Origin: Acidisoma sp. PAMC 29798
Lineage (GTDB): Bacteria > Pseudomonadota > Alphaproteobacteria > Acetobacterales > Acetobacteraceae
Direction: 5' to 3'
NCBI RefSeq assembly: GCF_030252425.1
Contig: NZ_CP126994.1
Location: 3,529,001 to 3,593,000 of the forward strand
Length of the DNA stretch: 64,000 nt
Made by a program: the position numbers and the translations under genes. Positions 1 to 64,000 of this stretch are shown piece after piece. Position 1 is the stretch's first letter; each line of letters begins with the position of its first letter. A model generated the notes under the pieces. The model was not told the origin of the DNA, did not search any database, and saw only the letters and a program-made list of their open reading frames with translations.

Positions 1-1
1 G

Positions 2-217
2 GTATCCCGCATCATCGGGAGCACCGCGCTTTGGTTGCTAGACAAAATCCAAATTCCTCCTGGGCCGCCAACAAAGATCGCTGATTGGACTCTAGACTGG
101 TTGGACCAAGCACGGCGGGCAACGCAGCAAGAAGAGGGGGGTCGAGGACGACCCCGGCTAATCCCTTCGTATGATCCCATCCTCCGCATGCTGAAGTTGA
201 AGGGGGACCGCGCTTGA
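2..217 (+). CDS. C-terminal end of an unrecognised protein (partial at left edge)
   Basis: An uninterrupted frame runs from the window edge to a TGA at 215-217, so at least 71 residues of the protein's C-terminus are visible. The start may lie outside the window; an in-frame TTG at 35 is the only start-like codon inside. The visible part has a short hydrophobic stretch (IIGSTALWLL), a Pro-rich turn and a basic tail (LKLKGDRA). I do not recognise a family. The stop overlaps the next gene's ATG as TGATG, so the two are probably translationally coupled, which ties this gene to the polysaccharide locus. Base composition is less GC-rich than that of the neighbours. Confidence 0.45.
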   Translation, partial: VSRIIGSTALWLLDKIQIPPGPPTKIADWTLDWLDQARRATQQEEGGRGRPRLIPSYDPILRMLKLKGDRA

Positions 218-1749
218 TGTCACACAGCGCCAACCGCATCCACCTCGTCAAGGACAGTGTCATCATGGATACAAACATCAGCGCCATGGTGGATCTCTCA
301 CCTCTCGCCGATACAGCCGTGGCCTCCGCCACCGGCCCCATCGTTCCGGTGATCCTGTCGGGCGGCACGGGCACGCGGCTGTGGCCGGTGTCACGCGAAA
401 GCTTCCCCAAGCAGTTCTGGCCCCTCGCCTCTGAACAGTCCCTCATTGCCGAGACCGCGACCCGCACGGCGGGCGGAGATTTCGCGGCCCCCGTCATCGT
501 CTGCAATGAGGCGCATCGCTTTATGGTGGGTGAGCAGTTGCAGGCCGCCGGCATCAAGGGGGCCCGCATCCTGTTGGAGCCGGTGGGCCGCAACAGCGCC
601 CCGGCCATTGCCGCCGCCGCCCTGCTGCTGGAGCAGGAAGACCCCCAGACCGTCATCTGTATGATGGCCGCCGACCATGCGATTCCCGATAGCGCCGCCC
701 TGCGCGCTGCGCTGACCACCGCCGCCAAGGTCGCCCGCACCGGGCGCGTGGTCACCTTCGGCATGCGCCCCACCGCGCCCGAGACCGGCTTCGGCTATAT
801 CGAAATCGGCGCCCCGCTGGAGGACGCACCGGAAGCCCATACCCTGACGCGCTTCATCGAAAAGCCCGATGCGGCCCGCGCCGCCGAATTGATCGCCACC
901 GGCCAAGTGCTGTGGAACTCCGGCATCTTCGTCTTCACGGTCGCGACCTTGCTCGAAGAAATGCAGCTTCATGCGCCCGAGGTTCTGACCGCGGTGCGCG
1001 GCGCGGTTGCGGCCAGCACCACCGATCTCGACTTCATCCGCCTCGGCCGGGCGGAATTCGCCGCCTGCCCGAATATCAGCCTGGACTATGCCATCGCCGA
1101 GCGCACCACCCGCGCCGCCGTCATCGCCGTCGATTTCGACTGGTCGGATGTCGGCAGCTGGAATGCGCTGTGGGAGCTCGGCAAGAAAGATGCCGGCGGC
1201 AATGTCGCCGTGGGTGACGTGATGCTGGAAGACGCCACCAACTGCTACGTGCGCAGCGACGGCATGCTGACCACGGTTCTGGGTCTGGAAGATGCGGTCG
1301 TCATCGTGACCGAGGATGCGGTGCTGGCCATGCACCGCGACCGCGCCCAGGACGTGAAGGCGATCGTGGAGCGGTTGAAGGCGCAAAAGCGGCCGGAGGC
1401 GGTACGCCACAACCGCGACTACCGCCCTTGGGGCCATTACGAGGTGCTGACGCTGGGCGATCGTTTCCAGGTCAAGCGCATCGTCTGCAAGCCCGGTGAG
1501 AAGCTGTCCTTGCAGAAGCATTTCCACCGTGCCGAGCATTGGGTTGTGGTCGAGGGCAGCGCCATCGTGACGCGCGATCACGAGGAGATTCTGGTGCGGG
1601 AGAATGAGAGCATCTACCTGCCGCTTGGCTGCGTGCATCGGTTGTACAACCCCGGCCGCATTCCGCTGACACTCATCGAAGTGCAGTCCGGCCCGTATCT
1701 GGGCGAGGATGACATCATCCGCATCGAGGACACTTACGGCCGCGGCTGA
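217..1749 (+). CDS. manC: Mannose-1-phosphate guanylyltransferase / mannose-6-phosphate isomerase, ManC/XanB type
   Basis: This bifunctional cytoplasmic enzyme makes GDP-mannose from mannose-1-phosphate and probably also isomerises fructose-6-phosphate. The nucleotidyltransferase signature VILSGGTGTRLWPVSRESFP lies near the N-terminus and FIEKPD near the middle of the transferase domain. A C-terminal type II phosphomannose isomerase cupin carries QKHFHRAEHW. Length (510 aa) fits the fused AlgA/XanB/ManC class. ATG 217 overlaps the upstream stop and has AAGGGGGA about nine bases before it; ATG 265, preceded by AAGGA, is a good alternative. As the first recognisable gene of the locus it implies mannose, or a GDP-mannose-derived sugar, in the polymer. 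Confidence 0.93.
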   Translation: MSHSANRIHLVKDSVIMDTNISAMVDLSPLADTAVASATGPIVPVILSGGTGTRLWPVSRESFPKQFWPLASEQSLIAETATRTAGGDFAAPVIVCNEAHRFMVGEQLQAAGIKGARILLEPVGRNSAPAIAAAALLLEQEDPQTVICMMAADHAIPDSAALRAALTTAAKVARTGRVVTFGMRPTAPETGFGYIEIGAPLEDAPEAHTLTRFIEKPDAARAAELIATGQVLWNSGIFVFTVATLLEEMQLHAPEVLTAVRGAVAASTTDLDFIRLGRAEFAACPNISLDYAIAERTTRAAVIAVDFDWSDVGSWNALWELGKKDAGGNVAVGDVMLEDATNCYVRSDGMLTTVLGLEDAVVIVTEDAVLAMHRDRAQDVKAIVERLKAQKRPEAVRHNRDYRPWGHYEVLTLGDRFQVKRIVCKPGEKLSLQKHFHRAEHWVVVEGSAIVTRDHEEILVRENESIYLPLGCVHRLYNPGRIPLTLIEVQSGPYLGEDDIIRIEDTYGRG

Positions 1750-1761
1750 GGCCAATCCTGG

Positions 1762-1790
1762 GCGGCTTCAGGGTCAATCCCCGAAGCCGC
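1762..1790 (+). terminator. Hairpin after manC, terminator-like
   Basis: GCGGCTTC (1762-1769) pairs with GAAGCCGC (1783-1790), with an inner GGG/CCC and a five-base loop. It lies 12 bases after the manC stop. No T-run follows, so this is either a weak terminator or an mRNA-stabilising hairpin. Confidence 0.45.
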
Positions 1791-1914
1791 TCATCCTATC
1801 GGCCGATACGACCGCGTATCGCATACCGCCTAGAGTGAGCGTCACAGGATGATGCGCGTCCCTTACAGTGCATGCTCAGACCACGCCGCATGATCATGAT
1901 GAAGCGAGACCCAG

Positions 1915-3153
1915 ATGGCTTACGTTGGAAACCACATGTCTGACAGTATTGCCGTTTCGACCCCGATACGCCCGCTTGGGCGTCACGAGGTCGGGGCGAC
2001 CTGGGTCGATGCCGCCCGTCCCGCCGTGCCTGGCATGCGCATCGCCATCGTTCATGAATGGCTGCAAACCTTTGCCGGTTCGGAAAGCGTGTTGGAGCAG
2101 CTTCTGCTGTGTTTCCCATCGGCCGACGTCTTCGCCGTCGTCGATTTCATGAAGCCCGAAGATCGCGGCTTCCTGAAAGGCCGCAAGGTCCAGACCTCGT
2201 TCATTCAACGTCTGCCGGCCGCGAAGAAACTATTTCGCCATTACCTTGGCCTGATGCCCATGGCGATCGAACAACTCGATGTCAGCGGCTATGACCTCAT
2301 CATCTCCAGCAGCCACGCCGTGGCGAAGGGCGTGTTGACAGGTCCTGACCAGATCCACGTCAGCTACGTGCATTCGCCCATGCGCTATATCTGGGATTTG
2401 CAGCATCAATATCTGAAGCAGGCGGGCCTGCGTTGGGGGGCCAAGGCCCTCTATGTGCGCTGGCTCTTCGCCCGTCTTCGGTTGTGGGATGTTTCCAGCG
2501 CACAGCATGTCGATCATTTCATTGCCAATTCCGGCTATATCGCGCGACGGATCAAGAAAGCCTATGCGCGCGACGCCGTGGTCATTCATCCGCCTGTTGA
2601 TATCGACGGCTTCGCGCCGAGAGATCAGAAGGACGACTTCTTTCTTCTAGCGGGCCGTTTCGTGCCGTACAAGCGCGCCGACCTGATCGTGGATAGCTTC
2701 AGGCAGCAGCCACACCGTCGGCTGGTCGTCGTGGGTGACGGCCCGGAGGCCGCGCGGGTGCGCGCCGCTGCCGGCGGCGCCCCGAACATCGAGTTCCGCG
2801 GCGTGGTGGCCAAAAAAGAGCTGGTCGATCTCATGCAACGTGCGCGCGCCGTCGTCTTCGCGGCTGAGGAAGATTTCGGTATCACCATGGTCGAAGCACA
2901 AGCCTGTGGCACGCCCGTCATCGCCTATGGGCGCGGCGGCGTGACCGATATTATCATCACCGAGGATGGCGCGACGCCCACCGGCGTCTTGTTCGACCGG
3001 CAGGAGCCGGATTCGGTCATCGCCGCCTTGGAGACTTTCGATCGTCTTGGTAAAACGATGACCAGCGGCGCCTGCCGTGAGAATGCATTGCGCTTCTCGC
3101 GGTCAAGGTTCAGGAACGAGATCTGCGACTTGGTGAACCGGGTGGTGGCTTAG
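1915..3153 (+). CDS. Glycosyltransferase family 4 (GT-B fold)
   Basis: A 412-residue cytoplasmic retaining glycosyltransferase that probably adds one sugar to the lipid-linked EPS repeat. The GT4 nucleotide-sugar site is clear: EDFGITMVEAQACGTPV near residue 320, with the two glutamates of the EX7E motif. The N-terminal half (VHEWLQTFAGSE, then SPMRYIWDLQHQYL) matches the mannosyltransferase-like WbaZ/MtfB group commonly found in capsule and EPS loci. ATG 1915 gives the listed start; ATG 1936 is an alternative, and neither has a strong ribosome-binding site. The residues before MRIAIVHEW are poorly conserved. Donor specificity cannot be read from sequence; GDP-mannose is plausible because manC is immediately upstream. 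Confidence 0.85.
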   Translation: MAYVGNHMSDSIAVSTPIRPLGRHEVGATWVDAARPAVPGMRIAIVHEWLQTFAGSESVLEQLLLCFPSADVFAVVDFMKPEDRGFLKGRKVQTSFIQRLPAAKKLFRHYLGLMPMAIEQLDVSGYDLIISSSHAVAKGVLTGPDQIHVSYVHSPMRYIWDLQHQYLKQAGLRWGAKALYVRWLFARLRLWDVSSAQHVDHFIANSGYIARRIKKAYARDAVVIHPPVDIDGFAPRDQKDDFFLLAGRFVPYKRADLIVDSFRQQPHRRLVVVGDGPEAARVRAAAGGAPNIEFRGVVAKKELVDLMQRARAVVFAAEEDFGITMVEAQACGTPVIAYGRGGVTDIIITEDGATPTGVLFDRQEPDSVIAALETFDRLGKTMTSGACRENALRFSRSRFRNEICDLVNRVVA

Positions 3154-3239
3154 CCACCTGCCATGAGACGCCCAAGGCCCGACACCGTGTCGCGCCGGAT
3201 GACTGGCTGACCTGTGAGTGGTGATATCGAGACAGCATC

Positions 3240-4865
3240 ATGGCGATAATTGATCTTGCAACGACGTCCGAAAGCACGACCGTATCGGCCGATATCTGTA
3301 TCGTCGGCGGCGGCCCTGCCGGAATCACGCTGGCTGCGGAACTAGCCAAGCAGGGGCTTCAGGTCCTCATCATCGAGAGCGGACATCTCGACCGCGAAGA
3401 CGCGTTCACGGCGGGCCTCAATAATGTCGAGAATATCGGCGAGGACCGCATTCTGGATCAGTCCAAGCTGCGTAACCGGATCTTCGGTGGCTCCTCCCAT
3501 AGCTGGTCCGGCCGCTGCACAACCTTTGACGATATGGACTATGACCGTCGGAGCTGGGTTGCCGCCTCCGGCTGGCCGATCACCAAGCACGATGTGTCCC
3601 CCTTCATCGACCGTGCGGCCGCGTATCTCGGAGTAAATCCCGCCACCTATGACACCTCGATCCTTGATCGGTTGAGGCTCTCCGCCGATTTCGACGCGAC
3701 GAAGGCAAGCGCCATTCGATCCATCTTCTGGCAGTTCAGTCGCGAACGCGCGCCGCACCACGGCTTCGTGCGGTTCGGCCCGCGCTTCCTGCGGAATCCG
3801 ATTCCTAACGTCTCCGTGACGATCAATGCGACGGTCACTGCCATCGAGACGAGTGCCGATGGTGGTCACGTCACCGCGCTATCCATGAAAACACCGGCCG
3901 GAATCGTCCATTCCGCGGTCGCGCGCATGTTCATTCTCTGCGCCGGTGGGATCGAAAACCCGCGCCTGCTGCTGGCCTCGAACGCGCAGGATCCGCGGGG
4001 CATCGGCAATCGGAAAGATCTCGTTGGCCGCTACCTCATGGATCATCCGCGCGCCCTGATCGGCACTTTCCCGGAAGGCGCGCAGTCTCGCATATTGCCG
4101 GAGTTTGGCGTTCGCTCCGATCGCAGCGGTGCGCGCTTTCAGCGCGGCCTGTCGCTTACGCCGGAAACGCAACAGCGGGAACAACTGCTCAACTGCGCGG
4201 CCTGGATCGTCTATGACTTTGCGCCCGATGATATCTGGAGCGCGCTGCGAACAGCCCGACGGTCCGGCAAACTCATGCCGCAAGTACGATTGGCGCTGCG
4301 CCATGCCGATCAACTGGTCGCCGGCGCCTGGTCGAAATATATCCGCAAACGCGCGCTTCCGCGCCGCGTCGGCCCGATCGAATTCCATCTCACGCTTGAG
4401 CAGTCACCCGATGCGGATAGTCGCGTCACGCTCTCCGACCGGACCGACGCGCATGGCGTGCCGCTCGCCACGATCGACTGGAAAGTAAGTGAGCGGGAGC
4501 GGCGCACGGCGATCTTCCTGGGACTGAGCGTCAACGAAGCGTTGAAGACATCCGGCCTGCCGACCACCACGCTGGTCGATTGGGTGCGTGACGAACGGCC
4601 CGAAGACGCCGTCTTCTTCGACGTTGCCCATCCCACGGGCACGACCCGCATCGGCCGCAGTGACGACGAGGGCGTCGTCGATTCAGACTGCAAAGTCTTC
4701 GGCGTCGATAATCTTTATGTCGCGGGCAGTTCCGTCTTCCCGACGGGCAGCCACGCCAACCCGACTTTGATGATCCTGGCGCTCGCCATACGCCTCGCGG
4801 ATACTCTGGTCGCACGCATGGACGCCCCTCAGGTGGCCGCCGGCGTGGAAACCGTCTCCGCGTAA
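3240..4865 (+). CDS. GMC-family FAD-dependent oxidoreductase
   Basis: A 541-residue flavoprotein. The N-terminus carries the dinucleotide-binding fold CIVGGGPAGITLAAEL (about residues 20-35) followed by the ribose-binding acidic residue in IIESG. The C-terminal GMC region holds HPTGTTRIG and NLYVAGSSVFPTGSHANP, where the conserved His and Asn form the flavin-side catalytic pair in this family. GMC enzymes oxidise alcohol groups of sugars, alcohols or sterols. No signal peptide is visible, so it should act in the cytoplasm, possibly on a precursor or glycan intermediate of the EPS pathway. The gene sits 86 bases after the GT4 gene on the same strand. The substrate is unknown. Confidence 0.85.
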   Translation: MAIIDLATTSESTTVSADICIVGGGPAGITLAAELAKQGLQVLIIESGHLDREDAFTAGLNNVENIGEDRILDQSKLRNRIFGGSSHSWSGRCTTFDDMDYDRRSWVAASGWPITKHDVSPFIDRAAAYLGVNPATYDTSILDRLRLSADFDATKASAIRSIFWQFSRERAPHHGFVRFGPRFLRNPIPNVSVTINATVTAIETSADGGHVTALSMKTPAGIVHSAVARMFILCAGGIENPRLLLASNAQDPRGIGNRKDLVGRYLMDHPRALIGTFPEGAQSRILPEFGVRSDRSGARFQRGLSLTPETQQREQLLNCAAWIVYDFAPDDIWSALRTARRSGKLMPQVRLALRHADQLVAGAWSKYIRKRALPRRVGPIEFHLTLEQSPDADSRVTLSDRTDAHGVPLATIDWKVSERERRTAIFLGLSVNEALKTSGLPTTTLVDWVRDERPEDAVFFDVAHPTGTTRIGRSDDEGVVDSDCKVFGVDNLYVAGSSVFPTGSHANPTLMILALAIRLADTLVARMDAPQVAAGVETVSA

Positions 4866-4880
4866 AGCTGGGTCCGAGAG

Positions 4881-4897
4881 CCGCTCAGCTTGAGCGG
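4881..4897. terminator. Hairpin between convergent GMC and flippase genes
   Basis: CCGCTC (4881-4886) and GAGCGG (4892-4897) form a perfect six-bp stem with a five-base loop. It overlaps the stop codon of the minus-strand flippase and lies 16 bases past the GMC stop. There is no strong T-run, so termination function is inferred from position. Confidence 0.35.
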
Positions 4898-6219
4898 AGC
4901 TTCCCGACCCAACCCTCGAACAAGGTCATCAACCCGCGCGGCGCGTTGATAACCGCGAGGGTAGCGGTCGTGCTGAACGCCCGCTCACGGCGAAACAGGA
5001 AGACCACGAAGACCACCGTGATCAGCGTCTCGGTCGAGATCAGGGCGATCGCGGCGCCCGGTGCGCCCATCCACCGACACAGGACCGCAAGCAGCGCCAG
5101 GTAGATCAATGTGCAGACAACCGTGATGCGCGAAACTTCCCGGCTCCATCCGAGTGGAATGAGGAACTGGCGGGAGAGTGTGCCGGTCACGCCTGTCAGC
5201 AGCGGCAAGACGGACAGCCAGCGCAAAACCTCCGCCGCTTTGCCGAAGTGAGCGCCGAGAATGATCGTCACGATGGGCACCGCGCCAAAAAACAGCACAA
5301 GCGTCACCGCCGAGGCGAAGATGATCTGAAGCGCCAGAAACGGCCCGGCGACATTGGCCGCGGCGTCGCGGGACCGGGAGATCAAGGCATTGACGCGCGG
5401 ATACATGACGATGCTGACGGGCACGATCAGCGCCATGACGATGCGCGCGATACGCTCTGCCCCGGCGAACAGACCGACCGACGTCGATCCTGCTGCGAAG
5501 GTCAGGAACAGCGGCGCCGCCGTCGAATAGGCAATCCAACTGCTTTGGGAGAGGAAGTAGTGGCGATAGTCCCAGATTTGCTGGAAGGCCTCGCCGAAGT
5601 GAATCCTCGGCTTGCCCATCTTCAACAACCGGCAGGCGATCAGGAAGCCGGCGCCGCTGCCGGCGAGCGAGCCGAAACCCTGCAGGGCACACGCAATCCA
5701 GGTGTCGCCGGGGTTATGAACCAGAAGGAAGGTCAGACCCACCACCACGATGCGGCCGCCGATGGAATAAAGCGTGAACAGCCCCATGCGTTCCAAACCC
5801 TGGACGAGCCAATCGACGCTCAACACGGCGGCGACGATGTTCATGACGCCGGGCAGCACGAGATAAATCGGATGTGGGACGCGATTGAGCTCCGCGACAC
5901 CGAACAGAATAATGAGAGCCGCGAGTGAGAGAAGACTTTTGGCGGTCATGGTGCGCCAGAAGATGCCGCGGATCACATCCTCGTCACCATGCGCCTGCGC
6001 GATGTCGCGCGTCGCCCCGAGGGAGAAACCCCAGTCGATGATCAAGAACAGATAGGCATTGATGCTGATCACGAAGGCGAGAACGCCGTAATCCGCGACG
6101 CCCAAGGTCCGGGTTAGATAGGGTACATTCAGCATCGCCAGAATATAGCCGCTCGCCTGAAACGCGGTGGTCGAGGCTAGATTTCGGATAAGGCGGTTCG
6201 TGGCGGAGCGACCAGGCAT
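4885..6219 (-). CDS. Wzx-like oligosaccharide flippase (MOP superfamily)
   Basis: A very hydrophobic 444-residue inner-membrane protein with about twelve predicted membrane segments. The N-terminal RNLASTTAFQASGYILAMLN and VPYLTRTLGVADYGVLAF are typical of the RfbX/Wzx polysaccharide flippase family, which moves undecaprenyl-linked repeat units to the periplasm. I chose ATG 6219 because GAGG lies four bases before it and homology begins just after; a GTG at 6294 would add 25 non-hydrophobic residues. It is transcribed away from glf. Along with the polymerase and autokinase genes it marks a Wzx/Wzy-dependent pathway. Confidence 0.85.
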   Translation of the reverse strand: MPGRSATNRLIRNLASTTAFQASGYILAMLNVPYLTRTLGVADYGVLAFVISINAYLFLIIDWGFSLGATRDIAQAHGDEDVIRGIFWRTMTAKSLLSLAALIILFGVAELNRVPHPIYLVLPGVMNIVAAVLSVDWLVQGLERMGLFTLYSIGGRIVVVGLTFLLVHNPGDTWIACALQGFGSLAGSGAGFLIACRLLKMGKPRIHFGEAFQQIWDYRHYFLSQSSWIAYSTAAPLFLTFAAGSTSVGLFAGAERIARIVMALIVPVSIVMYPRVNALISRSRDAAANVAGPFLALQIIFASAVTLVLFFGAVPIVTIILGAHFGKAAEVLRWLSVLPLLTGVTGTLSRQFLIPLGWSREVSRITVVCTLIYLALLAVLCRWMGAPGAAIALISTETLITVVFVVFLFRRERAFSTTATLAVINAPRGLMTLFEGWVGKLRSS

Positions 6220-6452
6220 GCAACCTCGCAGGGGACCATTTTCAAGCAATAGCGTCAGAGACGAGGGGCCGGTGACAGCAACGGCCTTCTGCACTCGCGC
6301 CGCAAACTAAAGCAATCCGCGCTGGGGCGATGTAGGCATTTCTAGATGCCGAGACTAAGCCAAATGGATGACGATCTTCCCGGAAGGCCTTACTAGGCGT
6401 CTGCAAGCAGGGTATCTAAACACCACACCCGTAACAGGATGAAGTTCTTACC

Positions 6453-7652
6453 ATGCTCGATCTGATTGAAGATTGTGATGTCGTCATCGTCGGATCCGGC
6501 TTCTCTGGCGCCGTGATCGCGGAGCGTTGCAGTTCAGAACTCGGCCTGCGGAGCGTTATCATCGAGCGTCGGTCGCATGCGGGGGGCAATTCCTACTCCG
6601 AACCCGACCCTGATACCGGCATCGAAGTGCATCGCTATGGCGCACATCTGTTCCATACCTCCAACCGCGACGTCTGGAACTATATCAATCGCTTCACCGG
6701 CTTCACCGATTACAAGCATCGCGTTCTGTCGGTCTATCGCGACAAGATCTACACGATGCCGATCAATCTGCTGACGATCTCCCAGTTCTTCGGCAAGCAC
6801 ATGACGCCGCCCGAGGCGCGCGCGCTGATCGAGGAACATCGGGCCGAGATGGCCGGCAAATCCCCGAGCAATCTCGAAGAAAAGGCGATCTCGCTTATCG
6901 GCCGACCTCTCTATGAGGCCTTCATTCGCGGCTATACCATGAAGCAATGGCAGACCGACCCGCGTGATCTGCCCGAGGGCATCATCACCCGGCTGCCGGT
7001 GCGCATGAACTTCGATACGCGGTATTTTGAGGATACCTATGAGGGTCTGCCGGTCGATGGCTATGCCAAGATTTTCGACCGCATGTTGGACAGCACGAAT
7101 ATCCGCGTGCTCCTCGATACCGACTTTTTCGCTCTGAAGGAAAAGATCGAGGGATTGGGCAAGCTCATCTTCTATACCGGGCCGGTGGACCGCTTCTTCG
7201 ACTATCGCTTCGGCCAACTCGGCTGGCGCACGGTGGATTTCGAGCGCGACCTGATCAATCGTAAGGACTTCCAAGGCGCGCCAGTCATCAACTATGCCGA
7301 CGAAACCGTGCCGTTCACGCGCATTCTGGAGTTCCGGCACATGCACCCGGAGCGGAAATATACGGAAGACAAGACAGTCATCTTTCGGGAGTATTCACGC
7401 GCGGCCGGCGCGATGGACGAGCCGTACTACCCGATCGGCACGCCGGCCGACAAGGACATGTATGATCAGTATCGGACCCTCGCGGACGCAGAATCGAACG
7501 TGATTTTCGGGGGCCGCTTGGGAACCTATCGCTATCTCGATATGCACCAGGCCATCGGCGCGGCCCTCGCGACCTTCGAGAGGACAATCAAGCCGCGCTT
7601 TACGGCGCCCTCAAGCGAGCGCATCCCGACCGGTATGCAACCGGCCGCTTAG
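6453..7652 (+). CDS. glf: UDP-galactopyranose mutase
   Basis: The enzyme converts UDP-galactopyranose to UDP-galactofuranose using reduced FAD in the cytoplasm. The 399-residue protein starts with a Rossmann motif (VVIVGSGFSGAVIAERC, residues 10-26). It also carries the family motifs YGAHLFHTSN, YTMKQWQTDPRDLP and, near the end, FGGRLGTYRYLDMHQAIG, with the Arg and Tyr that contact substrate. An AGGA element precedes ATG 6453. The gene indicates that galactofuranose is made in this organism, probably for this polymer. The galE product nearby would supply UDP-galactose. Confidence 0.95.
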   Translation: MLDLIEDCDVVIVGSGFSGAVIAERCSSELGLRSVIIERRSHAGGNSYSEPDPDTGIEVHRYGAHLFHTSNRDVWNYINRFTGFTDYKHRVLSVYRDKIYTMPINLLTISQFFGKHMTPPEARALIEEHRAEMAGKSPSNLEEKAISLIGRPLYEAFIRGYTMKQWQTDPRDLPEGIITRLPVRMNFDTRYFEDTYEGLPVDGYAKIFDRMLDSTNIRVLLDTDFFALKEKIEGLGKLIFYTGPVDRFFDYRFGQLGWRTVDFERDLINRKDFQGAPVINYADETVPFTRILEFRHMHPERKYTEDKTVIFREYSRAAGAMDEPYYPIGTPADKDMYDQYRTLADAESNVIFGGRLGTYRYLDMHQAIGAALATFERTIKPRFTAPSSERIPTGMQPAA

Positions 7653-7667
7653 AGCCAGAACGTCATG

Positions 7668-7691
7668 GGATGCGGGAAAGGTCCCGCATCC
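7668..7691. terminator. Perfect hairpin between glf and the HigA-like gene
   Basis: A perfect ten-bp stem (7668-7677 with 7682-7691) and four-base loop lie 16 bases after the glf stop and 8 bases before the stop of the convergent HigA-like gene. It could serve both. No long T-run follows on either strand. Confidence 0.5.
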
Positions 7692-7698
7692 TGCGACC

Positions 7699-8088
7699 TT
7701 AGCACCGGATGTGGGCGATGCATTCCATCCGTTCGTCGAACGGAACACGCTCCAATGCCACATCAGCCTCTGGTAACCGATCTTCGGCCATCCAGGTCTC
7801 GGCCGACGGGAGGCTGACGAGTTCGCGCTCAATGGCAATCTGCATCGCCATATAGCGGTCGAACTCCGCCTGCATCTGCAACCAGAAATCGACGCCGGTT
7901 TGGAAAAATCGGCCTAGGAGTTCGGCCGTTTGCCGCGTAATCGGCTTTTCGCGGGTCAGCAGCTTATAGAAAGTCTCTGGCGATACCCCCAGAAGATGGG
8001 CAATCTCTCCGTCGCTGCGACCTGTTGCCGGCATCAGGATATCGTTCAAAAAGTCCGCCGGATGCGGAGGGGGCGTCATATCCTGCAT
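7699..8088 (-). CDS. HigA-family antitoxin-like XRE regulator (orphan)
   Basis: A 129-residue DNA-binding protein. Residues about 8-70 match the HigA/VapI addiction-module fold: PHPADFLNDILMP at the start, the helix-turn-helix DGEIAHLLGVSPETFYKLLT, then TRQTAELLGRFFQTGVDFWLQMQAEFD. A roughly 55-residue C-terminal extension has no family I recognise. TAGGA precedes ATG 8088 at good spacing. HigA normally pairs with a HigB RNase toxin encoded just upstream. No HigB-like frame is visible in the 390 bases upstream or directly downstream, so this looks like an orphan antitoxin or a stand-alone repressor. Confidence 0.8.
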   Translation of the reverse strand: MQDMTPPPHPADFLNDILMPATGRSDGEIAHLLGVSPETFYKLLTREKPITRQTAELLGRFFQTGVDFWLQMQAEFDRYMAMQIAIERELVSLPSAETWMAEDRLPEADVALERVPFDERMECIAHIRC

Positions 8089-8479
8089 TGGGTCCTACCG
8101 CTCCACCTTTAGTTGCGAAAAATCAGGCGAGCCCATTCCAGATCTTTCATCGTCCGTGTTAGCAACAGCCAAAGCCAGAACCCCGTCGGTCACCAACGGA
8201 TGCCTCATCATAACATTTTGTACTTTACAGTAACATTTGAGGATTGCTTTAGCCCCAGATAACACAATCCCGTGAGCTTGTCATGAGGCGCGTCGTCCTT
8301 GATCGTTCCCAACACCTACGTCGGAACTCATCCTTTTGGATGCAGTCCCTCATCCAAGGTCCTGGTCTGGTCGTCAAAAGACGAACTCGACCGCAGCACC
8401 GACCTGGAGCAATATCCGTCATGAGACGGCGCGTAATAGTCCAAAATCTTTCAAGTCGATCGTAGTCAGAGCGGGTAAA
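8089..8479. other. AT-rich divergent intergenic region upstream of the HigA-like gene and galE
   Basis: These 391 bases separate divergent genes and are clearly more AT-rich around 8,200-8,260 than flanking DNA. Two direct copies of TAACATTT (8211-8218 and 8231-8238) are spaced 20 bases apart. A minus-strand open frame of 38 codons (8211 to 8095) ends six bases before the HigA-like start, but it resembles no toxin I know. Promoters for both flanking genes must lie here; I cannot assign boxes with confidence. Confidence 0.4.
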
Positions 8480-9520
8480 ATGAGTCGCAAACGATTTCTC
8501 GTCACCGGGGGTGCTGGCTTCGTCGGCAGCCATATCGTGGCCGCTCTTCTTGCAGAGGGCCATGAGGTCGTGGTGTACGACAATTTGTCCTTGGGCCATC
8601 GCGCCGCCGTGCTGCCCGGTGCGCGCCTGATCGTCGGTGATCTCGCCGATGGTGCGGCCATCGACGCCGCGCTGTCGGATGGCCCCTGGGATGCCGTCTT
8701 CCACTTCGCCTCGCTGTCTCTGGTCGGAGAAAGTATGACGCTGCCATTCAAATACCTGCTTGAGAATGGCGTCAACGGGATCCGACTGGTCGAGGCCTGC
8801 GTAAGGCACGGCATTAAACGCTTTGTGTTGTCATCGACGGCCAATCTCTTCGGGGCCGCCGACCGCAGCCCAATTGACGAGACGGTCGCTATAAACCCGC
8901 ATTCCCCCTATGGTGAAAGCAAGTTCATGGTCGAGCGCGCCCTGTTCTGGGCAGATCAGATCCATGGCATGCGCAGCGCGTGCCTGCGCTACTTCAACGC
9001 AGCCGGCGCCGATCCTGATGGTCGTCTGGGCGAAGATCATACGCCCGAGACGCATCTGATCCCCCTGGCGATCGACGCCGTTCTGGGCCGTCGGCCGCCG
9101 TTGTCGATCTTCGGATCGGATTACGCCACACCCGACGGCACCTGCATCCGGGACTATATTCATGTGACCGATCTCGCGGATGCCCATATCCGCGTGCTGA
9201 CCCAGCTCGACAATCGCAGCGTTCACTACAATGTCGGCACCGGTCGCGGCTATTCGGTTCTGGAAATTGTGGAGTCGGTGGCCCGCGTCGCCGGCAAGCA
9301 GGTGCCGGCGACCATGGCCGGGCGGCGGGCCGGTGACCCGGCGGTATTGGTCGCGGGTGCCGACAAGCTGCGATCTGAAACCGGTTGGTCACCGCGCTTC
9401 ACCGACCTCGATGACGTCGTGGGCACGGCCTTTCGGTGGCGTGAAGCGCATCCCCGTGGCTACGATGATGCCGTGGCGCGGTCAGCGCCGACATCCACAC
9501 CGCAACGCGTCCGCGCCTAA
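8480..9520 (+). CDS. galE: UDP-glucose 4-epimerase (extended SDR family)
   Basis: The enzyme interconverts UDP-glucose and UDP-galactose with bound NAD in the cytoplasm. The 346-residue protein begins KRFLVTGGAGFVGSHIVAALL with the GxxGxxG motif. The catalytic YGESK (Y-x3-K) is in SPYGESKFMVERAL, followed by RYFNAAGADPDGRLGEDHTPE and the C-terminal signature GTGRGYSVLE, all typical of GalE. I chose ATG 8480 because the Rossmann strand starts immediately after; an open frame extends upstream to 8336 but its sequence is unlike the family. It would feed UDP-galactose to glf and to galactosyltransferases of this locus. Confidence 0.93.
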   Translation: MSRKRFLVTGGAGFVGSHIVAALLAEGHEVVVYDNLSLGHRAAVLPGARLIVGDLADGAAIDAALSDGPWDAVFHFASLSLVGESMTLPFKYLLENGVNGIRLVEACVRHGIKRFVLSSTANLFGAADRSPIDETVAINPHSPYGESKFMVERALFWADQIHGMRSACLRYFNAAGADPDGRLGEDHTPETHLIPLAIDAVLGRRPPLSIFGSDYATPDGTCIRDYIHVTDLADAHIRVLTQLDNRSVHYNVGTGRGYSVLEIVESVARVAGKQVPATMAGRRAGDPAVLVAGADKLRSETGWSPRFTDLDDVVGTAFRWREAHPRGYDDAVARSAPTSTPQRVRA

Positions 9521-9524
9521 AAGG

Positions 9525-10853
9525 TCAGTCCGTGATCTCAAGGATCACGGCATGATCGCTCAACGTCAGCGGGATTGAGGTCGCATCTCGCAACGTGCGG
9601 ATGGGCTCTGTGCCCGTCGTGATGTCGTAGACCTTCACGCGTTTATGGGCGGTTGGGAAGGTCACGGTCACGCGGTCCTCACCGGCACGGCGCTCATTCC
9701 AAACTACAAGTTCGAAGGCCCCCGTACTCTTCTGCAACAGCAGGTCATGCACCGTGCTCGGCGGCTGCGCGATCGCATAGGGAAGGACACCCGGCGCCGG
9801 CACGGGCGTGTCGTCTGCCAGTATCGTCGTGAGGGTGTGGATATAGACCGCTGACGCCTTCGGTGTATTGCCGTGATACAGGCCCTGGTCGCCTGGGCCG
9901 CCCTCACCGTCTCGCAACTCATAGATGAAGGTATAGCGCCAGCCGCGTGTGAACTGGGCCAGATAGGTATTGGTCAAGACCGTGCCCTGGGTGCGCTCGC
10001 CGCCGGCATTCGTGGTCGTGTCCCACCCCGTCTCGGTCGTCACGCGCGGCACCGTCTGCAATTGGTCCTTGCTATAGCCTTGAAAGTGGCGAAACCAGGT
10101 CAAGCCGTTATTGCCGTACAACCCATCCCAGCGGTCACTCAAGGTCGGGTCGGCCGCATTCCAGGCCTGATTATCTCCGTAGGTACCGCCGTTTCCGCCG
10201 GTGCCCGTGACATAGTTATGCACGTTCACGTCGTCGAAGAAGTGCGTGCCTGCAGGGAAAGACGCCGCGAGGCCAGGCGGGATGGTGGCAAATTGCAGCC
10301 CGACGTCATCCGTCTCGGCCCCGGTTTCTGAAGGCCCGAAGATGGGATAGGCCTTGAGCAGGGGATGGGCTTTCACCGCCGCATAAAGATCGGCCTGAAA
10401 GCGCGCGACCGCGACCCAGCTATGGCCGAACCCGCCACCTTGGCGACCCTCATAGGTGATCGGGAAATTATTCGGCTCGTTCGGCCCCTCCAAGGCGAGC
10501 AGCGCCCCGGCCTTCGCCAGAACCTCACCCGATGCGATCAGCCCCTTGAGGTCACCGCCGCCGTTGAGGGTGAAATGCACCCCCGTCTTGCCGGCGATCA
10601 TCACGTCGCTGGCCACGTTGCGCTCCCCGTCCCGCACCTGGCGAACCCCCAGATACTTGAGCGGCTCCACGTAAGACGCCGGATCATACCCCTGATCGAC
10701 ATGGGTATTGACGCCCAGCGACTCCAGGAAGTCGCTGGCGCTTGCGGCAAGGCCGTGGGGCGGCGCCGGAGCCGCCGCCATCAGCGGAAGCGCCATCACA
10801 ACCGGTGTGATGGCGCGTCGGCCGAGGGAGGCAAGCCGTGGAATTGCGACCAT
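9525..10853 (-). CDS. Secreted glycoside-hydrolase-like protein (clan GH-A fold)
   Basis: A 442-residue protein with an N-terminal signal-like segment (basic RRA, then ITPVVMALPLMAAAPAPP), so probably periplasmic or exported. The body resembles (beta/alpha)8 glycosidases. ALEGPNEPN has the Asn-Glu pair expected of the acid/base catalyst, and VTTETGWDT carries a candidate nucleophile Glu about 160 residues later. The last 80 residues look like a beta-sandwich. It could trim, edit or degrade the EPS made by this locus. The family number is uncertain (GH5/GH39-like). ATG 10853 lies eight bases after the priming-transferase stop; upstream residues of the longer frame belong to that gene's antiphase. 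Confidence 0.65.
   Translation of the reverse strand: MVAIPRLASLGRRAITPVVMALPLMAAAPAPPHGLAASASDFLESLGVNTHVDQGYDPASYVEPLKYLGVRQVRDGERNVASDVMIAGKTGVHFTLNGGGDLKGLIASGEVLAKAGALLALEGPNEPNNFPITYEGRQGGGFGHSWVAVARFQADLYAAVKAHPLLKAYPIFGPSETGAETDDVGLQFATIPPGLAASFPAGTHFFDDVNVHNYVTGTGGNGGTYGDNQAWNAADPTLSDRWDGLYGNNGLTWFRHFQGYSKDQLQTVPRVTTETGWDTTTNAGGERTQGTVLTNTYLAQFTRGWRYTFIYELRDGEGGPGDQGLYHGNTPKASAVYIHTLTTILADDTPVPAPGVLPYAIAQPPSTVHDLLLQKSTGAFELVVWNERRAGEDRVTVTFPTAHKRVKVYDITTGTEPIRTLRDATSIPLTLSDHAVILEITD
9530..9550. terminator. Hairpin at the galE / hydrolase convergence
   Basis: CCGTGATC (9530-9537) and GATCACGG (9543-9550) form a perfect eight-bp stem with a five-base loop. It lies nine bases after the galE stop, inside the last codons of the minus-strand hydrolase. 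It is a likely intrinsic terminator or barrier for galE, though the T-run is missing. Confidence 0.4.
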
Positions 10854-10861
10854 TCTCGTGG

Positions 10862-12286
10862 TCAATGCGCCCCGCTGCGTCCCAGCACCGCCGGGAAGGT
10901 CTTCAGAAGCACCGCGATGTCCAGCCAGACAGTCCAGTTGTTGACATACCAAACGTCGAGCTGAACGCGCCGGGCGTAGGAGGTATTGCTGCGGCCGCTC
11001 ACCTGCCAAAGACCCGTCACGCCGGGGCGTGTGCCGTAGTAATGGGCGATGTCATCCCCATAAAAGCGTGCCTCGTTCTCCACAATCGGGCGCGGCCCGA
11101 CCAGGCTCATGTGCCGAAGGAGCACGTTGATGAGCTGCGGCAATTCATCGAGGCTCGTCTTGCGCAGAAAACGACCGACCGGCGTCACGCGCGGGTCGCG
11201 GCGCAGCTTCTGGTTCGCTTCCCATTCGGCGGCGAGAGCCGGATCCTTCGCAAGCGCCTCCTGCAAAACGCGATCGCCATCCACCACCATCGTGCGGAAC
11301 TTCAGGCACGGGAAAGACTGCCCGCCGATGCCAAGGCGGCGATGCGCAAAGAACATCGGCCCGCCGCTCCGCAGGTTCATCAGCGCGACGACCAGGAAGA
11401 TGGGGCTCGTCAAGATCAGCAGGATCAGCGCGGCAGAGACGTCGAGGACCGTCTTCACGACCTGAGCCAGCGGCCGAGACGCCCCATGCCGGAAGGACAG
11501 CATGACGACGTCATGGCTGAAGAAGCGGGTCGCTTCCCAAGCGGCGGCGGGCAGGGCGTGGGACTCAGGGGCAATGGCAAAAGGAATGCGTTCGCGAAGC
11601 GCCGATTCGATCAGCTTCCTTTGCAGTGTCTTGTCACCGTCGAGGGCGAAAAGAATGCGGTCGGCGCGAAAGCGATCGATCAGCGGCCATAGCAGCGGGC
11701 CACCACGACGAACCGTCAGCTCAACGGGATCGACGCGGCCAACGATTTCGAAGCCGAGGCCGGGGTCCGATGCAAGGGCTGCCTCCGCAGCAATGGCGCT
11801 CGCGCCTTCGCCGACAAGCACGATGGAAAGCGTCCAAACGCCAGCCTTCGACAACAGATATTTCGTCATGGCATTGGCGAATGTCGCGATGATCGGGAAG
11901 AGGGTGAACACCGCCATGGTCGGAACGCGATCGACAATGTCCCGGTTCAGGATAGCGACCACCAACTCCGCCGCGACAGCCCAGAAGCTCGCATGGAAAA
12001 TCAGTTTCAGCTCGGTCCAGAACGGGACACGCTGATTGTATCGGCCATTGAAGACGACATAAGCGATCGTCGCGGCATACAGAACGGCGACATCCCGGAA
12101 GGACGCAAAATGCCCAAAGGCATCGGCGGGTGCGATCGCGGCCGGAAGAAGGCCGCAGCCGATCGCCACGATCAGGATGCAGAGCGTGACGGCGAGGCCA
12201 TCCGCGACGCCGAGTGACAAAGCGCATGTGATGGGTGAGAAGCCAAGCTTGGCCTTGGCTGGAACGCCAGGCCGCGTCATCGCCAT
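10862..12286 (-). CDS. Undecaprenyl-phosphate glycosyl-1-phosphate transferase (priming enzyme; WbaP/GumD/AceA-like)
   Basis: This polyprenyl-phosphate transferase starts each repeat unit by moving a hexose-1-phosphate onto undecaprenyl phosphate at the inner membrane. The 474-residue protein has about four N-terminal membrane segments, a soluble CoA-binding-like middle region, then a membrane helix and the bacterial sugar-transferase domain. Signature pieces of that domain are RRLGIGGQSFPCLKFRTM, the DELPQLINVL loop with Asp-Glu, and MSLVGPRPI. ATG 12286 and 12280 are both possible; the annotated frame upstream of these has no family similarity. It is followed after eight bases by the hydrolase gene, so the two are probably cotranscribed. 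The sugar transferred (Glc or Gal) is not readable. Confidence 0.92.
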   Translation of the reverse strand: MAMTRPGVPAKAKLGFSPITCALSLGVADGLAVTLCILIVAIGCGLLPAAIAPADAFGHFASFRDVAVLYAATIAYVVFNGRYNQRVPFWTELKLIFHASFWAVAAELVVAILNRDIVDRVPTMAVFTLFPIIATFANAMTKYLLSKAGVWTLSIVLVGEGASAIAAEAALASDPGLGFEIVGRVDPVELTVRRGGPLLWPLIDRFRADRILFALDGDKTLQRKLIESALRERIPFAIAPESHALPAAAWEATRFFSHDVVMLSFRHGASRPLAQVVKTVLDVSAALILLILTSPIFLVVALMNLRSGGPMFFAHRRLGIGGQSFPCLKFRTMVVDGDRVLQEALAKDPALAAEWEANQKLRRDPRVTPVGRFLRKTSLDELPQLINVLLRHMSLVGPRPIVENEARFYGDDIAHYYGTRPGVTGLWQVSGRSNTSYARRVQLDVWYVNNWTVWLDIAVLLKTFPAVLGRSGAH

Positions 12287-12710
12287 CTCGGCTAACACTT
12301 GGTGACTCTTTAGAAATGCCAACGGACTCTCCCAACCACACGTAGTTGCGTCACGGGGAGTTCTATTCTGGACACCGCGTTCTGAGACGGCGGCTCTTCG
12401 GATGCATCCATCACCTGGAAGGGCATGAAACTTTCGCCACCCGCCACGAAGGTTCACTGACCGATGGTGAGGGGGACTAGTCGAAGAGTGATCCGACGAG
12501 GTAGTGAGTATGACGGAGCGTAAGCTTCTACCTCTTTGGGAGATATCGGCTGACTGCCTCGTCGGCCTCAGTGGTTCTTGCCTTCCTCTCCCGTTCGCCC
12601 GTAGCTTGCGGTTCTGAGGCGCCTGCCCACGCCTGATGGCCGGAGCTGTTTGTCCGTGCACTGCGTTGCTTGACCATACGGCCATACCGCCTCGGACGGA
12701 CCCTCAGCCC
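12287..12710. other. Divergent intergenic region between the priming transferase and the outer-membrane protein
   Basis: These 424 bases hold the promoters of two divergent EPS genes. The main feature is a 13-bp inverted repeat (12493-12505 with 12553-12565; one G-U pair as RNA) around a 47-base loop, listed separately. No coding frame here resembles a protein. I could not assign -35/-10 boxes with confidence. Confidence 0.4.
12493..12565 (+). promoter_or_regulatory. Long-stem inverted repeat upstream of the outer-membrane protein gene
   Basis: Arms CCGACGAGGTAGT and ACTGCCTCGTCGG pair over 13 positions, nine of them an uninterrupted perfect run, around a 47-base loop. The element ends 145 bases before ATG 12711. 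It may be a leader RNA structure or a protein-binding site; it matches no riboswitch class I can recognise. Confidence 0.4.
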
Positions 12711-14072
12711 ATGCAGATGACGTTTCAGACCCGCCTCAAGCCAGCCGCAGGACGGGAATGCTGGGCGGTTTCATCCCTGCTGGCGGCCACGATGCTCACC
12801 TGGGCGGGTGCGGCCTGCGCTCAAACGACCACCGATGCCTATTTCCCCACGGGCAACACGGGTTACGACCAGCAGCTCGGCGTGACAGTGCTCTCGCGCT
12901 TGCGCCCCGCCTACGATGCGCCCGGCATCCATCTCGGGGGCTTCACCATTCGCCCCAATCTGGACCAGACGATCTTCGACAACTCCAACGTGAATGGCAG
13001 TTCCGACTCCGGTGCAAGCTCCCGCAGCTGGGGCTCGCAGACCGCCGCCTCCGTCTCTGGCCAGTCGGATTGGAGCCGCAACAGCCTAGCGGCCACCGTC
13101 GGCGTAGACCACTTCCAGTTCTTCGGTCTGCCGAGCGAGACCTATACCGATTACAACATCGGCCTCTCGGCCGGCTATACCATCGGCGACTCTCCCCTCA
13201 CCGCGTCTTACTCCCACCAGTCCTTCCATAGTCTCGGCACTGCCATCGGCACCGCGAAGTCTGACACGCCTCAGCTCAACGAAACCGATAGCGGGGAGCT
13301 GAGCTACACCTTCAATACCGGCCGCTTCGCCATCACGCCGACCCTGGATGTCAGTGCTTATCGATTTGGCGATATCACGTCCGGCGGCATCACACAGAGC
13401 CAGACCTCTCTCGACAGGAAGGTGATCGCGGGCGGCGTCGTGACCCGCTACGCGCTGACGGACGAGTCGCATCTCCTCTTCGTCTTCCGCGGCGTCGACA
13501 CCATCTTCGACCTGTCGTCTGCGGACGGCGAGTCCAGTCCCAACTCGACGAGCGAGCTTTTCCTCACCGGCCTCGATTTCCAGGCAGAGAGCGTCTGGCG
13601 CTACAGCCTGTTGGTCGGCGTCGAAAATCGGTCATTCGCGAGCGATCTGTATGCGACAGAAACGGCGCCGATCGCGGCAGCAACGGTTGTGTGGACACCC
13701 ACAGGTGTCCTCACCCTGACGGGCACCGCCTCCCGCACGGTCGAGGATCCGACGTCACCCGGCAATGACGGTTTTGTGCTGAATCAGGCGCGCCTAGTCG
13801 TCGATTATGAGCTGCTGCGTGACGTGCTTCTGCAAGCACGCGGCGGCATCCAATACGTCCAGTATCTGCAGAGCGGCAAGCAGACCAGTTATTCTGCGGG
13901 TGCCGGCGTCACGTGGTTGATCAATCGGAACCTGCGCCTGTCCTTGAACGAGGATTACACGACGCAGTCATCCGCGGACAGCGTGTCAGCCGATCAGGCC
14001 GCGCTGATCGAGGACCAAAGTGGCGCGTACCATCAGAACCTGGTCGCAGCGACGCTGCATATCGGGTTCTGA
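12711..14072 (+). CDS. Outer-membrane beta-barrel protein of the EPS locus
   Basis: A 453-residue protein with a signal peptide (hydrophobic WAVSSLLAATMLTWAGAACA, cleavage after ACA) and then a region rich in alternating Tyr/Ser/Thr beta strands. It ends in an aromatic C-terminal residue (TLHIGF) as typical outer-membrane barrels do. It resembles the beta-barrel porin-2 type proteins that accompany EPS loci in acetic acid bacteria. A role in polymer passage through the outer membrane is plausible because the GumB-like lipoprotein here is short and lacks its own outer-membrane helix region. ATG 12711 is preferred over the upstream 12636 because it places the signal peptide correctly. Confidence 0.75.
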   Translation: MQMTFQTRLKPAAGRECWAVSSLLAATMLTWAGAACAQTTTDAYFPTGNTGYDQQLGVTVLSRLRPAYDAPGIHLGGFTIRPNLDQTIFDNSNVNGSSDSGASSRSWGSQTAASVSGQSDWSRNSLAATVGVDHFQFFGLPSETYTDYNIGLSAGYTIGDSPLTASYSHQSFHSLGTAIGTAKSDTPQLNETDSGELSYTFNTGRFAITPTLDVSAYRFGDITSGGITQSQTSLDRKVIAGGVVTRYALTDESHLLFVFRGVDTIFDLSSADGESSPNSTSELFLTGLDFQAESVWRYSLLVGVENRSFASDLYATETAPIAAATVVWTPTGVLTLTGTASRTVEDPTSPGNDGFVLNQARLVVDYELLRDVLLQARGGIQYVQYLQSGKQTSYSAGAGVTWLINRNLRLSLNEDYTTQSSADSVSADQAALIEDQSGAYHQNLVAATLHIGF

Positions 14073-14076
14073 GGAC

Positions 14077-14145
14077 GGCGGAAGACGCTGCGCTTTTCCG
14101 CCCTACAACGCCTCCGTAGGGCGGAAAAGCGCAGCATTTTCCGCC
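14077..14145. repeat. Dispersed palindromic repeat, copy 1
   Basis: A perfect 20-bp inverted repeat (14087-14106 with 14116-14135) around a nine-base loop, flanked by outer arms GGCGGAA/TTCCGCC. It begins four bases after the barrel gene's stop and ends seven bases before the convergent wza-like stop. The core TTTTCCGCCCTAC is shared with the copy at 47884-47952. Likely an intergenic palindromic repeat that also acts as a two-way terminator. Confidence 0.85.
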
Positions 14146-14152
14146 AGAAAGA

Positions 14153-14755
14153 TCAGAAATACCGCTCGAAGATGGTCACAACGTCGCCCGGCAGAATCGG
14201 CTCGCCTCGGGTGGCACGTCCTTCGAAGGAGTGGCCATCGACGGTCCGCAGGATCGACACGTAGCCAGTCTGGGCGCGATAGGTGAAACCGCCGGCAATC
14301 GCCACGGTCGTCAGCGCCGTCATCCCCGGCTCATACGGATACTGGCCGGGCTTGACCACCTCACCCAAGATAAAGATGGGCCGGTATTCGGCGATCTCGA
14401 CCGAAACGCTCGGGTTGAGAAGGATTTTCTTCTCCTTCAAATCGTCCTCGATGCTGGCTTCGAGTTGATCGGTCGTCAGGCCGCTCGCTGGAATCTGGCC
14501 CAGCAGCGGCACCGAGATTTGTCCACGGTCATTGACCGTGAAGCGCCCGGTCAATTGCGTCTGGCCAAAGATCACCACCCGGACCTGCTCGCCTGGCCCG
14601 AGGGTATAGGGGCCCGACTGCGTCACGGGCAAAGGCGGCAGCCCTGATCCAGGTGCGCAACCCGCCAGCAAAAGGCAACTCACCGCTGTGGTGGTCGCCA
14701 TGCGTCGGATCAACGATCCTGTGCGACGTCGTGAATCGTTAAGGAATCGTGCCAT
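14153..14755 (-). CDS. Polysaccharide export lipoprotein, GumB/Wza family
   Basis: A 200-residue outer-membrane lipoprotein of the EPS secretion channel. A lipobox (LLLAGC, Cys33) follows the signal peptide. The poly-export domain begins YTLGPGEQVRVVIFGQ and includes GQISVPLLGQI. One SLBB-like domain follows (FILGEVVKPGQYPYEPGMT). At 200 residues it is the size of GumB and about half of E. coli Wza, so the C-terminal membrane-crossing helix is absent. It is the last gene of the wzc-wzy-GT-transglycosylase-wza array, 66 bases after the transglycosylase. ATG 14755 is used; Met19 (14701) would shorten the basic n-region. Confidence 0.9.
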   Translation of the reverse strand: MARFLNDSRRRTGSLIRRMATTTAVSCLLLAGCAPGSGLPPLPVTQSGPYTLGPGEQVRVVIFGQTQLTGRFTVNDRGQISVPLLGQIPASGLTTDQLEASIEDDLKEKKILLNPSVSVEIAEYRPIFILGEVVKPGQYPYEPGMTALTTVAIAGGFTYRAQTGYVSILRTVDGHSFEGRATRGEPILPGDVVTIFERYF

Positions 14756-14821
14756 TTTTAATTTTGCCCGGGTTGTCGAAATGCACGCACGGCATAGGAT
14801 CTGTGCTGAAACAAGACGCTG

Positions 14822-15595
14822 TCAATGTGCATAGCTGAGGAGAACCTCTCCATGATCGCGACGCAGGCGCCGTTTTACGGTCTGGTGGTGAATAGGGGCT
14901 AACGACGGCACGCTCCAGTCATTCGTATCGGTGGGCGCTGCCGTGGCCGCCTGGGGATCGAGGGTCGCCGCCCAGGCTGTCTGAAGCAGGCTCAACTGCG
15001 TCGGCGGCGGAGGCGCCATCGCCACGTCTTCCCCCGGCAGCCGGTCGTTCAGTGCATTCTCGACGCGCTGACGATAGGGAACAGCGAGCGCCAGGGTCTG
15101 GGAGTGATAGAACCCCACCGCCTGGCGCCAATCCCCCGTCGATGCATGCAGCGACAGCAGGAAGCGCGCGGCGTAATCGGCATTCGCGGCCGGATCGAAG
15201 GCGACATCGACCGTCTGGAAGGCACGTGGGTGATACATCAGATTGACCTGCATACAGCCGGTATCGATTGAGGCTTGGCCCTTGGCCTGCGCCGCCTGCA
15301 CCCACGCCACCGCCGCCGCCTTACTGGCGAAATAGTAGCTTTGGCCCTCGGATTGAACGGTCCAAGGCCAAGGTTGCCGCTGATGGGTCGCGGCATCCGG
15401 CCGACCTGATTCCACCTGCCCGATGGCGAACAGCAGCCCGGTCGGCAAGTTGTAGCGCTGCTCAGCGGCGCGTGCCGCAGTGGCACACAACCCACCCGGT
15501 GCCGCGTCCAAGGCCTCGGCCTGCGCGTCTGTCACGATGACACCCATCGCCAGCATCGCCCACAGCCCAAGGCCGAACCGAATGAACCGGCTCAA
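14822..15595 (-). CDS. Secreted lytic transglycosylase (SLT-like)
   Basis: A 257-residue periplasmic muramidase-like enzyme. It has a signal peptide (FGLGLWAMLAMGVIVTDAQA), then the SLT catalytic fold: LLFAIGQVESG with the presumed catalytic Glu62, and DTGCMQVNLMYHP matching the GxMQxN motif of family 1. Such enzymes cleave peptidoglycan glycan strands to make room for envelope machines. The gene starts with a TTG that overlaps the upstream glycosyltransferase stop (TTGA), with GAGG eight bases before it. It is therefore translated as part of the EPS operon, probably to help the export complex cross the wall. Confidence 0.82.
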   Translation of the reverse strand: MSRFIRFGLGLWAMLAMGVIVTDAQAEALDAAPGGLCATAARAAEQRYNLPTGLLFAIGQVESGRPDAATHQRQPWPWTVQSEGQSYYFASKAAAVAWVQAAQAKGQASIDTGCMQVNLMYHPRAFQTVDVAFDPAANADYAARFLLSLHASTGDWRQAVGFYHSQTLALAVPYRQRVENALNDRLPGEDVAMAPPPPTQLSLLQTAWAATLDPQAATAAPTDTNDWSVPSLAPIHHQTVKRRLRRDHGEVLLSYAH

Positions 15596-16677
15596 GACGC
15601 GCGCCTCACCACATCGGCCAATCTGCGCGCCGACGCGTCCCAGCTCAAAGACGCCGCGCGCGCCAAGCCTCGGGCTTTGAGCGTGTCGGCGAGACCGGTC
15701 TCGTCGAGCAGCCGTTCCACGGCCCGGACGATCGACACAGGCGCGTCATTGTCGAAATAGAGCGCGTCCTCGCCGCAGATTTCCTGCACCGCGCCACCGG
15801 CGGACGCGACCACCGGGCAACCGCAGGCCATGGCCTCCACCGGCGGCAGGCCGAAGCCTTCGTAGCGCGAGGGAAACAGCAGGCAGGCGGCATTCTCGTA
15901 AAGGGCGCGCAGCTCGGCATCCGTCGTGCGGCCAAGGCGACGTTCGCCCAGGCCATCGCCACTCGCATCCTGAAAGACGTCCTTGTTCGCGCCGCCGGCC
16001 ACCGCGATGACCATGCCGCGCTTCTGCAACATAGCGCCGACTTCGCGCAGGGCCGAGAGGTTCTTGTGCGCGGCACGGCTGCCCACGACGAGGGCGAATT
16101 GACCGGGCACTAAGCCATGGCGGTCGAGAATGGTGGGGTCGGCGGGCACCCGCAAAACATGATCTGCGCCCTCATACATCACCGTGATACCGGCAGGGTC
16201 GAGGCCGAGCCGCTTGGCGATGCGCTGGCGTGAGAAATCCGACACCGTGGCGATTTGCGCGCCGGTCTTGGCGAGCGAATGCTGGAGGCCCTTGTACCAA
16301 AGGCGAAAGCGCCATGAGTAGGAATAGGGCGTGTCGAAGACACCCGCGTCATGAATGACCACGACCTGTCGGCGCCCCGCCAGCACCGGCGCCGTATTGC
16401 CTAGACTGATCAGCGTGCCGCGCCGCGCGGCCTTGGGAAGCTCCATCTGCTCCCACACATGGCCGCTGCGCGTGCCAACTTCCCGTGTTTGAAGGCGGCT
16501 GCTCGGAGTAGCGAGGCGCGTCCGGTTGCCCATCTTCGGTGTCAGCAGGGTCGTCTCCGGCCAGGCATCCATCTGCATCAGCCGCTCAATGGCACCGACA
16601 ATTTCAGCCGAAAACCGCTGAACGCCGGTGACGGGCTGGGACACGAAGCGGCCGTTCAAGAATACAGGCCCGGTCAT
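15592..16677 (-). CDS. Glycosyltransferase family 4 (mannosyltransferase-like)
   Basis: A 361-residue GT-B glycosyltransferase. The C-terminal nucleotide-sugar site reads YEGFGLPPVEAMACGCPVVAS with both EX7E glutamates. The N-terminus GRFVSQPVTGVQRFSAEI matches the group of GT4 enzymes that includes WbpY/AceC-type mannosyltransferases. GSRAAHKNLSALRE is the typical interdomain strand. The start ATG overlaps the stop of the upstream polymerase gene (ATGA), and its own stop overlaps the transglycosylase start. It presumably adds a sugar of the repeat unit on the cytoplasmic face. Donor is not deducible; GDP-mannose is a reasonable guess. Confidence 0.85.
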   Translation of the reverse strand: MTGPVFLNGRFVSQPVTGVQRFSAEIVGAIERLMQMDAWPETTLLTPKMGNRTRLATPSSRLQTREVGTRSGHVWEQMELPKAARRGTLISLGNTAPVLAGRRQVVVIHDAGVFDTPYSYSWRFRLWYKGLQHSLAKTGAQIATVSDFSRQRIAKRLGLDPAGITVMYEGADHVLRVPADPTILDRHGLVPGQFALVVGSRAAHKNLSALREVGAMLQKRGMVIAVAGGANKDVFQDASGDGLGERRLGRTTDAELRALYENAACLLFPSRYEGFGLPPVEAMACGCPVVASAGGAVQEICGEDALYFDNDAPVSIVRAVERLLDETGLADTLKARGLARAASLSWDASARRLADVVRRAS

Positions 16678-18140
16678 GGTGTGACGCTATCCATTTCTCT
16701 GCTGGGCGTTCGCGCGGGGGCGAGATGCCAGGTGCGCGCAGATGCGCGCGGCCTCTGCCCCGGGGAACGCTGTTCCGTGACGATGCGGGCGGCCGTTCCG
16801 ACGACGCAGCCCAATTGAAGAAAGAACGCGAGGGAGCCGATGGTCGGTGCCGACAGCAAGGCCGCCGCCAATTGACCGCACAAGGCTGCGGTGAAGCCAT
16901 CGACCACGATCTGGCCCTGATGGCCGCGCGATACAGCGCCGGCCCTGCGGACCAGCCGGGCCAGGCGCCAGCCGAGCAAAACGACCATCAACACGCCGAA
17001 CACCCCGGCATTGGCCAAAAGCCCTGGCAGCAGGCTAGACGCGCGGAAGCTGCCCCAGCCGACGCCTAAACCATCCGTCTGGCCGATGGTCGCGACCGCC
17101 GAGGCATCAAGGCTGCTGCGGTCGGTGTAGGATTGGCTATCGCCCTTCGACATGGTCGAGGTGATCACGGTCTGCACCGAATCCATCAGTGACGGTTTCA
17201 TGATGAAGGCGGGCACCAACACGAGGCTACCCACCACGGCCATGACGCCCGCGGTTTTCAGCAGTCGCGCCAAGGCTGTGCGATCGCCCCGTGCAGCCGT
17301 GAAGATCAGGATCACCGGCAGGCCGACGGCGAGCGTCAGTAGCCCCGTCGTCGATGTCGACAGCAGCATCGCGAAAATGGACAGCCCGAGCAGGATATTG
17401 ACGCGCATGATGCGATGGCCATGCGCAGTCAACCACAGGCAGCAGAAACACAGGCCGGACAGATAGAAGGCCAAGCCTGCGGGTTCCGAGAAGGTGCCTT
17501 GCACGCGCGGAACCGAGCCCAGCGCTTGAGCCACGATCGCCCAGCCGGGATTGGAATAAATCACGTCGCTCGGGAAGGGCAAGCCCGCGATCCGTGACGC
17601 GAATTGCCAGAAAGCAATCCCGACCGCGATATAGCCGCCGAGCAAATAGGCCTTCATCAGCTTGCGATACGGAATGGCGTGACGCGTCACCAGCAACGCC
17701 GCGCAGGTCGCCACGCCGACGTTCATTGCCAGATACATCGATTGCGTGATGTTGCCGGAGTTGAAGGCGAGCGGAACATAGCCTGGGTTCAGCAAATCCG
17801 GCCGTTGCGGCCAGACCATGATGGTGCCCTGGAAGGTCTGCGGCAGGATCATCACCGACACCAGGGCATAGGCCAGAAGGGCGAAGAGCGGCAGCATGGT
17901 GGACAGCACCTGCCCTTCGCCGGGATAGCGCATGCCGAGGGCGTATTGAGCTGTCACATAGGTGACGAACAGCAGACCCGGCACCATCGCCGGCGGCAGG
18001 CCGAAGCTTCCGCCCAAAACCAGCGCTGCCCCGGCTTCGAAGATCGCCGCGACAAAAGCGAGCTGGAGCAGGCGCACAGGGTTGGCCGCCCACAGCAAGC
18101 TGAGCGGTATCAACACCAGGCCGAGGGCGGTCGGATGCAT
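16674..18140 (-). CDS. Wzy/O-antigen-ligase-like EPS polymerase
   Basis: A 488-residue inner-membrane protein with about eleven hydrophobic segments and a long periplasmic loop (roughly TFIMKPSLMDSVQ to GWGSFRASSLLP). Loops of this type hold the working Arg/His residues in Wzy and WaaL proteins. Sequence conservation in this family is low, so the call rests on topology and context: it lies between the wzc-like gene and a glycosyltransferase. ATG 18140 follows the upstream TAG by four bases and is preferred; ATG 18170 or 18233 would overlap the autokinase gene. It should polymerise flipped repeat units in the periplasm. Confidence 0.75.
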   Translation of the reverse strand: MHPTALGLVLIPLSLLWAANPVRLLQLAFVAAIFEAGAALVLGGSFGLPPAMVPGLLFVTYVTAQYALGMRYPGEGQVLSTMLPLFALLAYALVSVMILPQTFQGTIMVWPQRPDLLNPGYVPLAFNSGNITQSMYLAMNVGVATCAALLVTRHAIPYRKLMKAYLLGGYIAVGIAFWQFASRIAGLPFPSDVIYSNPGWAIVAQALGSVPRVQGTFSEPAGLAFYLSGLCFCCLWLTAHGHRIMRVNILLGLSIFAMLLSTSTTGLLTLAVGLPVILIFTAARGDRTALARLLKTAGVMAVVGSLVLVPAFIMKPSLMDSVQTVITSTMSKGDSQSYTDRSSLDASAVATIGQTDGLGVGWGSFRASSLLPGLLANAGVFGVLMVVLLGWRLARLVRRAGAVSRGHQGQIVVDGFTAALCGQLAAALLSAPTIGSLAFFLQLGCVVGTAARIVTEQRSPGQRPRASARTWHLAPARTPSREMDSVTP

Positions 18141-18144
18141 CCGT

Positions 18145-20424
18145 CTACGCTCGGTTGGGGCGATAGCCATCGTAATGGCTGAATGCATAGGACATCCGGC
18201 CACCCGAAATGGCGGCGGTGCCGAGATCGACACGCGTCATGACCACACCCATCACGGATGATCCGCTGCCGCGCAGCAAGCGCGCGGCGTCTGAAACGGC
18301 GGCGCGCGCCGTCTTCTCCCACCGCACCACCAACAGGGTGGTGTCGGCTTGCTGCCCCAGCACCAAGGCGTCAGCCACCGGCAGCACCGGGGGAGTATCC
18401 ATGATGACAAGGTCATATTGCGCGCGCACGTCCTTCAGCAGGGCCTGCATGCGCTGGGATGCCAACATCTCCTGCGAATCGCTCTCGTTCCGGCCCGCAA
18501 GAATGACATCGAGATTGCGTCCCGGATTGCGGACGAGGTTCTTCGTATCGCCGAGGGATTTGCCGGACAGAATCTCGCACAGGCCAGGACCGGCGGGCAG
18601 ACCGAGATAGCTGCCAAGCGACGGCCGGCAGAAATCGCATTCCAGAAGAAGCACGCGCCAGCCAACCGCCGCCATGTTGCGGGCCAGTTCCACCGCAAAG
18701 ACGGACTTGCCTTCCTGCGGCAGCGCCGAGGTCACCATCACCAGGCGGGGACGATCCCCGCCGAGCAGACGCATTTGCCCGCGCAACCTGTCGAGAGACG
18801 CCGCCATCGCGACATCGCCCTTGCCTTTGCGATGGCGCAGAAACTTGCCATGGCGAATCTTGGGTATCATCGCCAGCAGGGGCAGGCCGAGCGTGCTCTC
18901 CACCTGCTCCGGCAGGCTGAATCCGCTGCGCATCCGCTCCATCAGGCAGGCGACCCCGACACCCAGAGCGAGTGACAGCATGGCGGCAATCGCCATCAAT
19001 CGCGTGCTCTGCGGACCGGACGGGCCAATCGGCGGTTGAGCACTGGAAACGAGCGACGCATCCGGCTCCTGAATGCCGGCGACATTCGCAAGCTGGGCTG
19101 CGCGCGTCAGGAAGCTTTCGTAAATCTTCCGCGTGGCCGAAGCCTGCGTCTCCAGCGTGTTCAGACCGACCTCAGCCGAATTCTCACCACTGACGGAGCC
19201 GCGCAGTGTCTCCATCTGCTGTTGCAGCGCCCTCTGCTGCGCTTCGCCCGCCGCGACCTGCACGGCAAGGCTGCCCGCCACATGGGCCATCTGCTGCTGC
19301 GTCCGTGTTTGCAACCGCGCGAGCTGCGCCTGCACAGCCAGCAGTTCGGGGTTATTGGCGCCTTCGGAGGCGGCAAGCTGCGCTTCCCGCCCAGCCACTG
19401 CAGACTGCTCGGACAGCAGCTGCGCGACGAGGGGCGATGCTAGCACAGAGGGAAGATTGCTGGTCGATGTGCCGCCGCTCAGTGCCGCTTGCGCCTGCGT
19501 GAGCTCACCCTGCTTCTCGGTCAAATCGCGAGAGACCGCCACGAGTTGTTGACTGATGGCATCGAGTTGCTGCCGATTGACGGTCGGTGTGCCGGCAGCG
19601 TTATCGCCCGTCGTATCGGCGATCTGCTCGCCCAGGCCGTGGGTGAGGCGATATTGTTCCACCGCCTGATCGTCCGCGCGAACCTCGCTCGCAAGGGATG
19701 TCACCTGGCCCTGAAGCCAATCATGGGCGCGCTGCATCGCCGAGAACTTCTCTTCGACCTTAAAGTCGAGAAACTGCTTCGCAACCTCATTGGCGATCTG
19801 CGCACTCAGCACAGGATCATGGGTCGTGACCGAAACAGTCAAAAGCCGTGATTGCGCGTCATTGGCGAAGCTTATCTTCCCGCCGAGCATATCGGCGGCC
19901 ATATTCTGCTTCTGCTCCGCCGTCGACGCCGTCACCAAGGGTGCCGGCATCAATCCGAACTTCTGGCCGTAGGTCTGAATGAGACCCTTCAGCTGTGACA
20001 CGGGGCCGCCTTTGCCCGGCATGAACTCGGGGTCGTTCACCAAATTCAGGGACTTCACAACACCGAGAGCCAGTGCCGGAGAACTGAGGATGCCGATTTG
20101 CGTGCGCATCAGGCTCGCCACCTCCTCGGAATCGGAGGAAATGGCTTGCAGATCGCTGACCTGCGTGCGCTGCGGTTCAATGATGATGGAGGCATCGGCC
20201 GTATATTGCTTGGCCATGCCCTTCACGATCATGACCGTACCGCCCACACCGATGACGAAGGTGAGGATGATGATCCAAAGGTGACGCCGTAGAATCGACG
20301 CCACGCGGCCGAACGGAACCGCCACCGGCTCCAGCCCTGCACTGGGATCGGCCAGTTCTACCTGAAGATCATGCGCCCGCGACTGCGTCAGTGCGTAGGG
20401 CCGCTCGATTTTTGCGTCGTGCAT
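18145..20424 (-). CDS. Wzc/GumC-type polysaccharide co-polymerase with tyrosine-kinase domain
   Basis: A 759-residue inner-membrane protein that controls polymer length and couples to the outer-membrane exporter. Membrane helices are at about 49-67 and 474-494, with a periplasmic Wzz/GNVR region rich in coiled coil (about 225-440) between them. The cytoplasmic BY-kinase has Walker A SALPQEGKS (566-574), Walker A' VLLLECDFC (591-599) and Walker B LVIMDTPP (672-679). The C-terminus carries three tyrosines (746, 751, 754), a short version of the autophosphorylation cluster. First gene of the five-gene minus-strand operon. The divergent intergenic region to 20652 should hold its promoter. Confidence 0.93.
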   Translation of the reverse strand: MHDAKIERPYALTQSRAHDLQVELADPSAGLEPVAVPFGRVASILRRHLWIIILTFVIGVGGTVMIVKGMAKQYTADASIIIEPQRTQVSDLQAISSDSEEVASLMRTQIGILSSPALALGVVKSLNLVNDPEFMPGKGGPVSQLKGLIQTYGQKFGLMPAPLVTASTAEQKQNMAADMLGGKISFANDAQSRLLTVSVTTHDPVLSAQIANEVAKQFLDFKVEEKFSAMQRAHDWLQGQVTSLASEVRADDQAVEQYRLTHGLGEQIADTTGDNAAGTPTVNRQQLDAISQQLVAVSRDLTEKQGELTQAQAALSGGTSTSNLPSVLASPLVAQLLSEQSAVAGREAQLAASEGANNPELLAVQAQLARLQTRTQQQMAHVAGSLAVQVAAGEAQQRALQQQMETLRGSVSGENSAEVGLNTLETQASATRKIYESFLTRAAQLANVAGIQEPDASLVSSAQPPIGPSGPQSTRLMAIAAMLSLALGVGVACLMERMRSGFSLPEQVESTLGLPLLAMIPKIRHGKFLRHRKGKGDVAMAASLDRLRGQMRLLGGDRPRLVMVTSALPQEGKSVFAVELARNMAAVGWRVLLLECDFCRPSLGSYLGLPAGPGLCEILSGKSLGDTKNLVRNPGRNLDVILAGRNESDSQEMLASQRMQALLKDVRAQYDLVIMDTPPVLPVADALVLGQQADTTLLVVRWEKTARAAVSDAARLLRGSGSSVMGVVMTRVDLGTAAISGGRMSYAFSHYDGYRPNRA

Positions 20425-20545
20425 CGGTCGCTATACCTTAACTAACCACCCTCGGGTTCCGACGAGTGATGCAGACCTCTTAGCACCCTTGCCCCAAGTC
20501 TCTCGATCAGCCCTGTGGTTAAGGGCGCGCCAATGACTACGCATT

Positions 20546-20584
20546 TTGGCTAGGTCGACGTGCCATGCGTGAAACCCTAGCCAA
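20546..20584 (+). promoter_or_regulatory. Nine-bp inverted repeat between wzc-like and GT2 genes
   Basis: TTGGCTAGG (20546-20554) and CCTAGCCAA (20576-20584) are perfect inverted copies separated by 21 bases, centred about 88 bases upstream of the GT2 start. The centre-to-centre spacing of 30 bases, about three helical turns, would suit a looped dimer operator; an RNA hairpin is also possible. Confidence 0.4.
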
Positions 20585-20639
20585 TCGTCGTGGTCCGATG
20601 ACAACCGCGTAGCAAAGCGCGGTTGAGCGGCATTCTTCT

Positions 20640-20645
20640 AAGGAG
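20640..20645 (+). promoter_or_regulatory. Strong Shine-Dalgarno that sets a TTG start for the GT2 gene
   Basis: AAGGAG at 20640-20645 sits seven bases before the TTG at 20653. The residues after that TTG (ALTIVVGIPT) begin the conserved first strand of GT2 enzymes, so this codon, not the upstream 20623 start, is the likely start. Confidence 0.8.
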
Positions 20646-20652
20646 TTTCACT

Positions 20653-21525
20653 TTGGCGCTCACGATCGTGGTCGGCATCCCCACCGTGGGCCGCGCGTCG
20701 ATCCTTCGCGATACCCTGGTCGCGCTCGCCCAGCAGACACGTCCCGCCGACCGCACCATCGTCTGCGGCAGCAAGCCTGCGGACGTCGCCGGTGCCACCA
20801 CCGTTGCGGGTGTCGAGGTCGTGATGGCGGAGGCCGGCCTGCCCCGCCAGCGCAACGCCCTGATCGCAGCCTCGGGCGACGCGGACGTCATGGTTTTCTT
20901 CGACGATGACTTCATTCCTGACCCCGGCTATCTCGCGGCGATCGAACGGCACATGGAACAAGACCCGACGCTTGCTGTCGCCACCGGGCACGTGCTCGCG
21001 GACGGCATCGGCGGACCTGGCTTGACCTTGCAAGCAGCCGAGCACGCCATCGCCGCCGGCATGTCCGGCACGCGCGGCGCCACGCCGGTCTTTTCGGGAT
21101 ACGGCTGCAACATGGCGGTGCGGCTGACGATGATGCGTGCGCATCAGCTCTGGTTTGACGAGCGTCTGCCGCTGTATGGCTGGCAGGAAGACGTCGATCT
21201 GTCCCGTCGCATGGCGGCGTTCGGGACAGTGATGCGGATCGAGGACGCGCGTGGCGTTCATCTCGGCACCAAGCAGGGTCGCAACTCCGGCGTGCGACTG
21301 GGCTATTCGCAAGTTGCCAATCCGCTCTATCTCGCTGGCAAGCGCGCCGGCTATCCGCTCGGTCGCGCTCTGGAACATATCGGCCGGAACGTCGCAATGA
21401 ATATCGCTCACTTCCCGCGCCCCGAGCCCTATGTCGATCGGCGTGGACGCCTGCGGGGCAATCTGCTCGCCCTTCGCGATCTCATCAGCTGCCGTATGGC
21501 GCCGGAGCGTGTGCTCTCGCTCTAA
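20653..21525 (+). CDS. Glycosyltransferase family 2 (GT-A fold)
   Basis: A 290-residue inverting glycosyltransferase. It opens with TIVVGIPTVGRASILRDTL, the family 2 nucleotide-binding strand. The metal-binding DXD region is VMVFFDDDFIPDP, and the acceptor-side motif is LPLYGWQEDVDLSRRM with the presumed catalytic Asp of the ED/ExD motif. The start is TTG with a strong upstream AAGGAG. It is divergent from the wzc-like operon, and its 3' end overlaps the convergent GT4 gene by four bases. The C-terminal segment (GRALEHIGRNVAMNIAHFPRPEPYVDRRGRL split by helices) suggests membrane-surface association. It likely contributes a repeat-unit sugar. Confidence 0.85.
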   Translation: MALTIVVGIPTVGRASILRDTLVALAQQTRPADRTIVCGSKPADVAGATTVAGVEVVMAEAGLPRQRNALIAASGDADVMVFFDDDFIPDPGYLAAIERHMEQDPTLAVATGHVLADGIGGPGLTLQAAEHAIAAGMSGTRGATPVFSGYGCNMAVRLTMMRAHQLWFDERLPLYGWQEDVDLSRRMAAFGTVMRIEDARGVHLGTKQGRNSGVRLGYSQVANPLYLAGKRAGYPLGRALEHIGRNVAMNIAHFPRPEPYVDRRGRLRGNLLALRDLISCRMAPERVLSL

Positions 21526-22688
21526 TGCGGCAGTGACGCGACGGCCGGCGCCGTCACCACCGGGAATTGCGGCATGACAGTCGAAACGCTTTCAAGGGCC
21601 GCTGCCGCCATCCGCGCGTAAACCGCCGGCTCGCCGTGCAGCATGCGCAAGCCTTCCGCCGCGGCCGTCACATCCGGTTCCGCCCAGGTGCTGCCTTGAT
21701 AGATAGCGGCGGGATCTTGGACCGCGACGAGTTCGTACGGTACAAGAACGCTATTCGCTTCGGTTGTGAAATCGACGTTTCCGGACCAGCCCGTCGCGAC
21801 CACCGGTATGCCCCTGGCCAATGCTTCGAGCATCGGCAGACCGAAGCCCTCTGCGCGGTGCAGCGACAGCAGCACATCGGCACGCTCATAAAGGGCGGAC
21901 AGGCCCGCATCATCGAGATGCGCGCGAATGATTTCGATGTTGGCCGCACGAACCTCCGCGCCCAGCATTGCGGTGAAGGCCTCGACTTCATCATCACGCC
22001 CTGAGAGCTTGAGAAGAAGGCGCGCGGAAGGGGACGGACCGAAGGCGGCCACGAAGGCCCGCACGGCCCCCGCCGGATTCTTCCGTGACAAGCTGGACCG
22101 CGTATCCGCCATGGTGAGGACCGTGAACGGGCCGCGCGCATCGCGCACACGCGCCGGCTGGGGGCCAAGGTAATGCGGCACCACAATGACCGGCTTGCGG
22201 ATCAATCGGCGCAGGCTCGTCTGGGAAAAGACGCTGGGCGTCCACACTTCATCGACATTGGAGTCACAACCCGCCCAATCCTGCGGCGGATCCGGAAGCT
22301 CCCAGGCCCAATAGGCGATCCGATAAGCCCGCGCGGCCTGGGGCAGCACACTGCCGATCAAGGCGGCCGTCTGCGGGCCGCCGGAGTGGAAGATATAGAC
22401 CGAACCCGCCTGGTGCTTCACCCGCACCAGGGGATTGCGCAAGGCCGCCGTCGCATCGAGAAGTTCGACATCGATCCCCAAGCGGCGAAACGCGTCCCAT
22501 TGGAGATAGGCGCCACGGGTGATGCCGTTCTGCTTACCGAGGGCGGCGACGATGATCACGCGGCTGAACACCCGCTCACCCGAGCGACCACCGATCAATC
22601 CCTGTGTCAGCATCGCATTGCCGGCGAGGTAGGTGTCCATCAACGCGCGCTTGAGGCCGCGACCTGTCGCCGCAATCGGTGATCTCAC
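21522..22688 (-). CDS. Glycosyltransferase family 4
   Basis: A 388-residue GT-B enzyme. The nucleotide-sugar site is HRAEGFGLPMLEALARGIPV with both EX7E glutamates, and the interdomain region is FTVLTMADTRSSLSRKNP. The N-terminus VIIVAALGKQNGITRGAYL resembles the glycine loop of GT4 acceptor domains. The GTG start at 22688 has AGGAAG nine bases upstream. The LuxR-type regulator gene ends only 12 bases before this start, so the two are probably one transcript. The 3' end overlaps the convergent GT2 gene by four bases. Confidence 0.82.
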   Translation of the reverse strand: MRSPIAATGRGLKRALMDTYLAGNAMLTQGLIGGRSGERVFSRVIIVAALGKQNGITRGAYLQWDAFRRLGIDVELLDATAALRNPLVRVKHQAGSVYIFHSGGPQTAALIGSVLPQAARAYRIAYWAWELPDPPQDWAGCDSNVDEVWTPSVFSQTSLRRLIRKPVIVVPHYLGPQPARVRDARGPFTVLTMADTRSSLSRKNPAGAVRAFVAAFGPSPSARLLLKLSGRDDEVEAFTAMLGAEVRAANIEIIRAHLDDAGLSALYERADVLLSLHRAEGFGLPMLEALARGIPVVATGWSGNVDFTTEANSVLVPYELVAVQDPAAIYQGSTWAEPDVTAAAEGLRMLHGEPAVYARMAAAALESVSTVMPQFPVVTAPAVASLPH

Positions 22689-22700
22689 AGGATCTACTTC

Positions 22701-23396
22701 CTAATTCGCCTCGGCGTCGCCGTCCGTTGCCTGCGCATCGCTCTCATCGCGCGCGCTCGCATGGGCTTTGAAGGCCGCTTGCGTTCTGTTCGAGGCGCCC
22801 ATCTTACGCATGATATTGCGAATATGCACCTTCACGGCGCTTTCGCTCATGCTCAGGTCCCGCGCGATCACCCGATTGGCCTTGCCCTGCTTCACTTCGG
22901 CCAAGACCGCGATCTGACGCGACGTCAGCAGGTCGCTCGGTTCAGACTCGGTTGCGGTGATCGGTTCGGGTTCCGTCGTCAGGAGAAGGTCGAGGGGGGC
23001 GAAGGTGCCACCGGCCTCCACGAATCTCAGCGACGCGACGGCCATCAGGGCGCTCGTCGTCCGTGTGCAGATATAGCCATTCGCGCCGCTGCTGAGCGTG
23101 TCGCGAATGGCCTTCCGCTGCACACCTTCGTTGGCATCAGACAGAACAACGATTGGCGCGTCACTGAACATTTCACGCAAGGACGCGACGTCACTCGACA
23201 AATTGATGACGTCGGAATGTGCGTAATAGAGAATAAGACCCCAATCGGCATCCGGCACCGCCGTGACACAGCTTTCCAACGTCTCATAAGGCTCGATCGC
23301 AAGCGATGGCTGTAGGGAAACCAGTGCGTCCATAACGCACTCGCGCGTCAGACGGTGACTGTCTATCCAGGCAACGCGAAGAGGGTTGGCACTCAT
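22701..23396 (-). CDS. LuxR/NarL-family regulator with degenerate receiver domain (paralogue 1)
   Basis: A 231-residue transcription factor. The C-terminal GerE helix-turn-helix reads LTSRQIAVLAEVKQGKANRV then SMSESAVKVHIRNIMRKMGA. The N-terminal domain has receiver-like length and strands (VAWIDSHRLTREC, IVVLSDA). The phosphoacceptor position is Tyr58 instead of Asp, and the conserved Lys after the fifth strand is Thr111 (GYICTRT). Phosphorelay control is therefore unlikely. ATG 23396 is preferred; a GTG at 23417 adds seven residues. The gene lies 12 bases upstream of a glycosyltransferase, so control of EPS genes is a natural inference. Confidence 0.85.
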   Translation of the reverse strand: MSANPLRVAWIDSHRLTRECVMDALVSLQPSLAIEPYETLESCVTAVPDADWGLILYYAHSDVINLSSDVASLREMFSDAPIVVLSDANEGVQRKAIRDTLSSGANGYICTRTTSALMAVASLRFVEAGGTFAPLDLLLTTEPEPITATESEPSDLLTSRQIAVLAEVKQGKANRVIARDLSMSESAVKVHIRNIMRKMGASNRTQAAFKAHASARDESDAQATDGDAEAN

Positions 23397-23583
23397 CAGC
23401 TCGGTCTGCACTCGCACATAGGAAAAAGCTTCCGAAACGTTCCAGGTCCTGTTTCATCGAATAGGATATTCGCGGTCGCCCGCCAATCACTCGCGCCATA
23501 CCAACAATTGCTAAATTGCTTCATCGCTAGGGGTACGAGATGAGGTGTTGGTGCCCCTATGTTCGCGCGAAAGCGAGACCCTC

Positions 23584-24693
23584 ATGTCTATGTCGATTTC
23601 GACGCCTTGGCTTGTAACCCTTCGAGATAGACTCTTGGGTGATCAGATGAGACAGAATTCGTCGAGCACCAAGCAGGCGCGTTTCTCACCCTTCGTGACG
23701 CCGCGCGATGGTATGACGCCGACCCGTCCAGTGCCTCTGGCCACGGATGCCGCCGCCCGTCCGACCCGCGGCACGCTTCCCGTAGCGACCCTCTTCCATG
23801 AGCCCTGGTGGCTGGAAACGGCGACCGATGGCACGTACCAGGAAGCACGGGTATATGCCGATGGCGCGGTCATCGGGCGACTTCCCTATATGATATCGAA
23901 GAAGTTCGGCCGGCAGACGGCACTGGTCATGCCGACCATGACGCATGTGCTCGGCCCATCCCTGACGACCGACCTCGCGGGCAGCCGGCTGACGCGGTCG
24001 CTCAAGACCGTCTCGATCTGCGGCGATCTGATCGCCCAATTACCCCCTGCATCGCATATCTGGTTCGAATGCCATGGCCAGACGCCTGAGACTGTGGCGT
24101 TCGAATCCGCCGGGTTTTCGTCCGGTGTGCGCTTCACGATCGAAATCTCGCCAGAGCCGGTGGAGGCTCTGTGGCGCCAGATGCGCGACAAGACACGCAA
24201 CGTCATTCGTCGCGCGCAAGAGACGCTGACGGTCGAAGAAGTGGTCGATCCGAACCACTTCCTGAACTTTTACGAAATCAATCTGCAGAAACGGGGGCTG
24301 CGCAACAATTATGACCGGCGCCTCTGCGGAAACCTCATGGCGGAGGCCATTCGGCGTGGCGTCGGCCGCTTGTTGGTCGCCACCGACGCGTCAGGCGTCC
24401 TGCAATCCGGAATCTTCACCGCCTGGGATGGTCGTTCGGAATACTACCTGATGTCGACCCGCTCGCCAGAGTCCGGTAACGGGGCCACCAGCCTGCTCAT
24501 CTGGCATGCCATTCAGCGTGCCGCGTCGGCCGGTCTAACGTTCGATATGGACGGGGTTCACGGCAAGAAGAATTTTACGCTTCTCGCCGGCTTCGGCGGT
24601 GTCCTGAAACCACGCTACTTCGTGAGCCGGACATCGGCGATGTTTCAGGTGGCGCAGTATATCAAGAGTGGCTTGGTCGGCCGCGCCAGCTAA
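23584..24693 (+). CDS. FemAB/GNAT-fold acyltransferase-like protein
   Basis: A 369-residue protein of the BioF2/FemAB-like GNAT group often encoded in EPS loci. Recognisable parts are LFHEPWWLETAT near the first third, then MRDKTRNVIRRAQETLTVEEV, YEINLQKRGLRNNYDRRL, and GATSLLIWHAIQRAASAGLTFDMDGV near the end. The Arg-rich segment and the GNGATSLL acyl-carrier loop are typical. It may acylate a sugar or transfer an amino-acyl group to the polymer. No signal peptide is seen. Starts at 23584, 23590 or 23647 are all possible; similarity begins well after them. Confidence 0.7.
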   Translation: MSMSISTPWLVTLRDRLLGDQMRQNSSSTKQARFSPFVTPRDGMTPTRPVPLATDAAARPTRGTLPVATLFHEPWWLETATDGTYQEARVYADGAVIGRLPYMISKKFGRQTALVMPTMTHVLGPSLTTDLAGSRLTRSLKTVSICGDLIAQLPPASHIWFECHGQTPETVAFESAGFSSGVRFTIEISPEPVEALWRQMRDKTRNVIRRAQETLTVEEVVDPNHFLNFYEINLQKRGLRNNYDRRLCGNLMAEAIRRGVGRLLVATDASGVLQSGIFTAWDGRSEYYLMSTRSPESGNGATSLLIWHAIQRAASAGLTFDMDGVHGKKNFTLLAGFGGVLKPRYFVSRTSAMFQVAQYIKSGLVGRAS

Positions 24694-24718
24694 GCGGCGG
24701 CCGCCGGAACGTGCAGAC

Positions 24719-24738
24719 CCGGCGCCTTCCGGCGCCGG
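24719..24738. terminator. GC-rich hairpin between convergent genes
   Basis: CCGGCGCC (24719-24726) and GGCGCCGG (24731-24738) form a perfect eight-bp stem with a TTCC loop. It lies 25 bases after the acyltransferase-like stop and four bases before the regulator stop on the other strand. No T-run. Confidence 0.5.
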
Positions 24739-24742
24739 ATCC

Positions 24743-25504
24743 TCAGTCCGCCGCCATCATGGCTTGGACGTTGTCAGGGCAAAACTTCAGGGCATTGAAC
24801 GCGGCCTGCGTGCGGTTGGTTGCACCCATCTTGCGCATGATATTGCGGATGTGAACCTTCGCCGTGCTCTCGCTCATGCCAAGCTCATGAGCGATGATCT
24901 TATTGGCGCGGCCTTGCTGAAGCTGGGCCAAGACATCCTTCTGACGCGCCGTCAGGCGATAAGGCGAGGCTGGCTCTTCCACCGCCGCGACGGGCGCAGA
25001 CGGCTCAGACAGAAGAACCTCGAGGGGGGCGAAGGTTCCGCCCGCCTGGACGAAGCGAATGGCGGACAGCGTCATCGACAGGCCTGTGGTGCGCGTCGAT
25101 ATGAACCCATTGGCGCCAGCCTTCAGCGCGCCACGAATGGTATTCAGCTGATGGCTGTCTTCCAAATCCGACAACATGATGAGGCGGGCATCCTGGAAAG
25201 CCTCACGCAGAAGCTCAGTCTCGCGGATGCAGACCTCATAAGACGAATGCGAATACAGGATGATGAGGTCGAACGCGACGTCCTTGCTGTCCATGCACTC
25301 TTTGACAGAGGCAAAGGCCAGAACACCAGGAACCAGCTGTAAATCGGACATCGCCCGCAGGATGCACTCGCGCGTCAGCGAATAGCTGTCGATCCACGCT
25401 ATCTGCATTCCAAGTGCGGGCGGACGATGATCCGTCATCGCGGGCACAGAGATGATCGGTTGGATGGCCGAGTCACATTCGTTCGATGCATTGCCTCGAA
25501 GCAT
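24743..25504 (-). CDS. LuxR/NarL-family regulator with degenerate receiver domain (paralogue 2)
   Basis: A close relative of the genes at 22701 and 25691. The DNA-binding domain (LTARQKDVLAQLQQGRANKI, then SESTAKVHIRNIMRKMGATN) is almost identical in its recognition helix. The receiver keeps the first acidic residue (IAWIDSYSLTREC), but the phosphoacceptor position is Tyr (LIILYSHSS) and the usual Lys is Thr (FISTRTTG). I prefer ATG 25504 because AAGG lies nine bases before it; ATG 25525 and 25537 are in frame. An inverted repeat (25532-25545) covers the 25537 start. It is convergent with the acyltransferase-like gene. Target genes are not known. Confidence 0.82.
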   Translation of the reverse strand: MLRGNASNECDSAIQPIISVPAMTDHRPPALGMQIAWIDSYSLTRECILRAMSDLQLVPGVLAFASVKECMDSKDVAFDLIILYSHSSYEVCIRETELLREAFQDARLIMLSDLEDSHQLNTIRGALKAGANGFISTRTTGLSMTLSAIRFVQAGGTFAPLEVLLSEPSAPVAAVEEPASPYRLTARQKDVLAQLQQGRANKIIAHELGMSESTAKVHIRNIMRKMGATNRTQAAFNALKFCPDNVQAMMAAD

Positions 25505-25690
25505 TTGGTTAAGCCTTTCAGTCATGTCAGTGAGCATATGTGCTCGGTCACGCCTTACCTAGCGTAGGTTTAGGAAATTTGCAGCGGGAGTACACCCTTT
25601 TGTCTATGCATTACGCTAAGACCCAAAAGTCGTAGTGAATTCCATCCCACTGAAATAATTACGGAAGATGCTATGCGGTCATGGTGTCCA

Positions 25691-26440
25691 TCATCTTTCC
25701 GGTATCTTCGGGCCGGTTTCCACCACCGTAAGGCGCTCCACATTGAAGGCCGCCTGGGTCCGATTCGTCGCGCCCATCTTTCGCATGATGTGGCGCACAT
25801 GAACTTTGACCGTGCTCCCACTCATACCCAGCTCGTAGGCAATGGTTTTGTTGGCCTTGCCTTGCCTGACGAGGGCGAGCACTTCGGTTTCGCGCTGCGT
25901 GAGCCGATGCGGTTCGGCGTAGCCTTGCCGAACCTGGGGCCGCGCGACACCGCTCGGCTCTTCCATCAAAGCCTCTCGCGGCAAAAAGGTTCCGCCTGAA
26001 CCAATCAAAGCAATCGCCGAGACCAACATCTGAAGCCCGGCCGTTCTGGTTGAAATCAGGCCGGACGCGCCATGCGCCATCACCTGCCGCACGACGGCAA
26101 GTTCGATTGTGACAGCATCCGAAAGAACCACCAGCCGGGCGCCCACGAACCGCTCGCGCAGCAGAGCGAGTTCCTCGGTAATGACGTAGTCTGACTCATG
26201 CGAGTGATAGACGATCAGATCTATGTCGGCGCCGACATGCCGCAGGCAATCAGCCGTAGAATCGAAAGAGATGATCACGAACAGCGGGCGTGTCTTGGCA
26301 AGCGCCATCGTTATGCATTCGCGCGTCAGGCGCGATGCATCGATCCAGCCGACGCTGACGATCCCGGAGGATGCATCGACCGCATGGTCAGACTCGTCCT
26401 GCCTGACGGGTGCGGCTTGGCGCTGTGCGGAAGCGACCAT
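25691..26440 (-). CDS. LuxR/NarL-family regulator with degenerate receiver domain (paralogue 3)
   Basis: A 249-residue third paralogue. The HTH reads LTQRETEVLALVRQGKANKT then SGSTVKVHVRHIMRKMGATN. In the receiver-like domain the strand VGWIDASRLTREC keeps one acidic residue. The phosphoacceptor position is His (DLIVYHSHES), and the strand-five Lys is Thr (LISTRTAG). The C-terminus ends soon after the HTH. It lies 187 bases upstream of paralogue 2 on the same strand, with a separate intergenic region, so independent promoters are possible. Two short palindromes upstream (26575-26588, 26607-26620) may be operators. Confidence 0.82.
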   Translation of the reverse strand: MVASAQRQAAPVRQDESDHAVDASSGIVSVGWIDASRLTRECITMALAKTRPLFVIISFDSTADCLRHVGADIDLIVYHSHESDYVITEELALLRERFVGARLVVLSDAVTIELAVVRQVMAHGASGLISTRTAGLQMLVSAIALIGSGGTFLPREALMEEPSGVARPQVRQGYAEPHRLTQRETEVLALVRQGKANKTIAYELGMSGSTVKVHVRHIMRKMGATNRTQAAFNVERLTVVETGPKIPER

Positions 26441-26812
26441 TGCCGTCAGTACCGTGAGGCCGGAAGTGCGACGCTCGCCACGAGTTGGTTAAGAATCATG
26501 TCTTTCGAACTGGCCTAAAGGAGTACGTGCGATGTGTTGTCACCATCTCTCCTGGCATAACGCCTCGAAAGGGAGCCCTATTTAGGGCATCACCTTGAAT
26601 CGGCACGCGATCGTGATCGCCAAACGTTCTCCTTTGAGCCGCGCGGCCACGCCAAAAGGGCACGACCGTCATGCCCAGAGGCGCGCAGCGCGTCTACGAA
26701 CGTATGAAGAACACTATTTTGGCTGTGGGGGGCACTCACGAAAGCGTGAGCGCAAAGTCCGTCCTGATAGGGACGGAGATAAGTTCCTAACGGCTGGCCG
26801 CGCCGAACCGCC
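26441..26812. other. Intergenic region with four short palindromes or hairpins
   Basis: These 372 bases lie upstream of LuxR paralogue 3 and downstream of the RMF-like gene, both on the minus strand. Near paralogue 3 there are GCCCTA-TT-TAGGGC (26575-26588) and GCGATC-GT-GATCGC (26607-26620), with centres 32 bases apart. Near the RMF-like stop there are two hairpins: CTCACG/CGTGAG (26735-26750) and TCCGTCC/GGACGGA (26758-26777). The first pair look like operators. The second pair could end or stabilise the RMF-like mRNA. No credible protein frame was seen. Confidence 0.5.
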
Positions 26813-27034
26813 CTAGGACCGCGCCTTAGAGGCGTCGGTGCGCCGGCGCGTCTTTGGCCGCGCATTCGCGACAAGCCCTTTCTCCAGCGCCTGCAACCAA
26901 CCGGCGCGCCATGCCTTGTACTCGACCGTACCGGCCTCATAGGGGTTGCGGCAGGTGGCTTTTCCCTGCCAAAAAGCCATCATTCCCTCACTGAGAAAGA
27001 GGCTTCGAACAAGTTCCGGGTTTATGCTGGCCAC
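26813..27034 (-). CDS. Ribosome-modulation-factor-like small protein
   Basis: A 73-residue basic protein. The central segment AFWQGKATCRNPYEAGTVEY followed by KAWRAGWLQA has the layout of the RMF family: A-x-x-G spacing, an NPY core and a W-x-x-GW-x-x-A end. RMF in gammaproteobacteria inactivates 70S ribosomes as 100S dimers in stationary phase; alphaproteobacterial members are less studied. The C-terminal tail (KTRRRTDASKAR) is strongly basic. The GTG start at 27034 has GGAG upstream; Met17/18 would give a shorter form. It is a single-gene unit. Confidence 0.65.
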   Translation of the reverse strand: MASINPELVRSLFLSEGMMAFWQGKATCRNPYEAGTVEYKAWRAGWLQALEKGLVANARPKTRRRTDASKARS

Positions 27035-27260
27035 GACTCCGCCTCTCCGTCTCTGCCGCGTCGGGCGACTGTCGATCTGACCCTAGGCGCGTGGCGTCGG
27101 GCCAGGGAGCCCTCAAAACGGCCACGTCCTTGGGGAATGCCATGTCGAATCGGGTCCATTCGGCCATCGCATTGGCTGTCGCAACTGTATTGAGATCGAA
27201 AGGCTTACGTCATCTCTGCCTATGCGGGCGCAATCGTCCGCGCGCAGTACAGGACGCGAC

Positions 27261-28034
27261 GTGAAGATCGCCACCTTCAACGTCAATGGCGTCAATGGCC
27301 GGCTTCCTGTGCTGCTGCGCTGGCTGGCCGCGGCCCAGCCAGATGTCGTCTGTCTTCAGGAACTCAAGGCGCCGCAGGAGAAGTTCCCAGAACAGGCGAT
27401 TCTTGAGGCGGGCTACGGCGCCATTTGGCACGGGGAAAAGAGTTGGAACGGCGTCGCCCTTCTGGCGCGCGGCCAAAAGCCTGAGGAGACGCGGCGTGGG
27501 CTTCCGGGCGACGGCGACGACACGCATAGCCGCTATATCGAAGCGGCCATCGATGGCATTCTGGTCGGCTGCCTCTACCTGCCGAACGGCAATCCGGCGC
27601 CCGGTCCCAAGTTCGATTACAAGCTACGCTGGTTCGAGCGGCTCATTGCCCATGCCGCGGGGCTTGTGGCGGCCGATCACCCCGTCGTCCTCGCTGGGGA
27701 CTTCAACGTCATGCCGACGGAGCGTGACGTCTATAAGCCCGAACGCTGGACGGAAGACGCCTTGTTCCGTCCCGAAGTGCGCGCCGCGTTTCACTGGTTG
27801 ATCGACCAAGGATGGACGGACAGTCTGCGCAGGCTGCATCCGGATGAGACGATCTACACGTTCTGGGATTATTTTCGGAACGCCTATGCCCGCAATGCCG
27901 GCCTTCGTATCGATCATCTCCTGCTCAGCCCCGCCATCGCCGACCGACTTATCGGCGCAGGGGTGGATCGTGACGTGCGGGGCTGGGAGAAGGCGAGCGA
28001 TCATGCGCCGACATGGATCGCCCTCGAAGACTGA
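27261..28034 (+). CDS. xthA: Exodeoxyribonuclease III (AP endonuclease, ExoA/XthA family)
   Basis: A 257-residue DNA-repair enzyme that cuts at abasic sites and digests 3' ends. It shows the EEP-fold motifs in order: IATFNVNGVNGR, VVCLQELKAP with the metal-binding Glu, WNGVALLAR, LAGDFNVMP with the catalytic Asp and Asn, LRIDHLLLSP, and SDHAPTW with the catalytic His. GTG 27261 is the chosen start because AGGA sits six bases before it and the first strand follows at once; a longer frame from 27222 adds unconserved residues. It stands alone, convergent with the monooxygenase gene. Confidence 0.93.
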   Translation: MKIATFNVNGVNGRLPVLLRWLAAAQPDVVCLQELKAPQEKFPEQAILEAGYGAIWHGEKSWNGVALLARGQKPEETRRGLPGDGDDTHSRYIEAAIDGILVGCLYLPNGNPAPGPKFDYKLRWFERLIAHAAGLVAADHPVVLAGDFNVMPTERDVYKPERWTEDALFRPEVRAAFHWLIDQGWTDSLRRLHPDETIYTFWDYFRNAYARNAGLRIDHLLLSPAIADRLIGAGVDRDVRGWEKASDHAPTWIALED

Positions 28035-28052
28035 TCGACGCGCAACGACCGC

Positions 28053-29366
28053 TTAGAACGCCAGCAGGTTGTCTCTAAACTGCGTGTGTTCGTAGCTCGT
28101 GCGGACCAGCCCGCGCTGCTGCAAGGCCGGCACCAGACCGTCCGTGATCTCCGCGACGCTGCGGCGGCTGACATTGGGAAGCGCAATCAGATAGCCGTCT
28201 CCGCCAATTTCCTGCATGACCTCGTCCATCTGCGCGGCCACCGTCTCCGGCGTGCCCACCAGATCGACGCTGCCACCACTGCCGCTATACGCGATGATCG
28301 CTTCCCGCAGCGTGTTCTTGCCCGCCTTGCGCAGGAAACCCGCCAGGGTCGATTGATGGCCGTTGGTAGACAGTTCCCCGACCGGGGCATCGAGGTCGTG
28401 GCCGGAAAAGTCGATGTTCGTCACCCAGCCGAGCTGCGCCAGCCGCTCATCGATATTTTCGGCCGCGGAGATGCCCCGCTGCGCCGCACGGTCCTGCGCT
28501 TCGGCGTCACTGCTGCCAAGGATCGGATAGACCATGAACAGAATTTTGCAGCTGTCGGGGTTGCGCCCGGCCACCGCCATCTGGCTGCGCACGTCCCGGC
28601 GATACTCCTTCATCGCCTCGATCCCCTTCGGGTGGGCGACGATGGTGTCGGCGTATTTGGCAGCCGTCGCGCGGCCACGGGCCGAGCCGCCGGCCTGGGC
28701 GATCACCGGCCGGCCCTGCGGCGCGGGGCCGGAGTTCAGCGGGCCCCGGCTCGACCAATACTGGCCCTTGAAGTCGATGGTATGGACCTTCTCGGGGTCG
28801 ATCAGCACGCCGCTCTTGCGGTCGGCGAGGATCGCCCCGGGCTCCCAGGAATCCCAAAGCTGGGTCACGATGTCGATATACTCGCCGGCCATGTCATAGC
28901 GCAGGTCGTGGTCGGGCAGGTGATCCAGCCCAAAATTCTGGCCCGAATAGTCCGAGCTTCCGGTCACCATGTTCCAGCCGGCGCGGCCGGCCGAGATCTG
29001 ATCCAGCGTGCCCACGATGCGGGCGGTCAGATAGGGGTGATAGGCGAAGGTGGACAGCGTCGGCACCACGCCCAGGCGCTTGGTTGCGGCGAGCATGAGG
29101 GACGCGATGACCGACGGTTCCTGCCGAGGAACGGACATACCGTTCTTCAGGAAGATGTCGCGCCGGTTTTCCCAGTTTTGACCGATATAGATCGAGTCTT
29201 CGAGCAGAATATAATCGAAGGCTGCCCGTTCCAGGGCGCGCGCGACGTCGAGGAACATGTCCGCCGACATCCACTCCTCGCTGATATTTCCGGTCCATGG
29301 CTGGCCCCAGGCCTGAACGCTGGAGCCTTGGAGGAACCAGGCGAGGTGAAATTGATCGGCAGCCAT
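28053..29366 (-). CDS. LLM-class flavin-dependent monooxygenase (NtaA/SnaA/DszA family)
   Basis: A 437-residue luciferase-like monooxygenase that should use FMNH2 supplied by a separate reductase. Family marks are FHLAWFLQGS at the start, SDMFLDVARALERAAFDYILLEDS-type helix, TLSTFAYHPYLTARIVGTLD, and GRAGWNMVTGSSD, all typical of the nitrilotriacetate/dibenzothiophene-sulfone/pristinamycin group. Members oxidise N- or S-containing organic compounds. It is the last gene of the BMP-ABC/amidohydrolase array, 116 bases after the amidohydrolase stop. No FMN reductase is encoded nearby. The substrate is unknown; the neighbours suggest an imported N-heterocycle. Confidence 0.85.
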   Translation of the reverse strand: MAADQFHLAWFLQGSSVQAWGQPWTGNISEEWMSADMFLDVARALERAAFDYILLEDSIYIGQNWENRRDIFLKNGMSVPRQEPSVIASLMLAATKRLGVVPTLSTFAYHPYLTARIVGTLDQISAGRAGWNMVTGSSDYSGQNFGLDHLPDHDLRYDMAGEYIDIVTQLWDSWEPGAILADRKSGVLIDPEKVHTIDFKGQYWSSRGPLNSGPAPQGRPVIAQAGGSARGRATAAKYADTIVAHPKGIEAMKEYRRDVRSQMAVAGRNPDSCKILFMVYPILGSSDAEAQDRAAQRGISAAENIDERLAQLGWVTNIDFSGHDLDAPVGELSTNGHQSTLAGFLRKAGKNTLREAIIAYSGSGGSVDLVGTPETVAAQMDEVMQEIGGDGYLIALPNVSRRSVAEITDGLVPALQQRGLVRTSYEHTQFRDNLLAF

Positions 29367-29482
29367 CGATAGAACTCTCCGTCAGAAACAGGGCTGAGCG
29401 CCCCGATGCTCATGACAGAGGCAAGAGCCGGGCCATCCAAAACGCGTGGCTGCAAAACTTGTCCGCGTCGCCAGTGCCCGCG

Positions 29483-31009
29483 TTATGAACGAATGAACCG
29501 GTCGATGCCCAGGGGCGCGTTGCCGACCCTGCGATTCGCCTCAAGCAAGTAAGCGACCGCTGGGGCATTTGCCTGCGTCACTTGCGCGAAGTCGCGGCGG
29601 AACCCGAGCATGACATCGGCCAGCTCGGCGCGGAACTGATCCTCGTCGATCGTCGTCAGCTTGCGGTTCCGCATGACGATCACGCCATCGACGATGGTGG
29701 TCTCCACCCCGCGCCCTGTCTCGCTATAAACGAGTTGCCGCGCGACACTGTTCAGCGGCATCCAGGCGATATCGGTGAGGTCGATCAGGCAAAGATCGGC
29801 GCGCATGCCGGGCTTGATCGCACCCACCACATGCTCCAGCCCAAGGGCGCGGGCGCCGCCCAGGGTTCCCGCCTCGATGGCATGGGTGGCGTGAAGGCCG
29901 GCCGGGCTCGGGTCCGTCACGGCCGCCAGGGTGCAGAACAGCTTCATCGCCTGGAACACGCTCTGGCAATCGCCGCAGCTGCAATTGTCACAGCCCAAGG
30001 CCAGGTTCACCCCGGCGTCGTGCATACGACGAATGGGCGCGACGCCGCTTTTGAGCTTCAGGTTGCTCATCGGGTTATGCACCACGCTGGCCCCGCTTTC
30101 GGCCAGCATGGCAATTTCCTCGTCATCGAGCCAAACGCCATGGGCAAGGGTCGTGCCTGGCCCCAAAAGCCCTAGGGACGCCATGTAGCGGATCATCGAT
30201 CCGCCATGCGCGGTATAGAGGCTTTGTGCCTTGGCGCGCTGCGCCGGGGTTTCCAGAACATGCGTGGTCACCGGCAGGGAATGCCGCTGCGCCATATCGA
30301 CGATACCCTCCAGCAAGGTCGCGGAGGAGCGTTGCGGGCCGGAAGGGCTGAGCGCCCAATGCAAGCGCGACGGTAGTGGAGCAAGGCGCGCGATCTGGCG
30401 CTCCACGAAGGCGAGATCCGCATGCGGGTCGCGCGGCGATCCCTCCACCAAGGCGCGCACGCTTTCGGGCAGATCGGCCGCCATGAAGGGCGCGATGTCG
30501 AGCGCTGCCACATCGCGCAACGCGATGGAAAAGACGACGCGAATGCCGACTTCGGCGAAGGCCGCCAAAGTCACGTCCAGCGTTTCCTCATCCATCGGCA
30601 CGAGAGAATTCATGTCCTGCACGGTGGTGATGCCGTGCTTGAGGCATTCGATGGCGCCGACCAGCGTGCGGGCGCGAATTTCCGCCCGGCTGCGCTTGCC
30701 GAAATAGGCGGGCTGGGAATGCAGCGCCCAGACGTCGAAGGGCATGTCTTCCAACAGGCCCTTCATCAGCCCGTCATAGGAATGGAAATGGGCATTGACG
30801 AAGCCCGGCATCAGCAGCCGATCCGTCGCCTCCAAGACCTCGGGCGCGGGCTGCGCCGCGAGCCATGTCGCCGTCAGCGCATCGCCCGGCGGCAGCACGG
30901 CGGCGATCGTCGTGCCCTCGATCAGCACATCACGCCGGCTCGGCGCATGCACGTCCCCCTCGGGGTCCCAGACCTGGGCACCCAGGATCACTAGGCGATT
31001 CGGCGTCAT
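29483..31009 (-). CDS. Amidohydrolase-superfamily deaminase/chlorohydrolase (AtzA/TrzN/SAH-deaminase-like)
   Basis: A 508-residue metal-dependent hydrolase. The mononuclear metal site is visible: HFH in MPGFVNAHFHSYDG, His in PVTTHVLET, His in LAHGVWLDDEE and Asp in ALGCDNCSCGD. Subtype III amidohydrolases of this kind remove amino or halide groups from purines, pterins and triazines. The N-terminal beta-sandwich (LVILGAQVWDPEG) and C-terminal DLCLIDLTD strands complete the fold. Its ATG overlaps the ATPase stop by four bases (ATGA), so it is part of the transporter operon and probably acts on the imported compound. Confidence 0.85.
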   Translation of the reverse strand: MTPNRLVILGAQVWDPEGDVHAPSRRDVLIEGTTIAAVLPPGDALTATWLAAQPAPEVLEATDRLLMPGFVNAHFHSYDGLMKGLLEDMPFDVWALHSQPAYFGKRSRAEIRARTLVGAIECLKHGITTVQDMNSLVPMDEETLDVTLAAFAEVGIRVVFSIALRDVAALDIAPFMAADLPESVRALVEGSPRDPHADLAFVERQIARLAPLPSRLHWALSPSGPQRSSATLLEGIVDMAQRHSLPVTTHVLETPAQRAKAQSLYTAHGGSMIRYMASLGLLGPGTTLAHGVWLDDEEIAMLAESGASVVHNPMSNLKLKSGVAPIRRMHDAGVNLALGCDNCSCGDCQSVFQAMKLFCTLAAVTDPSPAGLHATHAIEAGTLGGARALGLEHVVGAIKPGMRADLCLIDLTDIAWMPLNSVARQLVYSETGRGVETTIVDGVIVMRNRKLTTIDEDQFRAELADVMLGFRRDFAQVTQANAPAVAYLLEANRRVGNAPLGIDRFIRS

Positions 31010-32550
31010 ATTGAGTCCTTCGTCAGGAGAGAACTGTCCGCAAGGCCCGCCATGGCGCGCCCGACGGTGGCGCGCGCGGCCGGATCGGCCGTGGTCTCGA
31101 ACACCAATCGGCCTTCGAACATCACCACGATCCGGTCGGACAGCGCGAAGATCTCATCGAGATCCTCGCTGATCAGCAGCACGGCCGCGCCGCCATTGCG
31201 CGCAGCCGTGATGTCATCATGAATCCGCGCGACCGCCGCAAAGTCGAGTCCGAAGCAGGGGTTGCTCGCGAGCAGAAGGTCGCAGCCCGGCCCCAGCTCG
31301 CGTGCCAGAACAAGCCGCTGGATATTGCCGCCCGACAGGGCCGAAACCGGCTGGCGCGGCCCGCTGGTGCGGATACGGTAGTCGCGGATCGCGGACTGCG
31401 CGCCCTCGGTGATGGCGCGTTTGGACAGAAGGCCGAAGCGGCGGCGGATCGGCGGCCGATCATACTGCCGCAGGGCCAGATTCTCGGCCACGCTCATGGT
31501 GGCGACGCAGGCGCTATGCAGCGGCTCTTCCGGCAGGCAGGCGACCCGCAGCCGCGCAAGCGAACGGCGCGTCGGGCGAAAGGCCTCGCCATGGACATGA
31601 ACGGTTCCCGCCACGATGGCGCGCTGACCGGCCAGGGCTTCCGCCAATTCGCGCTGACCATTGCCGGAAACGCCGGCGATGCCCAGGATTTCCCCGCCCG
31701 CAACAGTCAGGTCAAGGTCGCGCACCGCCGCAAGCCCGGCATCGCCCAGCACCGTCAGGCCATGCGCGCGCAATTGGTTGGTGCTGGCTTGCGGCACGGC
31801 AGCGCGCGCGACGCTGCGGCCGATGCCCGCTTGCCCGACCATCCGCTCGGCGAGGTCGGCGGCATTCATCTGGCCCGCCTCGGCGGAGGCCACCACACGC
31901 CCGAAGCGCAGCACCGTGACATCGTCCGCGAAGGCCAGCACTTCGCGAAACTTATGGGTGATCAGCACCACGGTGATCTCCCCGGCGCGCGTCAGGTCGC
32001 GCAGCAGGCCCAGGGTCTCATCCGCCTCGGCGGGGGTCAGCACGGAGGTCGGCTCGTCCAGCACCAGCAGCCGGCGCCGCAAGTGCAACTGCTTGAGGAT
32101 TTCCACCTTCTGCTTTTCGCCCGCCGCCAGGGACGCGACAGGCGCGTCCAGCGGCACCCGGAAGGGCATCGTCTGCAACAGCGCCCCAAGCTCCGCCCGA
32201 TAGGCGTGCCAATTGATGGCGAAGGGAATGTCGGCGCGGGCGAGCATCAGGTTCTCGGCGACCGTCATCTCCGGCACCAGCGTAAAATGCTGGTAGACCA
32301 TGCCGATGCCGGCGGCATGGGCCTCGCGTGGCGTCCTGCTGCGGTGCTCGCGCCCATCGATCAGGAAGCTGCCGGAATCGGCGTGATAGGTGCCCATCAG
32401 GCACTTCACCAGCGTGCTCTTGCCGGCGCCGTTCTCGCCCAGAAGGGCGTGGATGCGGCCTGGACGCACCTTCAGGGAGACATCGTCTAACGCCAAGACC
32501 GCGCCGAACCGCTTGGTGACGCGGATCGCCTCCAGGGACGCCGCCGTCAT
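31006..32550 (-). CDS. ABC transporter double ATPase (nucleoside/BMP-type, NupO/YufO-like)
   Basis: A 514-residue cytoplasmic protein with two fused nucleotide-binding domains. The first has Walker A GENGAGKST, signature SLAAGEKQKVEIL and Walker B LLVLDEPTS. The second is degenerate in the P-loop (GVSGNGQRELAEAL) with signature ALSGGNIQRLVLARE, a pattern normal for CUT2/BMP-type importers. ATG 32550 is preferred: it overlaps the upstream permease stop as ATGA, and the 60-residue upstream extension has no ATPase similarity. Its own stop overlaps the amidohydrolase start. It powers the two permeases upstream. Confidence 0.93.
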   Translation of the reverse strand: MTAASLEAIRVTKRFGAVLALDDVSLKVRPGRIHALLGENGAGKSTLVKCLMGTYHADSGSFLIDGREHRSRTPREAHAAGIGMVYQHFTLVPEMTVAENLMLARADIPFAINWHAYRAELGALLQTMPFRVPLDAPVASLAAGEKQKVEILKQLHLRRRLLVLDEPTSVLTPAEADETLGLLRDLTRAGEITVVLITHKFREVLAFADDVTVLRFGRVVASAEAGQMNAADLAERMVGQAGIGRSVARAAVPQASTNQLRAHGLTVLGDAGLAAVRDLDLTVAGGEILGIAGVSGNGQRELAEALAGQRAIVAGTVHVHGEAFRPTRRSLARLRVACLPEEPLHSACVATMSVAENLALRQYDRPPIRRRFGLLSKRAITEGAQSAIRDYRIRTSGPRQPVSALSGGNIQRLVLARELGPGCDLLLASNPCFGLDFAAVARIHDDITAARNGGAAVLLISEDLDEIFALSDRIVVMFEGRLVFETTADPAARATVGRAMAGLADSSLLTKDSI

Positions 32551-33464
32551 GCGATCTTCAATTCGCCGGGGGCACCAGCCGCGCGCCGGCCCGGCGCGCA
32601 GGAAATGGCCATGATGATCAGCGTCAGCACATAAGGTGCCGCGGCGACGACGTAATAGACCTCCGACAGGCCGATGGCCTGCAAGGCCGGGCCGATCGCC
32701 TCCGCGCCGCCGAACATCAGCGCCGCCCACAGGCAGCGCAGCGGCTGCCAGCGCGCGAAGATGACCAGCGCCACGGCAATCAGGCCCTGGCCATTGGACA
32801 GGCTCTCCGTCCAGCTTCCGGGATAAAAGAGCGACAGGAACGAGCCGCCCATGCCGGAGAGGAAGGCGCCGGCGGTGGTCGCCGCCAGCCGCACGCCATT
32901 GACGCTATAGCCCAGCGCGCGAGCGGCCTCCGCATTGCCGCCGACCGTCCGCACGATCAGCCCCCAGCGCGTGCGGAGAAAGAACAGGTGCATGGCCACA
33001 GCGACGCCGATGCCGACCAGGAATAGCTCATTGACGCGCAGCGCCGCGCGGATGCTGGGATCGACCGCCCACCAGCCGAGCGACAGCGCCGAGAGCATCG
33101 GCGCGCTCGGTTGGATGAAGGGTTTGCCGAACAGGAAGGCGAGGCCGGTGCCGAGCAGGATGAGGGCGATGCCGACCGCCACGTCATTGACCCGCCGAAG
33201 CTGGCAACACAGGGCATGCAGCGCGCCAAGGGCCGAGCCCGCGAAGCCGGCCAGCAGCACGCCGGCCCAGGCCGAGCCCGTCTCGTAAGATCCCGCATAG
33301 CCGACCATGGCCCCGAGGACGAGGATGCCTTCCTGGCCAAGATTAGTGCGGCCGCTCTTTTCCGTCAGGCATTCGCCAAGGCTGACGAAGAGATAAGGCG
33401 TGCTGCTGCGCACCGCGCCGCTCAGCACCGCCAGCAGGACGGTGCCACCGACCATGCCCGTCAT
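32547..33464 (-). CDS. ABC transporter permease 2 (nucleoside/BMP-type, YufQ-like)
   Basis: A 305-residue inner-membrane permease with about eight helices. The segment SLGECLTEKSGRTNLGQEGILVLGA is the characteristic cytoplasmic loop of this family, read here as overlapping pieces GECLTEKSGRTNLG and QEGILVLGAMVGY. RTVGGNAEAARALGYSVNGV is the second conserved loop. ATG 33464 has AGGG eight bases upstream and lies 13 bases after the stop of the first permease; the longer frame to 33611 overlaps that gene and is not membrane-like. It pairs with the upstream permease to form the channel. Confidence 0.9.
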   Translation of the reverse strand: MTGMVGGTVLLAVLSGAVRSSTPYLFVSLGECLTEKSGRTNLGQEGILVLGAMVGYAGSYETGSAWAGVLLAGFAGSALGALHALCCQLRRVNDVAVGIALILLGTGLAFLFGKPFIQPSAPMLSALSLGWWAVDPSIRAALRVNELFLVGIGVAVAMHLFFLRTRWGLIVRTVGGNAEAARALGYSVNGVRLAATTAGAFLSGMGGSFLSLFYPGSWTESLSNGQGLIAVALVIFARWQPLRCLWAALMFGGAEAIGPALQAIGLSEVYYVVAAAPYVLTLIIMAISCAPGRRAAGAPGELKIA

Positions 33465-33477
33465 GAGCCGGACCCTG

Positions 33478-34572
33478 TCATGAGCTAGCGAGCGGATCGG
33501 GCGCCAGCACGACCTGCTGGCCGATGCGGCCGAACGGCCCCCGCCCGCGCAGGGTTTCGGCGACCAGGACGCAGAGGAAGATGATGCCCTGAAGCACAAG
33601 GACGCTGGCATAGGGCAGGCCGAGCCGGCGCTGCACCAAGCCGCCGCTCGCGCCGATACCGCCCAGCAGGACAGAGACGGGAATGATGATCAGGGGATTA
33701 TGGCGGGCAATGAAGCTCACGAAGATACCGGTATAGCCATAGCCGGCGATCAGGGAATTGTTGGCTTTGCCGTCGATCGCCGCCACGTCGATCATGCCGC
33801 CGATGCCCGCGATGGCCCCGCCCGCACAGAAGACGCCGATCGTGAGCTTGGCCGCCGAAATGCCCACCATCCGCGCCGCGCGGCCGTTGCCGCCCAAGAC
33901 CCGCATCGCGAAGCCAAGGCCGGTGCGATAGATCACCAGACTCGCGACCAGGCAGGCGACGAACCCGACGCCGAGGCCCCAATGGATTGACGTGCCCGGA
34001 ATGCTGCCGATGAGGCCCTGGTCGGGAACCGGATAGGTCGAGGCCTGATTGAGGTCGGAGGGGTCGCGAAACGGCCCTTCCACCAATTGATTGAAGATGG
34101 CAATGGACAGATAGGTCAGCAGCAGGCTGCTGATGGTTTCATTCACACCGCGCCAGACCCGCAAGGCGCCCGACAGGCCGACGACGATAGCACCCGCGAT
34201 GCCGCCCGAGATGGCCATCTCGGCCATCATCACGGGTCCCGGTGCCGCGACAAAGATATGGCTCGCCTCTGCGGCGGCGAGGCCACCGAGCACGAAGGCG
34301 CCTTCACCGCCGATGATGGCGTAGCCCATCTGCGCGGGCAGGGCGAAGCACAGCGCCGTCAACATCAGCGGCGCCGCGCGAACCAGGGTATTCTGCCAGG
34401 AGAACCAGGTGCCGAAGCCGCCCAGCCACATCATGCTATAGACCTGCACCGGATCGACACCGAGCACAGCGACGACCGCCCCGAAGATCAGGGCGGCCGC
34501 CACGGCGGCGCAGGCTGGCACGAGCGCCAGTTCCGCGACCGCCAGGGCCGTCGTTCTTAGCCGCAGGATCAC
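33478..34572 (-). CDS. ABC transporter permease 1 (nucleoside/BMP-type, YufP-like)
   Basis: A 364-residue inner-membrane protein with about ten helices. Family marks are ALCFALPAQMGYAIIGGEGAF, the loop WRGVNETISSLLLTYLSI, and RVLGGNGRAARMVGISAAK, which matches the EAA-like coupling loop of CUT2/BMP importers. Its ATG overlaps the stop of the binding-protein gene by four bases. It works with permease 2 and the double ATPase to import a nucleoside-like or purine-like substrate. Confidence 0.9.
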   Translation of the reverse strand: MILRLRTTALAVAELALVPACAAVAAALIFGAVVAVLGVDPVQVYSMMWLGGFGTWFSWQNTLVRAAPLMLTALCFALPAQMGYAIIGGEGAFVLGGLAAAEASHIFVAAPGPVMMAEMAISGGIAGAIVVGLSGALRVWRGVNETISSLLLTYLSIAIFNQLVEGPFRDPSDLNQASTYPVPDQGLIGSIPGTSIHWGLGVGFVACLVASLVIYRTGLGFAMRVLGGNGRAARMVGISAAKLTIGVFCAGGAIAGIGGMIDVAAIDGKANNSLIAGYGYTGIFVSFIARHNPLIIIPVSVLLGGIGASGGLVQRRLGLPYASVLVLQGIIFLCVLVAETLRGRGPFGRIGQQVVLAPDPLASS

Positions 34573-35708
34573 GTCAGGGAGCCGTTCACACCCTCGACCA
34601 GATAGTCCATGGCGAGCAGGGACGGATCGCCGACCGCGAAATGCTGACCGGCGGTCAGCAGGACCTTGCCCTTGTTGTCCTTCAGGGGACCGGTGAAGAC
34701 GAAGCGCTTGCCCGCAGCGAGTTCCGCTGCCGCTGTATCGACGGCGCTCCGCACCTGGTCACTCGCCGCCGGGCCGTACGGTCCCATGCGGACGAAGCCC
34801 TCGGCAAAGCCGCCGCGCAGCAGATGCGGCAAAGACGGGCCGTTCATCACGTCCTGAATCATCTCGCCGTAGGGCGTCTTCCAGTTATACAGCGACCCCG
34901 TGAGATAGCCCTTCGGCGCCAGCGCGCGCTGATCGACATTGAGGCCGCAGGAATGGATGCCGCGTTGGTCGGCGGTCTGCAGCACGACCTTGAGGTCGTC
35001 GATATGGCAGGCAATGCCGTCGACGCCGTTATCGGCGAGGCTATTGGTGGCCTCGGCTTCCTTGGCGGGCACCGACCAACCGCCGGTGATGATGAGCTGC
35101 ACAGTGATGTTCGGATTGACCGAGCGCGCGCCCATGGTGAAGGAATTAACGCTGCGCAGAACGGCGGGGATCGGTTTGGCGGCGATGAAGCCGAGCTTGC
35201 CGGTTTTGCTGGCAAGCGCCGCGGCGATGCCGCAGCCATACAAGCCTTCACTGATATAGCCGAAATAGCTGCCGGTATTCGCTGGGTCCTCGGGCTTCCA
35301 CAGCAGACCCTGATGGCGGAACTGCACCTTCGGGTATTTCGGCGCCACCTTCACCATGTGATCGAAATAGCCGAAGGAGGTCAGGAACAGCAGATCGGCG
35401 CCGTCGAAGTTGATCATGCTCTCCATCGTCTGCTCGACCGCTTCCGTCTCCGGTACGTTCTCCTCTTCGAGCACTTTGAGGCCCGGCGTGGATTTCAACG
35501 CGAGCACGGCTTCGTGATGCGCCTGATTGAAGCCGAAGTCGTTTTTCGGTCCGACGTAAACCCAGCCGACGGTCAATGTCTTCGACGCGCGCGCACGGCG
35601 CGGAAGCAGCAGTCCGGAGCCGCCAGCGGCAAGGCCCGCGACGCCAAGTGTTCGCAGCAGGGCGCGACGACTGTGTGTCGCACTCGGCTGAAGGAGATGA
35701 TCTGTCAT
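34569..35708 (-). CDS. BMP-family periplasmic substrate-binding protein (Tat-exported)
   Basis: A 379-residue basic-membrane-protein-type binding protein. The leader has a twin-arginine motif (SRRALLRTLG) followed by a hydrophobic stretch and an Ala-x-Ala cleavage region (RARAS), so it should be exported folded by Tat. The mature part shows VGWVYVGPKNDFGFNQAHHEA, FLTSFGYFDHMVKVAPKYP and GIACHIDDLKVVLQTADQRG split across the two lobes. BMP proteins bind nucleosides, purines or related compounds. It is the first gene of the six-gene operon. ATG 35708 is chosen because it places the Tat motif at residues 13-22; the longer frame to 35789 is not signal-like. Confidence 0.88.
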   Translation of the reverse strand: MTDHLLQPSATHSRRALLRTLGVAGLAAGGSGLLLPRRARASKTLTVGWVYVGPKNDFGFNQAHHEAVLALKSTPGLKVLEEENVPETEAVEQTMESMINFDGADLLFLTSFGYFDHMVKVAPKYPKVQFRHQGLLWKPEDPANTGSYFGYISEGLYGCGIAAALASKTGKLGFIAAKPIPAVLRSVNSFTMGARSVNPNITVQLIITGGWSVPAKEAEATNSLADNGVDGIACHIDDLKVVLQTADQRGIHSCGLNVDQRALAPKGYLTGSLYNWKTPYGEMIQDVMNGPSLPHLLRGGFAEGFVRMGPYGPAASDQVRSAVDTAAAELAAGKRFVFTGPLKDNKGKVLLTAGQHFAVGDPSLLAMDYLVEGVNGSLT

Positions 35709-35917
35709 GGGAGAACGGCTCCGGCAGTGACCCGGCCAATTCCAGGGAAAATACGCAATGCAATGCCTATGCCTAAGCCAATCTTGCAAACGCCTCGATA
35801 GGGATTGTATCGGTGAAAGACAAAGTCCGATCCAAGGTCGCTGATTTGCCTATTGTTTAGGCCGTTCGTGCCGGTCGTTGGGTCTGGCAATCGGTTCGAG
35901 ATAAAGGACTCCGCAGC

Positions 35918-36664
35918 ATGATGTTTCTCGACGACGGCGCGTCAGGCGTGCTCGCGATCAGCCAACCCATGCACGCCTGGATCGCCGGCGAATTGCTCCG
36001 GCATTGGGCCGATCGGCAGGATGACATGCTCGTCCTCGCGGCCGAGCAGCACGATGTCGCCTGGATCGACTGGGAAGTGGCGCCCAGCTTCGACGCCGCG
36101 ACCGGCCGGCCGCATTTGTTTCGCGCCATCGGCGCGGCCGAGCACGCGCCGTTATGGGCACTGGGTGTGGAGCGCGCCCTAAGCGCCTGGGGATCGCGGG
36201 TGGCGATGCTGATCTCGCGCCATGGCACGGTGATCTACACCCGCTTCATTGATCGGCATCGCTTGTCGGACGCCGATGCGCAAGCCGCCACGGCCTATAT
36301 CGAACAACAGGCGCCACGTCAGGCGATGTGGCAAAAGGCCTTGGGCCTGTCAGCGGCCGATGTCGAACGCGACAGCAGCCTCATCGCTTTCGTGGACACG
36401 TTGTCTTTAGCTTTATGCGGCGAATTGACCTTGCCGATGGAATTCGTCGGGCCAGGCGCGCACGGTGGCTCCGCCACGTACAGCATGACGCGTGACGAGA
36501 CGGGGTGCCGCTTGACGCCCTGGCCGTTCAGCGTCCCGTCCCTGACGATCAAGGCGGAAGCACGCATGATGCCGGTTGCAGGCTTCGCGAACGAAAACGA
36601 GATGCGCGCCTGGCTCGCCTCATCGGATCGCGTCGGATTCCAGGTTTCTGTGTCGTCCAGTTGA
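35918..36664 (+). CDS. DUF3891-family protein
   Basis: A 248-residue soluble protein with the start LAISQPMHAWIAGELLRHWAD and the His-rich VLAAEQHDVAWIDWE typical of DUF3891. SRHGTVIYTRF and VDTLSLALCGELTLP follow. The conserved His/Asp residues suggest a metal-dependent HD-like hydrolase fold, but no function is established. It is divergent from the BMP operon across 209 bases and precedes the alcohol dehydrogenase on the same strand. A shared role with the N-heterocycle operon is possible but rests only on adjacency. Confidence 0.75.
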   Translation: MMFLDDGASGVLAISQPMHAWIAGELLRHWADRQDDMLVLAAEQHDVAWIDWEVAPSFDAATGRPHLFRAIGAAEHAPLWALGVERALSAWGSRVAMLISRHGTVIYTRFIDRHRLSDADAQAATAYIEQQAPRQAMWQKALGLSAADVERDSSLIAFVDTLSLALCGELTLPMEFVGPGAHGGSATYSMTRDETGCRLTPWPFSVPSLTIKAEARMMPVAGFANENEMRAWLASSDRVGFQVSVSSS

Positions 36665-36675
36665 CCGAGCCCCGC

Positions 36676-36701
36676 GTCAGTGCGCTTCGTTTCGCACTGA
36701 C
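36676..36701 (+). terminator. Perfect hairpin between the DUF3891 gene and the alcohol dehydrogenase
   Basis: GTCAGTGCG (36676-36684) and CGCACTGAC (36693-36701) form a perfect nine-bp stem with an eight-base loop, 11 bases after the DUF3891 stop and 20 before the dehydrogenase ATG. No T-run is present. It may be a terminator/attenuator or an operator. Confidence 0.4.
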
Positions 36702-36721
36702 CTGAGGATGTGAGCAGCGCC

Positions 36722-37849
36722 ATGAAAATTCGAGCCGCCGTCTTGGAAGCGACCGGCGTCGAACCGCCCTATGCGCAGACCCGGCCTCTCGTCGTGCGGG
36801 AGGTCGATCTGGCACCGCCCGGGCGAGGTGAAGTGCTGGTCAAGATCGGTGCCGCGGGCATTTGCCATTCTGACCTCTCCGTCATCGACGGTAATCGTCC
36901 ACGTCCGGTCCCTATGGTCCTGGGCCATGAAGCGGCCGGCACGGTCATGGAGGTCGGCGCAGGCGTGACTGACCTCGCACCCGGCGATCATGTCGTCTTC
37001 GTCTTCGTGCCGAGTTGCGGCCATTGCCTGCCGTGTAGCGAAGGGCGCCCTGCCCTGTGTGAGCCAGCCGCCGTGCATAACGGCGCTGGGGCACTGACGT
37101 CGGGTGAGCGGCGGCTGGCCTTCAACGGCCATGCCCTTCACCATCACCTTGGCGTCTCGGCCTTTGCGGACTATGCCGTCGCCTCCCGGCTGTCCCTCAT
37201 CAAGATCGGGCCTGAAACACCGTTCGAAATTGCGGCCTTGTTCGGCTGCGCCGTCCTCACCGGCGTCGGCTCGGTCATCAACACCCATAGTGTCAAGGCC
37301 GGCTCCACCGTCGCCGTCGTCGGCCTGGGCGGCGTCGGTCTGTCAGCGGTGCTCGGCGCCATCGCCGCCGGGGCTGAGCGGGTGATCGCGATCGACCGGC
37401 TGGATGACAAGCTCGCCTTCGCGCGCAGCCTCGGCGCGACGGACACCTTCAACGCGGGCGATGAGAGCGTGATCGCCGATGTGCGGGATGCGACGCGGGG
37501 CGGCGTCGATGTCGCGATCGAAATGGCGGGCTCGGTCAAGGCGCTGGAACTCGCCTATGCCATCACCCGGCGCGGCGGCACCACCGTGACGGGCGGCCTG
37601 CCCAATCCGAAGGCGATGCTCACTCTGCCAGCCCTCAGCCTGGTCGCGGAGGAGCGCACGATCAAGGGCAGCTATATCGGCACCAGCGTGCCGATGCGCG
37701 ACATACCGCGCCTCCTGGCGCTCTATGACCGTGGCCGCCTGCCGGTAGACCGGCTACTGACGCATCGCCTGCCACTCGACGACGTCAATATCGCCCTCGA
37801 CCGCTTGCGGGTGGGGGAGGCTATTCGACAGATCATCATCTTCGACTGA
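36722..37849 (+). CDS. Zinc-dependent alcohol dehydrogenase (medium-chain, class III-like)
   Basis: A 375-residue NAD(P)-dependent dehydrogenase. Catalytic-zinc ligands are in GICHSDLSV (Cys) and GHEAAG (His-Glu). The structural zinc site is the four-Cys lobe SCGHCLPCSEGRPALC. The Rossmann motif is VVGLGGVGLSAVLGAI with the following acidic residue in IAIDRLD. It belongs to the group of class III-like alcohol dehydrogenases; the exact alcohol cannot be deduced. ATG 36722 is preferred over GTG 36710 on spacing to an upstream GAG. The methyltransferase gene starts 12 bases after its stop. Confidence 0.88.
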   Translation: MKIRAAVLEATGVEPPYAQTRPLVVREVDLAPPGRGEVLVKIGAAGICHSDLSVIDGNRPRPVPMVLGHEAAGTVMEVGAGVTDLAPGDHVVFVFVPSCGHCLPCSEGRPALCEPAAVHNGAGALTSGERRLAFNGHALHHHLGVSAFADYAVASRLSLIKIGPETPFEIAALFGCAVLTGVGSVINTHSVKAGSTVAVVGLGGVGLSAVLGAIAAGAERVIAIDRLDDKLAFARSLGATDTFNAGDESVIADVRDATRGGVDVAIEMAGSVKALELAYAITRRGGTTVTGGLPNPKAMLTLPALSLVAEERTIKGSYIGTSVPMRDIPRLLALYDRGRLPVDRLLTHRLPLDDVNIALDRLRVGEAIRQIIIFD

Positions 37850-37861
37850 CGAGGCTGGCTG

Positions 37862-38968
37862 ATGACGCCGCAACGGCCAGCCGTGGCTCGACCGCCGGAG
37901 ATATGGTACGATCGCATCGCCACAACCGAGTGCGATTCGATGGACGCGTTGCATTTGCCTGCCAGTTTCGCCCTGCCGGACATGGTGACCGCACTGTCGC
38001 CGGGCGACACCATGTTCGATGGTAGATCGGAACAATATGTGCAGGTTGGGCTTTCCGCGCTCAGCGTCATCGAAGCGGCCCTGCATGGCAGCACGCCGCG
38101 CACCATTCTCGATCTGCCCTGTGGCTTTGGGCGTGTCACCCGCGTGTTGCGCGCCCGCTATCCAACAGCGACCCTCACCGTCTGCGATCTGGATCGTGAG
38201 GGCGTGGATTTCGCGGCCGCGCATTTCGGCGCGCGCGGCATCTACTCGACGCCTGACTTCCGCGATTTGCATCTCGACGGCCCGTTCGACCTGATCTGGG
38301 TCGGCTCCTTGTTGACGCATCTACCGGAGCATCAGACACGGCAGTTTCTGGATTTCGCGGTACGTCATATGGGACCGGACTCGCGTCTGATCGTCACGAC
38401 GCATGGCGACTACGTCGCGGCAAGGCTGCGCGCATCGACCTATGGTCTCAGCGAACCGGCGGCACGCGGATTAATTGCGCAGCATCTGAACGATGGGTAC
38501 GGCTATCGCGGCTACGGTGGCGGCCCTGCCTATGGCATTACCTTGACGGCGCGGCCGTGGTTCGAGACGCTTCTTGATGGCACCAGTCTGCGACTGCAAT
38601 CTTATGAAGAACGCGGATGGGATCAGCATCAGGACGTCGTCGTGATGCGCAAAACCCCGACCCGTTCCGGCGAAGAACGGCAAGATCCCTCTGCCGCGCA
38701 GTTTGAACACGCTGCCGTGGCTTTGCCGCTGCCGGCAACCGAGCAGGCCCAGCAAGACGCGGCTGGCGTGCAGGGTTTTGACGAGGCCTGGTATATCCAT
38801 ACCTTCAGCGATGTCGCGGCGGCCGTTCAAAACGGCGCCTATGCGACCGGGCTTGCGCATTACCTCGAATACGGGTGGCGCGAAGGTCGGCCCCCCTTCG
38901 ATCCCGCACGCTCCTATATCCGGCGCACCGCACCAGCCCCTGGGGCATGGCTCAGCGACGGGGTTTGA
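37862..38968 (+). CDS. SAM-dependent methyltransferase with C-terminal glycan-associated module
   Basis: A 368-residue protein. The class I methyltransferase core spans about residues 70-200 with motif I ILDLPCGFGRVTRVL, the acidic ribose contact in TVCDLDREG, and LIWVGSLLTHLPEH as motif IV. After a linker of about 50 polar residues comes a C-terminal module of about 45 residues (GFDEAWYIHTFSDVAAAV then HYLEYGWREGRPPF). This repeat also occurs at the ends of glycosyltransferases and other glycan-related proteins. The fusion hints at a glycan or surface substrate. It lies 12 bases after the dehydrogenase. Confidence 0.8.
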   Translation: MTPQRPAVARPPEIWYDRIATTECDSMDALHLPASFALPDMVTALSPGDTMFDGRSEQYVQVGLSALSVIEAALHGSTPRTILDLPCGFGRVTRVLRARYPTATLTVCDLDREGVDFAAAHFGARGIYSTPDFRDLHLDGPFDLIWVGSLLTHLPEHQTRQFLDFAVRHMGPDSRLIVTTHGDYVAARLRASTYGLSEPAARGLIAQHLNDGYGYRGYGGGPAYGITLTARPWFETLLDGTSLRLQSYEERGWDQHQDVVVMRKTPTRSGEERQDPSAAQFEHAAVALPLPATEQAQQDAAGVQGFDEAWYIHTFSDVAAAVQNGAYATGLAHYLEYGWREGRPPFDPARSYIRRTAPAPGAWLSDGV

Positions 38969-38974
38969 CGGACG

Positions 38975-39550
38975 TCAGGCGCTGCGCAGACGCTCCGCCA
39001 AGGTCACCAGCATCGCCGCCGTCGCGCCCCAGATATGGTGATCGGCATGCGGCCAAACCCAAACATCCCGCCACTCCTGACCACGCAGGCGAATGCGGCT
39101 GCGGCGGGGCTGCGTGGGGTCGAGCAGCAGGGCGAGCGGCAAGCTGAGAAGGGCTGCCACCTCCGCCGCCTCGGGCCGCAGGCTGATGCCCGGTGTCACC
39201 AGACCCACCACCGGGGTGACATGAAAGCCGGTGCCGGTTTCATGGATCGGCAGCTCACCGATGATGTCCACCGCACCGGGGTCGAGGCCGATTTCCTCCC
39301 AAGCTTCCCGCAAGGCCGCAGCCTCGGCGCTCGCATCCTCGGGGTCGATACGGCCACCGGGGAAACTCACCTGCCCACCGTGATTGCGCAGCGTATCTGC
39401 CCGCCGGGTGAGCAGGATCCGCGGCTCGGCTTCCATGACGATGGGGATCAGAACGGCCGCTGCCCGACCTTCGGAGGTGATGGCGTCAGGATGCGGGCCG
39501 GGCCTAGACAGACGCTCGCGCAGGAACGCGGCGGTCAGTGCTGGCGTCAC
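38975..39550 (-). CDS. CoA pyrophosphatase, Nudix family (NudL-like)
   Basis: A 191-residue Nudix hydrolase. The Nudix box is complete: GGRIDPEDASAEAAALREAW followed by EEIGL. It is preceded by the CoA-group signature HGGQVSFPGG and LLTRRADTLRNH. The family cleaves CoA and its derivatives to 3',5'-ADP and phosphopantetheine. The stop lies six bases from the convergent methyltransferase stop. Its ATG overlaps the DUF1285 stop as ATGA, so the two genes are one transcript. Confidence 0.88.
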   Translation of the reverse strand: MTPALTAAFLRERLSRPGPHPDAITSEGRAAAVLIPIVMEAEPRILLTRRADTLRNHGGQVSFPGGRIDPEDASAEAAALREAWEEIGLDPGAVDIIGELPIHETGTGFHVTPVVGLVTPGISLRPEAAEVAALLSLPLALLLDPTQPRRSRIRLRGQEWRDVWVWPHADHHIWGATAAMLVTLAERLRSA

Positions 39551-40161
39551 GCGTCGTCATTGGGCATCTCGCCCATCGGGAAGAAGATGCCGCTACTCCA
39601 GACGCCGAGCATCAGCCGTCCGCGAACCAGATGCGGTTCGGCCAGCGCCGCCAGCTCATAGAAGACGGGCCGGCTAATCCGCGCCTCGACCGGAAAGCTC
39701 CCCAGACCCGGCCGAAGCCGGATATAGGGTTTCGGGTCGCGCGCGCCCTCTGCCCCCCCGAAGCGCAGAGGATGGTCGAGATCGGCGCAGACGACTTCAT
39801 CGATATTGGTCCGAAACGACAAGACCTGCGACTCGCCGCCACCTGTCCAATCCATCTCGACGGCCACAAAGGGCGCATCTTCCACGTCGATTTTGCCGCG
39901 CTCGGCCGGCGTCTCAAGCCAATAGCTGCCGTCTAGCTCGCGCTTCAAGACACTGGCAAACAGGCACACGAGTTCTTTCCGCCCGATCAGCGTGCCTTTG
40001 TAGAGCCAGCTGCCGTCTCGCTTGATAAGAAAGGGCAGATCGCCGCATTCTTCCGGCACGCGCGCGGCGCGCTGTTGCGCCGCGGCGATTGTCCGCCCGA
40101 CGGCCTCCGCCGTCACAGGGGCAGCATCCGGCTCCCCTCCGCCTGTCAGTCCATCCTTCAA
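39547..40161 (-). CDS. DUF1285-family protein
   Basis: A 204-residue protein that matches the alphaproteobacterial DUF1285 family in FLIKRDGSWLYKGTLIGRKE, YWLETPAERGKIDVEDAPF and IFFPMGE at the end. It is upstream of, and overlapped by, the Nudix gene, which is the usual arrangement in this group. No catalytic motif is apparent and the function is unknown. Confidence 0.82.
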   Translation of the reverse strand: MKDGLTGGGEPDAAPVTAEAVGRTIAAAQQRAARVPEECGDLPFLIKRDGSWLYKGTLIGRKELVCLFASVLKRELDGSYWLETPAERGKIDVEDAPFVAVEMDWTGGGESQVLSFRTNIDEVVCADLDHPLRFGGAEGARDPKPYIRLRPGLGSFPVEARISRPVFYELAALAEPHLVRGRLMLGVWSSGIFFPMGEMPNDDA

Positions 40162-40265
40162 GTCTTCGTCCTCGGCCGACTTTCACGTCACAATCAGATA
40201 TAGGTAGGTTTAGCGGGGCGTGAGGTCGAGGACCGAATAAAGCTCGCACAGAGTTAAGGATCACT

Positions 40266-41280
<1,015 letters not shown>

Positions 41281-41291
<11 letters not shown>

Positions 41292-42156
41292 GGCAGCCAC
41301 CGCGTCTAAGACCGCTCTGGTTGCGGAGGCGCTGGGTGGCACGCTTCCACCCCTGCTGGTCGCAGCCGAGCGGGTCGCGTCCACGGTCGCGCAAGGCGTT
41401 CATGGCCGCAGGCGAACGGGACGTGGCGACAGCTTCTGGCAATACCGGCCCTTCGCGACCGGGGATGCGGCGCAGCGCGTGGACTGGCGACAGAGCGCGC
41501 GCTCGGACCGGCTTTTCGTGCGCGAGACCGAATGGGAAGCGGCACAGACAGTCTACGTTTGGGTCGCCGACGGCGCCGCCATGCGCTGGCATTCGCCGAA
41601 CGCGCCCCCCAAGAGGGAGCGGGCCGTCCTGCTCGCCCTTGCCCTCACCTCCCTGCTGCTCCGCGCCGGAGAGCATGTGCGGCTATTGGGCGCCGCCCCT
41701 CATCCCGCCACCGGACGTCAGGCACTGCTGGCGGTCGCGACACTCTTGAACCAAGCGACGACAGAAGCCCCATTGCCGCCGGCCGCCCGGCCGCCGCGCC
41801 ATGCGCGCCTCGTGCTGATCGGTGATTTCCTCGATCCGCTGGAGGATCTGCGCGCCGCCATGGCGCCCTTCGCCGCCATTCCCGTCGCCAGCCATATCCT
41901 CCAAATTCTCGACCCTGCCGAAGCCGATCTGCCATTTCGCGGGCGGGTGCGGTTTGAGGGGGTGCGCGGCGCACTGGGCATTCTCGTGCCGCGTGTGGAG
42001 GATATTCGCGCCGAATATCGCCAAAGGCTGGCGGCCCATATCGCCGGCATCGGCGCCATCGCCACGGCTGCGGGCGGGCGGGCCGGCTTGCATCGCACCG
42101 ACCATGCGCCGGGCACAGCACTTCTTGGCCTCTATGAGGCGCTCGCCCAGCGATGA
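41281..42156 (+). CDS. DUF58-domain protein
   Basis: A 291-residue protein. The DUF58 core reads GRGDSFWQYRPFATGDAAQR then VDWRQSARSDRLFVRE, a VWA-like fold partner of MoxR ATPases. The likely start is the TTG at 41281, inside the last eleven bases of moxR. The longer frame to 41143 is entirely in antiphase overlap with moxR and lacks similarity. The stop overlaps the next ATG as ATGA. Its role is probably in a cell-envelope or maturation complex with the downstream membrane proteins. Confidence 0.82.
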
Positions 42157-44837
42157 TCCTCGCCCATCCCTGGCTGCTGGTGGCGTTGGCGGTGCTGCCC
42201 CTGCTGTGGTGGCTGGTGCGCGCCAGCCCACCGGCACCGCGCAGCCAAACTTTTCCGGCCCTGCGGCTTTTGGCCGACCTGCGCGCCACCGAGGAATCGC
42301 CTGAGCGGACTCCCCCCTGGCTGCTGCTGCTGCGCCTGCTTGCCGCCGCCTGCCTCATCCTCGGTCTCGCCAACCCCATCCTGCATCCCAATCCGGGCCT
42401 CGGCGGCAGCGGCCCGGTGCTGATCGTGCTGGATAACGGCTGGGCTACAGCGGGCGACTGGCCGGACCGGACGGCTGCCGCCGAGAGCGCCATCGCCGCC
42501 GCCGAACGCGTGGCGCGCCCCGTCGCCCTTCTCGCGACAGCGCCTTCAGCGGACGGGCGCGCCCCCGTCATCATCGGGCCGATGGCAGCGCATGATGCGC
42601 GCGCCCGGCTGGCCGCCTTGGCGCCGCTGCCCTGGCCGTCGGATCGGGCGGCCGCCATCCGTGCCCTCGCAGGATGGAACCAGGCCGGCACCGCCGTCAT
42701 CGCCATCGATGACGCGATGGCGCAGCCCAATGACACCGCTTGGCACCGCGCCCTCGCCACTGCCGGCGCCGTCACCGATATCCGCGCGCCCGTCACGGCG
42801 CCGCTGCTCCTGCCGCCGGTGATCCGGAACGGCCATCGCGTGCTCCGTCTCGCCGTGGCGCCGCAACCCATCGCGCGATCCTTCGCGGTTCTCGCCCAAG
42901 GGAGTGACGGCCGCACGCTCGACCGCGTGGCGATCGCCGTCGCTGCCGGGGATCACAGCGGTGAGGCGCCGCTCGGCCTCCCAACCGATGTCGCGAATAC
43001 CATCAGCCGCCTGCGCCTCGCCGGGCCGCCGACGGCGGGCGGCACGATTTTGCTGGACGCGCAGTGGCAGAGACGCGTCGTCGGCCTGGTCGCGACGGCG
43101 GGCGACGCCGCTGACGCGCCCCTGGTCGGGCCGCTCTATTATCTGGACCGTGCGCTCGGCCCGGATGTCGACATCCGCAGGCGCCCGCTCGCGACCCTTC
43201 TGAGCCAGCCGCTGTCGGTGCTGATCCTCAGCGATCGTCCCCTGCCCCTCGGGCCGGAGCGCGACGCCGTAACCCGCTTCGTCCAGCAAGGGGGACTGTT
43301 GATCCGCTTCGGTGGCCCAATGACGGCCTTGACGCCCGATCCCCTGCTGCCCGTCCGGCTGCTGCAACAGGACCGCAGCCTCGGCGGCGCCCTGTCCTGG
43401 AGCAAGCCGGAACATCTCGCTCCTTTTCCCGAAACCGGCCCTTTCGCAGGCCTCGCTGCACCGAAGGACGTGACGGTCAGCCGCCAGTTGCTCGCCGATC
43501 CCGCGACCCTGGCCGCCACCACGGTCTGGGCGACGCTGACGGACGGCACGCCGCTGGTGTCCTCCGCGGCCTTCGGTCAAGGCCGCATCGTTCTGTTCCA
43601 CGTCACCGCCGACGCCGATTGGTCGAGCCTGCCGCTGTCGGGGCTCTTCCCCCTGATGCTGGACCGCCTCGTGCGATTGTCCTCCGGGACCGCCCCCGTC
43701 GATGGTGCCGCGCGGCTGGCACCGGCCGAGACCATGAACGGCTATGGCGAGTTGGGGCCGCCGAACCCAGCCGCTGTGCCCATCGCCACCGACCGTCTGA
43801 CGACCACGCGGCCGTCACCCCAAGCACCGCCGGGGCTGTATGGACCGCCAAGCGCCCGCATCGCCTTCAATCTCGGCGCCGTTCTGCCGAGCCCGCAGGC
43901 GGCATCCCCGATCGCCGGCGCGCGGAATGAAATCCTGGGGACCGCACGCACCGAACGGGCCCTTGGTCCCGTCCTCGTCGCCTTGGCGATGCTGCTGCTG
44001 ATCGCGGACCTGGTCGCGAGCCTCGCCTTGCGGGGCGCGCTGCGCAGGCGCCTCGCCTTGCTCGCTCTGCTTCTCTTGCTCATCCCGCCAGCCTGGAGCG
44101 GCACGCCCGACACTGCGGTTCCTCCGGCGGCGCTTGAAACCCGTCTTGCCTATGTCGTGACCGGTGACAGCGGTGTCGATCGGCTGTCGCATGACGGCCT
44201 TGCCGGTCTGTCGGACTTCGTCACCAGCCGATCCTCGGCGACGCTTGGCGCGCCCGTCGGGGTGACCCCGGATCAGGACGATCTCAGCCTCTATCCATTG
44301 CTCTATTGGCCGCTCCTGCCGGGAGCGCCCACGCCCAGTGCCCGCGCCGTCACGGCCTTGAACCGCTTCATGCAAGACGGCGGCATCATCCTGATCGATA
44401 CCGAGGGCAATGACACGGGCGCGCCGGGCTCGGGCGCTGGCATGCAACCCGGCGCCGCGCAAACGCTGCGTCAGGCGGCCTCCGGCCTCAACCTCCCCGC
44501 CTTGGCACCGCTCACCTCCCACGATGTCCTCGCCCATAGCTTCTATCTGTTGCGGGACTTTCCCGGCCGCTACGTCGGCGCGCCCGTCTGGGTCGCGCGC
44601 AATGAGGACGCGAGCAATGACGGGGTCAGCCCAGCCATCATCGGCGGCAATGATTGGGCAGCCGCTTGGGACATGAGCCAGGACGGCACCTTCCCCTATG
44701 CGATGCTGCCGGGTGGGGAGCAGCAGCGCCTTCTGGCCTATCGTTTCGGCATGAACCTCGTCATGTACGCCCTGACCGGAACCTATAAGGGTGATCAGGT
44801 CCATGTTCCCGCCATCCTGCAAAGGCTGGGGCAATGA
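42153..44837 (+). CDS. Large membrane protein with BatA-like N-terminus and C-terminal DUF4159
   Basis: An 894-residue inner-membrane protein. The N-terminus (HPWLLVALAVLPLLWWLV and a second helix LLLLRLLAAACLILGLA) matches the BatA/aerotolerance N-terminal module. A large periplasmic region follows, then another membrane segment near 605-625. The final 210 residues are DUF4159 (LETRLAYVVTGDSGVDRLS, then GGIILIDTEGN, HSFYLLRDFPGRYVGAPVW). DUF4159 has a flavodoxin/GATase-like fold of unknown role. Start and stop both overlap neighbours by four bases, so subunit stoichiometry is probably coordinated. Confidence 0.82.
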   Translation: MILAHPWLLVALAVLPLLWWLVRASPPAPRSQTFPALRLLADLRATEESPERTPPWLLLLRLLAAACLILGLANPILHPNPGLGGSGPVLIVLDNGWATAGDWPDRTAAAESAIAAAERVARPVALLATAPSADGRAPVIIGPMAAHDARARLAALAPLPWPSDRAAAIRALAGWNQAGTAVIAIDDAMAQPNDTAWHRALATAGAVTDIRAPVTAPLLLPPVIRNGHRVLRLAVAPQPIARSFAVLAQGSDGRTLDRVAIAVAAGDHSGEAPLGLPTDVANTISRLRLAGPPTAGGTILLDAQWQRRVVGLVATAGDAADAPLVGPLYYLDRALGPDVDIRRRPLATLLSQPLSVLILSDRPLPLGPERDAVTRFVQQGGLLIRFGGPMTALTPDPLLPVRLLQQDRSLGGALSWSKPEHLAPFPETGPFAGLAAPKDVTVSRQLLADPATLAATTVWATLTDGTPLVSSAAFGQGRIVLFHVTADADWSSLPLSGLFPLMLDRLVRLSSGTAPVDGAARLAPAETMNGYGELGPPNPAAVPIATDRLTTTRPSPQAPPGLYGPPSARIAFNLGAVLPSPQAASPIAGARNEILGTARTERALGPVLVALAMLLLIADLVASLALRGALRRRLALLALLLLLIPPAWSGTPDTAVPPAALETRLAYVVTGDSGVDRLSHDGLAGLSDFVTSRSSATLGAPVGVTPDQDDLSLYPLLYWPLLPGAPTPSARAVTALNRFMQDGGIILIDTEGNDTGAPGSGAGMQPGAAQTLRQAASGLNLPALAPLTSHDVLAHSFYLLRDFPGRYVGAPVWVARNEDASNDGVSPAIIGGNDWAAAWDMSQDGTFPYAMLPGGEQQRLLAYRFGMNLVMYALTGTYKGDQVHVPAILQRLGQ

Positions 44838-46984
44838 ACGCTGCCGCGAGCGGCGTGGTGTCCACGGTCACGGGCGTACATTTCGCTGCCGCCGTGCCGC
44901 TTTGGGCGCTGGCCGGGCTCGGGCTGCTCGGGCTCGCGGCCCTGATACCAGCGTTTCGTGCGCGCACGCCCGGCCGGTGGTGGCGGCTGCTGGTCCTCGC
45001 CCTCGTGCTCGGCTGGCTCAGCGGCCCCAATCTGGTGCGGCAGCAATGGCGCGCCCAGCCCGACATCGCTCTTCTCGTTTTGGACAAAAGCGGTTCGATG
45101 AGCGTGCATCATCGCGCCGCGATCGCCGAGGCGGCGCGCACCGCCCTGGTGGCGCAGGCGCGCACCATCCCGAACCTGCAATTACGGACCATCACGGTGC
45201 CGGAAGATGGCGCCGCCGGCACACAGATGTTCGGTGCCATCAACGCGGCGCTGGGCGATATCCCGCCCGACCAGCTGGCCGGTATCGTCGCCCTCAGTGA
45301 CGGCCAGATCGCCGACCTGCCCGCGAAACCGGGTTTTACGGCGCCCTTCCATCTGCTTCTGCCGGCGCGGGGGGAGGAGACGGATCGTCGCCTCCGCCTG
45401 ATCGACGCGCCGCGCTACGGCGTCGTCGGCGGCAGCGTCACCCTCCGCTACGTCGTCGAGGATCTGGGACCCGTGACACTGGGCGGCAGCGCGGATGTCA
45501 CCATCAGTCGGGACGGCGCACCCGCCACCGTCACCAATGTCGCCGTCGGGGCCGTGCAGAGCGTCACCCTGCCGGTGACGCGGGAAGGCCCTTCGGTCGT
45601 GCTTCTGGCCGCCTCGGCTTTGGCGGGTGAGGTGTCGCCCGTCAACAACCAGCAGATCGTGACCATCAACGGCGTGCGGGACCGGCTGCGCGTGCTGCTG
45701 ATCTCCGGCCAGCCCGATCCCGGGGAGCGCGCCTGGCGCCGGTTGCTGAAATCGGACCCCGCCGTCGATCTCGTGCATTTCACCATTCTGCGCCCGCCGG
45801 ACAAGGACGACCTAACGCCGCTGGATCAGCTCGCGCTGATCGCCTTCCCGGAGCAGGAGCTGTTCGAGCGCAAGATCGCGAATTTCGACCTCATCATTCT
45901 CGATCGCTTCCAGAACCGGGGTATCCTGCCCGCTGCCTATCTCGCGAACATCGCGCGCTATGTACGCAATGGCGGTGCCTTGCTGCTCGAAGCCGGGCCG
46001 GAATTCGCCTCCCCTCAGTCGCTGGCGCATACGCCGCTCGGCACGATCCTGCCGGGCCAGCCCACCACGCCCGGCGCGCCGGATGACATGATGGATTTCC
46101 CGGCCCCCTTGGTCGATGTGGCGCCGGCTGGCAGCGGCATCACCGTGGCAGCCTTCCGGCCACGCCTGACGGATCTGGGGTTGCGCGATCCCGTGACGGC
46201 GGATCTGTCCGGGACGGAGGGTCAGGCAACGCCCGATTGGGGCCATTGGTATCGCCTTATCGATGCGCAGAGCGTTCATGGTCAGGTTCTGATGCAAGGC
46301 GCCGAAGACCGCCCGCTGCTGATCCTCGACCATGTCGGGCAAGGCAGGGTCGGGCTTCTGCTGTCGGATCAAATTTGGCTCTGGGCCCGCGAGCATGACG
46401 GTGGCGGCCCGCAGGCGGAGCTGCTGCGGCGGGTCGCGCATTGGCTGATGAAGGAGCCGGCGCTGGAGGAGAACCGCCTTAGCGCCACCATCGATGGCGG
46501 CGCCCTTACGATCGATGAGCGCAGCCTGCTGCCTGGGCCGCCGCCCGTTGTCGCCATCACCGATCCGGCCGGCATGGTGCGGCGGCTGCCGATGAGCACC
46601 ATCGGCGCTGGCCATGCGACCTTGTCCGTGCCTGTCACGCAGCCCGGCCTCTGGCGGGTGAGTGACGGCACCCGCACCGCCTATGCCGCATCTGATACGG
46701 CCGATCCGCCGGAATGGGCGGACCTTCGCGCGACGGCCACCAAGGCCGGTGCCCTCATCGCGTCCACCAGTGGCAGCGCCCATTGGCTGGAGGGCGCGGC
46801 CGTTCCGCAACTGCGCCTCGTGGCACCAGCGGATGTCGGCGGGGGTTTTGACTGGATCGGCCTTCGGCGGAACAGCGCTCACGTGACGACTGGCATCGCG
46901 CTCACACCCCTGTTGCCGCCCTGGGCCGCCTTGCCGCTGCTGCTGGGTGTGCTTCTGCTAGCCTGGAGACGCGAGGCACGCTGA
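44834..46984 (+). CDS. VWA-like membrane protein of the MoxR operon
   Basis: A 716-residue protein with N-terminal helices (PLWALAGLGLLGLAALIP, LLVLALVLGWLSGP) and a C-terminal helix (ALPLLLGVLLLAW). Between them IALLVLDKSGSMSV provides a MIDAS-like D-x-S-x-S, and later VRNGGALLLEAGPEF and QGRVGLLLSDQIWLW suggest a GATase-1-like domain. It is the fourth gene of the MoxR-DUF58-DUF4159 array and starts inside the last codon of the preceding gene. Such arrays are linked to envelope stress or protein maturation; the target is unknown. Confidence 0.8.
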   Translation: MNAAASGVVSTVTGVHFAAAVPLWALAGLGLLGLAALIPAFRARTPGRWWRLLVLALVLGWLSGPNLVRQQWRAQPDIALLVLDKSGSMSVHHRAAIAEAARTALVAQARTIPNLQLRTITVPEDGAAGTQMFGAINAALGDIPPDQLAGIVALSDGQIADLPAKPGFTAPFHLLLPARGEETDRRLRLIDAPRYGVVGGSVTLRYVVEDLGPVTLGGSADVTISRDGAPATVTNVAVGAVQSVTLPVTREGPSVVLLAASALAGEVSPVNNQQIVTINGVRDRLRVLLISGQPDPGERAWRRLLKSDPAVDLVHFTILRPPDKDDLTPLDQLALIAFPEQELFERKIANFDLIILDRFQNRGILPAAYLANIARYVRNGGALLLEAGPEFASPQSLAHTPLGTILPGQPTTPGAPDDMMDFPAPLVDVAPAGSGITVAAFRPRLTDLGLRDPVTADLSGTEGQATPDWGHWYRLIDAQSVHGQVLMQGAEDRPLLILDHVGQGRVGLLLSDQIWLWAREHDGGGPQAELLRRVAHWLMKEPALEENRLSATIDGGALTIDERSLLPGPPPVVAITDPAGMVRRLPMSTIGAGHATLSVPVTQPGLWRVSDGTRTAYAASDTADPPEWADLRATATKAGALIASTSGSAHWLEGAAVPQLRLVAPADVGGGFDWIGLRRNSAHVTTGIALTPLLPPWAALPLLLGVLLLAWRREAR

Positions 46985-47205
46985 GCCGCAATCCCTCTAT
47001 CGCGCATGACTTTTGTGCGATTCTGTGCTAAGTGCATGAATTACGAGAAAACTAGGCCCTTCTGGCATAGGGCGTTTCAGACGCCGAAGCCTGTGGCCCA
47101 CATCACCCGTCGCTCGTAATTGCCTTGCGTTCGCGGCATGGCCCTTCGGCTGTGCTTCGGGAGCGAGGCGGATTGCGACGATGCTTTCGCGGAAGGCTGA
47201 ATCAC

Positions 47206-47874
47206 ATGACATCCCCCTCCCCCATCGACGCTGGCGATACTCTTGCCGAGGATGACGCAATCGCCGCCGTTCCGGTGGAGATCGATGAAGCCCCCGTCCA
47301 AGCCCAGAGCGCGGCCGAGCCGCCCGAGGTTGACGACGAGGACGCGGAAGCTGAGATCAAGCCGGTCAAGCCCGTTCTGGCCAAGGCCGAGAAATTCGCC
47401 GAGGGCGATTACGTCGTCTACCCGACCCATGGCGTCGGCAAGGTCGAGCGGATCGCCCATGAGGAAATCGCGGGCCACAAGCTCGAACTGATCCACATCA
47501 CCTTCGAAGAAAACCGCATGACCTTGCGGGTGCCGGTGGCCAAGGCGCGCAGCGCCGGCCTGCGGAAGCTCGCCACACGCAAGCTGTTCGACGATGCCCT
47601 CGCCGTGCTCAAGGGCCGTGCCCGGATCAAGCGCACCATGTGGTCGCGCCGGGCGCAGGAATACGAAGCGAAGATCAATTCCGGCGATCCCCTCGCCATC
47701 GCCGAGGTGGTGCGCGACCTGCATCGCAACTCAGGCCAGCCGGACCAGAGCTTCAGTGAGCGTCAGATTTACGAAGCCGCGATGGATCGTCTGGCCGCCG
47801 AGCTTGCCGCGCTCGACCGGACCGACAAAGCGACCGCCGCCACCAAGCTGAACGACTTCCTCAAGACGTTGTAA
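47206..47874 (+). CDS. CarD/CdnL-family RNA-polymerase-binding regulator
   Basis: A 222-residue transcription factor. An acidic N-terminal tail of about 55 residues precedes the RNA-polymerase-interacting Tudor-like domain (FAEGDYVVYPTHGVGKVERI, then LELIHITFEENRMTLRVP). The helical DNA-binding domain follows (TMWSRRAQEYEAKINSGDPL, ERQIYEAAMDRLAAEL). CarD/CdnL proteins stabilise open complexes at rRNA and other housekeeping promoters. ATG 47206 has GGAAGG nine bases upstream; the frame to 47125 is discarded. A palindromic repeat and a terminator follow. Confidence 0.92.
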   Translation: MTSPSPIDAGDTLAEDDAIAAVPVEIDEAPVQAQSAAEPPEVDDEDAEAEIKPVKPVLAKAEKFAEGDYVVYPTHGVGKVERIAHEEIAGHKLELIHITFEENRMTLRVPVAKARSAGLRKLATRKLFDDALAVLKGRARIKRTMWSRRAQEYEAKINSGDPLAIAEVVRDLHRNSGQPDQSFSERQIYEAAMDRLAAELAALDRTDKATAATKLNDFLKTL

Positions 47875-47883
47875 TTTCGATGC

Positions 47884-47952
47884 GGCGGAATGCGCTTCGC
47901 TTTTCCGCCCTACCTCCAACCTGTAGGGCGGAAAAGCGAAGCGCATTCCGCC
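47884..47952. repeat. Dispersed palindromic repeat, copy 2
   Basis: A perfect 30-bp inverted repeat (47884-47913 with 47923-47952) around a nine-base loop, starting nine bases after the carD stop. It shares GGCGGAA at the ends and TTTTCCGCCCTAC near the loop with the copy at 14077-14145, where it also lies between convergent genes. Confidence 0.9.
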
Positions 47953-47970
47953 ACTGAACATCGGAGAAAT

Positions 47971-48004
47971 AAAAAAGGGCGGGGGATTGCTCCCCCGCCC
48001 TTTT
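47971..48004. terminator. Bidirectional rho-independent terminator between carD and the BI-1 gene
   Basis: GGGCGGGGG (47977-47985) pairs with CCCCCGCCC (47992-48000) around a six-base loop. Six A precede the stem and four T follow it, so it fits a terminator read from either strand. It separates convergent genes. Confidence 0.9.
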
Positions 48005-48026
48005 GCTGTCTGCCGTTTGGCAAAGT

Positions 48027-48800
48027 CTAGTTGCTGTTCCGGTTGCCCATGATCTGCAGCATCATCATGAAAAGGTTGATGAAGTTCAAATACAGCGCCA
48101 GGGCGTCATAGACGCTGCGCTTGGCCGCCATCTCACCGTCATAGCCGTAGCCATACTGGATATAGTCGGTCTTGATCCGCTGGGTGTCATAGGCCGTCAA
48201 CCCGGTGAAGACGAGCACGCCAATGATGCTCACCGCGAACTGGATCGCGCTGGAACCCACGAAGATATTGACCACAGAGGCCAGGATGATGCCGAACAGG
48301 CCCATGATCAGGAAGCTGCCGAACTTGCTCAGGTCGGTCTTCGTCGTATAGCCCCAGGCGCTCATCGCGGCGAAGGTGCCGGCGCAGATGAAGAAGACCG
48401 TCACCACGGAGGTCTGGGTGTAGATCAGAAAGATGTTCGTCAGGCTGGCGCCCATCGTTGCCGCGAAGACCCAGAACAAGGCCTGGGCGGCCGTGCGGGA
48501 CAGCTTATTGACGCCAAAACTCAGCACCATCACGAAGGCCAGCGGCGCGAGCATCGCGATATAGGCGAGGCCCGACGGGCGATGAACCAAGAAGCCCTGG
48601 GCGCTCTGCACCTGGGGGTAGAAGTAGTTGATGGCGTCGGTATGAGCGATGCCGTAGGCGACGATGCCCGTCAGCAGCAGGCCGGACGCCATCCAGTTGA
48701 ACACGCGCAGCATATAGGCGCGCAATCCGGCATCGAGAACCGCAGCCGACGCAGCGGTCGAACCGCCACGATAGGTTCGGAAATCGGGACTGAAAGCCAT
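48027..48800 (-). CDS. BAX-inhibitor-1/YccA-family membrane protein
   Basis: A 257-residue inner-membrane protein with seven helices. Typical marks are RVFNWMASGLLLTGIVAYGI, LSFGVNKLSRTAAQALFWVF and the C-terminal VFTGLTAYDTQRIKTDY with the conserved Asp. Bacterial members act as calcium-leak channels or modulate FtsH proteolysis. ATG 48800 has AAGGA ten bases upstream; the frame to 48905 adds a non-conserved head. It is separated from mlaC by 142 bases on the same strand. Confidence 0.92.
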   Translation of the reverse strand: MAFSPDFRTYRGGSTAASAAVLDAGLRAYMLRVFNWMASGLLLTGIVAYGIAHTDAINYFYPQVQSAQGFLVHRPSGLAYIAMLAPLAFVMVLSFGVNKLSRTAAQALFWVFAATMGASLTNIFLIYTQTSVVTVFFICAGTFAAMSAWGYTTKTDLSKFGSFLIMGLFGIILASVVNIFVGSSAIQFAVSIIGVLVFTGLTAYDTQRIKTDYIQYGYGYDGEMAAKRSVYDALALYLNFINLFMMMLQIMGNRNSN

Positions 48801-48942
48801 TGCAGGATAATCCTTGTAACGCCGCAGGAAGCGGCTCCCCCCTATTTTGGCGGGTTCGCCAGCCGGATCAAGCGAAATCGGTCCTACATTTTCGCAACGA
48901 TTCAACCACGTTACAAGATCCCTAAGTCTTTAGGGTCGCCCT

Positions 48943-49575
48943 TCAACCCGCAGTGCTGGACTGAAGACGCGCCAGTTGCCCGCGCATCGCGTCGATCAAG
49001 GCCTGAACCTGCCCGCCATGCTGCGAAACGACGCCGGCATAATCGTTGCGCTCGGTCAGGCGCATGCTGGTGCCCGCCGCGATGATGTCGATGATCTTGG
49101 GCTGACCGCCAACCGGCTGCACAACCCATTGAACGGTCGTCGGCGGCTTGCCGGGCACGGCGACATCGGTCGCCACCACCGTGCCGGCATCACGCTGGTC
49201 GATGGCGGTAATCTTGAAGCTGGCACCCTGGAAGCTGCTCGCCTGCCCGGTCACTGAATAAACCAGCAACTGGCGAAAGGTTTCCAAATAAGCCTGTTGC
49301 TGCTCGGGCGTCGCGACCCGCCAGTAGCGGCCGAGCACGAACTTGGCGACGCCATCGACATCGACATTATCCGCCACGATCTTTTGCAACGCCGGCTGCT
49401 TCTGCGCGACGGGGCCGGTACTATTCACGGTATCGATCAAGGCATTGCCGGTCGTCTGGATCAGGCTGCGTGCATCCGACACCGCATCCGCCCGCGCGGC
49501 GGGGGACAGGGCGACACCGGCGACCAGGCAAAGCACGGCAAGACCGCGGCCAAATATTCTACGATTGGGGGACAT
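48943..49575 (-). CDS. mlaC: MlaC-like periplasmic phospholipid carrier (Ttg2D family)
   Basis: A 210-residue periplasmic protein with a signal peptide (LAVLCLVAGVALSPAARA). The family region runs from NALIDTVNST through FVLGRYWRVATPEQQQAYLE to DIIAAGTSMRLTERNDYAGV, as in MlaC/Ttg2D. MlaC shuttles phospholipids between the MlaA complex in the outer membrane and the MlaFEDB transporter. mlaA lies 39 bases upstream on the same strand. MlaFED genes are not in this window. Confidence 0.9.
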   Translation of the reverse strand: MSPNRRIFGRGLAVLCLVAGVALSPAARADAVSDARSLIQTTGNALIDTVNSTGPVAQKQPALQKIVADNVDVDGVAKFVLGRYWRVATPEQQQAYLETFRQLLVYSVTGQASSFQGASFKITAIDQRDAGTVVATDVAVPGKPPTTVQWVVQPVGGQPKIIDIIAAGTSMRLTERNDYAGVVSQHGGQVQALIDAMRGQLARLQSSTAG

Positions 49576-49614
49576 GATCTGCTCTGTGTCCTTTTCTTGA
49601 GGCGAGTATAGGTT

Positions 49615-50412
49615 TCAGGGTGCCACAGCAGGAATGGCCGCCGGCTGCGGGAACCAGTCGGGCACCGTCGCCCGATGATCGTCACGCGCCGCCTGCACGG
49701 CAGCCTCCCGATGCTGGCGATAAAGGCTGCGGAAGGTCGCGTAGGGATCAAGCGCCATGCGCTTCACCTCATCAATCGGCTTCAGCAGGTCGGCACGAAG
49801 ATTGACGATTCCAACCACCGTGCGGGTATCGCCGAGGGCGCTGACGATGGCGCCGGAACCGATCCAGAAGAACGGATCGGAGATGATGCCGACGCCGAAG
49901 CCGGCGGCATCACGCGGATCGGACGGGCCAAGAACCGGCAAATACAGGAACGGCCCCTCGCCAAGACCCCAGAGGGCTAGGGTGATGCCGAAGTCGGCCT
50001 CATGGGACGGATAGCCGAGACCCGTCGCCACATCGAAGATACCGGCCACACCCACGGTGGAGTTCACGACGAACCGCACCAGGCTGTCACCGGCGCGGCG
50101 TGACTTCGCTTCGAGGAGATCGTTGAGGAAAATGACCGGCGTGTCGAGGTTGGAGAGCACGTCGCCAAGATGCGTGCGCACGACCCGCGGCACGACATAG
50201 GCATAGCCCTGGGCGATGGGCTTCAGGCCATAGGTATCGAGCGTGTCGTTCACCGCATACAGTTTGCGGTTGAGCGGTTCCAGCGGATCATTGGTCTGGT
50301 TATAGGCGGCAAGGGCATCGGGATTGGATGCCGGTGGCTTCGTCGCGCAAGCCGTGAGCGCCGTCAGCGCCACGACCGCTGAGAACCAAAAATGTCTGAC
50401 GCTCGATCCCAC
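49615..50412 (-). CDS. mlaA: MlaA/VacJ outer-membrane lipoprotein
   Basis: A 265-residue lipoprotein. The signal peptide ends in lipobox TALTAC. The family motif NDPLEPLNRKLYAVNDTLD follows, then FLNDLLEAKSRRAGDSLVRF, GYPSHEADFGITLALWGLGE and GPFLYLPVLGPSDPRDAAG, all diagnostic of MlaA. The protein removes mislocalised phospholipids from the outer leaflet. I chose GTG 50412 because AGGGGG lies seven bases before it; a TTG at 50439 is the longer alternative. It is cotranscribed with mlaC and divergent from metF. Confidence 0.92.
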   Translation of the reverse strand: MGSSVRHFWFSAVVALTALTACATKPPASNPDALAAYNQTNDPLEPLNRKLYAVNDTLDTYGLKPIAQGYAYVVPRVVRTHLGDVLSNLDTPVIFLNDLLEAKSRRAGDSLVRFVVNSTVGVAGIFDVATGLGYPSHEADFGITLALWGLGEGPFLYLPVLGPSDPRDAAGFGVGIISDPFFWIGSGAIVSALGDTRTVVGIVNLRADLLKPIDEVKRMALDPYATFRSLYRQHREAAVQAARDDHRATVPDWFPQPAAIPAVAP

Positions 50413-50504
50413 GCGGTAGCCCCCTGAGTGACAGCCCAACCGGGGCTAAAGCAGTAAAAGCAAGACGTAAAACAAAAATCGCGCGAGGGGTATCCCTCCG
50501 GGAA

Positions 50505-50519
50505 CTGGAAAGTTTCCAG
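50505..50519. promoter_or_regulatory. 15-bp palindrome between divergent mlaA and metF
   Basis: CTGGAAA and TTTCCAG flank a single G, giving a 15-base palindrome (50505-50519) in the 247-base divergent region. It could be an operator for either gene. No SAM- or SAH-type riboswitch consensus was recognisable ahead of metF. Confidence 0.35.
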
Positions 50520-50659
50520 ACGGCCCAGACACGCGATCCTCGCACCGTGTTAGGCTCTCATGCTTAAGGTGCGTCTGCCAGAAGTCTTGCACGAAACCTC
50601 TGTTGCTGCCACGGAGAGCATCCGATGAGACCGATCGCCCAGACGGTGAGACCACGCAG

Positions 50660-51610
50660 ATGAACCTTCCCTTGTCTCCCCGCCTTCCTGCGCTTGAGCG
50701 CTGGGTCAGCGGCCCGCGCTTTGGCGCGATCCCCCTCCCCGATCACTCGGCGCCCGCCCCAGCACTGTCATTCGAGTTCTTTCCGCCCAAGACCGAGGCG
50801 CTCGAAACCCAGCTTTGGGCCTGCGTCCGCCGCCTGGAGACGCTGCAGCCGCGCTTCGTCTCGGTGACCTATGGCGCCGGCGGCAGCACCCAGGCGCGCA
50901 CGCACGCGACCGTGATCCGCCTCGTGGAGGAAACGGCGCTGACCCCGGCAGCGCATCTGACCTGCGTCGGTGCGACGCGCGCCGAGGTCGATGAGGTTGC
51001 GGCCCGCTACTGGGCCGGCGGCGTACGCCACATCGTCGCCCTGCGTGGCGATCTGCCCGACGGCCAGAGCGACGTCGGCGCCGACGGCTATCAAAGTGCC
51101 ATCGAACTGGTCGAGGGCCTGAAGAAGGTCGCGGATTTTGAGATCAGCGTCTCGGCCTATCCCGAGGTGCATCCCCGCGCCGCCAGCGCCGAAGCCGACC
51201 TCGACAATCTCAAGCGTAAGCTCGACGCCGGGGCAACACGGGCCATTACGCAGTATTTCTTCGACAGCGCCGTCTATCTTCGTTTCCTCGACCGCTGCCT
51301 GGCGGCCGGCATCACGGCGCCGATCGTGCCCGGCATCATGCCCGTGACGAACTTCACCCAGGCCGCCCGCTTCAGCGCCATGTGCGGCACTTCGGTCCCG
51401 GACTGGATGGGCGTGATGTTCCAGGGCCTGGACGATGATGTCGAAACGCGCCGCATGGTCTCCGTCGTCATGGCGGCCGAGCAGGTTCGGCTGCTGCAGG
51501 CGAATGGCGTGGATGAGTTCCACTTCTACACGCTCAATCGGCCCGACCTGACCTATGCCATCGCCCATGTGCTCGGCGTCCGCCCGAAGGCGGAGCAGCC
51601 GGCCGCGTGA
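50660..51610 (+). CDS. metF: 5,10-methylenetetrahydrofolate reductase
   Basis: A 316-residue FAD-dependent enzyme that makes 5-methyl-THF for methionine synthesis. Motifs of the TIM-barrel family are ALSFEFFPPKTEALE, FVSVTYGAGGSTQ, HLTCVGATRAEVDE, IVALRGDLPDG, ISVSAYPEVHPRA, TQYFFDSAVYLRF, and EFHFYTLNRPDLTYAI. ATG 50660 follows GAGA at usable spacing; the frame to 50603 is not conserved. The uvrD gene starts with a GTG that overlaps its stop (GTGA). Confidence 0.94.
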   Translation: MNLPLSPRLPALERWVSGPRFGAIPLPDHSAPAPALSFEFFPPKTEALETQLWACVRRLETLQPRFVSVTYGAGGSTQARTHATVIRLVEETALTPAAHLTCVGATRAEVDEVAARYWAGGVRHIVALRGDLPDGQSDVGADGYQSAIELVEGLKKVADFEISVSAYPEVHPRAASAEADLDNLKRKLDAGATRAITQYFFDSAVYLRFLDRCLAAGITAPIVPGIMPVTNFTQAARFSAMCGTSVPDWMGVMFQGLDDDVETRRMVSVVMAAEQVRLLQANGVDEFHFYTLNRPDLTYAIAHVLGVRPKAEQPAA

Positions 51611-53796
51611 CCGCCTATCTCGACCGGCTCAACGCCGAGCAGCGCGCGGCGGTCGAAACCGTAGACGGCCCCCTTCTGGTGCTGGCGGGCGCTGGCACCG
51701 GCAAGACGCGGGTTTTGACGACCCGCTTCGCGCATATTCTGATGTCGGGCCGCGCCGGGCCGGGCCAGGTGCTGGCCGTCACCTTCACCAACCGCGCGGC
51801 GCGCGAAATGCGCGAGCGGATCAGCAGCATCCTCGGCCGCCCCGCCGAGGGGCTGTGGCTCGGCACCTTTCATTCCCTCTGCGCACGCATTCTGCGCCGC
51901 CACGCGACCCAGGTCGGGCTGGAGTCGAACTTCTCGATCCTCGATACCGATGACCAGCTCCGCCTGCTCAAGCAGGTGATGCAGGCCGAGGGTGTGGATG
52001 CCAAACGCTGGCTGCCGCCGGCGCTGATGGGCATCATCCAGCGCTGGAAGGATCGCGGCTTGACGCCCGATCGCGTCACCCCGGCCGAGGATACTGACTT
52101 TGCGGGCGGCCGAGGGCGCGAACTCTACACCGCCTATCAGGACCGTCTGCGCACCCTCAATGCCGCCGATTTCGGCGATCTGCTGCTGCATGTCACCGAG
52201 ATCCTGCGCACCCAGCCGGACATCCTTGCCCAATATCACCGCATGTTTCGCTACATCCTGGTCGACGAATACCAGGACACCAACCTCGTGCAATATCTGT
52301 GGCTGCGGCTGCTTGCACAGTCCCACCAGAACATCTGCTGCGTCGGCGACGACGACCAGTCGATCTATTCCTGGCGCGGCGCGGAGGTGGAGAACATCCT
52401 CCGCTTCGAAAAGGATTTTCCCGGCGCGCGCATCGTGCGCCTGGAAGCCAATTACCGCTCGACCGAGCAGATTCTCGGCGCCGCCTCCGCCCTGATCGCC
52501 CATAACGAGGGCCGCCTCGGCAAGACGCTGCGGTCCGGCCGCGACGATGCGACCGGCGACAAGGTCGAAGTCATCGGCCTGTGGGATTCCGAGGAAGAAG
52601 CCCGCATGGTCGGCACCCGGATCGAGCTGTTGCGGCGGGACGGTCATTCCCTCGCCGAAATCGCTCTGCTGGTGCGCGCCGGCTTCCAGACCCGCGCCTT
52701 TGAGGAGCGGCTGATCACCATCGGCATTCCGTACCGCATCGTCGGCGGCCAGCGCTTCTATGAGCGCGCCGAAATCCGCGACGCCATCGCCTATCTACGC
52801 CTCATCGTGCAGCCCGCCGACGACCTGGCCTTCGAGCGGATCGTCAATCTGCCGCGCCGGGGCGTGGGGGATGTCGCGCTGCGCAGCCTGCACACCTATT
52901 CGCGCACCCATCAGGTACCGCTGATGCTGGCGACCGAACGGTTGATCGCGGCAGGCGAATTGCGCGGCCGAGTGCGTGACAGCCTGTCCGAGCTGCTGCA
53001 CGGCTTTATGAGTTGGCGCGAACTGCTCAAGCGGGACGGTCATGTCGTGACCGCCGCCACGGTGCTGGACGAGTCCGGCTATACCGCCATGTGGAAGGCC
53101 GACAAATCGCCCGAGGCGCCGGGCCGGCTCGACAACCTCAAGGAACTCGTCCGGGCGCTGGCAGATTTCGAGACGCTGGAAGGCTTCCTCGATCATGTCT
53201 CCCTGGTCATGGAGAATGAGGAAAACACCCAGGCCCCGCGCGTCAGCCTGATGACGCTGCATGGCGCCAAGGGCCTGGAATTCGACACCGTCTTCCTGCC
53301 GGGTTGGGAGGAAGGGCTGTTTCCCAGCCAGCGGTCGATGGATGAAAGCGGGTTGAAGGGCTTGGAGGAGGAGCGTCGGCTCGCCTATGTCGGCCTCACC
53401 CGCGCGCGCCTGCGCGCCATCGTCAGCCATGCCGCCAATCGCCGTATCTATGCCAATTGGCAGAGCAGCGTGCCGAGCCGTTTCATCGAAGAACTGCCCG
53501 CCGAGCACATTACCCAGACCGGTAATGCGCGCCTGGAACGCCAGCAGCGATTGAGCGCTCCGCCCATCTTCAGCGGCGCCTTTCCGCTCACCGCGTCCCG
53601 GCCCAAGCCCGTGGCCGGCGCTTGGGAACAGGCGAGCCGGCCACCGCGCGCCGAAACCATTCCCGTCGGCGCCCGCGTGTTCCACCAAAAATTCGGCTAC
53701 GGCACCGTGACGGCCGTGGACGACAATCGGCTCGACATTGCCTTCGAGCAAAGCGGCGCCAAACGTGTGCTCGATTCCTTCGTGGAGCGCGCTTGA
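51607..53796 (+). CDS. uvrD: UvrD/PcrA-family superfamily I DNA helicase
   Basis: A 729-residue 3'-5' helicase of DNA repair. Conserved motifs in order are Walker A LAGAGTGKTRVL, Ia VTFTNRAAREM, II VDEYQDTN, III VGDDDQSIYSWRGA, IV VRLEANYRST, V LMTLHGAKGLEFDTV and VI ERRLAYVGLTRAR. The C-terminal Tudor-like domain (ARVFHQKFGYGTVTAVDDNR) that contacts RNA polymerase in PcrA/UvrD is present. The GTG start overlaps the metF stop. prmA follows after 13 bases. Confidence 0.94.
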   Translation: MTAYLDRLNAEQRAAVETVDGPLLVLAGAGTGKTRVLTTRFAHILMSGRAGPGQVLAVTFTNRAAREMRERISSILGRPAEGLWLGTFHSLCARILRRHATQVGLESNFSILDTDDQLRLLKQVMQAEGVDAKRWLPPALMGIIQRWKDRGLTPDRVTPAEDTDFAGGRGRELYTAYQDRLRTLNAADFGDLLLHVTEILRTQPDILAQYHRMFRYILVDEYQDTNLVQYLWLRLLAQSHQNICCVGDDDQSIYSWRGAEVENILRFEKDFPGARIVRLEANYRSTEQILGAASALIAHNEGRLGKTLRSGRDDATGDKVEVIGLWDSEEEARMVGTRIELLRRDGHSLAEIALLVRAGFQTRAFEERLITIGIPYRIVGGQRFYERAEIRDAIAYLRLIVQPADDLAFERIVNLPRRGVGDVALRSLHTYSRTHQVPLMLATERLIAAGELRGRVRDSLSELLHGFMSWRELLKRDGHVVTAATVLDESGYTAMWKADKSPEAPGRLDNLKELVRALADFETLEGFLDHVSLVMENEENTQAPRVSLMTLHGAKGLEFDTVFLPGWEEGLFPSQRSMDESGLKGLEEERRLAYVGLTRARLRAIVSHAANRRIYANWQSSVPSRFIEELPAEHITQTGNARLERQQRLSAPPIFSGAFPLTASRPKPVAGAWEQASRPPRAETIPVGARVFHQKFGYGTVTAVDDNRLDIAFEQSGAKRVLDSFVERA

Positions 53797-53809
53797 TGGA
53801 TAAAAACTG

Positions 53810-54691
53810 ATGGCCCGCCGCGCGACACCGCTCGAAACCATTTCCCTCATGGTCGAGGAAGAGGCGCTGCCCTTCTACGAAGCGGCGCTGCTGAGTCTGT
53901 GCCCGACTGTCGGCTTCTTTCGGGACGAGGATGAAGGCCCCTGGCGGCTGGAGGCGGTCAAGCCGGTCGGCGACCGCGAGGACGAACTCAGGACTGCGCT
54001 GATCCTGGCAGCCGCACTCTCCGGCTACGAAGCCGTGCTGGAGCGTAAGCATACCGAAGCCGATGGTTGGCTCGCCCGCAATCTCGAACAATTCCCCGAG
54101 CAGCTCATCGGCAGGCGGTTTGCGGTGCGTGGGACGCATGAAACCGCGCCGCCGGTGGCGAACCGCTTCACCCTCACGGTCGATGCAGGTCTGGCTTTCG
54201 GCAGTGGCGAGCATGGCTCGACGCGCGGTTGCCTGCGCGCCTTCGAATTCATGGCCCATCGCAAGCCACAGCGAATCCTCGACCTCGGCACCGGTTCGGG
54301 CATCCTGGCCATGGCGGCCGCCAAGCTGCTGAAGCGGCCGGTGCTCGCGACGGATATCGACCCTTGGTCCGTGCGCGTGACGCAGCAAAACGCCGCCATC
54401 AACGGCGTTAGCCGCCAGATTACGGCGGCCCTTGCAGATGGCTGGAAAACCCGCGCGTCGGCCAGCCGCGCGCCTTATGACCTCGTCTTCGCCAATATCC
54501 TGGCGCGACCTTTGTGTGCGATGGCGCTGCCGCTCGCCCAACATCTCGCGCCAAAGGGGCGCGCCATTCTCGCCGGGCTGCTGGCAAGCCAGGAGCGGAT
54601 GGTGCTCGCCGCCCATCGCCGCCAGGGTCTCGTGCTGGAACGGCGGTTCCCCGAAGGGCAATGGATGGCCCTGCTGTTGCGGAAGGCCTGA
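53810..54691 (+). CDS. prmA: Ribosomal protein L11 methyltransferase
   Basis: A 293-residue class I methyltransferase that trimethylates ribosomal protein L11. The N-terminal substrate-recognition domain is followed by DAGLAFGSGEHGSTRGCLRA, typical of PrmA. Next come motif I LDLGTGSGILAMAAAK, ATDIDPWSVRVTQQNAAING and the catalytic-loop FANILARPL. ATG 53810 is 13 bases after uvrD. Its TGA shares a base with the ATG of the following deacetylase gene (ATGA-type junction), so the four genes from metF are likely one operon. Confidence 0.93.
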   Translation: MARRATPLETISLMVEEEALPFYEAALLSLCPTVGFFRDEDEGPWRLEAVKPVGDREDELRTALILAAALSGYEAVLERKHTEADGWLARNLEQFPEQLIGRRFAVRGTHETAPPVANRFTLTVDAGLAFGSGEHGSTRGCLRAFEFMAHRKPQRILDLGTGSGILAMAAAKLLKRPVLATDIDPWSVRVTQQNAAINGVSRQITAALADGWKTRASASRAPYDLVFANILARPLCAMALPLAQHLAPKGRAILAGLLASQERMVLAAHRRQGLVLERRFPEGQWMALLLRKA

Positions 54692-55569
54692 TGACGCTCG
54701 CAGGGCACGGCCGCTACGACTATTCGGCCATTACGCAGCGGCCGGTCTATGACTGGCCGAACGGTCGTCGCCTCGCGGTCTATATCGGTCTTAACTTGGA
54801 GCATTTCGCGTTCGGCGAAGGTCTCGGCGCGGAACTCGCGCCCGGCGGCCCAGCGCCCGATGTGCTCAACTACGCTTGGCGGGACTGGGGCAATCGCGTC
54901 GGCGTCTGGCGGATGCTGGCGCTGTTCGAAGAACTCAATCTGCCCGTCACGCTACTGCTGAACAGCGCAATCTATGATTATTGCCCCGAGGTTGTGGCGC
55001 CTTTTCGCGCGCGGGGCGATGAAATCGCCGGTCATGGTCGCAGCAATGCAGAACGCCAAAGCATCTTGCCGGAAGCCGAGGAAGCGCTGCTGATTGCCGA
55101 GGCGACGGCCGCCATCACCCGGCATGAGGGTCGCGCGCCCGCCGGCTGGCTCAGTCCCTGGATCGCCGAAAGCGCGGTGACGCCGGATCTGCTCGCCGAG
55201 GCCGGTTATCGCTACACGCTCAACTGGTGTCATGACGACCAGCCCGGCTGGATGCGCACGCGCGACGGCGGCCGGTTGATGGCCGTGCCCTATCCGCAGG
55301 AGCTGAACGACATTCCCGCCATCGTCGCGCGCAAGCTGGAAGGCGAGGCCTTCGCCGATATGATTGTGGATGCCTTCGAGGAGATGCGGATGCAGGCCGC
55401 AGCACAGCCTTTGGTCATGGGCATCGCGCTGCACAGCTACATCATGGGACAGCCGCACCGGCTGCGGCATCTGCGGCGGGCTTTGACCCATATCGCGCAG
55501 GCACGGGATGAGATTTGGTTATGTCGCGCGGGTGACATCGCCGATCACGCGGCCTCGGTGTTGTCTTAA
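54691..55569 (+). CDS. Polysaccharide-deacetylase-family protein (PuuE-like)
   Basis: A 292-residue NodB-homology-type hydrolase with the (beta/alpha) fold. Visible motifs are PVTLLLNSAIYDYCPEVV, EIAGHGRSNAERQSILPE with candidate metal His, GWLSPWIAES and VMGIALHSYIMGQPHRLRHL near the end. The variant resembles PuuE/allantoinase-type and other cytoplasmic deacetylase-like proteins rather than a secreted chitin deacetylase: no signal peptide is present. Substrate unknown. Its ATG overlaps the prmA stop by one base. Confidence 0.82.
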   Translation: MTLAGHGRYDYSAITQRPVYDWPNGRRLAVYIGLNLEHFAFGEGLGAELAPGGPAPDVLNYAWRDWGNRVGVWRMLALFEELNLPVTLLLNSAIYDYCPEVVAPFRARGDEIAGHGRSNAERQSILPEAEEALLIAEATAAITRHEGRAPAGWLSPWIAESAVTPDLLAEAGYRYTLNWCHDDQPGWMRTRDGGRLMAVPYPQELNDIPAIVARKLEGEAFADMIVDAFEEMRMQAAAQPLVMGIALHSYIMGQPHRLRHLRRALTHIAQARDEIWLCRAGDIADHAASVLS

Positions 55570-55590
55570 TGCAAGCGCCACCCAAGAGTG

Positions 55591-55690
55591 CGTCATCCCC
55601 GGGCTTGACCCGGGACCTACCCGTTGAGGCGCCCAGACGACGACAGGGCGCCTCAACGGGTAGGTCCCCGCATCAAGTGCGCGGGTGACG
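55591..55690. repeat. Long imperfect palindrome (intergenic repeat element)
   Basis: An inner perfect 23-bp stem (55612-55634 with 55646-55668) is extended outward by imperfect arms to CGTCA/TGACG at the ends. The GTCATCCCCGGGCTTGACCC side is a sequence type often seen as dispersed palindromes in alphaproteobacteria. It lies 22 bases after the deacetylase stop, between convergent genes. Confidence 0.8.
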
Positions 55691-55716
55691 ATGTAGAGTG
55701 AGTCGCGGCCCAAAAC

Positions 55717-55748
55717 AAAAAAGCAGGCCTGTTCGGGGCCTGCTTTTT
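55717..55748. terminator. Bidirectional rho-independent terminator
   Basis: GCAGGCC (55723-55729) and GGCCTGC (55737-55743) form a seven-bp stem with a seven-base loop. Six A precede and five T follow. It separates the deacetylase from the convergent DUF1127 gene. Confidence 0.9.
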
Positions 55749-55770
55749 CTCAGCGGGTCCGACGAACGGA

Positions 55771-56001
55771 TTAGCGTCCGGCGTTCGTGCCCGTGAAGAT
55801 GGAGCGGATATCGCCGCGCGCGAGGCCGATATCGGCCAGTTCGCGGTCGCTGAGGCGATCCAGCTCGTTGATCACCGAGTGGCGGCGGCTGCTGTCACGC
55901 AGCCAGCGGCCGGCGCGGATGACAGGGCTGCCGACCCGATGAAGAAGGCTCGTGGAGCGGGGGGCGCGAGCGGCGGATGAGGTGTTGATGAAAGCTTGCA
56001 T
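55771..56001 (-). CDS. DUF1127-domain small protein
   Basis: A 76-residue basic protein. The C-terminal 35 residues are a clear DUF1127 domain (INELDRLSDRELADIGLARG then DI). In other alphaproteobacteria short DUF1127 proteins bind RNA and influence mRNA and small-RNA turnover or phosphate and stress responses. ATG 56001 has AGGGA about ten bases upstream; the frame to 56145 is upstream junk. A perfect 16-bp palindrome lies about 135 bases upstream, and a bidirectional terminator follows the gene. Confidence 0.88.
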   Translation of the reverse strand: MQAFINTSSAARAPRSTSLLHRVGSPVIRAGRWLRDSSRRHSVINELDRLSDRELADIGLARGDIRSIFTGTNAGR

Positions 56002-56133
56002 TGTGGTGGTCCCTGGTGGAAACGCCGCGGCCTTATTCCGTGGCGCCGTTGGATGGGGATATAGCGACTTCCCAAAACGCCTGTTGAGGCAAGAAACTAG
56101 GCCAGACATGCGCCAACCGCATGAACACAGAGT

Positions 56134-56149
56134 TGTCATGATCATGACA
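56134..56149. promoter_or_regulatory. Perfect 16-bp palindrome between DUF1127 and pepP
   Basis: TGTCATGA joined to TCATGACA with no spacer gives a perfect palindrome. It ends 26 bases before the aminopeptidase ATG and lies 132 bases upstream of the DUF1127 start on the other strand. Its symmetry and position fit a dimeric repressor or activator site. Confidence 0.6.
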
Positions 56150-56175
56150 CATATCGGAAGTGAAAGCGTAACCTG

Positions 56176-57957
56176 ATGATGACTGTCGCCCAGCGTTTAG
56201 AGGCTCTCCGCGCCACCTTCGCGGCGGCCGGCATCGACGGTTTCCTGGTCCCTCGGTCCGACGAGCACCTTGGCGAATATGTGCCGGCTGCCGCCGAGCG
56301 GCTCGCCTGGCTGACCGGCTTCACGGGCAGCGCCGGGCTCGCTATCGCCCTCGCCGATCGCGCCGCCATCTTCATTGACGGCCGCTATACCTTGCAGGTC
56401 CGCCATGAAACGGACCCCGCGCTGTGGGAGCCTCTGCACATCACCGATGAACCGCCGGCCGAATGGCTGGTGAAGGTCACGCCCACCGGCACACGTATTG
56501 GCTATGATCCCCTGCTCATCAGCGAGGACGCGGTCGAGCGCATGGCGCGCGGCGCCGCCAACGTCACCTTCGTCCCGCTGGAGACGAACCTGATCGACTC
56601 AATCTGGACCGATCGCCCGGCCGAGCCGCTGGGTCGCGTGACGATCTATCCCGAGCGCTTCGCCGGTCGCAGCGCTGGCGATAAGCGCGCCGATATCGCG
56701 ACCGCGCTCCGTGAAGCGAAGGAGGATGCGGCGGTCCTGACCGACCCCGCCTCGATCGATTGGCTGCTCAATATCCGGGGTGCGGATGTGCCCTTCGCGC
56801 CGCTCGCTTTGGGTTTCCTGATCATTCATGCCGATGCCTCCGCCGACCTCTTCATGGCGCCTGAAAAGATCGACGATACGGTGCGGACCTATCTCGGCAA
56901 TGCAGTGACGATCGCACCACGCCGCGCCCTCGGCACGGCGCTCGACGACCTGAAGGGCAAGCGCGTGCGGGTGGACAGCGCGGGGTCGCCCGCCTGGTTC
57001 GCCCAACGCCTGCGCCGCGCCGGCGCGGAGGTCATCTCAGGTGCCGATCCCGTGGCCCTGCCGAAAGCCTCCAAGAACGAGGTCGAGCAAGCGGGCATCC
57101 GTGCCGCGCATCAGCGGGACGCGATCGCCCTTTGCCGCTTTCTGCATTGGCTGTTCCTGCGCGGCCCGACCGGAGAAGAGACTGAGATCTCGGCGGCCGA
57201 GGCGCTGGTGAGCTTTCGCGCAGAGCTGCCGGAGTTTCTGGAGGAGAGCTTTCCCGCAATTTCCGGGGCCGGCGAACATGGCGCCATCATGCATTACCGC
57301 GTGACGCCAGAGTCGAACCGCAAGATCGGCGCCGATGAGGTCTATCTCATCGATTCCGGCGCCCAGTATCTCGACGGCACGACGGATGTGACCCGCACGA
57401 TCTGGACCGGACCCGGTGTCGCCCCGGCCTCGTTGCGCGACCGCGCCACCCGCGTAATGCAAGGTCATATCGCCATCGCCGCGCTTCGTTTCCCCGAGGG
57501 TGTCGCCGGCAGCCATCTCGACGCCTTGGCGCGTCAGGCGCTGTGGTCGGTCGGCCTAGACTACGATCACGGCACCGGCCATGGCGTCGGCGCCTATCTC
57601 TCGGTGCATGAGGGGCCGGTGAGCCTGTCGCGCGCGGCGCGTCCGATCCCCCTGAAACCCGGCATGATCCTGTCGGACGAACCCGGTTACTATCTCCCCG
57701 GCGCCTACGGCATTCGGCTGGAGAACCTTCTGCTCGTCCATAAGGCGCCCGAGGCAGTCGAAGGCGTGAAGCCCTTCCTCTGTTTTGAGACGCTGAGCCT
57801 GGCGCCCTTCGACCGCGCCCTGCTAGAACCCGATTTGATGACGGTCGCCGAGCGCAACTGGCTCGATGCCTATCATGCGCGGGTGCTGGCCGAGGTCGGG
57901 CCCCATCTTGCCGCGGACGCGCGCACCTGGCTCACCGCCGCCTGCGCCCCTCTTTAA
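56176..57957 (+). CDS. Xaa-Pro aminopeptidase (M24B)
   Basis: A 593-residue cytoplasmic metallopeptidase that removes residues before proline. The two N-terminal creatinase-like domains (LVPRSDEHLGEYVPAAAERL, DWLLNIRGADVPFAP) precede the pita-bread domain. Metal ligands there are in YLIDSGAQYLDGTTDVTRT (two Asp), GTGHGVGAYLSVHEGP (His), LSDEPGYY (Glu) and RLENLLLV (Glu). ATG 56176 begins just after the palindromic site. Its TAA overlaps the ATG of the following glycosyltransferase (TAATG), so the two are coupled. Confidence 0.92.
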   Translation: MMTVAQRLEALRATFAAAGIDGFLVPRSDEHLGEYVPAAAERLAWLTGFTGSAGLAIALADRAAIFIDGRYTLQVRHETDPALWEPLHITDEPPAEWLVKVTPTGTRIGYDPLLISEDAVERMARGAANVTFVPLETNLIDSIWTDRPAEPLGRVTIYPERFAGRSAGDKRADIATALREAKEDAAVLTDPASIDWLLNIRGADVPFAPLALGFLIIHADASADLFMAPEKIDDTVRTYLGNAVTIAPRRALGTALDDLKGKRVRVDSAGSPAWFAQRLRRAGAEVISGADPVALPKASKNEVEQAGIRAAHQRDAIALCRFLHWLFLRGPTGEETEISAAEALVSFRAELPEFLEESFPAISGAGEHGAIMHYRVTPESNRKIGADEVYLIDSGAQYLDGTTDVTRTIWTGPGVAPASLRDRATRVMQGHIAIAALRFPEGVAGSHLDALARQALWSVGLDYDHGTGHGVGAYLSVHEGPVSLSRAARPIPLKPGMILSDEPGYYLPGAYGIRLENLLLVHKAPEAVEGVKPFLCFETLSLAPFDRALLEPDLMTVAERNWLDAYHARVLAEVGPHLAADARTWLTAACAPL

Positions 57958-59147
57958 TGGCATCTGAGGCTGGACGACCCACCGTATTGCAGGTTCTCCC
58001 CGCCCTCGACGGCGGCGGGGTGGAACGCGGAACGATCGAAATCACCGAGGCCCTGACCGCCCAGGGCTGGGGCGCGGTGGTGGTGAGCGAAGGTGGCCGG
58101 CTGGTGCCATCCGTCACGCGGGCCGGCGGGCGGCACATCACCTTGCCGCTCGGCACCAAGACGCCGTGGGGCATTTGGCGCAACGCCAGCCGCCTCGTGG
58201 AGCTCATGCGCGGCGAAGGGATCGATCTCGTCCATGCGCGGTCGCGCGCGCCGGCCTGGTCGGCCTGGATCGCCTGCCGTCGTACCGGCGTGCCCTTCGT
58301 GACCACCTATCACGGCGCCTATTCGGAAAAGACTCCAGGCAAGCGGCGCTACAACAGCATCATGGCGCGCGGGGCGCGGGTGATCGCGGCCAGCGGCTTC
58401 ATCGCCGATCTGCTGAGGACTCAGCATCATGTGCCTGAGGATCGGCTGCGCCTCATTCCACGCGGTATCGACCCGGCGGCTTTCGATCCGGCAGCCGTCG
58501 GCGGCCCGCGCGTCGCCCGGCTGGCGCAGGCCTGGGGCCTGCCCGATGACGCCCGGATCATTCTGCTGCCGGCCCGCGTCTCCCGCTGGAAGGGCCAGTC
58601 CGTGCTTATCGCGGCGCTCGGCTTGCTCAAACGGCCCGATCTCTGCGTCGTCCTGGTGGGTTCGGATCAGGGGCGGCAGGCCTATGTGCGCAGCTTGCTG
58701 GACCAGGCGGCGTCACTGGGCGTGACGTCTCAGCTGCGCATGGTCGGGCATTGCGCCGATATGGCGGCGGCGCTGATGCTTGCGGATGTGGTGGTCAGCG
58801 CCTCGACCGAGCCAGAGGCTTTCGGCCGCGCGGTGATCGAAGCTCAGGCGATGGCACAGGTGGTGATCGCTGCAGGCCATGGTGGCGCCGCCGAGACGGT
58901 GGAGGACGGCGACACCGGCCTGCTCGTGCCGCCGGGTGACGCTCTGGCTTTGGCCGATGCCATTACGCGTGTGCTGGCGATGCCGGAGGATACGCGCGCC
59001 GCGATGGGCGCCCGCGCCCGCGCCTCGGTCCTCAGGGACTATACGGTGCAGGCGATGCAGCAGGCGACGATGGCGGTATACGAGGAAGTCTTGGCTGATA
59101 GCGCTGCACTATCCGCCATTTCATACGAAACCTCGCGTCACTCGTAG
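57957..59147 (+). CDS. Glycosyltransferase family 4 (LPS-core-like)
   Basis: A 396-residue GT-B transferase. N-terminal loop LQVLPALDGGGVERGTIEI and HARSRAPAWSAWIACRRTG are typical of the GT4 group near heptosyltransferase genes. The nucleotide-sugar site is EPEAFGRAVIEAQAMAQVVI. The interdomain strand IILLPARVSRWKGQSVLIAA is complete. The start overlaps the aminopeptidase stop. The 3' end overlaps the convergent cupin gene by ten bases. The GT9 gene at 59674 may act in the same lipopolysaccharide pathway. Confidence 0.87.
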   Translation: MASEAGRPTVLQVLPALDGGGVERGTIEITEALTAQGWGAVVVSEGGRLVPSVTRAGGRHITLPLGTKTPWGIWRNASRLVELMRGEGIDLVHARSRAPAWSAWIACRRTGVPFVTTYHGAYSEKTPGKRRYNSIMARGARVIAASGFIADLLRTQHHVPEDRLRLIPRGIDPAAFDPAAVGGPRVARLAQAWGLPDDARIILLPARVSRWKGQSVLIAALGLLKRPDLCVVLVGSDQGRQAYVRSLLDQAASLGVTSQLRMVGHCADMAAALMLADVVVSASTEPEAFGRAVIEAQAMAQVVIAAGHGGAAETVEDGDTGLLVPPGDALALADAITRVLAMPEDTRAAMGARARASVLRDYTVQAMQQATMAVYEEVLADSAALSAISYETSRHS

Positions 59148-59509
59148 CAGGCGAAGACCTTCCGCGCCGGTTCCAGGATTTCCCAGGTGCCGGTGAAGCC
59201 GGCCGGGGTGACAAAGGCATCACCGGCCCGGAATGTCCGGTCGGAGCCGTCATCGCCCATCACGCGAATGACGCCCTCCAACAGATGGCAGAACTCGCTC
59301 TCGGTAAAGACCACGCGCCAGGTGCCCCGCGCGGCAGTCCAACTGCCGCAGGTGAAATGCCCATCCGCACTGGTGAACACGGTCGACACCGTCTGGGCCG
59401 GGTCACCCGCGAGGATGCGCTCCGGCGACGGACGAAAGCCGACCGGCTCCGGCAGCGGGTCCTGAAAACTCACAACGGCCGGAATCATCTTGTCGATGGA
59501 CGGTTTCAT
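59138..59509 (-). CDS. Cupin-domain protein (EutQ/DUF861-like)
   Basis: A 123-residue single-cupin protein. The barrel runs from SADGHFTCGSWTAARGTWRV through EFCHLLEGVIRVMGDDGSD to AFVTPAGFTGTWEILEPARK. It matches the DUF861/ureidoglycine-type cupins, several of which lack full metal-ligand sets; here one His and one Glu in FCHLLEG/ESEF are visible. ATG 59509 has GAAGGG about nine bases before it; the frame to 59566 adds a non-conserved leader. Function unknown. Confidence 0.82.
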   Translation of the reverse strand: MKPSIDKMIPAVVSFQDPLPEPVGFRPSPERILAGDPAQTVSTVFTSADGHFTCGSWTAARGTWRVVFTESEFCHLLEGVIRVMGDDGSDRTFRAGDAFVTPAGFTGTWEILEPARKVFACYE

Positions 59510-59673
59510 GGACGGGTTCCCTTCTGACAGTCGGTTTAGGGACGAGACCAGCGCATAACGCTTCATTCATTGGCCCTACAACAACCACAACGCGCCTTCC
59601 ACGACATTTCCTTCGCCGGCGGTTTCGGTTAGGCGGGTCCGGGCGAGACCATCATGACAGAGCACAAGCCGCG

Positions 59674-60633
59674 ATGACCCCAGCCACGGCCCAGAGCCCA
59701 CACAAGATCCGAAAAAAGATCATGGTGATCCGCCTCGGCGCTTTGGGGGATTTCGTGCTGTCCTTCGGCCCCTTCGCCGCCATCCGCGCGGACCATCCCG
59801 ACGCCCATATTACCCTGCTCACCACGGCACCCTTCGCGCGTCTCGGCCGCCTGAGTCCTTGGTTCGACGATGTGGTGATCGATCGTCGCGCCCCCTGGTG
59901 GGACGTTCGCGCGCTTCTGCGACTGCGCAAGACATTGCGTGGATTCGATTTCGTCTATGACCTTCAAACGTCGGGACGCTCGTCCCGCTATTTTCTGATC
60001 GCCGGTAAGCCGCCTTGGTCGGGGATCGCCAAAGGGGCGTCCCACCCCCATGCCAATCCCGTGCGCGACGATATGCACACCTGGGAGCGGCAGCGCGATC
60101 AACTCGCCATGGCCGGGATCGGCGTGGTTCCGCTCGCCGACACCGCCTGGCTGCTGCGGGCGGGCAACCCGCCCGATGTGCCGCGCCCCTATGCGCTGCT
60201 GGTGCCGGGAACCGCCGCCCATCGTCTGCCGAAGCGCTGGCCGACGGTCTCCTATGGGAATCTTGCCCGCGCCCTGATAGCAGAGGGCGTCACGCCCGTC
60301 ATTCTCGGAACCGGCGCCGAAGGGCCCCTGGCCGCGACCATCATCGAGCGCTGCCCCGAGGCGATCGACCTCACCGGCCGGACCGATCTGCCTGGCCTCG
60401 CGGCACTCGCCACCCGCGCGCGTTTCGCGGTGGGCAACGATACCGGCCCGATGCATCTGGCCGCCGCCATGGGCTGCCACTGCCTGACGCTGTTTTCGCT
60501 GGCGAGCGACCCCAGCCGCACAGCGCCGCGCGGGCCGGACGGGCGCCACCTCATGATCCTGCGCGAAGATAACCTCGCGGACCTCCCGGTCGACGAGGTC
60601 ATGGCCGCCTTGACCGAGGCGGCGCTGATATAA
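59674..60633 (+). CDS. Glycosyltransferase family 9 (heptosyltransferase-like)
   Basis: A 319-residue enzyme of the ADP-heptose:LPS transferase family. Marks are MVIRLGALGDFVLSFGPFAA at the N-terminus, a middle LLVPGTAAHRLPKRWP with the phosphate-binding loop, and the family's best motif ARFAVGNDTGPMHLAAAMGC. It probably adds a sugar to LPS core or a related glycolipid in the cytoplasm. Met17 (MVIRLG) is an alternative start. It is convergent with alaS, whose stop lies 11 bases away. Confidence 0.88.
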   Translation: MTPATAQSPHKIRKKIMVIRLGALGDFVLSFGPFAAIRADHPDAHITLLTTAPFARLGRLSPWFDDVVIDRRAPWWDVRALLRLRKTLRGFDFVYDLQTSGRSSRYFLIAGKPPWSGIAKGASHPHANPVRDDMHTWERQRDQLAMAGIGVVPLADTAWLLRAGNPPDVPRPYALLVPGTAAHRLPKRWPTVSYGNLARALIAEGVTPVILGTGAEGPLAATIIERCPEAIDLTGRTDLPGLAALATRARFAVGNDTGPMHLAAAMGCHCLTLFSLASDPSRTAPRGPDGRHLMILREDNLADLPVDEVMAALTEAALI

Positions 60634-60644
60634 GCGGCGCTGCT

Positions 60645-63287
60645 TTAAGCGGCTAACGCCGTCCGCACGGCGTCGAGCGCGGCATCGGCCTGGCTCGCAT
60701 CCGGGCCGCCGGACTGGGCGAGATCAGGCCGGCCGCCGCCGCCCTTGCCGCCGGCCGCGGCACTCGCCGCCCGCGCTAGATCGACGGCGCTGAACCGCGC
60801 CGTAAGATCGGGGGAGACACCGACGACGATGCTCACCTTGCCCTCGGCGGTGGAGACCAGGGCGACCACGCCGCCACCTTCCATCTGCTTGCCGATGGCA
60901 TCCGCGAGGGACTTGAGGTCGCGCGGCGGCACATCGCCCAGATTGCGCGCCGAGAGTTTCACGCCGCCGATGTCCTCGATCGCCGCCGCGCCACCGCCGG
61001 TCGCGAGCTTCTTCTGCGCCTCACTGAGCTGACGCTCTAGCCGCTTGCGGTCTTCGAGCAGGGCGCTGATACGCGCCGGCAATTCGCTCGCCGGCACCTT
61101 CAGCACGGCCGCCGCCGCTTCCAGCGTCTTCTCTGTCTCGCGCAGACTGTCGAAGGCCGCCGCACCGGCCACCGCCTCCAGCCGCCGAACGCCCGCCGAG
61201 ACGCCGCTTTCGCCAATCAGCCGGATGAGACCGATATCGCCGGTACGTGCGACATGCGTGCCGCCGCACAGTTCGATCGAATAGGCCCGTCTCGCATCAT
61301 CGCCATCGCCCATGGCAACGACGCGCACCTCATCGCCGTATTTCTCGCCAAACAGGGCCATCGCGCCTTCGGCAACGGCAGCGTCCGGCGTCATCAAACG
61401 CGTGGTCACGGCGCTGTTTTCGCGAATACGGGCATTCACCTCGGCTTCGACGACCGCGAGTTCCTCCGCCGTCACCGGCTTGGGATGGCTGATATCGAAA
61501 CGAAGCCGATCCGGCGCGTTCAGGCTGCCCTTCTGTGCGACATGGGTGCCGAGATGGCGGCGCAGCGCCTCATGCAGCAGATGCGTCGCGGAATGATGGG
61601 CGCGAATGGCGCCGCGTCGGGTGTGATCGACCACGGCGCGCACCGGTTGCCCGAGCCGGACCTCTCCAGCTTCGACCGTCCCCAGATGGATGAACAGGTC
61701 GCCGAGCTTCTTCTGGGTATCGGTGATGACGATGCGCAAGCCATCCGGCCCGGTGATCACGCCCTGATCGCCCACCTGGCCGCCACTTTCGGCATAAAAG
61801 GGCGTCTGGTTGAGGATGATGGCGACCTCCATGCCGGCCGCAGCGCGGTCCACCGGCGCGCCGTCGGCGACGATGGCGCCGACCTCGCCCTCGGCGCTTT
61901 CCGTGGCGTAGCCGAGGAATTCCGTCGCGCCGAGCGCCTCCTTGAGGTCGAACCACACGCGGCCGGTCGCGGCATCGCCGGTGCCGGCCCAGGCGGCGCG
62001 CGCCCGCGTCCGCTGCTCTGTCATCGCGGCCTCGAAGCCGCTGACATCGACCGTGCGGCCCTGTTCGCGCAGCGCGTCCTGCGTCAGGTCTAGGGGAAAG
62101 CCGAAGGTGTCATACAGCCGGAACGCGACAGCGCCGGACAGCGTCTCGTTCTCACCGAGCTTGTCGGTTTCGTCGGCGAGAAGGTGCAGCCCACGCTCCA
62201 GTAGCGACCGGAACCGTGTCTCCTCCAACCCCAGCGTTTCGGTCATCAGCGCCTGGGCGCGGCCGAGTTCTGGATAGGCCTGGCCCATCTGGCGAATAAG
62301 TGCGGGTACCAGGCGCGGCATCAAAGGTTCGACCGCGCCCATCTGGTGGGCGTGGCGCATGGCGCGCCGCATGATCCGGCGCAGCACATAGCCGCGCCCC
62401 TCGTTGGAGGGCAGAACACCATCGGCCATGAGGAAGCAGGACGACCGCAGATGGTCGGCCACGACGCGATGGCTGGTCTTATCCGCCCCGTCGGGGTCAC
62501 GGCCCGTCACCTCGGCGCTGGCCAAAATCAGGGCGCGAAGCGTGTCGGTGTCATAATTGTCGTGCTTGCCCTGAAGGATGGCGGCGAAGCGCTCAAGCCC
62601 CATGCCGGTATCGATGGAAGGGCGCGGCAGCGGCGCACGGGTGCCGGGCGGCCCTTCCTCATACTGCATGAAGACGAGGTTCCAGATTTCGATAAACCGG
62701 TCGCCGTCCTCATCCGGGCTGCCCGGCGGGCCGCCGGGGATCGAGGGCCCATGGTCAAAGAAAATCTCGCTGCATGGCCCGCAGGGGCCGGTATCGCCCA
62801 TGCGCCAGAAATTGTCGGTGGTCGGGATGCGAATGATGCGGCTATCGGGCAGCCCGGCGATCTTGCGCCACAGCGCCGCCGCATCCTCATCCTCACTATA
62901 GACCGTGACGAGAAGACGTTCGGGCGGAAGGGCGAAATCCTTGGTGATCAGCGTCCAGGCATGGGCGATCGCCTCTTCCTTGAAATAATCGCCGAAGGAG
63001 AAGTTCCCCAGCATTTCAAAGAAGGTGTGGTGGCGCGCCGTGTAGCCGACATTGTCGAGGTCATTGTGCTTGCCGCCCGCGCGGACGCATTTCTGCGCCG
63101 TGGTCGCCCGGCTATAGGGCCGCCGCTCCTGCCCGGTGAAGACATTCTTGAACTGCACCATGCCGCTATTGGTGAACAGCAGCGTCGGGTCGTTGCGCGG
63201 CACAAGGGGCGAGCTATCGACGACGGCATGGCCGTTGCGCGCGAAATAATCCAGGAAGGTGGCGCGGATATCGTTGCTGCTGGCCAT
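60645..63287 (-). CDS. alaS: Alanyl-tRNA synthetase
   Basis: An 880-residue class II synthetase. The catalytic core has [60 protein letters not shown] (motif 2) and [16 protein letters not shown] (motif 3 region). The editing domain zinc ligands are [12 protein letters not shown] and [13 protein letters not shown]. The C-Ala domain ends [18 protein letters not shown]. All domains expected of AlaRS are present. ATG 63287 is preferred over GTG 63323. It is an isolated gene, convergent with the GT9 gene. Confidence 0.96.
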
Positions 63288-63464
63288 GAGGCTGCGGATC
63301 TCGAAGGCTAGAGGGGCGGACACCGCAACTAGCGCACCGGCTGCCGCCTGTCACGCGATGGCGCAGAGGCACGGGCTTCTTGGCGATTGAACAAGCACAA
63401 GGGCCCTCCATATCGCTATAACGGAAGCGTGTTCGTAGTGCGGTGCTGCACTGCAAAAAAGATC

Positions 63465-63491
63465 TTGCAAACCCACGACGGGCTTTATAAG
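63465..63491 (+). promoter_or_regulatory. Promoter-like boxes ahead of the candidate small RNA
   Basis: TTGCAA (63465-63470) and TATAAG (63486-63491) are spaced 15 bases apart (16 if the box is CTTGCA), resembling a housekeeping-sigma promoter. The predicted start would be near 63498, just before the first stem of the candidate RNA. Confidence 0.4.
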
Positions 63492-63497
63492 TTGTGC

Positions 63498-63587
63498 ATC
63501 GCAGCAACGGCGGTCCTTGATCGTGTTGCTGCTTTCTTGGACGTTTCCTCCCTAAACTTGGCGGTGCTTCGGCACCGCCTTTTTTTT
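63498..63587 (+). ncRNA. Candidate trans-acting small RNA (about 90 nt) with anti-Shine-Dalgarno-like loop
   Basis: The predicted transcript has a 5' stem GCAGCAAC/GTTGCTGC (63501-63508 with 63525-63532). A 27-base unpaired C/U-rich stretch contains TTTCCTCCC (63544-63552). The 3' end is a textbook terminator with GGCGGTGC-TTCG-GCACCGCC and eight T. Exposed CCUCC-type motifs are known in alphaproteobacterial regulatory RNAs, where they bind ribosome-binding sites. I cannot assign a named family. The 5' end is inferred from the promoter-like boxes. Confidence 0.6.
63560..63587 (+). terminator. Strong rho-independent terminator
   Basis: A perfect eight-bp stem (63560-63567 with 63572-63579), a TTCG tetraloop and eight consecutive T. 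No protein gene on the plus strand lies just upstream, which points to a non-coding transcript. Confidence 0.95.
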
Positions 63588-63774
63588 GTTCAAGGCCTGG
63601 AGATGGGGTGGGTCGCCGGTCCCGCAAGCGATCAGAGCACGGAACGTTCCAGAATCGGTATATCTGGATATGTTAACACCGCCCTCTACGTAAAATCCCT
63701 TAGCGGGTGACACAATATCCGGCCCGCGCGGGCTCGGGCATGACAGCGCCTCTGATCGAGCCCCAGGAGCGCCC

Positions 63775-64000
63775 ATGTCCGCAAGCCTCGCCCTTCCGGT
63801 CGGCGCCGTCCTCGCACCCGCCACCATGGTTTATCGACAGCAGACAGTCCGGGCGCATCACCCTGTCGATCGGCTGGACACCGACCGGCCAGTGACCTGC
63901 ACGCTCCAGTTCAACCAGGATCGCGGGATTTACGGGGAAGGCGACGACGCGGAATTTTTCTACAAAGTCATGTCCGGTGTCGTGCGAACCTGCCGATTCC
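63775..64000 (+). CDS. Crp/Fnr-family transcriptional regulator (partial at right edge)
   Basis: The first 75 residues are visible; the gene runs off the window. After a variable head, IYGEGDDAEFFYKVMSGVVR is the cyclic-nucleotide-binding-like beta roll as found in FixK/FnrL-type regulators of alphaproteobacteria. The pattern YGEGDxAEFFYKVxSGxVRT is typical of that group. ATG 63775 has AGGAG seven bases upstream. No Cys cluster of an FNR iron-sulphur site is evident in the visible part (single Cys residues only), so oxygen sensing cannot be claimed. The DNA-binding domain is outside the window. Confidence 0.85.
   Translation, partial: MSASLALPVGAVLAPATMVYRQQTVRAHHPVDRLDTDRPVTCTLQFNQDRGIYGEGDDAEFFYKVMSGVVRTCRF

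Follow-up and report, generated by a model that had tools for sequence, protein, structure and literature searches.

The stretch of the Acidisoma sp. PAMC 29798 genome analysed here (64,000 nucleotides; hereafter the window) encodes three LuxR-type regulators beside an exopolysaccharide (EPS) cluster, and a preliminary description regarded their receiver domains as degenerate and probably non-phosphorylated. This raises the question of what these regulators control and what sets their activity. The three genes are:

22701-23417, minus strand: P0001, ORF of 238 aa, NarL/LuxR-type regulator with a pseudo-receiver
24743-25537, minus strand: P0002, ORF of 264 aa, same regulator family as P0001
25691-26440, minus strand: P0003, ORF of 249 aa, same regulator family as P0001

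The ORFs lie where first reported, and they are paralogous as claimed: pairwise identities of 48, 49, and 43% over 207–213 columns (BLASTP, E = 3e-67, 1e-65, and 1e-53) mean that their likeness is not due to chance. The GerE HTH was the sole Pfam match above cut-off in each protein; none of the NCBIfam matches listed reached its cut-off, the best of them scoring 67.4 bits vs. 390 (the list leaves out two further matches of P0003). In the tree, the trio falls into three ortholog clades, P0001 grouping with the relatives' loci L002, L004, and L007, and P0002 has the shortest end branch of the three. Judging from this tree, which agrees with the local expansion proposed earlier, the trio is an expansion within the Acidisoma lineage, and its ancestor was apparently one regulator adjoining a glycosyltransferase gene. 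The neighboring genes are as follows:

10862-18233, minus strand: remainder of the EPS cluster on this strand, in similar order in relatives, comprising the next five entries
10862-12685, minus strand: sugar-1-phosphate transferase
14153-14755, minus strand: Wza-like export
14822-15595, minus strand: SLT lytic transglycosylase
15592-16677, minus strand: GT4
16674-18233, minus strand: weak Wzy_C match, below cut-off
18145-20424, minus strand: Wzc-type chain-length determinant/tyrosine autokinase (NCBIfam matches below curated cut-offs)
20623-21525, plus strand: GT2 glycosyltransferase, divergent from wzc
21522-22688, minus strand: GT4 glycosyltransferase, immediately following P0001 across a gap of 12 bases (22689-22700), probable operon
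23545-24693, plus strand: FemAB/GNAT-type protein between P0001 and P0002

The order P0003-P0002-P0001-GT4...Wzc is kept in the three relatives L002, L004, and L007; L004 gave no GT2 match, and in none of the three was FemAB detected in the region separating the LuxR genes. A single LuxR-GT4 layout occurs in L003 and L010, and the LuxR-GT4 adjacency recurs in L001, L002, L003, L004, L007, and L010. The 12-base gap is as described earlier, and the cotranscription of P0001 with the glycosyltransferase gene, previously stated as a fact, is plausible from this gap and the conserved adjacency.

Pocket columns were assigned by alignment to E. coli NarL, with Asp59 and Lys109 as reference positions. 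The phosphoacceptor column holds Tyr65 in P0001, Tyr95 in P0002, and His79 in P0003, in agreement with the preliminary description; none of them thus shows an aligned Asp at the phosphorylation site. The Lys column is occupied by Thr118, Thr148, and Thr131, respectively, within the post-strand-5 motifs CTRT, STRT, and STRT. One N-terminal acidic residue is indeed kept: the first acid of the pair is retained (Asp19, Asp50, and Asp34, in the directly read motifs WIDSHRLTREC, WIDSYSLTREC, and WIDASRLTREC), and the second is lost to Ser, Ser, and Ala. The Thr/Ser position retains Ser, followed by Asp at T+1 (Ser93-Asp94, Ser123-Asp124, and Ser107-Asp108), the D+2 position is His (His67, His97, and His81), and helix alpha-1 carries a cysteine at DD1+8 (Cys27, Cys58, and Cys42). 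Like pseudo-receivers and Asp-less receivers, the trio thus lacks key phosphotransfer residues; pseudo-receivers are reported usually to keep the first acid and lose the second, and to show a trend toward more acidic residues in the loop from T to T+2 (Maule 2015, PMC4395418; Bourret 2025, PMC12632262).

Structure prediction, which covered P0002 and P0003 as monomer models, kept the NarL/FixJ-like receiver fold in both (AlphaFold, pLDDT 84.2 and 85.1), and a Foldseek search with the P0002 model matched LiaR, VraR, RcsB, VpsT, NarL, and FixJ. The trio therefore resembles NarL, LiaR/VraR, and RcsB in its receiver fold (two modelled) and GerE HTH; unlike NarL/FixJ regulators, it is without the phospho-Asp, the Lys, the second acid, and a kinase gene in the window, and it carries the alpha-1 Cys and the T+1 acid. 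VpsT and CsgD are LuxR-type regulators of the biofilm matrix, and the c-di-GMP motif of VpsT is W[FLM][TS]R. A VpsT-like c-di-GMP sensor would fit the Foldseek match of P0002 to this biofilm regulator (3kln, E 1e-8), but the motif is absent from P0001-P0003 and phmmer of P0002 reaches VpsT in the HTH part only, which makes such a sensor very improbable.

None of the 33 HATPase_c (histidine-kinase ATPase domain) matches of the genome falls in the 64-kb window, the nearest lying ~190 and ~240 kb from the trio; any partner kinase would be encoded at a distance. This absence is not peculiar to the trio: of the 10 other GerE matches of the genome, 5 have HATPase_c in an adjacent gene or within their own frame, and the remaining five are also without a nearby kinase domain. 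Our main reading, to which we give a probability of about 0.6, is that the three proteins are phosphorylation-independent NarL/FixJ-fold transcription factors controlling the adjacent Wzc-type EPS cluster and probably their own genes. Homo- or heterodimers of these proteins would recognise sites with a CTAG core in three spacers (GT2/wzc, P0001/FemAB, and P0003/P0002). The activity of the proteins would be set by abundance, exchange of paralogue partners and/or a non-phosphate input instead of a histidine kinase; sensing of that input would fall to the remodelled receiver, with its alpha-1 Cys, first Asp, Asp at T+1, His at D+2, and Thr for Lys. Since the kinase switch is lost and other residues are strongly conserved in its place, the trio may read another signal.

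That conservation was seen in a wider set of proteins fetched by patterns in the recognition helix and aligned as 92 family rows (25 Acetobacteraceae-type and 67 other) with 13 canonical rows. The trio is part of a widespread alphaproteobacterial pseudo-receiver family often located near exopolysaccharide genes. Phospho-Asp or Lys at the two columns was found in none of the 92 family rows, the 13 other rows being canonical. The alpha-1 Cys is present in 89/92 family rows (49/51 rows at most 50% identical) and in 0/13 canonical rows, which hold Ala (9), Gly (2), Ser (1), and Val (1) in this column, and an acid stands at T+1, beside the old Thr/Ser, in 90/92; both are near-invariant despite a receiver identity of ~31% across the family. 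The preliminary description was silent on the near-invariance of this cysteine, the T+1 acid, and the wider family. It had also presented Thr for Lys in a shared (C/S)TRT motif, which holds for the trio; in the wider family, TRT is read in 10 of the 25 Acetobacteraceae-type rows, and the other 67 most often show Pro-Thr (41) or Pro-Ser (10) here.

Among solved structures, NarL gave the top match to the family profile (1.2e-31). Unlike known Asp-less receivers, the family mostly escapes the Pfam receiver model PF00072, which matches 10/82 members at E 1e-3, so surveys based on this model probably miss most of it. A class-wide count at E 1e-30 (95/289 genomes) was dropped as a measure of distribution, since the fetched loci showed that canonical regulators are picked up by the profile as well. 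No published description of the family was found among the matches listed, which covered few subscription journals. The tie to the EPS locus proposed earlier is borne out by the similar gene order in relatives and by EPS-type genes near 45/79 family loci vs. 1/14 control loci of other GerE-type genes. No EPS gene was detected at 34/79 family loci (9/17 in the Acetobacteraceae-type set), so either the family is not EPS-only or the query set missed some genes.

The conserved cysteine could be a thiol or redox switch, in which P0002 Cys58 and its counterparts would sense oxidants or form an inter-subunit bond, thereby altering dimerisation and, in turn, EPS expression. Besides the counts above, a class-wide sample has the alpha-1 Cys in 0/69 canonical rows and in 4/6 rows that have neither D nor K, and RcsB receivers are reported to dimerise partly via helix alpha-1 (PMC5829831). 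The pseudo-receiver transcription factors RitR and HP1021 provide precedents for a functional Cys, a feature putative here; the review (PMC12632262) places that Cys in the linker or at DD+19 and not, as in the trio, at DD1+8 in alpha-1, and the Cys-ALR of Maule differs as well, its Cys occupying the Asp position (PMC4395418). However, of four Azospirillum pseudo-receivers encoded next to sugar genes and checked separately from the 92 rows, three carry Ser in place of this Cys (those three keep the T+1 acid), and the residue may serve packing, as canonical rows mostly hold a small residue there. No second Cys is conserved family-wide in the alignment; conservation of Cys81 is limited to the Acetobacteraceae-type branch (20/25 rows). 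We consider a thiol switch decidedly unlikely.

The remainder of the pocket bears on a different sensor. In a non-redundant set of 20 Acetobacteraceae-type rows, 152 of 20,000 random column sets equalled the conservation of the classic active site (five columns), and 2/20,000 did so after D+2 and T+1 were added. Thus, phospho-Asp and Lys are lost, as the earlier label "degenerate" implies, but the old pocket is among the best-conserved parts in this branch; on these figures the label is misleading for the trio's receiver. A pocket rebuilt from the first Asp, Tyr/His at D, D+2 His, Ser-Asp at T/T+1, and Thr for Lys might bind a metal ion or a small molecule, for example an EPS precursor, and ligand-binding pseudo-receivers are on record (JadR1, RedZ, and ShkA, as reviewed in PMC12632262). 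Across all 51 non-redundant rows, however, no excess conservation of the pocket was found (3974 and 2597 of 20,000 sets as good), and a fixed D+2 His is confined to the Acetobacteraceae-type branch, so we regard a ligand or metal sensor as unlikely.

The residues at the old Asp site (Tyr in 18 and His in 7 of the 25 Acetobacteraceae-type rows) could themselves be phosphosites, for instance for the Wzc-type tyrosine autokinase encoded in the cluster. The other 67 rows mostly hold Cys (16), Asn (14), and Tyr (12), though, and at the eight loci where a LuxR gene is followed by a Wzc-like gene on the same strand within 50 bases, the column holds Asn (3), Cys (2), Gly (2), and Ser (1). No modification at this position apart from phosphorylation by kinases had been described by 2015 (PMC4395418), and we find phosphorylation of this kind hardly credible.

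If the main reading is correct, binding sites should lie in the spacers of the locus. Three candidate operators, given as unstranded features, are proposed:

20425-20622: GT2/wzc divergent spacer, with the inverted repeat TTGGCTAGG...CCTAGCCAA at 20546-20584
23418-23544: P0001/FemAB divergent spacer, with GCTAGGG at 23526-23532
25538-25690: P0003-P0002 spacer, with GCTAGGT at 25557-25563 on the minus strand

The preliminary description expected shared operators from the near-identical recognition helices (KVHIRNIMRKMGASN in P0001, KVHIRNIMRKMGATN in P0002, and KVHVRHIMRKMGATN in P0003). This argument fails: the helix is ~77% identical across a family whose members were fetched by helix patterns, and it says little on the matter. 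The occurrence of GCTAGG in three spacers is better, if modest, evidence for a putative shared operator. GCTAGG/CCTAGC, a word picked by eye before testing, is the top 6-mer common to at least three of the four locus spacers, which hold 4/6 of its window copies, and 4/500 random spacer quadruples did as well. GCTAGGK was not enriched in the whole window (5 found vs. 6.6 expected), and no copies were found in L002, L003, L004, L007, or L010. CTAG is enriched in spacers (19 of 96), but most of these copies come from L007 (10) and the window (4), and spacers are likewise enriched in TTAA and AATT. The GT2/wzc inverted-repeat pattern is found at only this place in the genome, and part of it is conserved in orthologous spacers. 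No exact gapped palindrome was shared by more than three of 50 upstream regions from seven loci. A palindromic motif search (four shuffles per width) beat the shuffles and was discounted, its score being inflated by repeated counting of the divergent GT2/wzc and orthologous spacers; the variants ACTAGT and CTAGTC gave no clear picture.

Dimer formation at such sites could also be the whole mechanism, the proteins being constitutive regulators or partner-exchange modules. The receiver would then be a dimerisation domain only, and the amounts of the paralogues, as homo- or heterodimers at different promoters, would set control in the manner of BldM/WhiI and RcsA/RcsB, orphan or auxiliary LuxR-type regulators among which WhiI has a degenerate pocket and RcsB controls capsule synthesis (as covered in PMC4125116). 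Consistent with this, the three paralogues are retained as ortholog clades, and P0003 and P0002 are adjacent and codirectional. Unlike those pairs, the trio comprises three paralogues inside an EPS locus, its heterodimers being putative, and partner exchange alone leaves the near-invariant Cys and T+1 acid unexplained; we give this account a serious but somewhat less than even chance.

A broader proposal, made tentatively and with considerable doubt, extends the main reading to an undescribed, class-wide, EPS-linked family in which the phosphate switch was replaced by a new thiol- or ligand-gated input site switching EPS synthesis. The site would consist of the T+1 carboxylate, the alpha-1 Cys (most members), and the D+2 His (Acetobacteraceae-type branch), and copies would have multiplied separately in Acidisoma, Sinorhizobium, and Azospirillum beside polysaccharide genes. 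If true, this would tie the slime made by plant-associated and soil bacteria to a signal other than that of a kinase, and it would add a pseudo-receiver group probably mostly overlooked by PF00072-based surveys. The 2025 review (PMC12632262) calls the on/off switching of bacterial pseudo-receivers a mystery; the family provides a testable signature (one cysteine and one relocated acid), a likely output in the neighboring EPS genes, and candidate binding sites. Members occur in bacteria that are easy to work with in the laboratory, Sinorhizobium meliloti among them; SMb21329 was dropped from the S. meliloti trio, as a paper lists this tag as a hypothetical exported peptide. A further lead, and no more than a candidate member, is FlcA of Azospirillum brasilense, described as an orphan regulator of the LuxR-UhpA type that governs flocculation and the differentiation into cyst-like cells.

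According to our analysis, the best-supported account of the three LuxR/NarL-type regulators is that the adjacent exopolysaccharide (EPS) cluster would be under their local, kinase-free control. The three genes lie at the positions given in the preliminary description, and they encode paralogues with 43–49% identity:

22701-23417, minus strand: P0001, LuxR/NarL-type regulator with a pseudo-receiver
24743-25537, minus strand: P0002, regulator of the same type
25691-26440, minus strand: P0003, regulator of the same type

Alignment with NarL of E. coli K-12 bore out the described loss of the phosphoacceptor: no Asp was found at the phosphorylation site. The phosphoacceptor column is occupied by Tyr65 in P0001, Tyr95 in P0002 and His79 in P0003, and the Lys column by Thr118, Thr148 and Thr131. 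The first residue of the acidic pair is retained, the second being Ser, Ser and Ala, and the Thr/Ser position is still Ser in all three. The GerE helix-turn-helix (HTH) was the only Pfam match above the cut-offs in the trio, and no receiver match was obtained at E values up to 1. The AlphaFold models, which covered P0002 (pLDDT 84.2) and P0003 (pLDDT 85.1) only, show a receiver fold with the HTH behind it; the Foldseek matches of the P0002 model include LiaR, spr1814, VraR, EvgA, RcsB, VpsT, NarL and FixJ. Because the key residues have been lost, phosphorylation of the trio by a histidine kinase appears very unlikely.

The host genome (4.99 Mb, genus Acidisoma) contains 33 HATPase_c matches, none of them in the window; those closest to the trio are about 190 and 240 kb away. 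Five of the ten other GerE matches of the genome are accompanied by a HATPase_c match and five are not: the two adjoin near genome positions 1516183, 4501759 and 3163593, and they fall within one long frame at 3957946 and 2346500. The cluster beside the trio encodes a sugar-phosphate transferase, a Wza-like export protein, a lytic transglycosylase, GT4 and GT2 glycosyltransferases, a Wzc-type tyrosine autokinase and a weak Wzy match. As described before, 12 bases separate P0001 from the GT4 gene (21522-22688) on the same strand. Several other features were noted around these genes:

9525-11009, minus strand: 494-aa ORF adjoining the EPS sugar transferase, with no Pfam match at E 1e-3 and, judged by eye only, the appearance of a secreted protein of glycoside-hydrolase type
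12636-14072, plus strand: beta-barrel porin of the BBP2_2 family (PF10082, E 2e-40), divergent from the sugar transferase; it may serve the EPS system as its outer-membrane component
26813-27034, minus strand: 73-aa ORF upstream of P0003; its match to ribosome modulation factor (PF04957, E 7e-6) scores 26.4 bits and so stays below the cut-off of 27.9
28053-35789, minus strand: codirectional run with a luciferase-like monooxygenase, an amidohydrolase, an ABC ATPase, a PnrA/Bmp-type binding protein and, lying between these, two ORFs resembling permeases by eye, perhaps for the uptake and breakdown of nucleosides or purines

The pseudo-receiver family of the trio was delimited as the 92 of 125 non-redundant aligned rows that scored at least 115 bits with the trio profile. 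In all 92 rows the acceptor column lacks Asp and the Lys column lacks Lys. At E 1e-3, PF00072 recognises only 10 of 82 members. At E 1e-20, 25 of 200 genomes of the bacterial family gave matches, canonical relatives being included in this number. One genome (G179) has 13 matches to the trio profile at this threshold, which suggests a larger number of family members there, perhaps with canonical kin among them.

The association with EPS genes was upheld in a scan of genome contigs, which gave 79 loci from the best 80 of 555 confirmed places; these were ranked by similarity to P0001 and therefore lean toward P0001-like members. Of the 79, 8 of 17 Acetobacteraceae-type loci and 37 of 62 others have EPS-type genes nearby, and 34 gave no EPS-type match. 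The corresponding figure for other GerE-type loci from the same bacterial family, of which 12 have canonical receivers, was 1 of 14. This comparison leans toward the pseudo-receiver family because the EPS queries derive from the window and from three of its annotated loci. An EPS-type gene follows closely on the same strand in 13 of the 88 LuxR hits counted, and is Wzc-like in eight of these. Homo- or heterodimers of the trio could control the adjacent EPS cluster without a kinase; precedents for dimer-based control are described for BldM/WhiI and RcsA/RcsB (PMC4125116).

In the Acetobacteraceae-type branch, His at D+2 (25/25; counted from the phosphoacceptor position), Asp at T+1 (24/25; counted from the Thr/Ser position) and Thr in place of Lys (24/25) are nearly invariant. 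The five classic pocket columns of this branch exceed random column sets in conservation (152 of 20,000 as good), as do seven pocket columns (2 of 20,000) and, in an earlier run, six columns picked without the second acid (0 of 20,000). Across the whole family the pocket does not stand out from the rest of the domain: 3974 and 2597 of 20,000 random sets do as well. Judged from its residues, the receiver is remodelled, not merely decayed.

Two further marks were recognised. The alpha-1 position (NarL Gly21) is Cys in 89 of 92 family rows and in 49 of 51 rows at most 50% identical, and this column ranks beside Gly, Ala and Pro columns at a mean receiver identity of 31%. An acidic residue at T+1 occurs in 90 of 92 family rows (49 of 51 non-redundant) versus none of 13 canonical rows, and fits the acidic enrichment reported for the T to T+2 loop of pseudo-receivers in general (2025 review, PMC12632262; the labels DD+7 and DD+8 are absent from its main text). 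A class-wide sample of 79 usable places (80 fetched) contains 69 canonical rows, none with the Cys and 4 with an acidic T+1. Of six rows without the Asp and Lys, four have both marks, one the acid only and one neither; of two Asp-only rows, one has both and the other the acid only, as have both Lys-only rows. Among the first 125 rows, Cys is present in 93 of 105 that lack both Asp and Lys. In four Azospirillum copies outside these samples, the position is Cys in one and Ser in three. Overall, the Cys is a strong mark of the lineage, but not a universal one. A packing role is possible, because canonical relatives mostly carry Ala, Gly or Ser there. If any signal is read, the Cys and the pocket acids may be concrete candidate input sites; in P0002 these would be Cys58, Asp50 and Asp124.

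The proposed local expansion agrees with a 49-row tree of uneven support (19 of 46 inner branches starred), in which P0001, P0002 and P0003 fall into three separate groups. Each group includes one protein from the G5_19 genome (L002), A. silvae (L004) and A. cellulosilyticum (L007); the P0001 orthologues of the latter two are on a long branch. These three loci have a common order of P0003-P0002-P0001-GT4, then Wzc, Wzy and GT4; in L002 and L007 GT2 separates GT4 from Wzc, and L004 has no GT2 match. In the window, P0001 and P0002 flank a FemAB-type gene, whereas no such gene lies between them in L002, L004 or L007. Two LuxR genes are present in locus L001, and a single LuxR-GT4 pair within the same cluster in L003 and L010 (Acidisphaera). 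The simplest reading is two duplications of one ancestral regulator within the Acidisoma lineage.

Similar gene sets were found in Sinorhizobium and Azospirillum; in the tree they are placed separately from the Acidisoma expansion. S. meliloti pSymB (L117/L118) has three adjacent response-regulator genes, two in the family and the third grouping outside, adjoined by dTDP-rhamnose and O-antigen-translocase genes and, in L118, an export gene. A Hint-domain gene lies just beyond them. Among annotated loci outside the main samples, Pararhizobium and copies 2 and 3 of S. meliloti have both the Cys and the T+1 acid, and S. meliloti copy 1, which is outside the family, has neither. On the plasmid of Azospirillum sp. 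TSH58 (L119), four consecutive response-regulator genes adjoin genes for nucleotide sugars and glycosyltransferases; all four products lack the Asp and Lys and have Asp at T+1.

A candidate operator word, GCTAGG/CCTAGC, was spotted by eye before the statistical test; it is the top 6-mer among those in at least three of four locus spacers, where four of its six window copies fall. When other spacers were drawn at random in fours, 4 of 500 draws did as well (best 5-mer, 22 of 500; no 7-mer qualified). The spacers with the word are those at 20425-20622, 23418-23544 and 25538-25690. The GT2/wzc spacer (20425-20622) contains the inverted repeat TTGGCTAGG...CCTAGCCAA, the sole occurrence of this pattern in the genome. 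The same spacer retains TTGGCTAG...CTAGCCAA in L007 and a related block in L002 and L004, and CTAGCCAAAAT is found in L003, 117 bases before the LuxR gene. GCTAGGK is not overrepresented across the window and has no copies in L002, L003, L004, L007 or L010. The CTAG enrichment in spacers (19/96) depends on the window and L007, and there is a like enrichment of TTAA and AATT. In the whole window, the CTAG tetramer is strongly depleted, with 38 copies found against about 211 expected from base composition.
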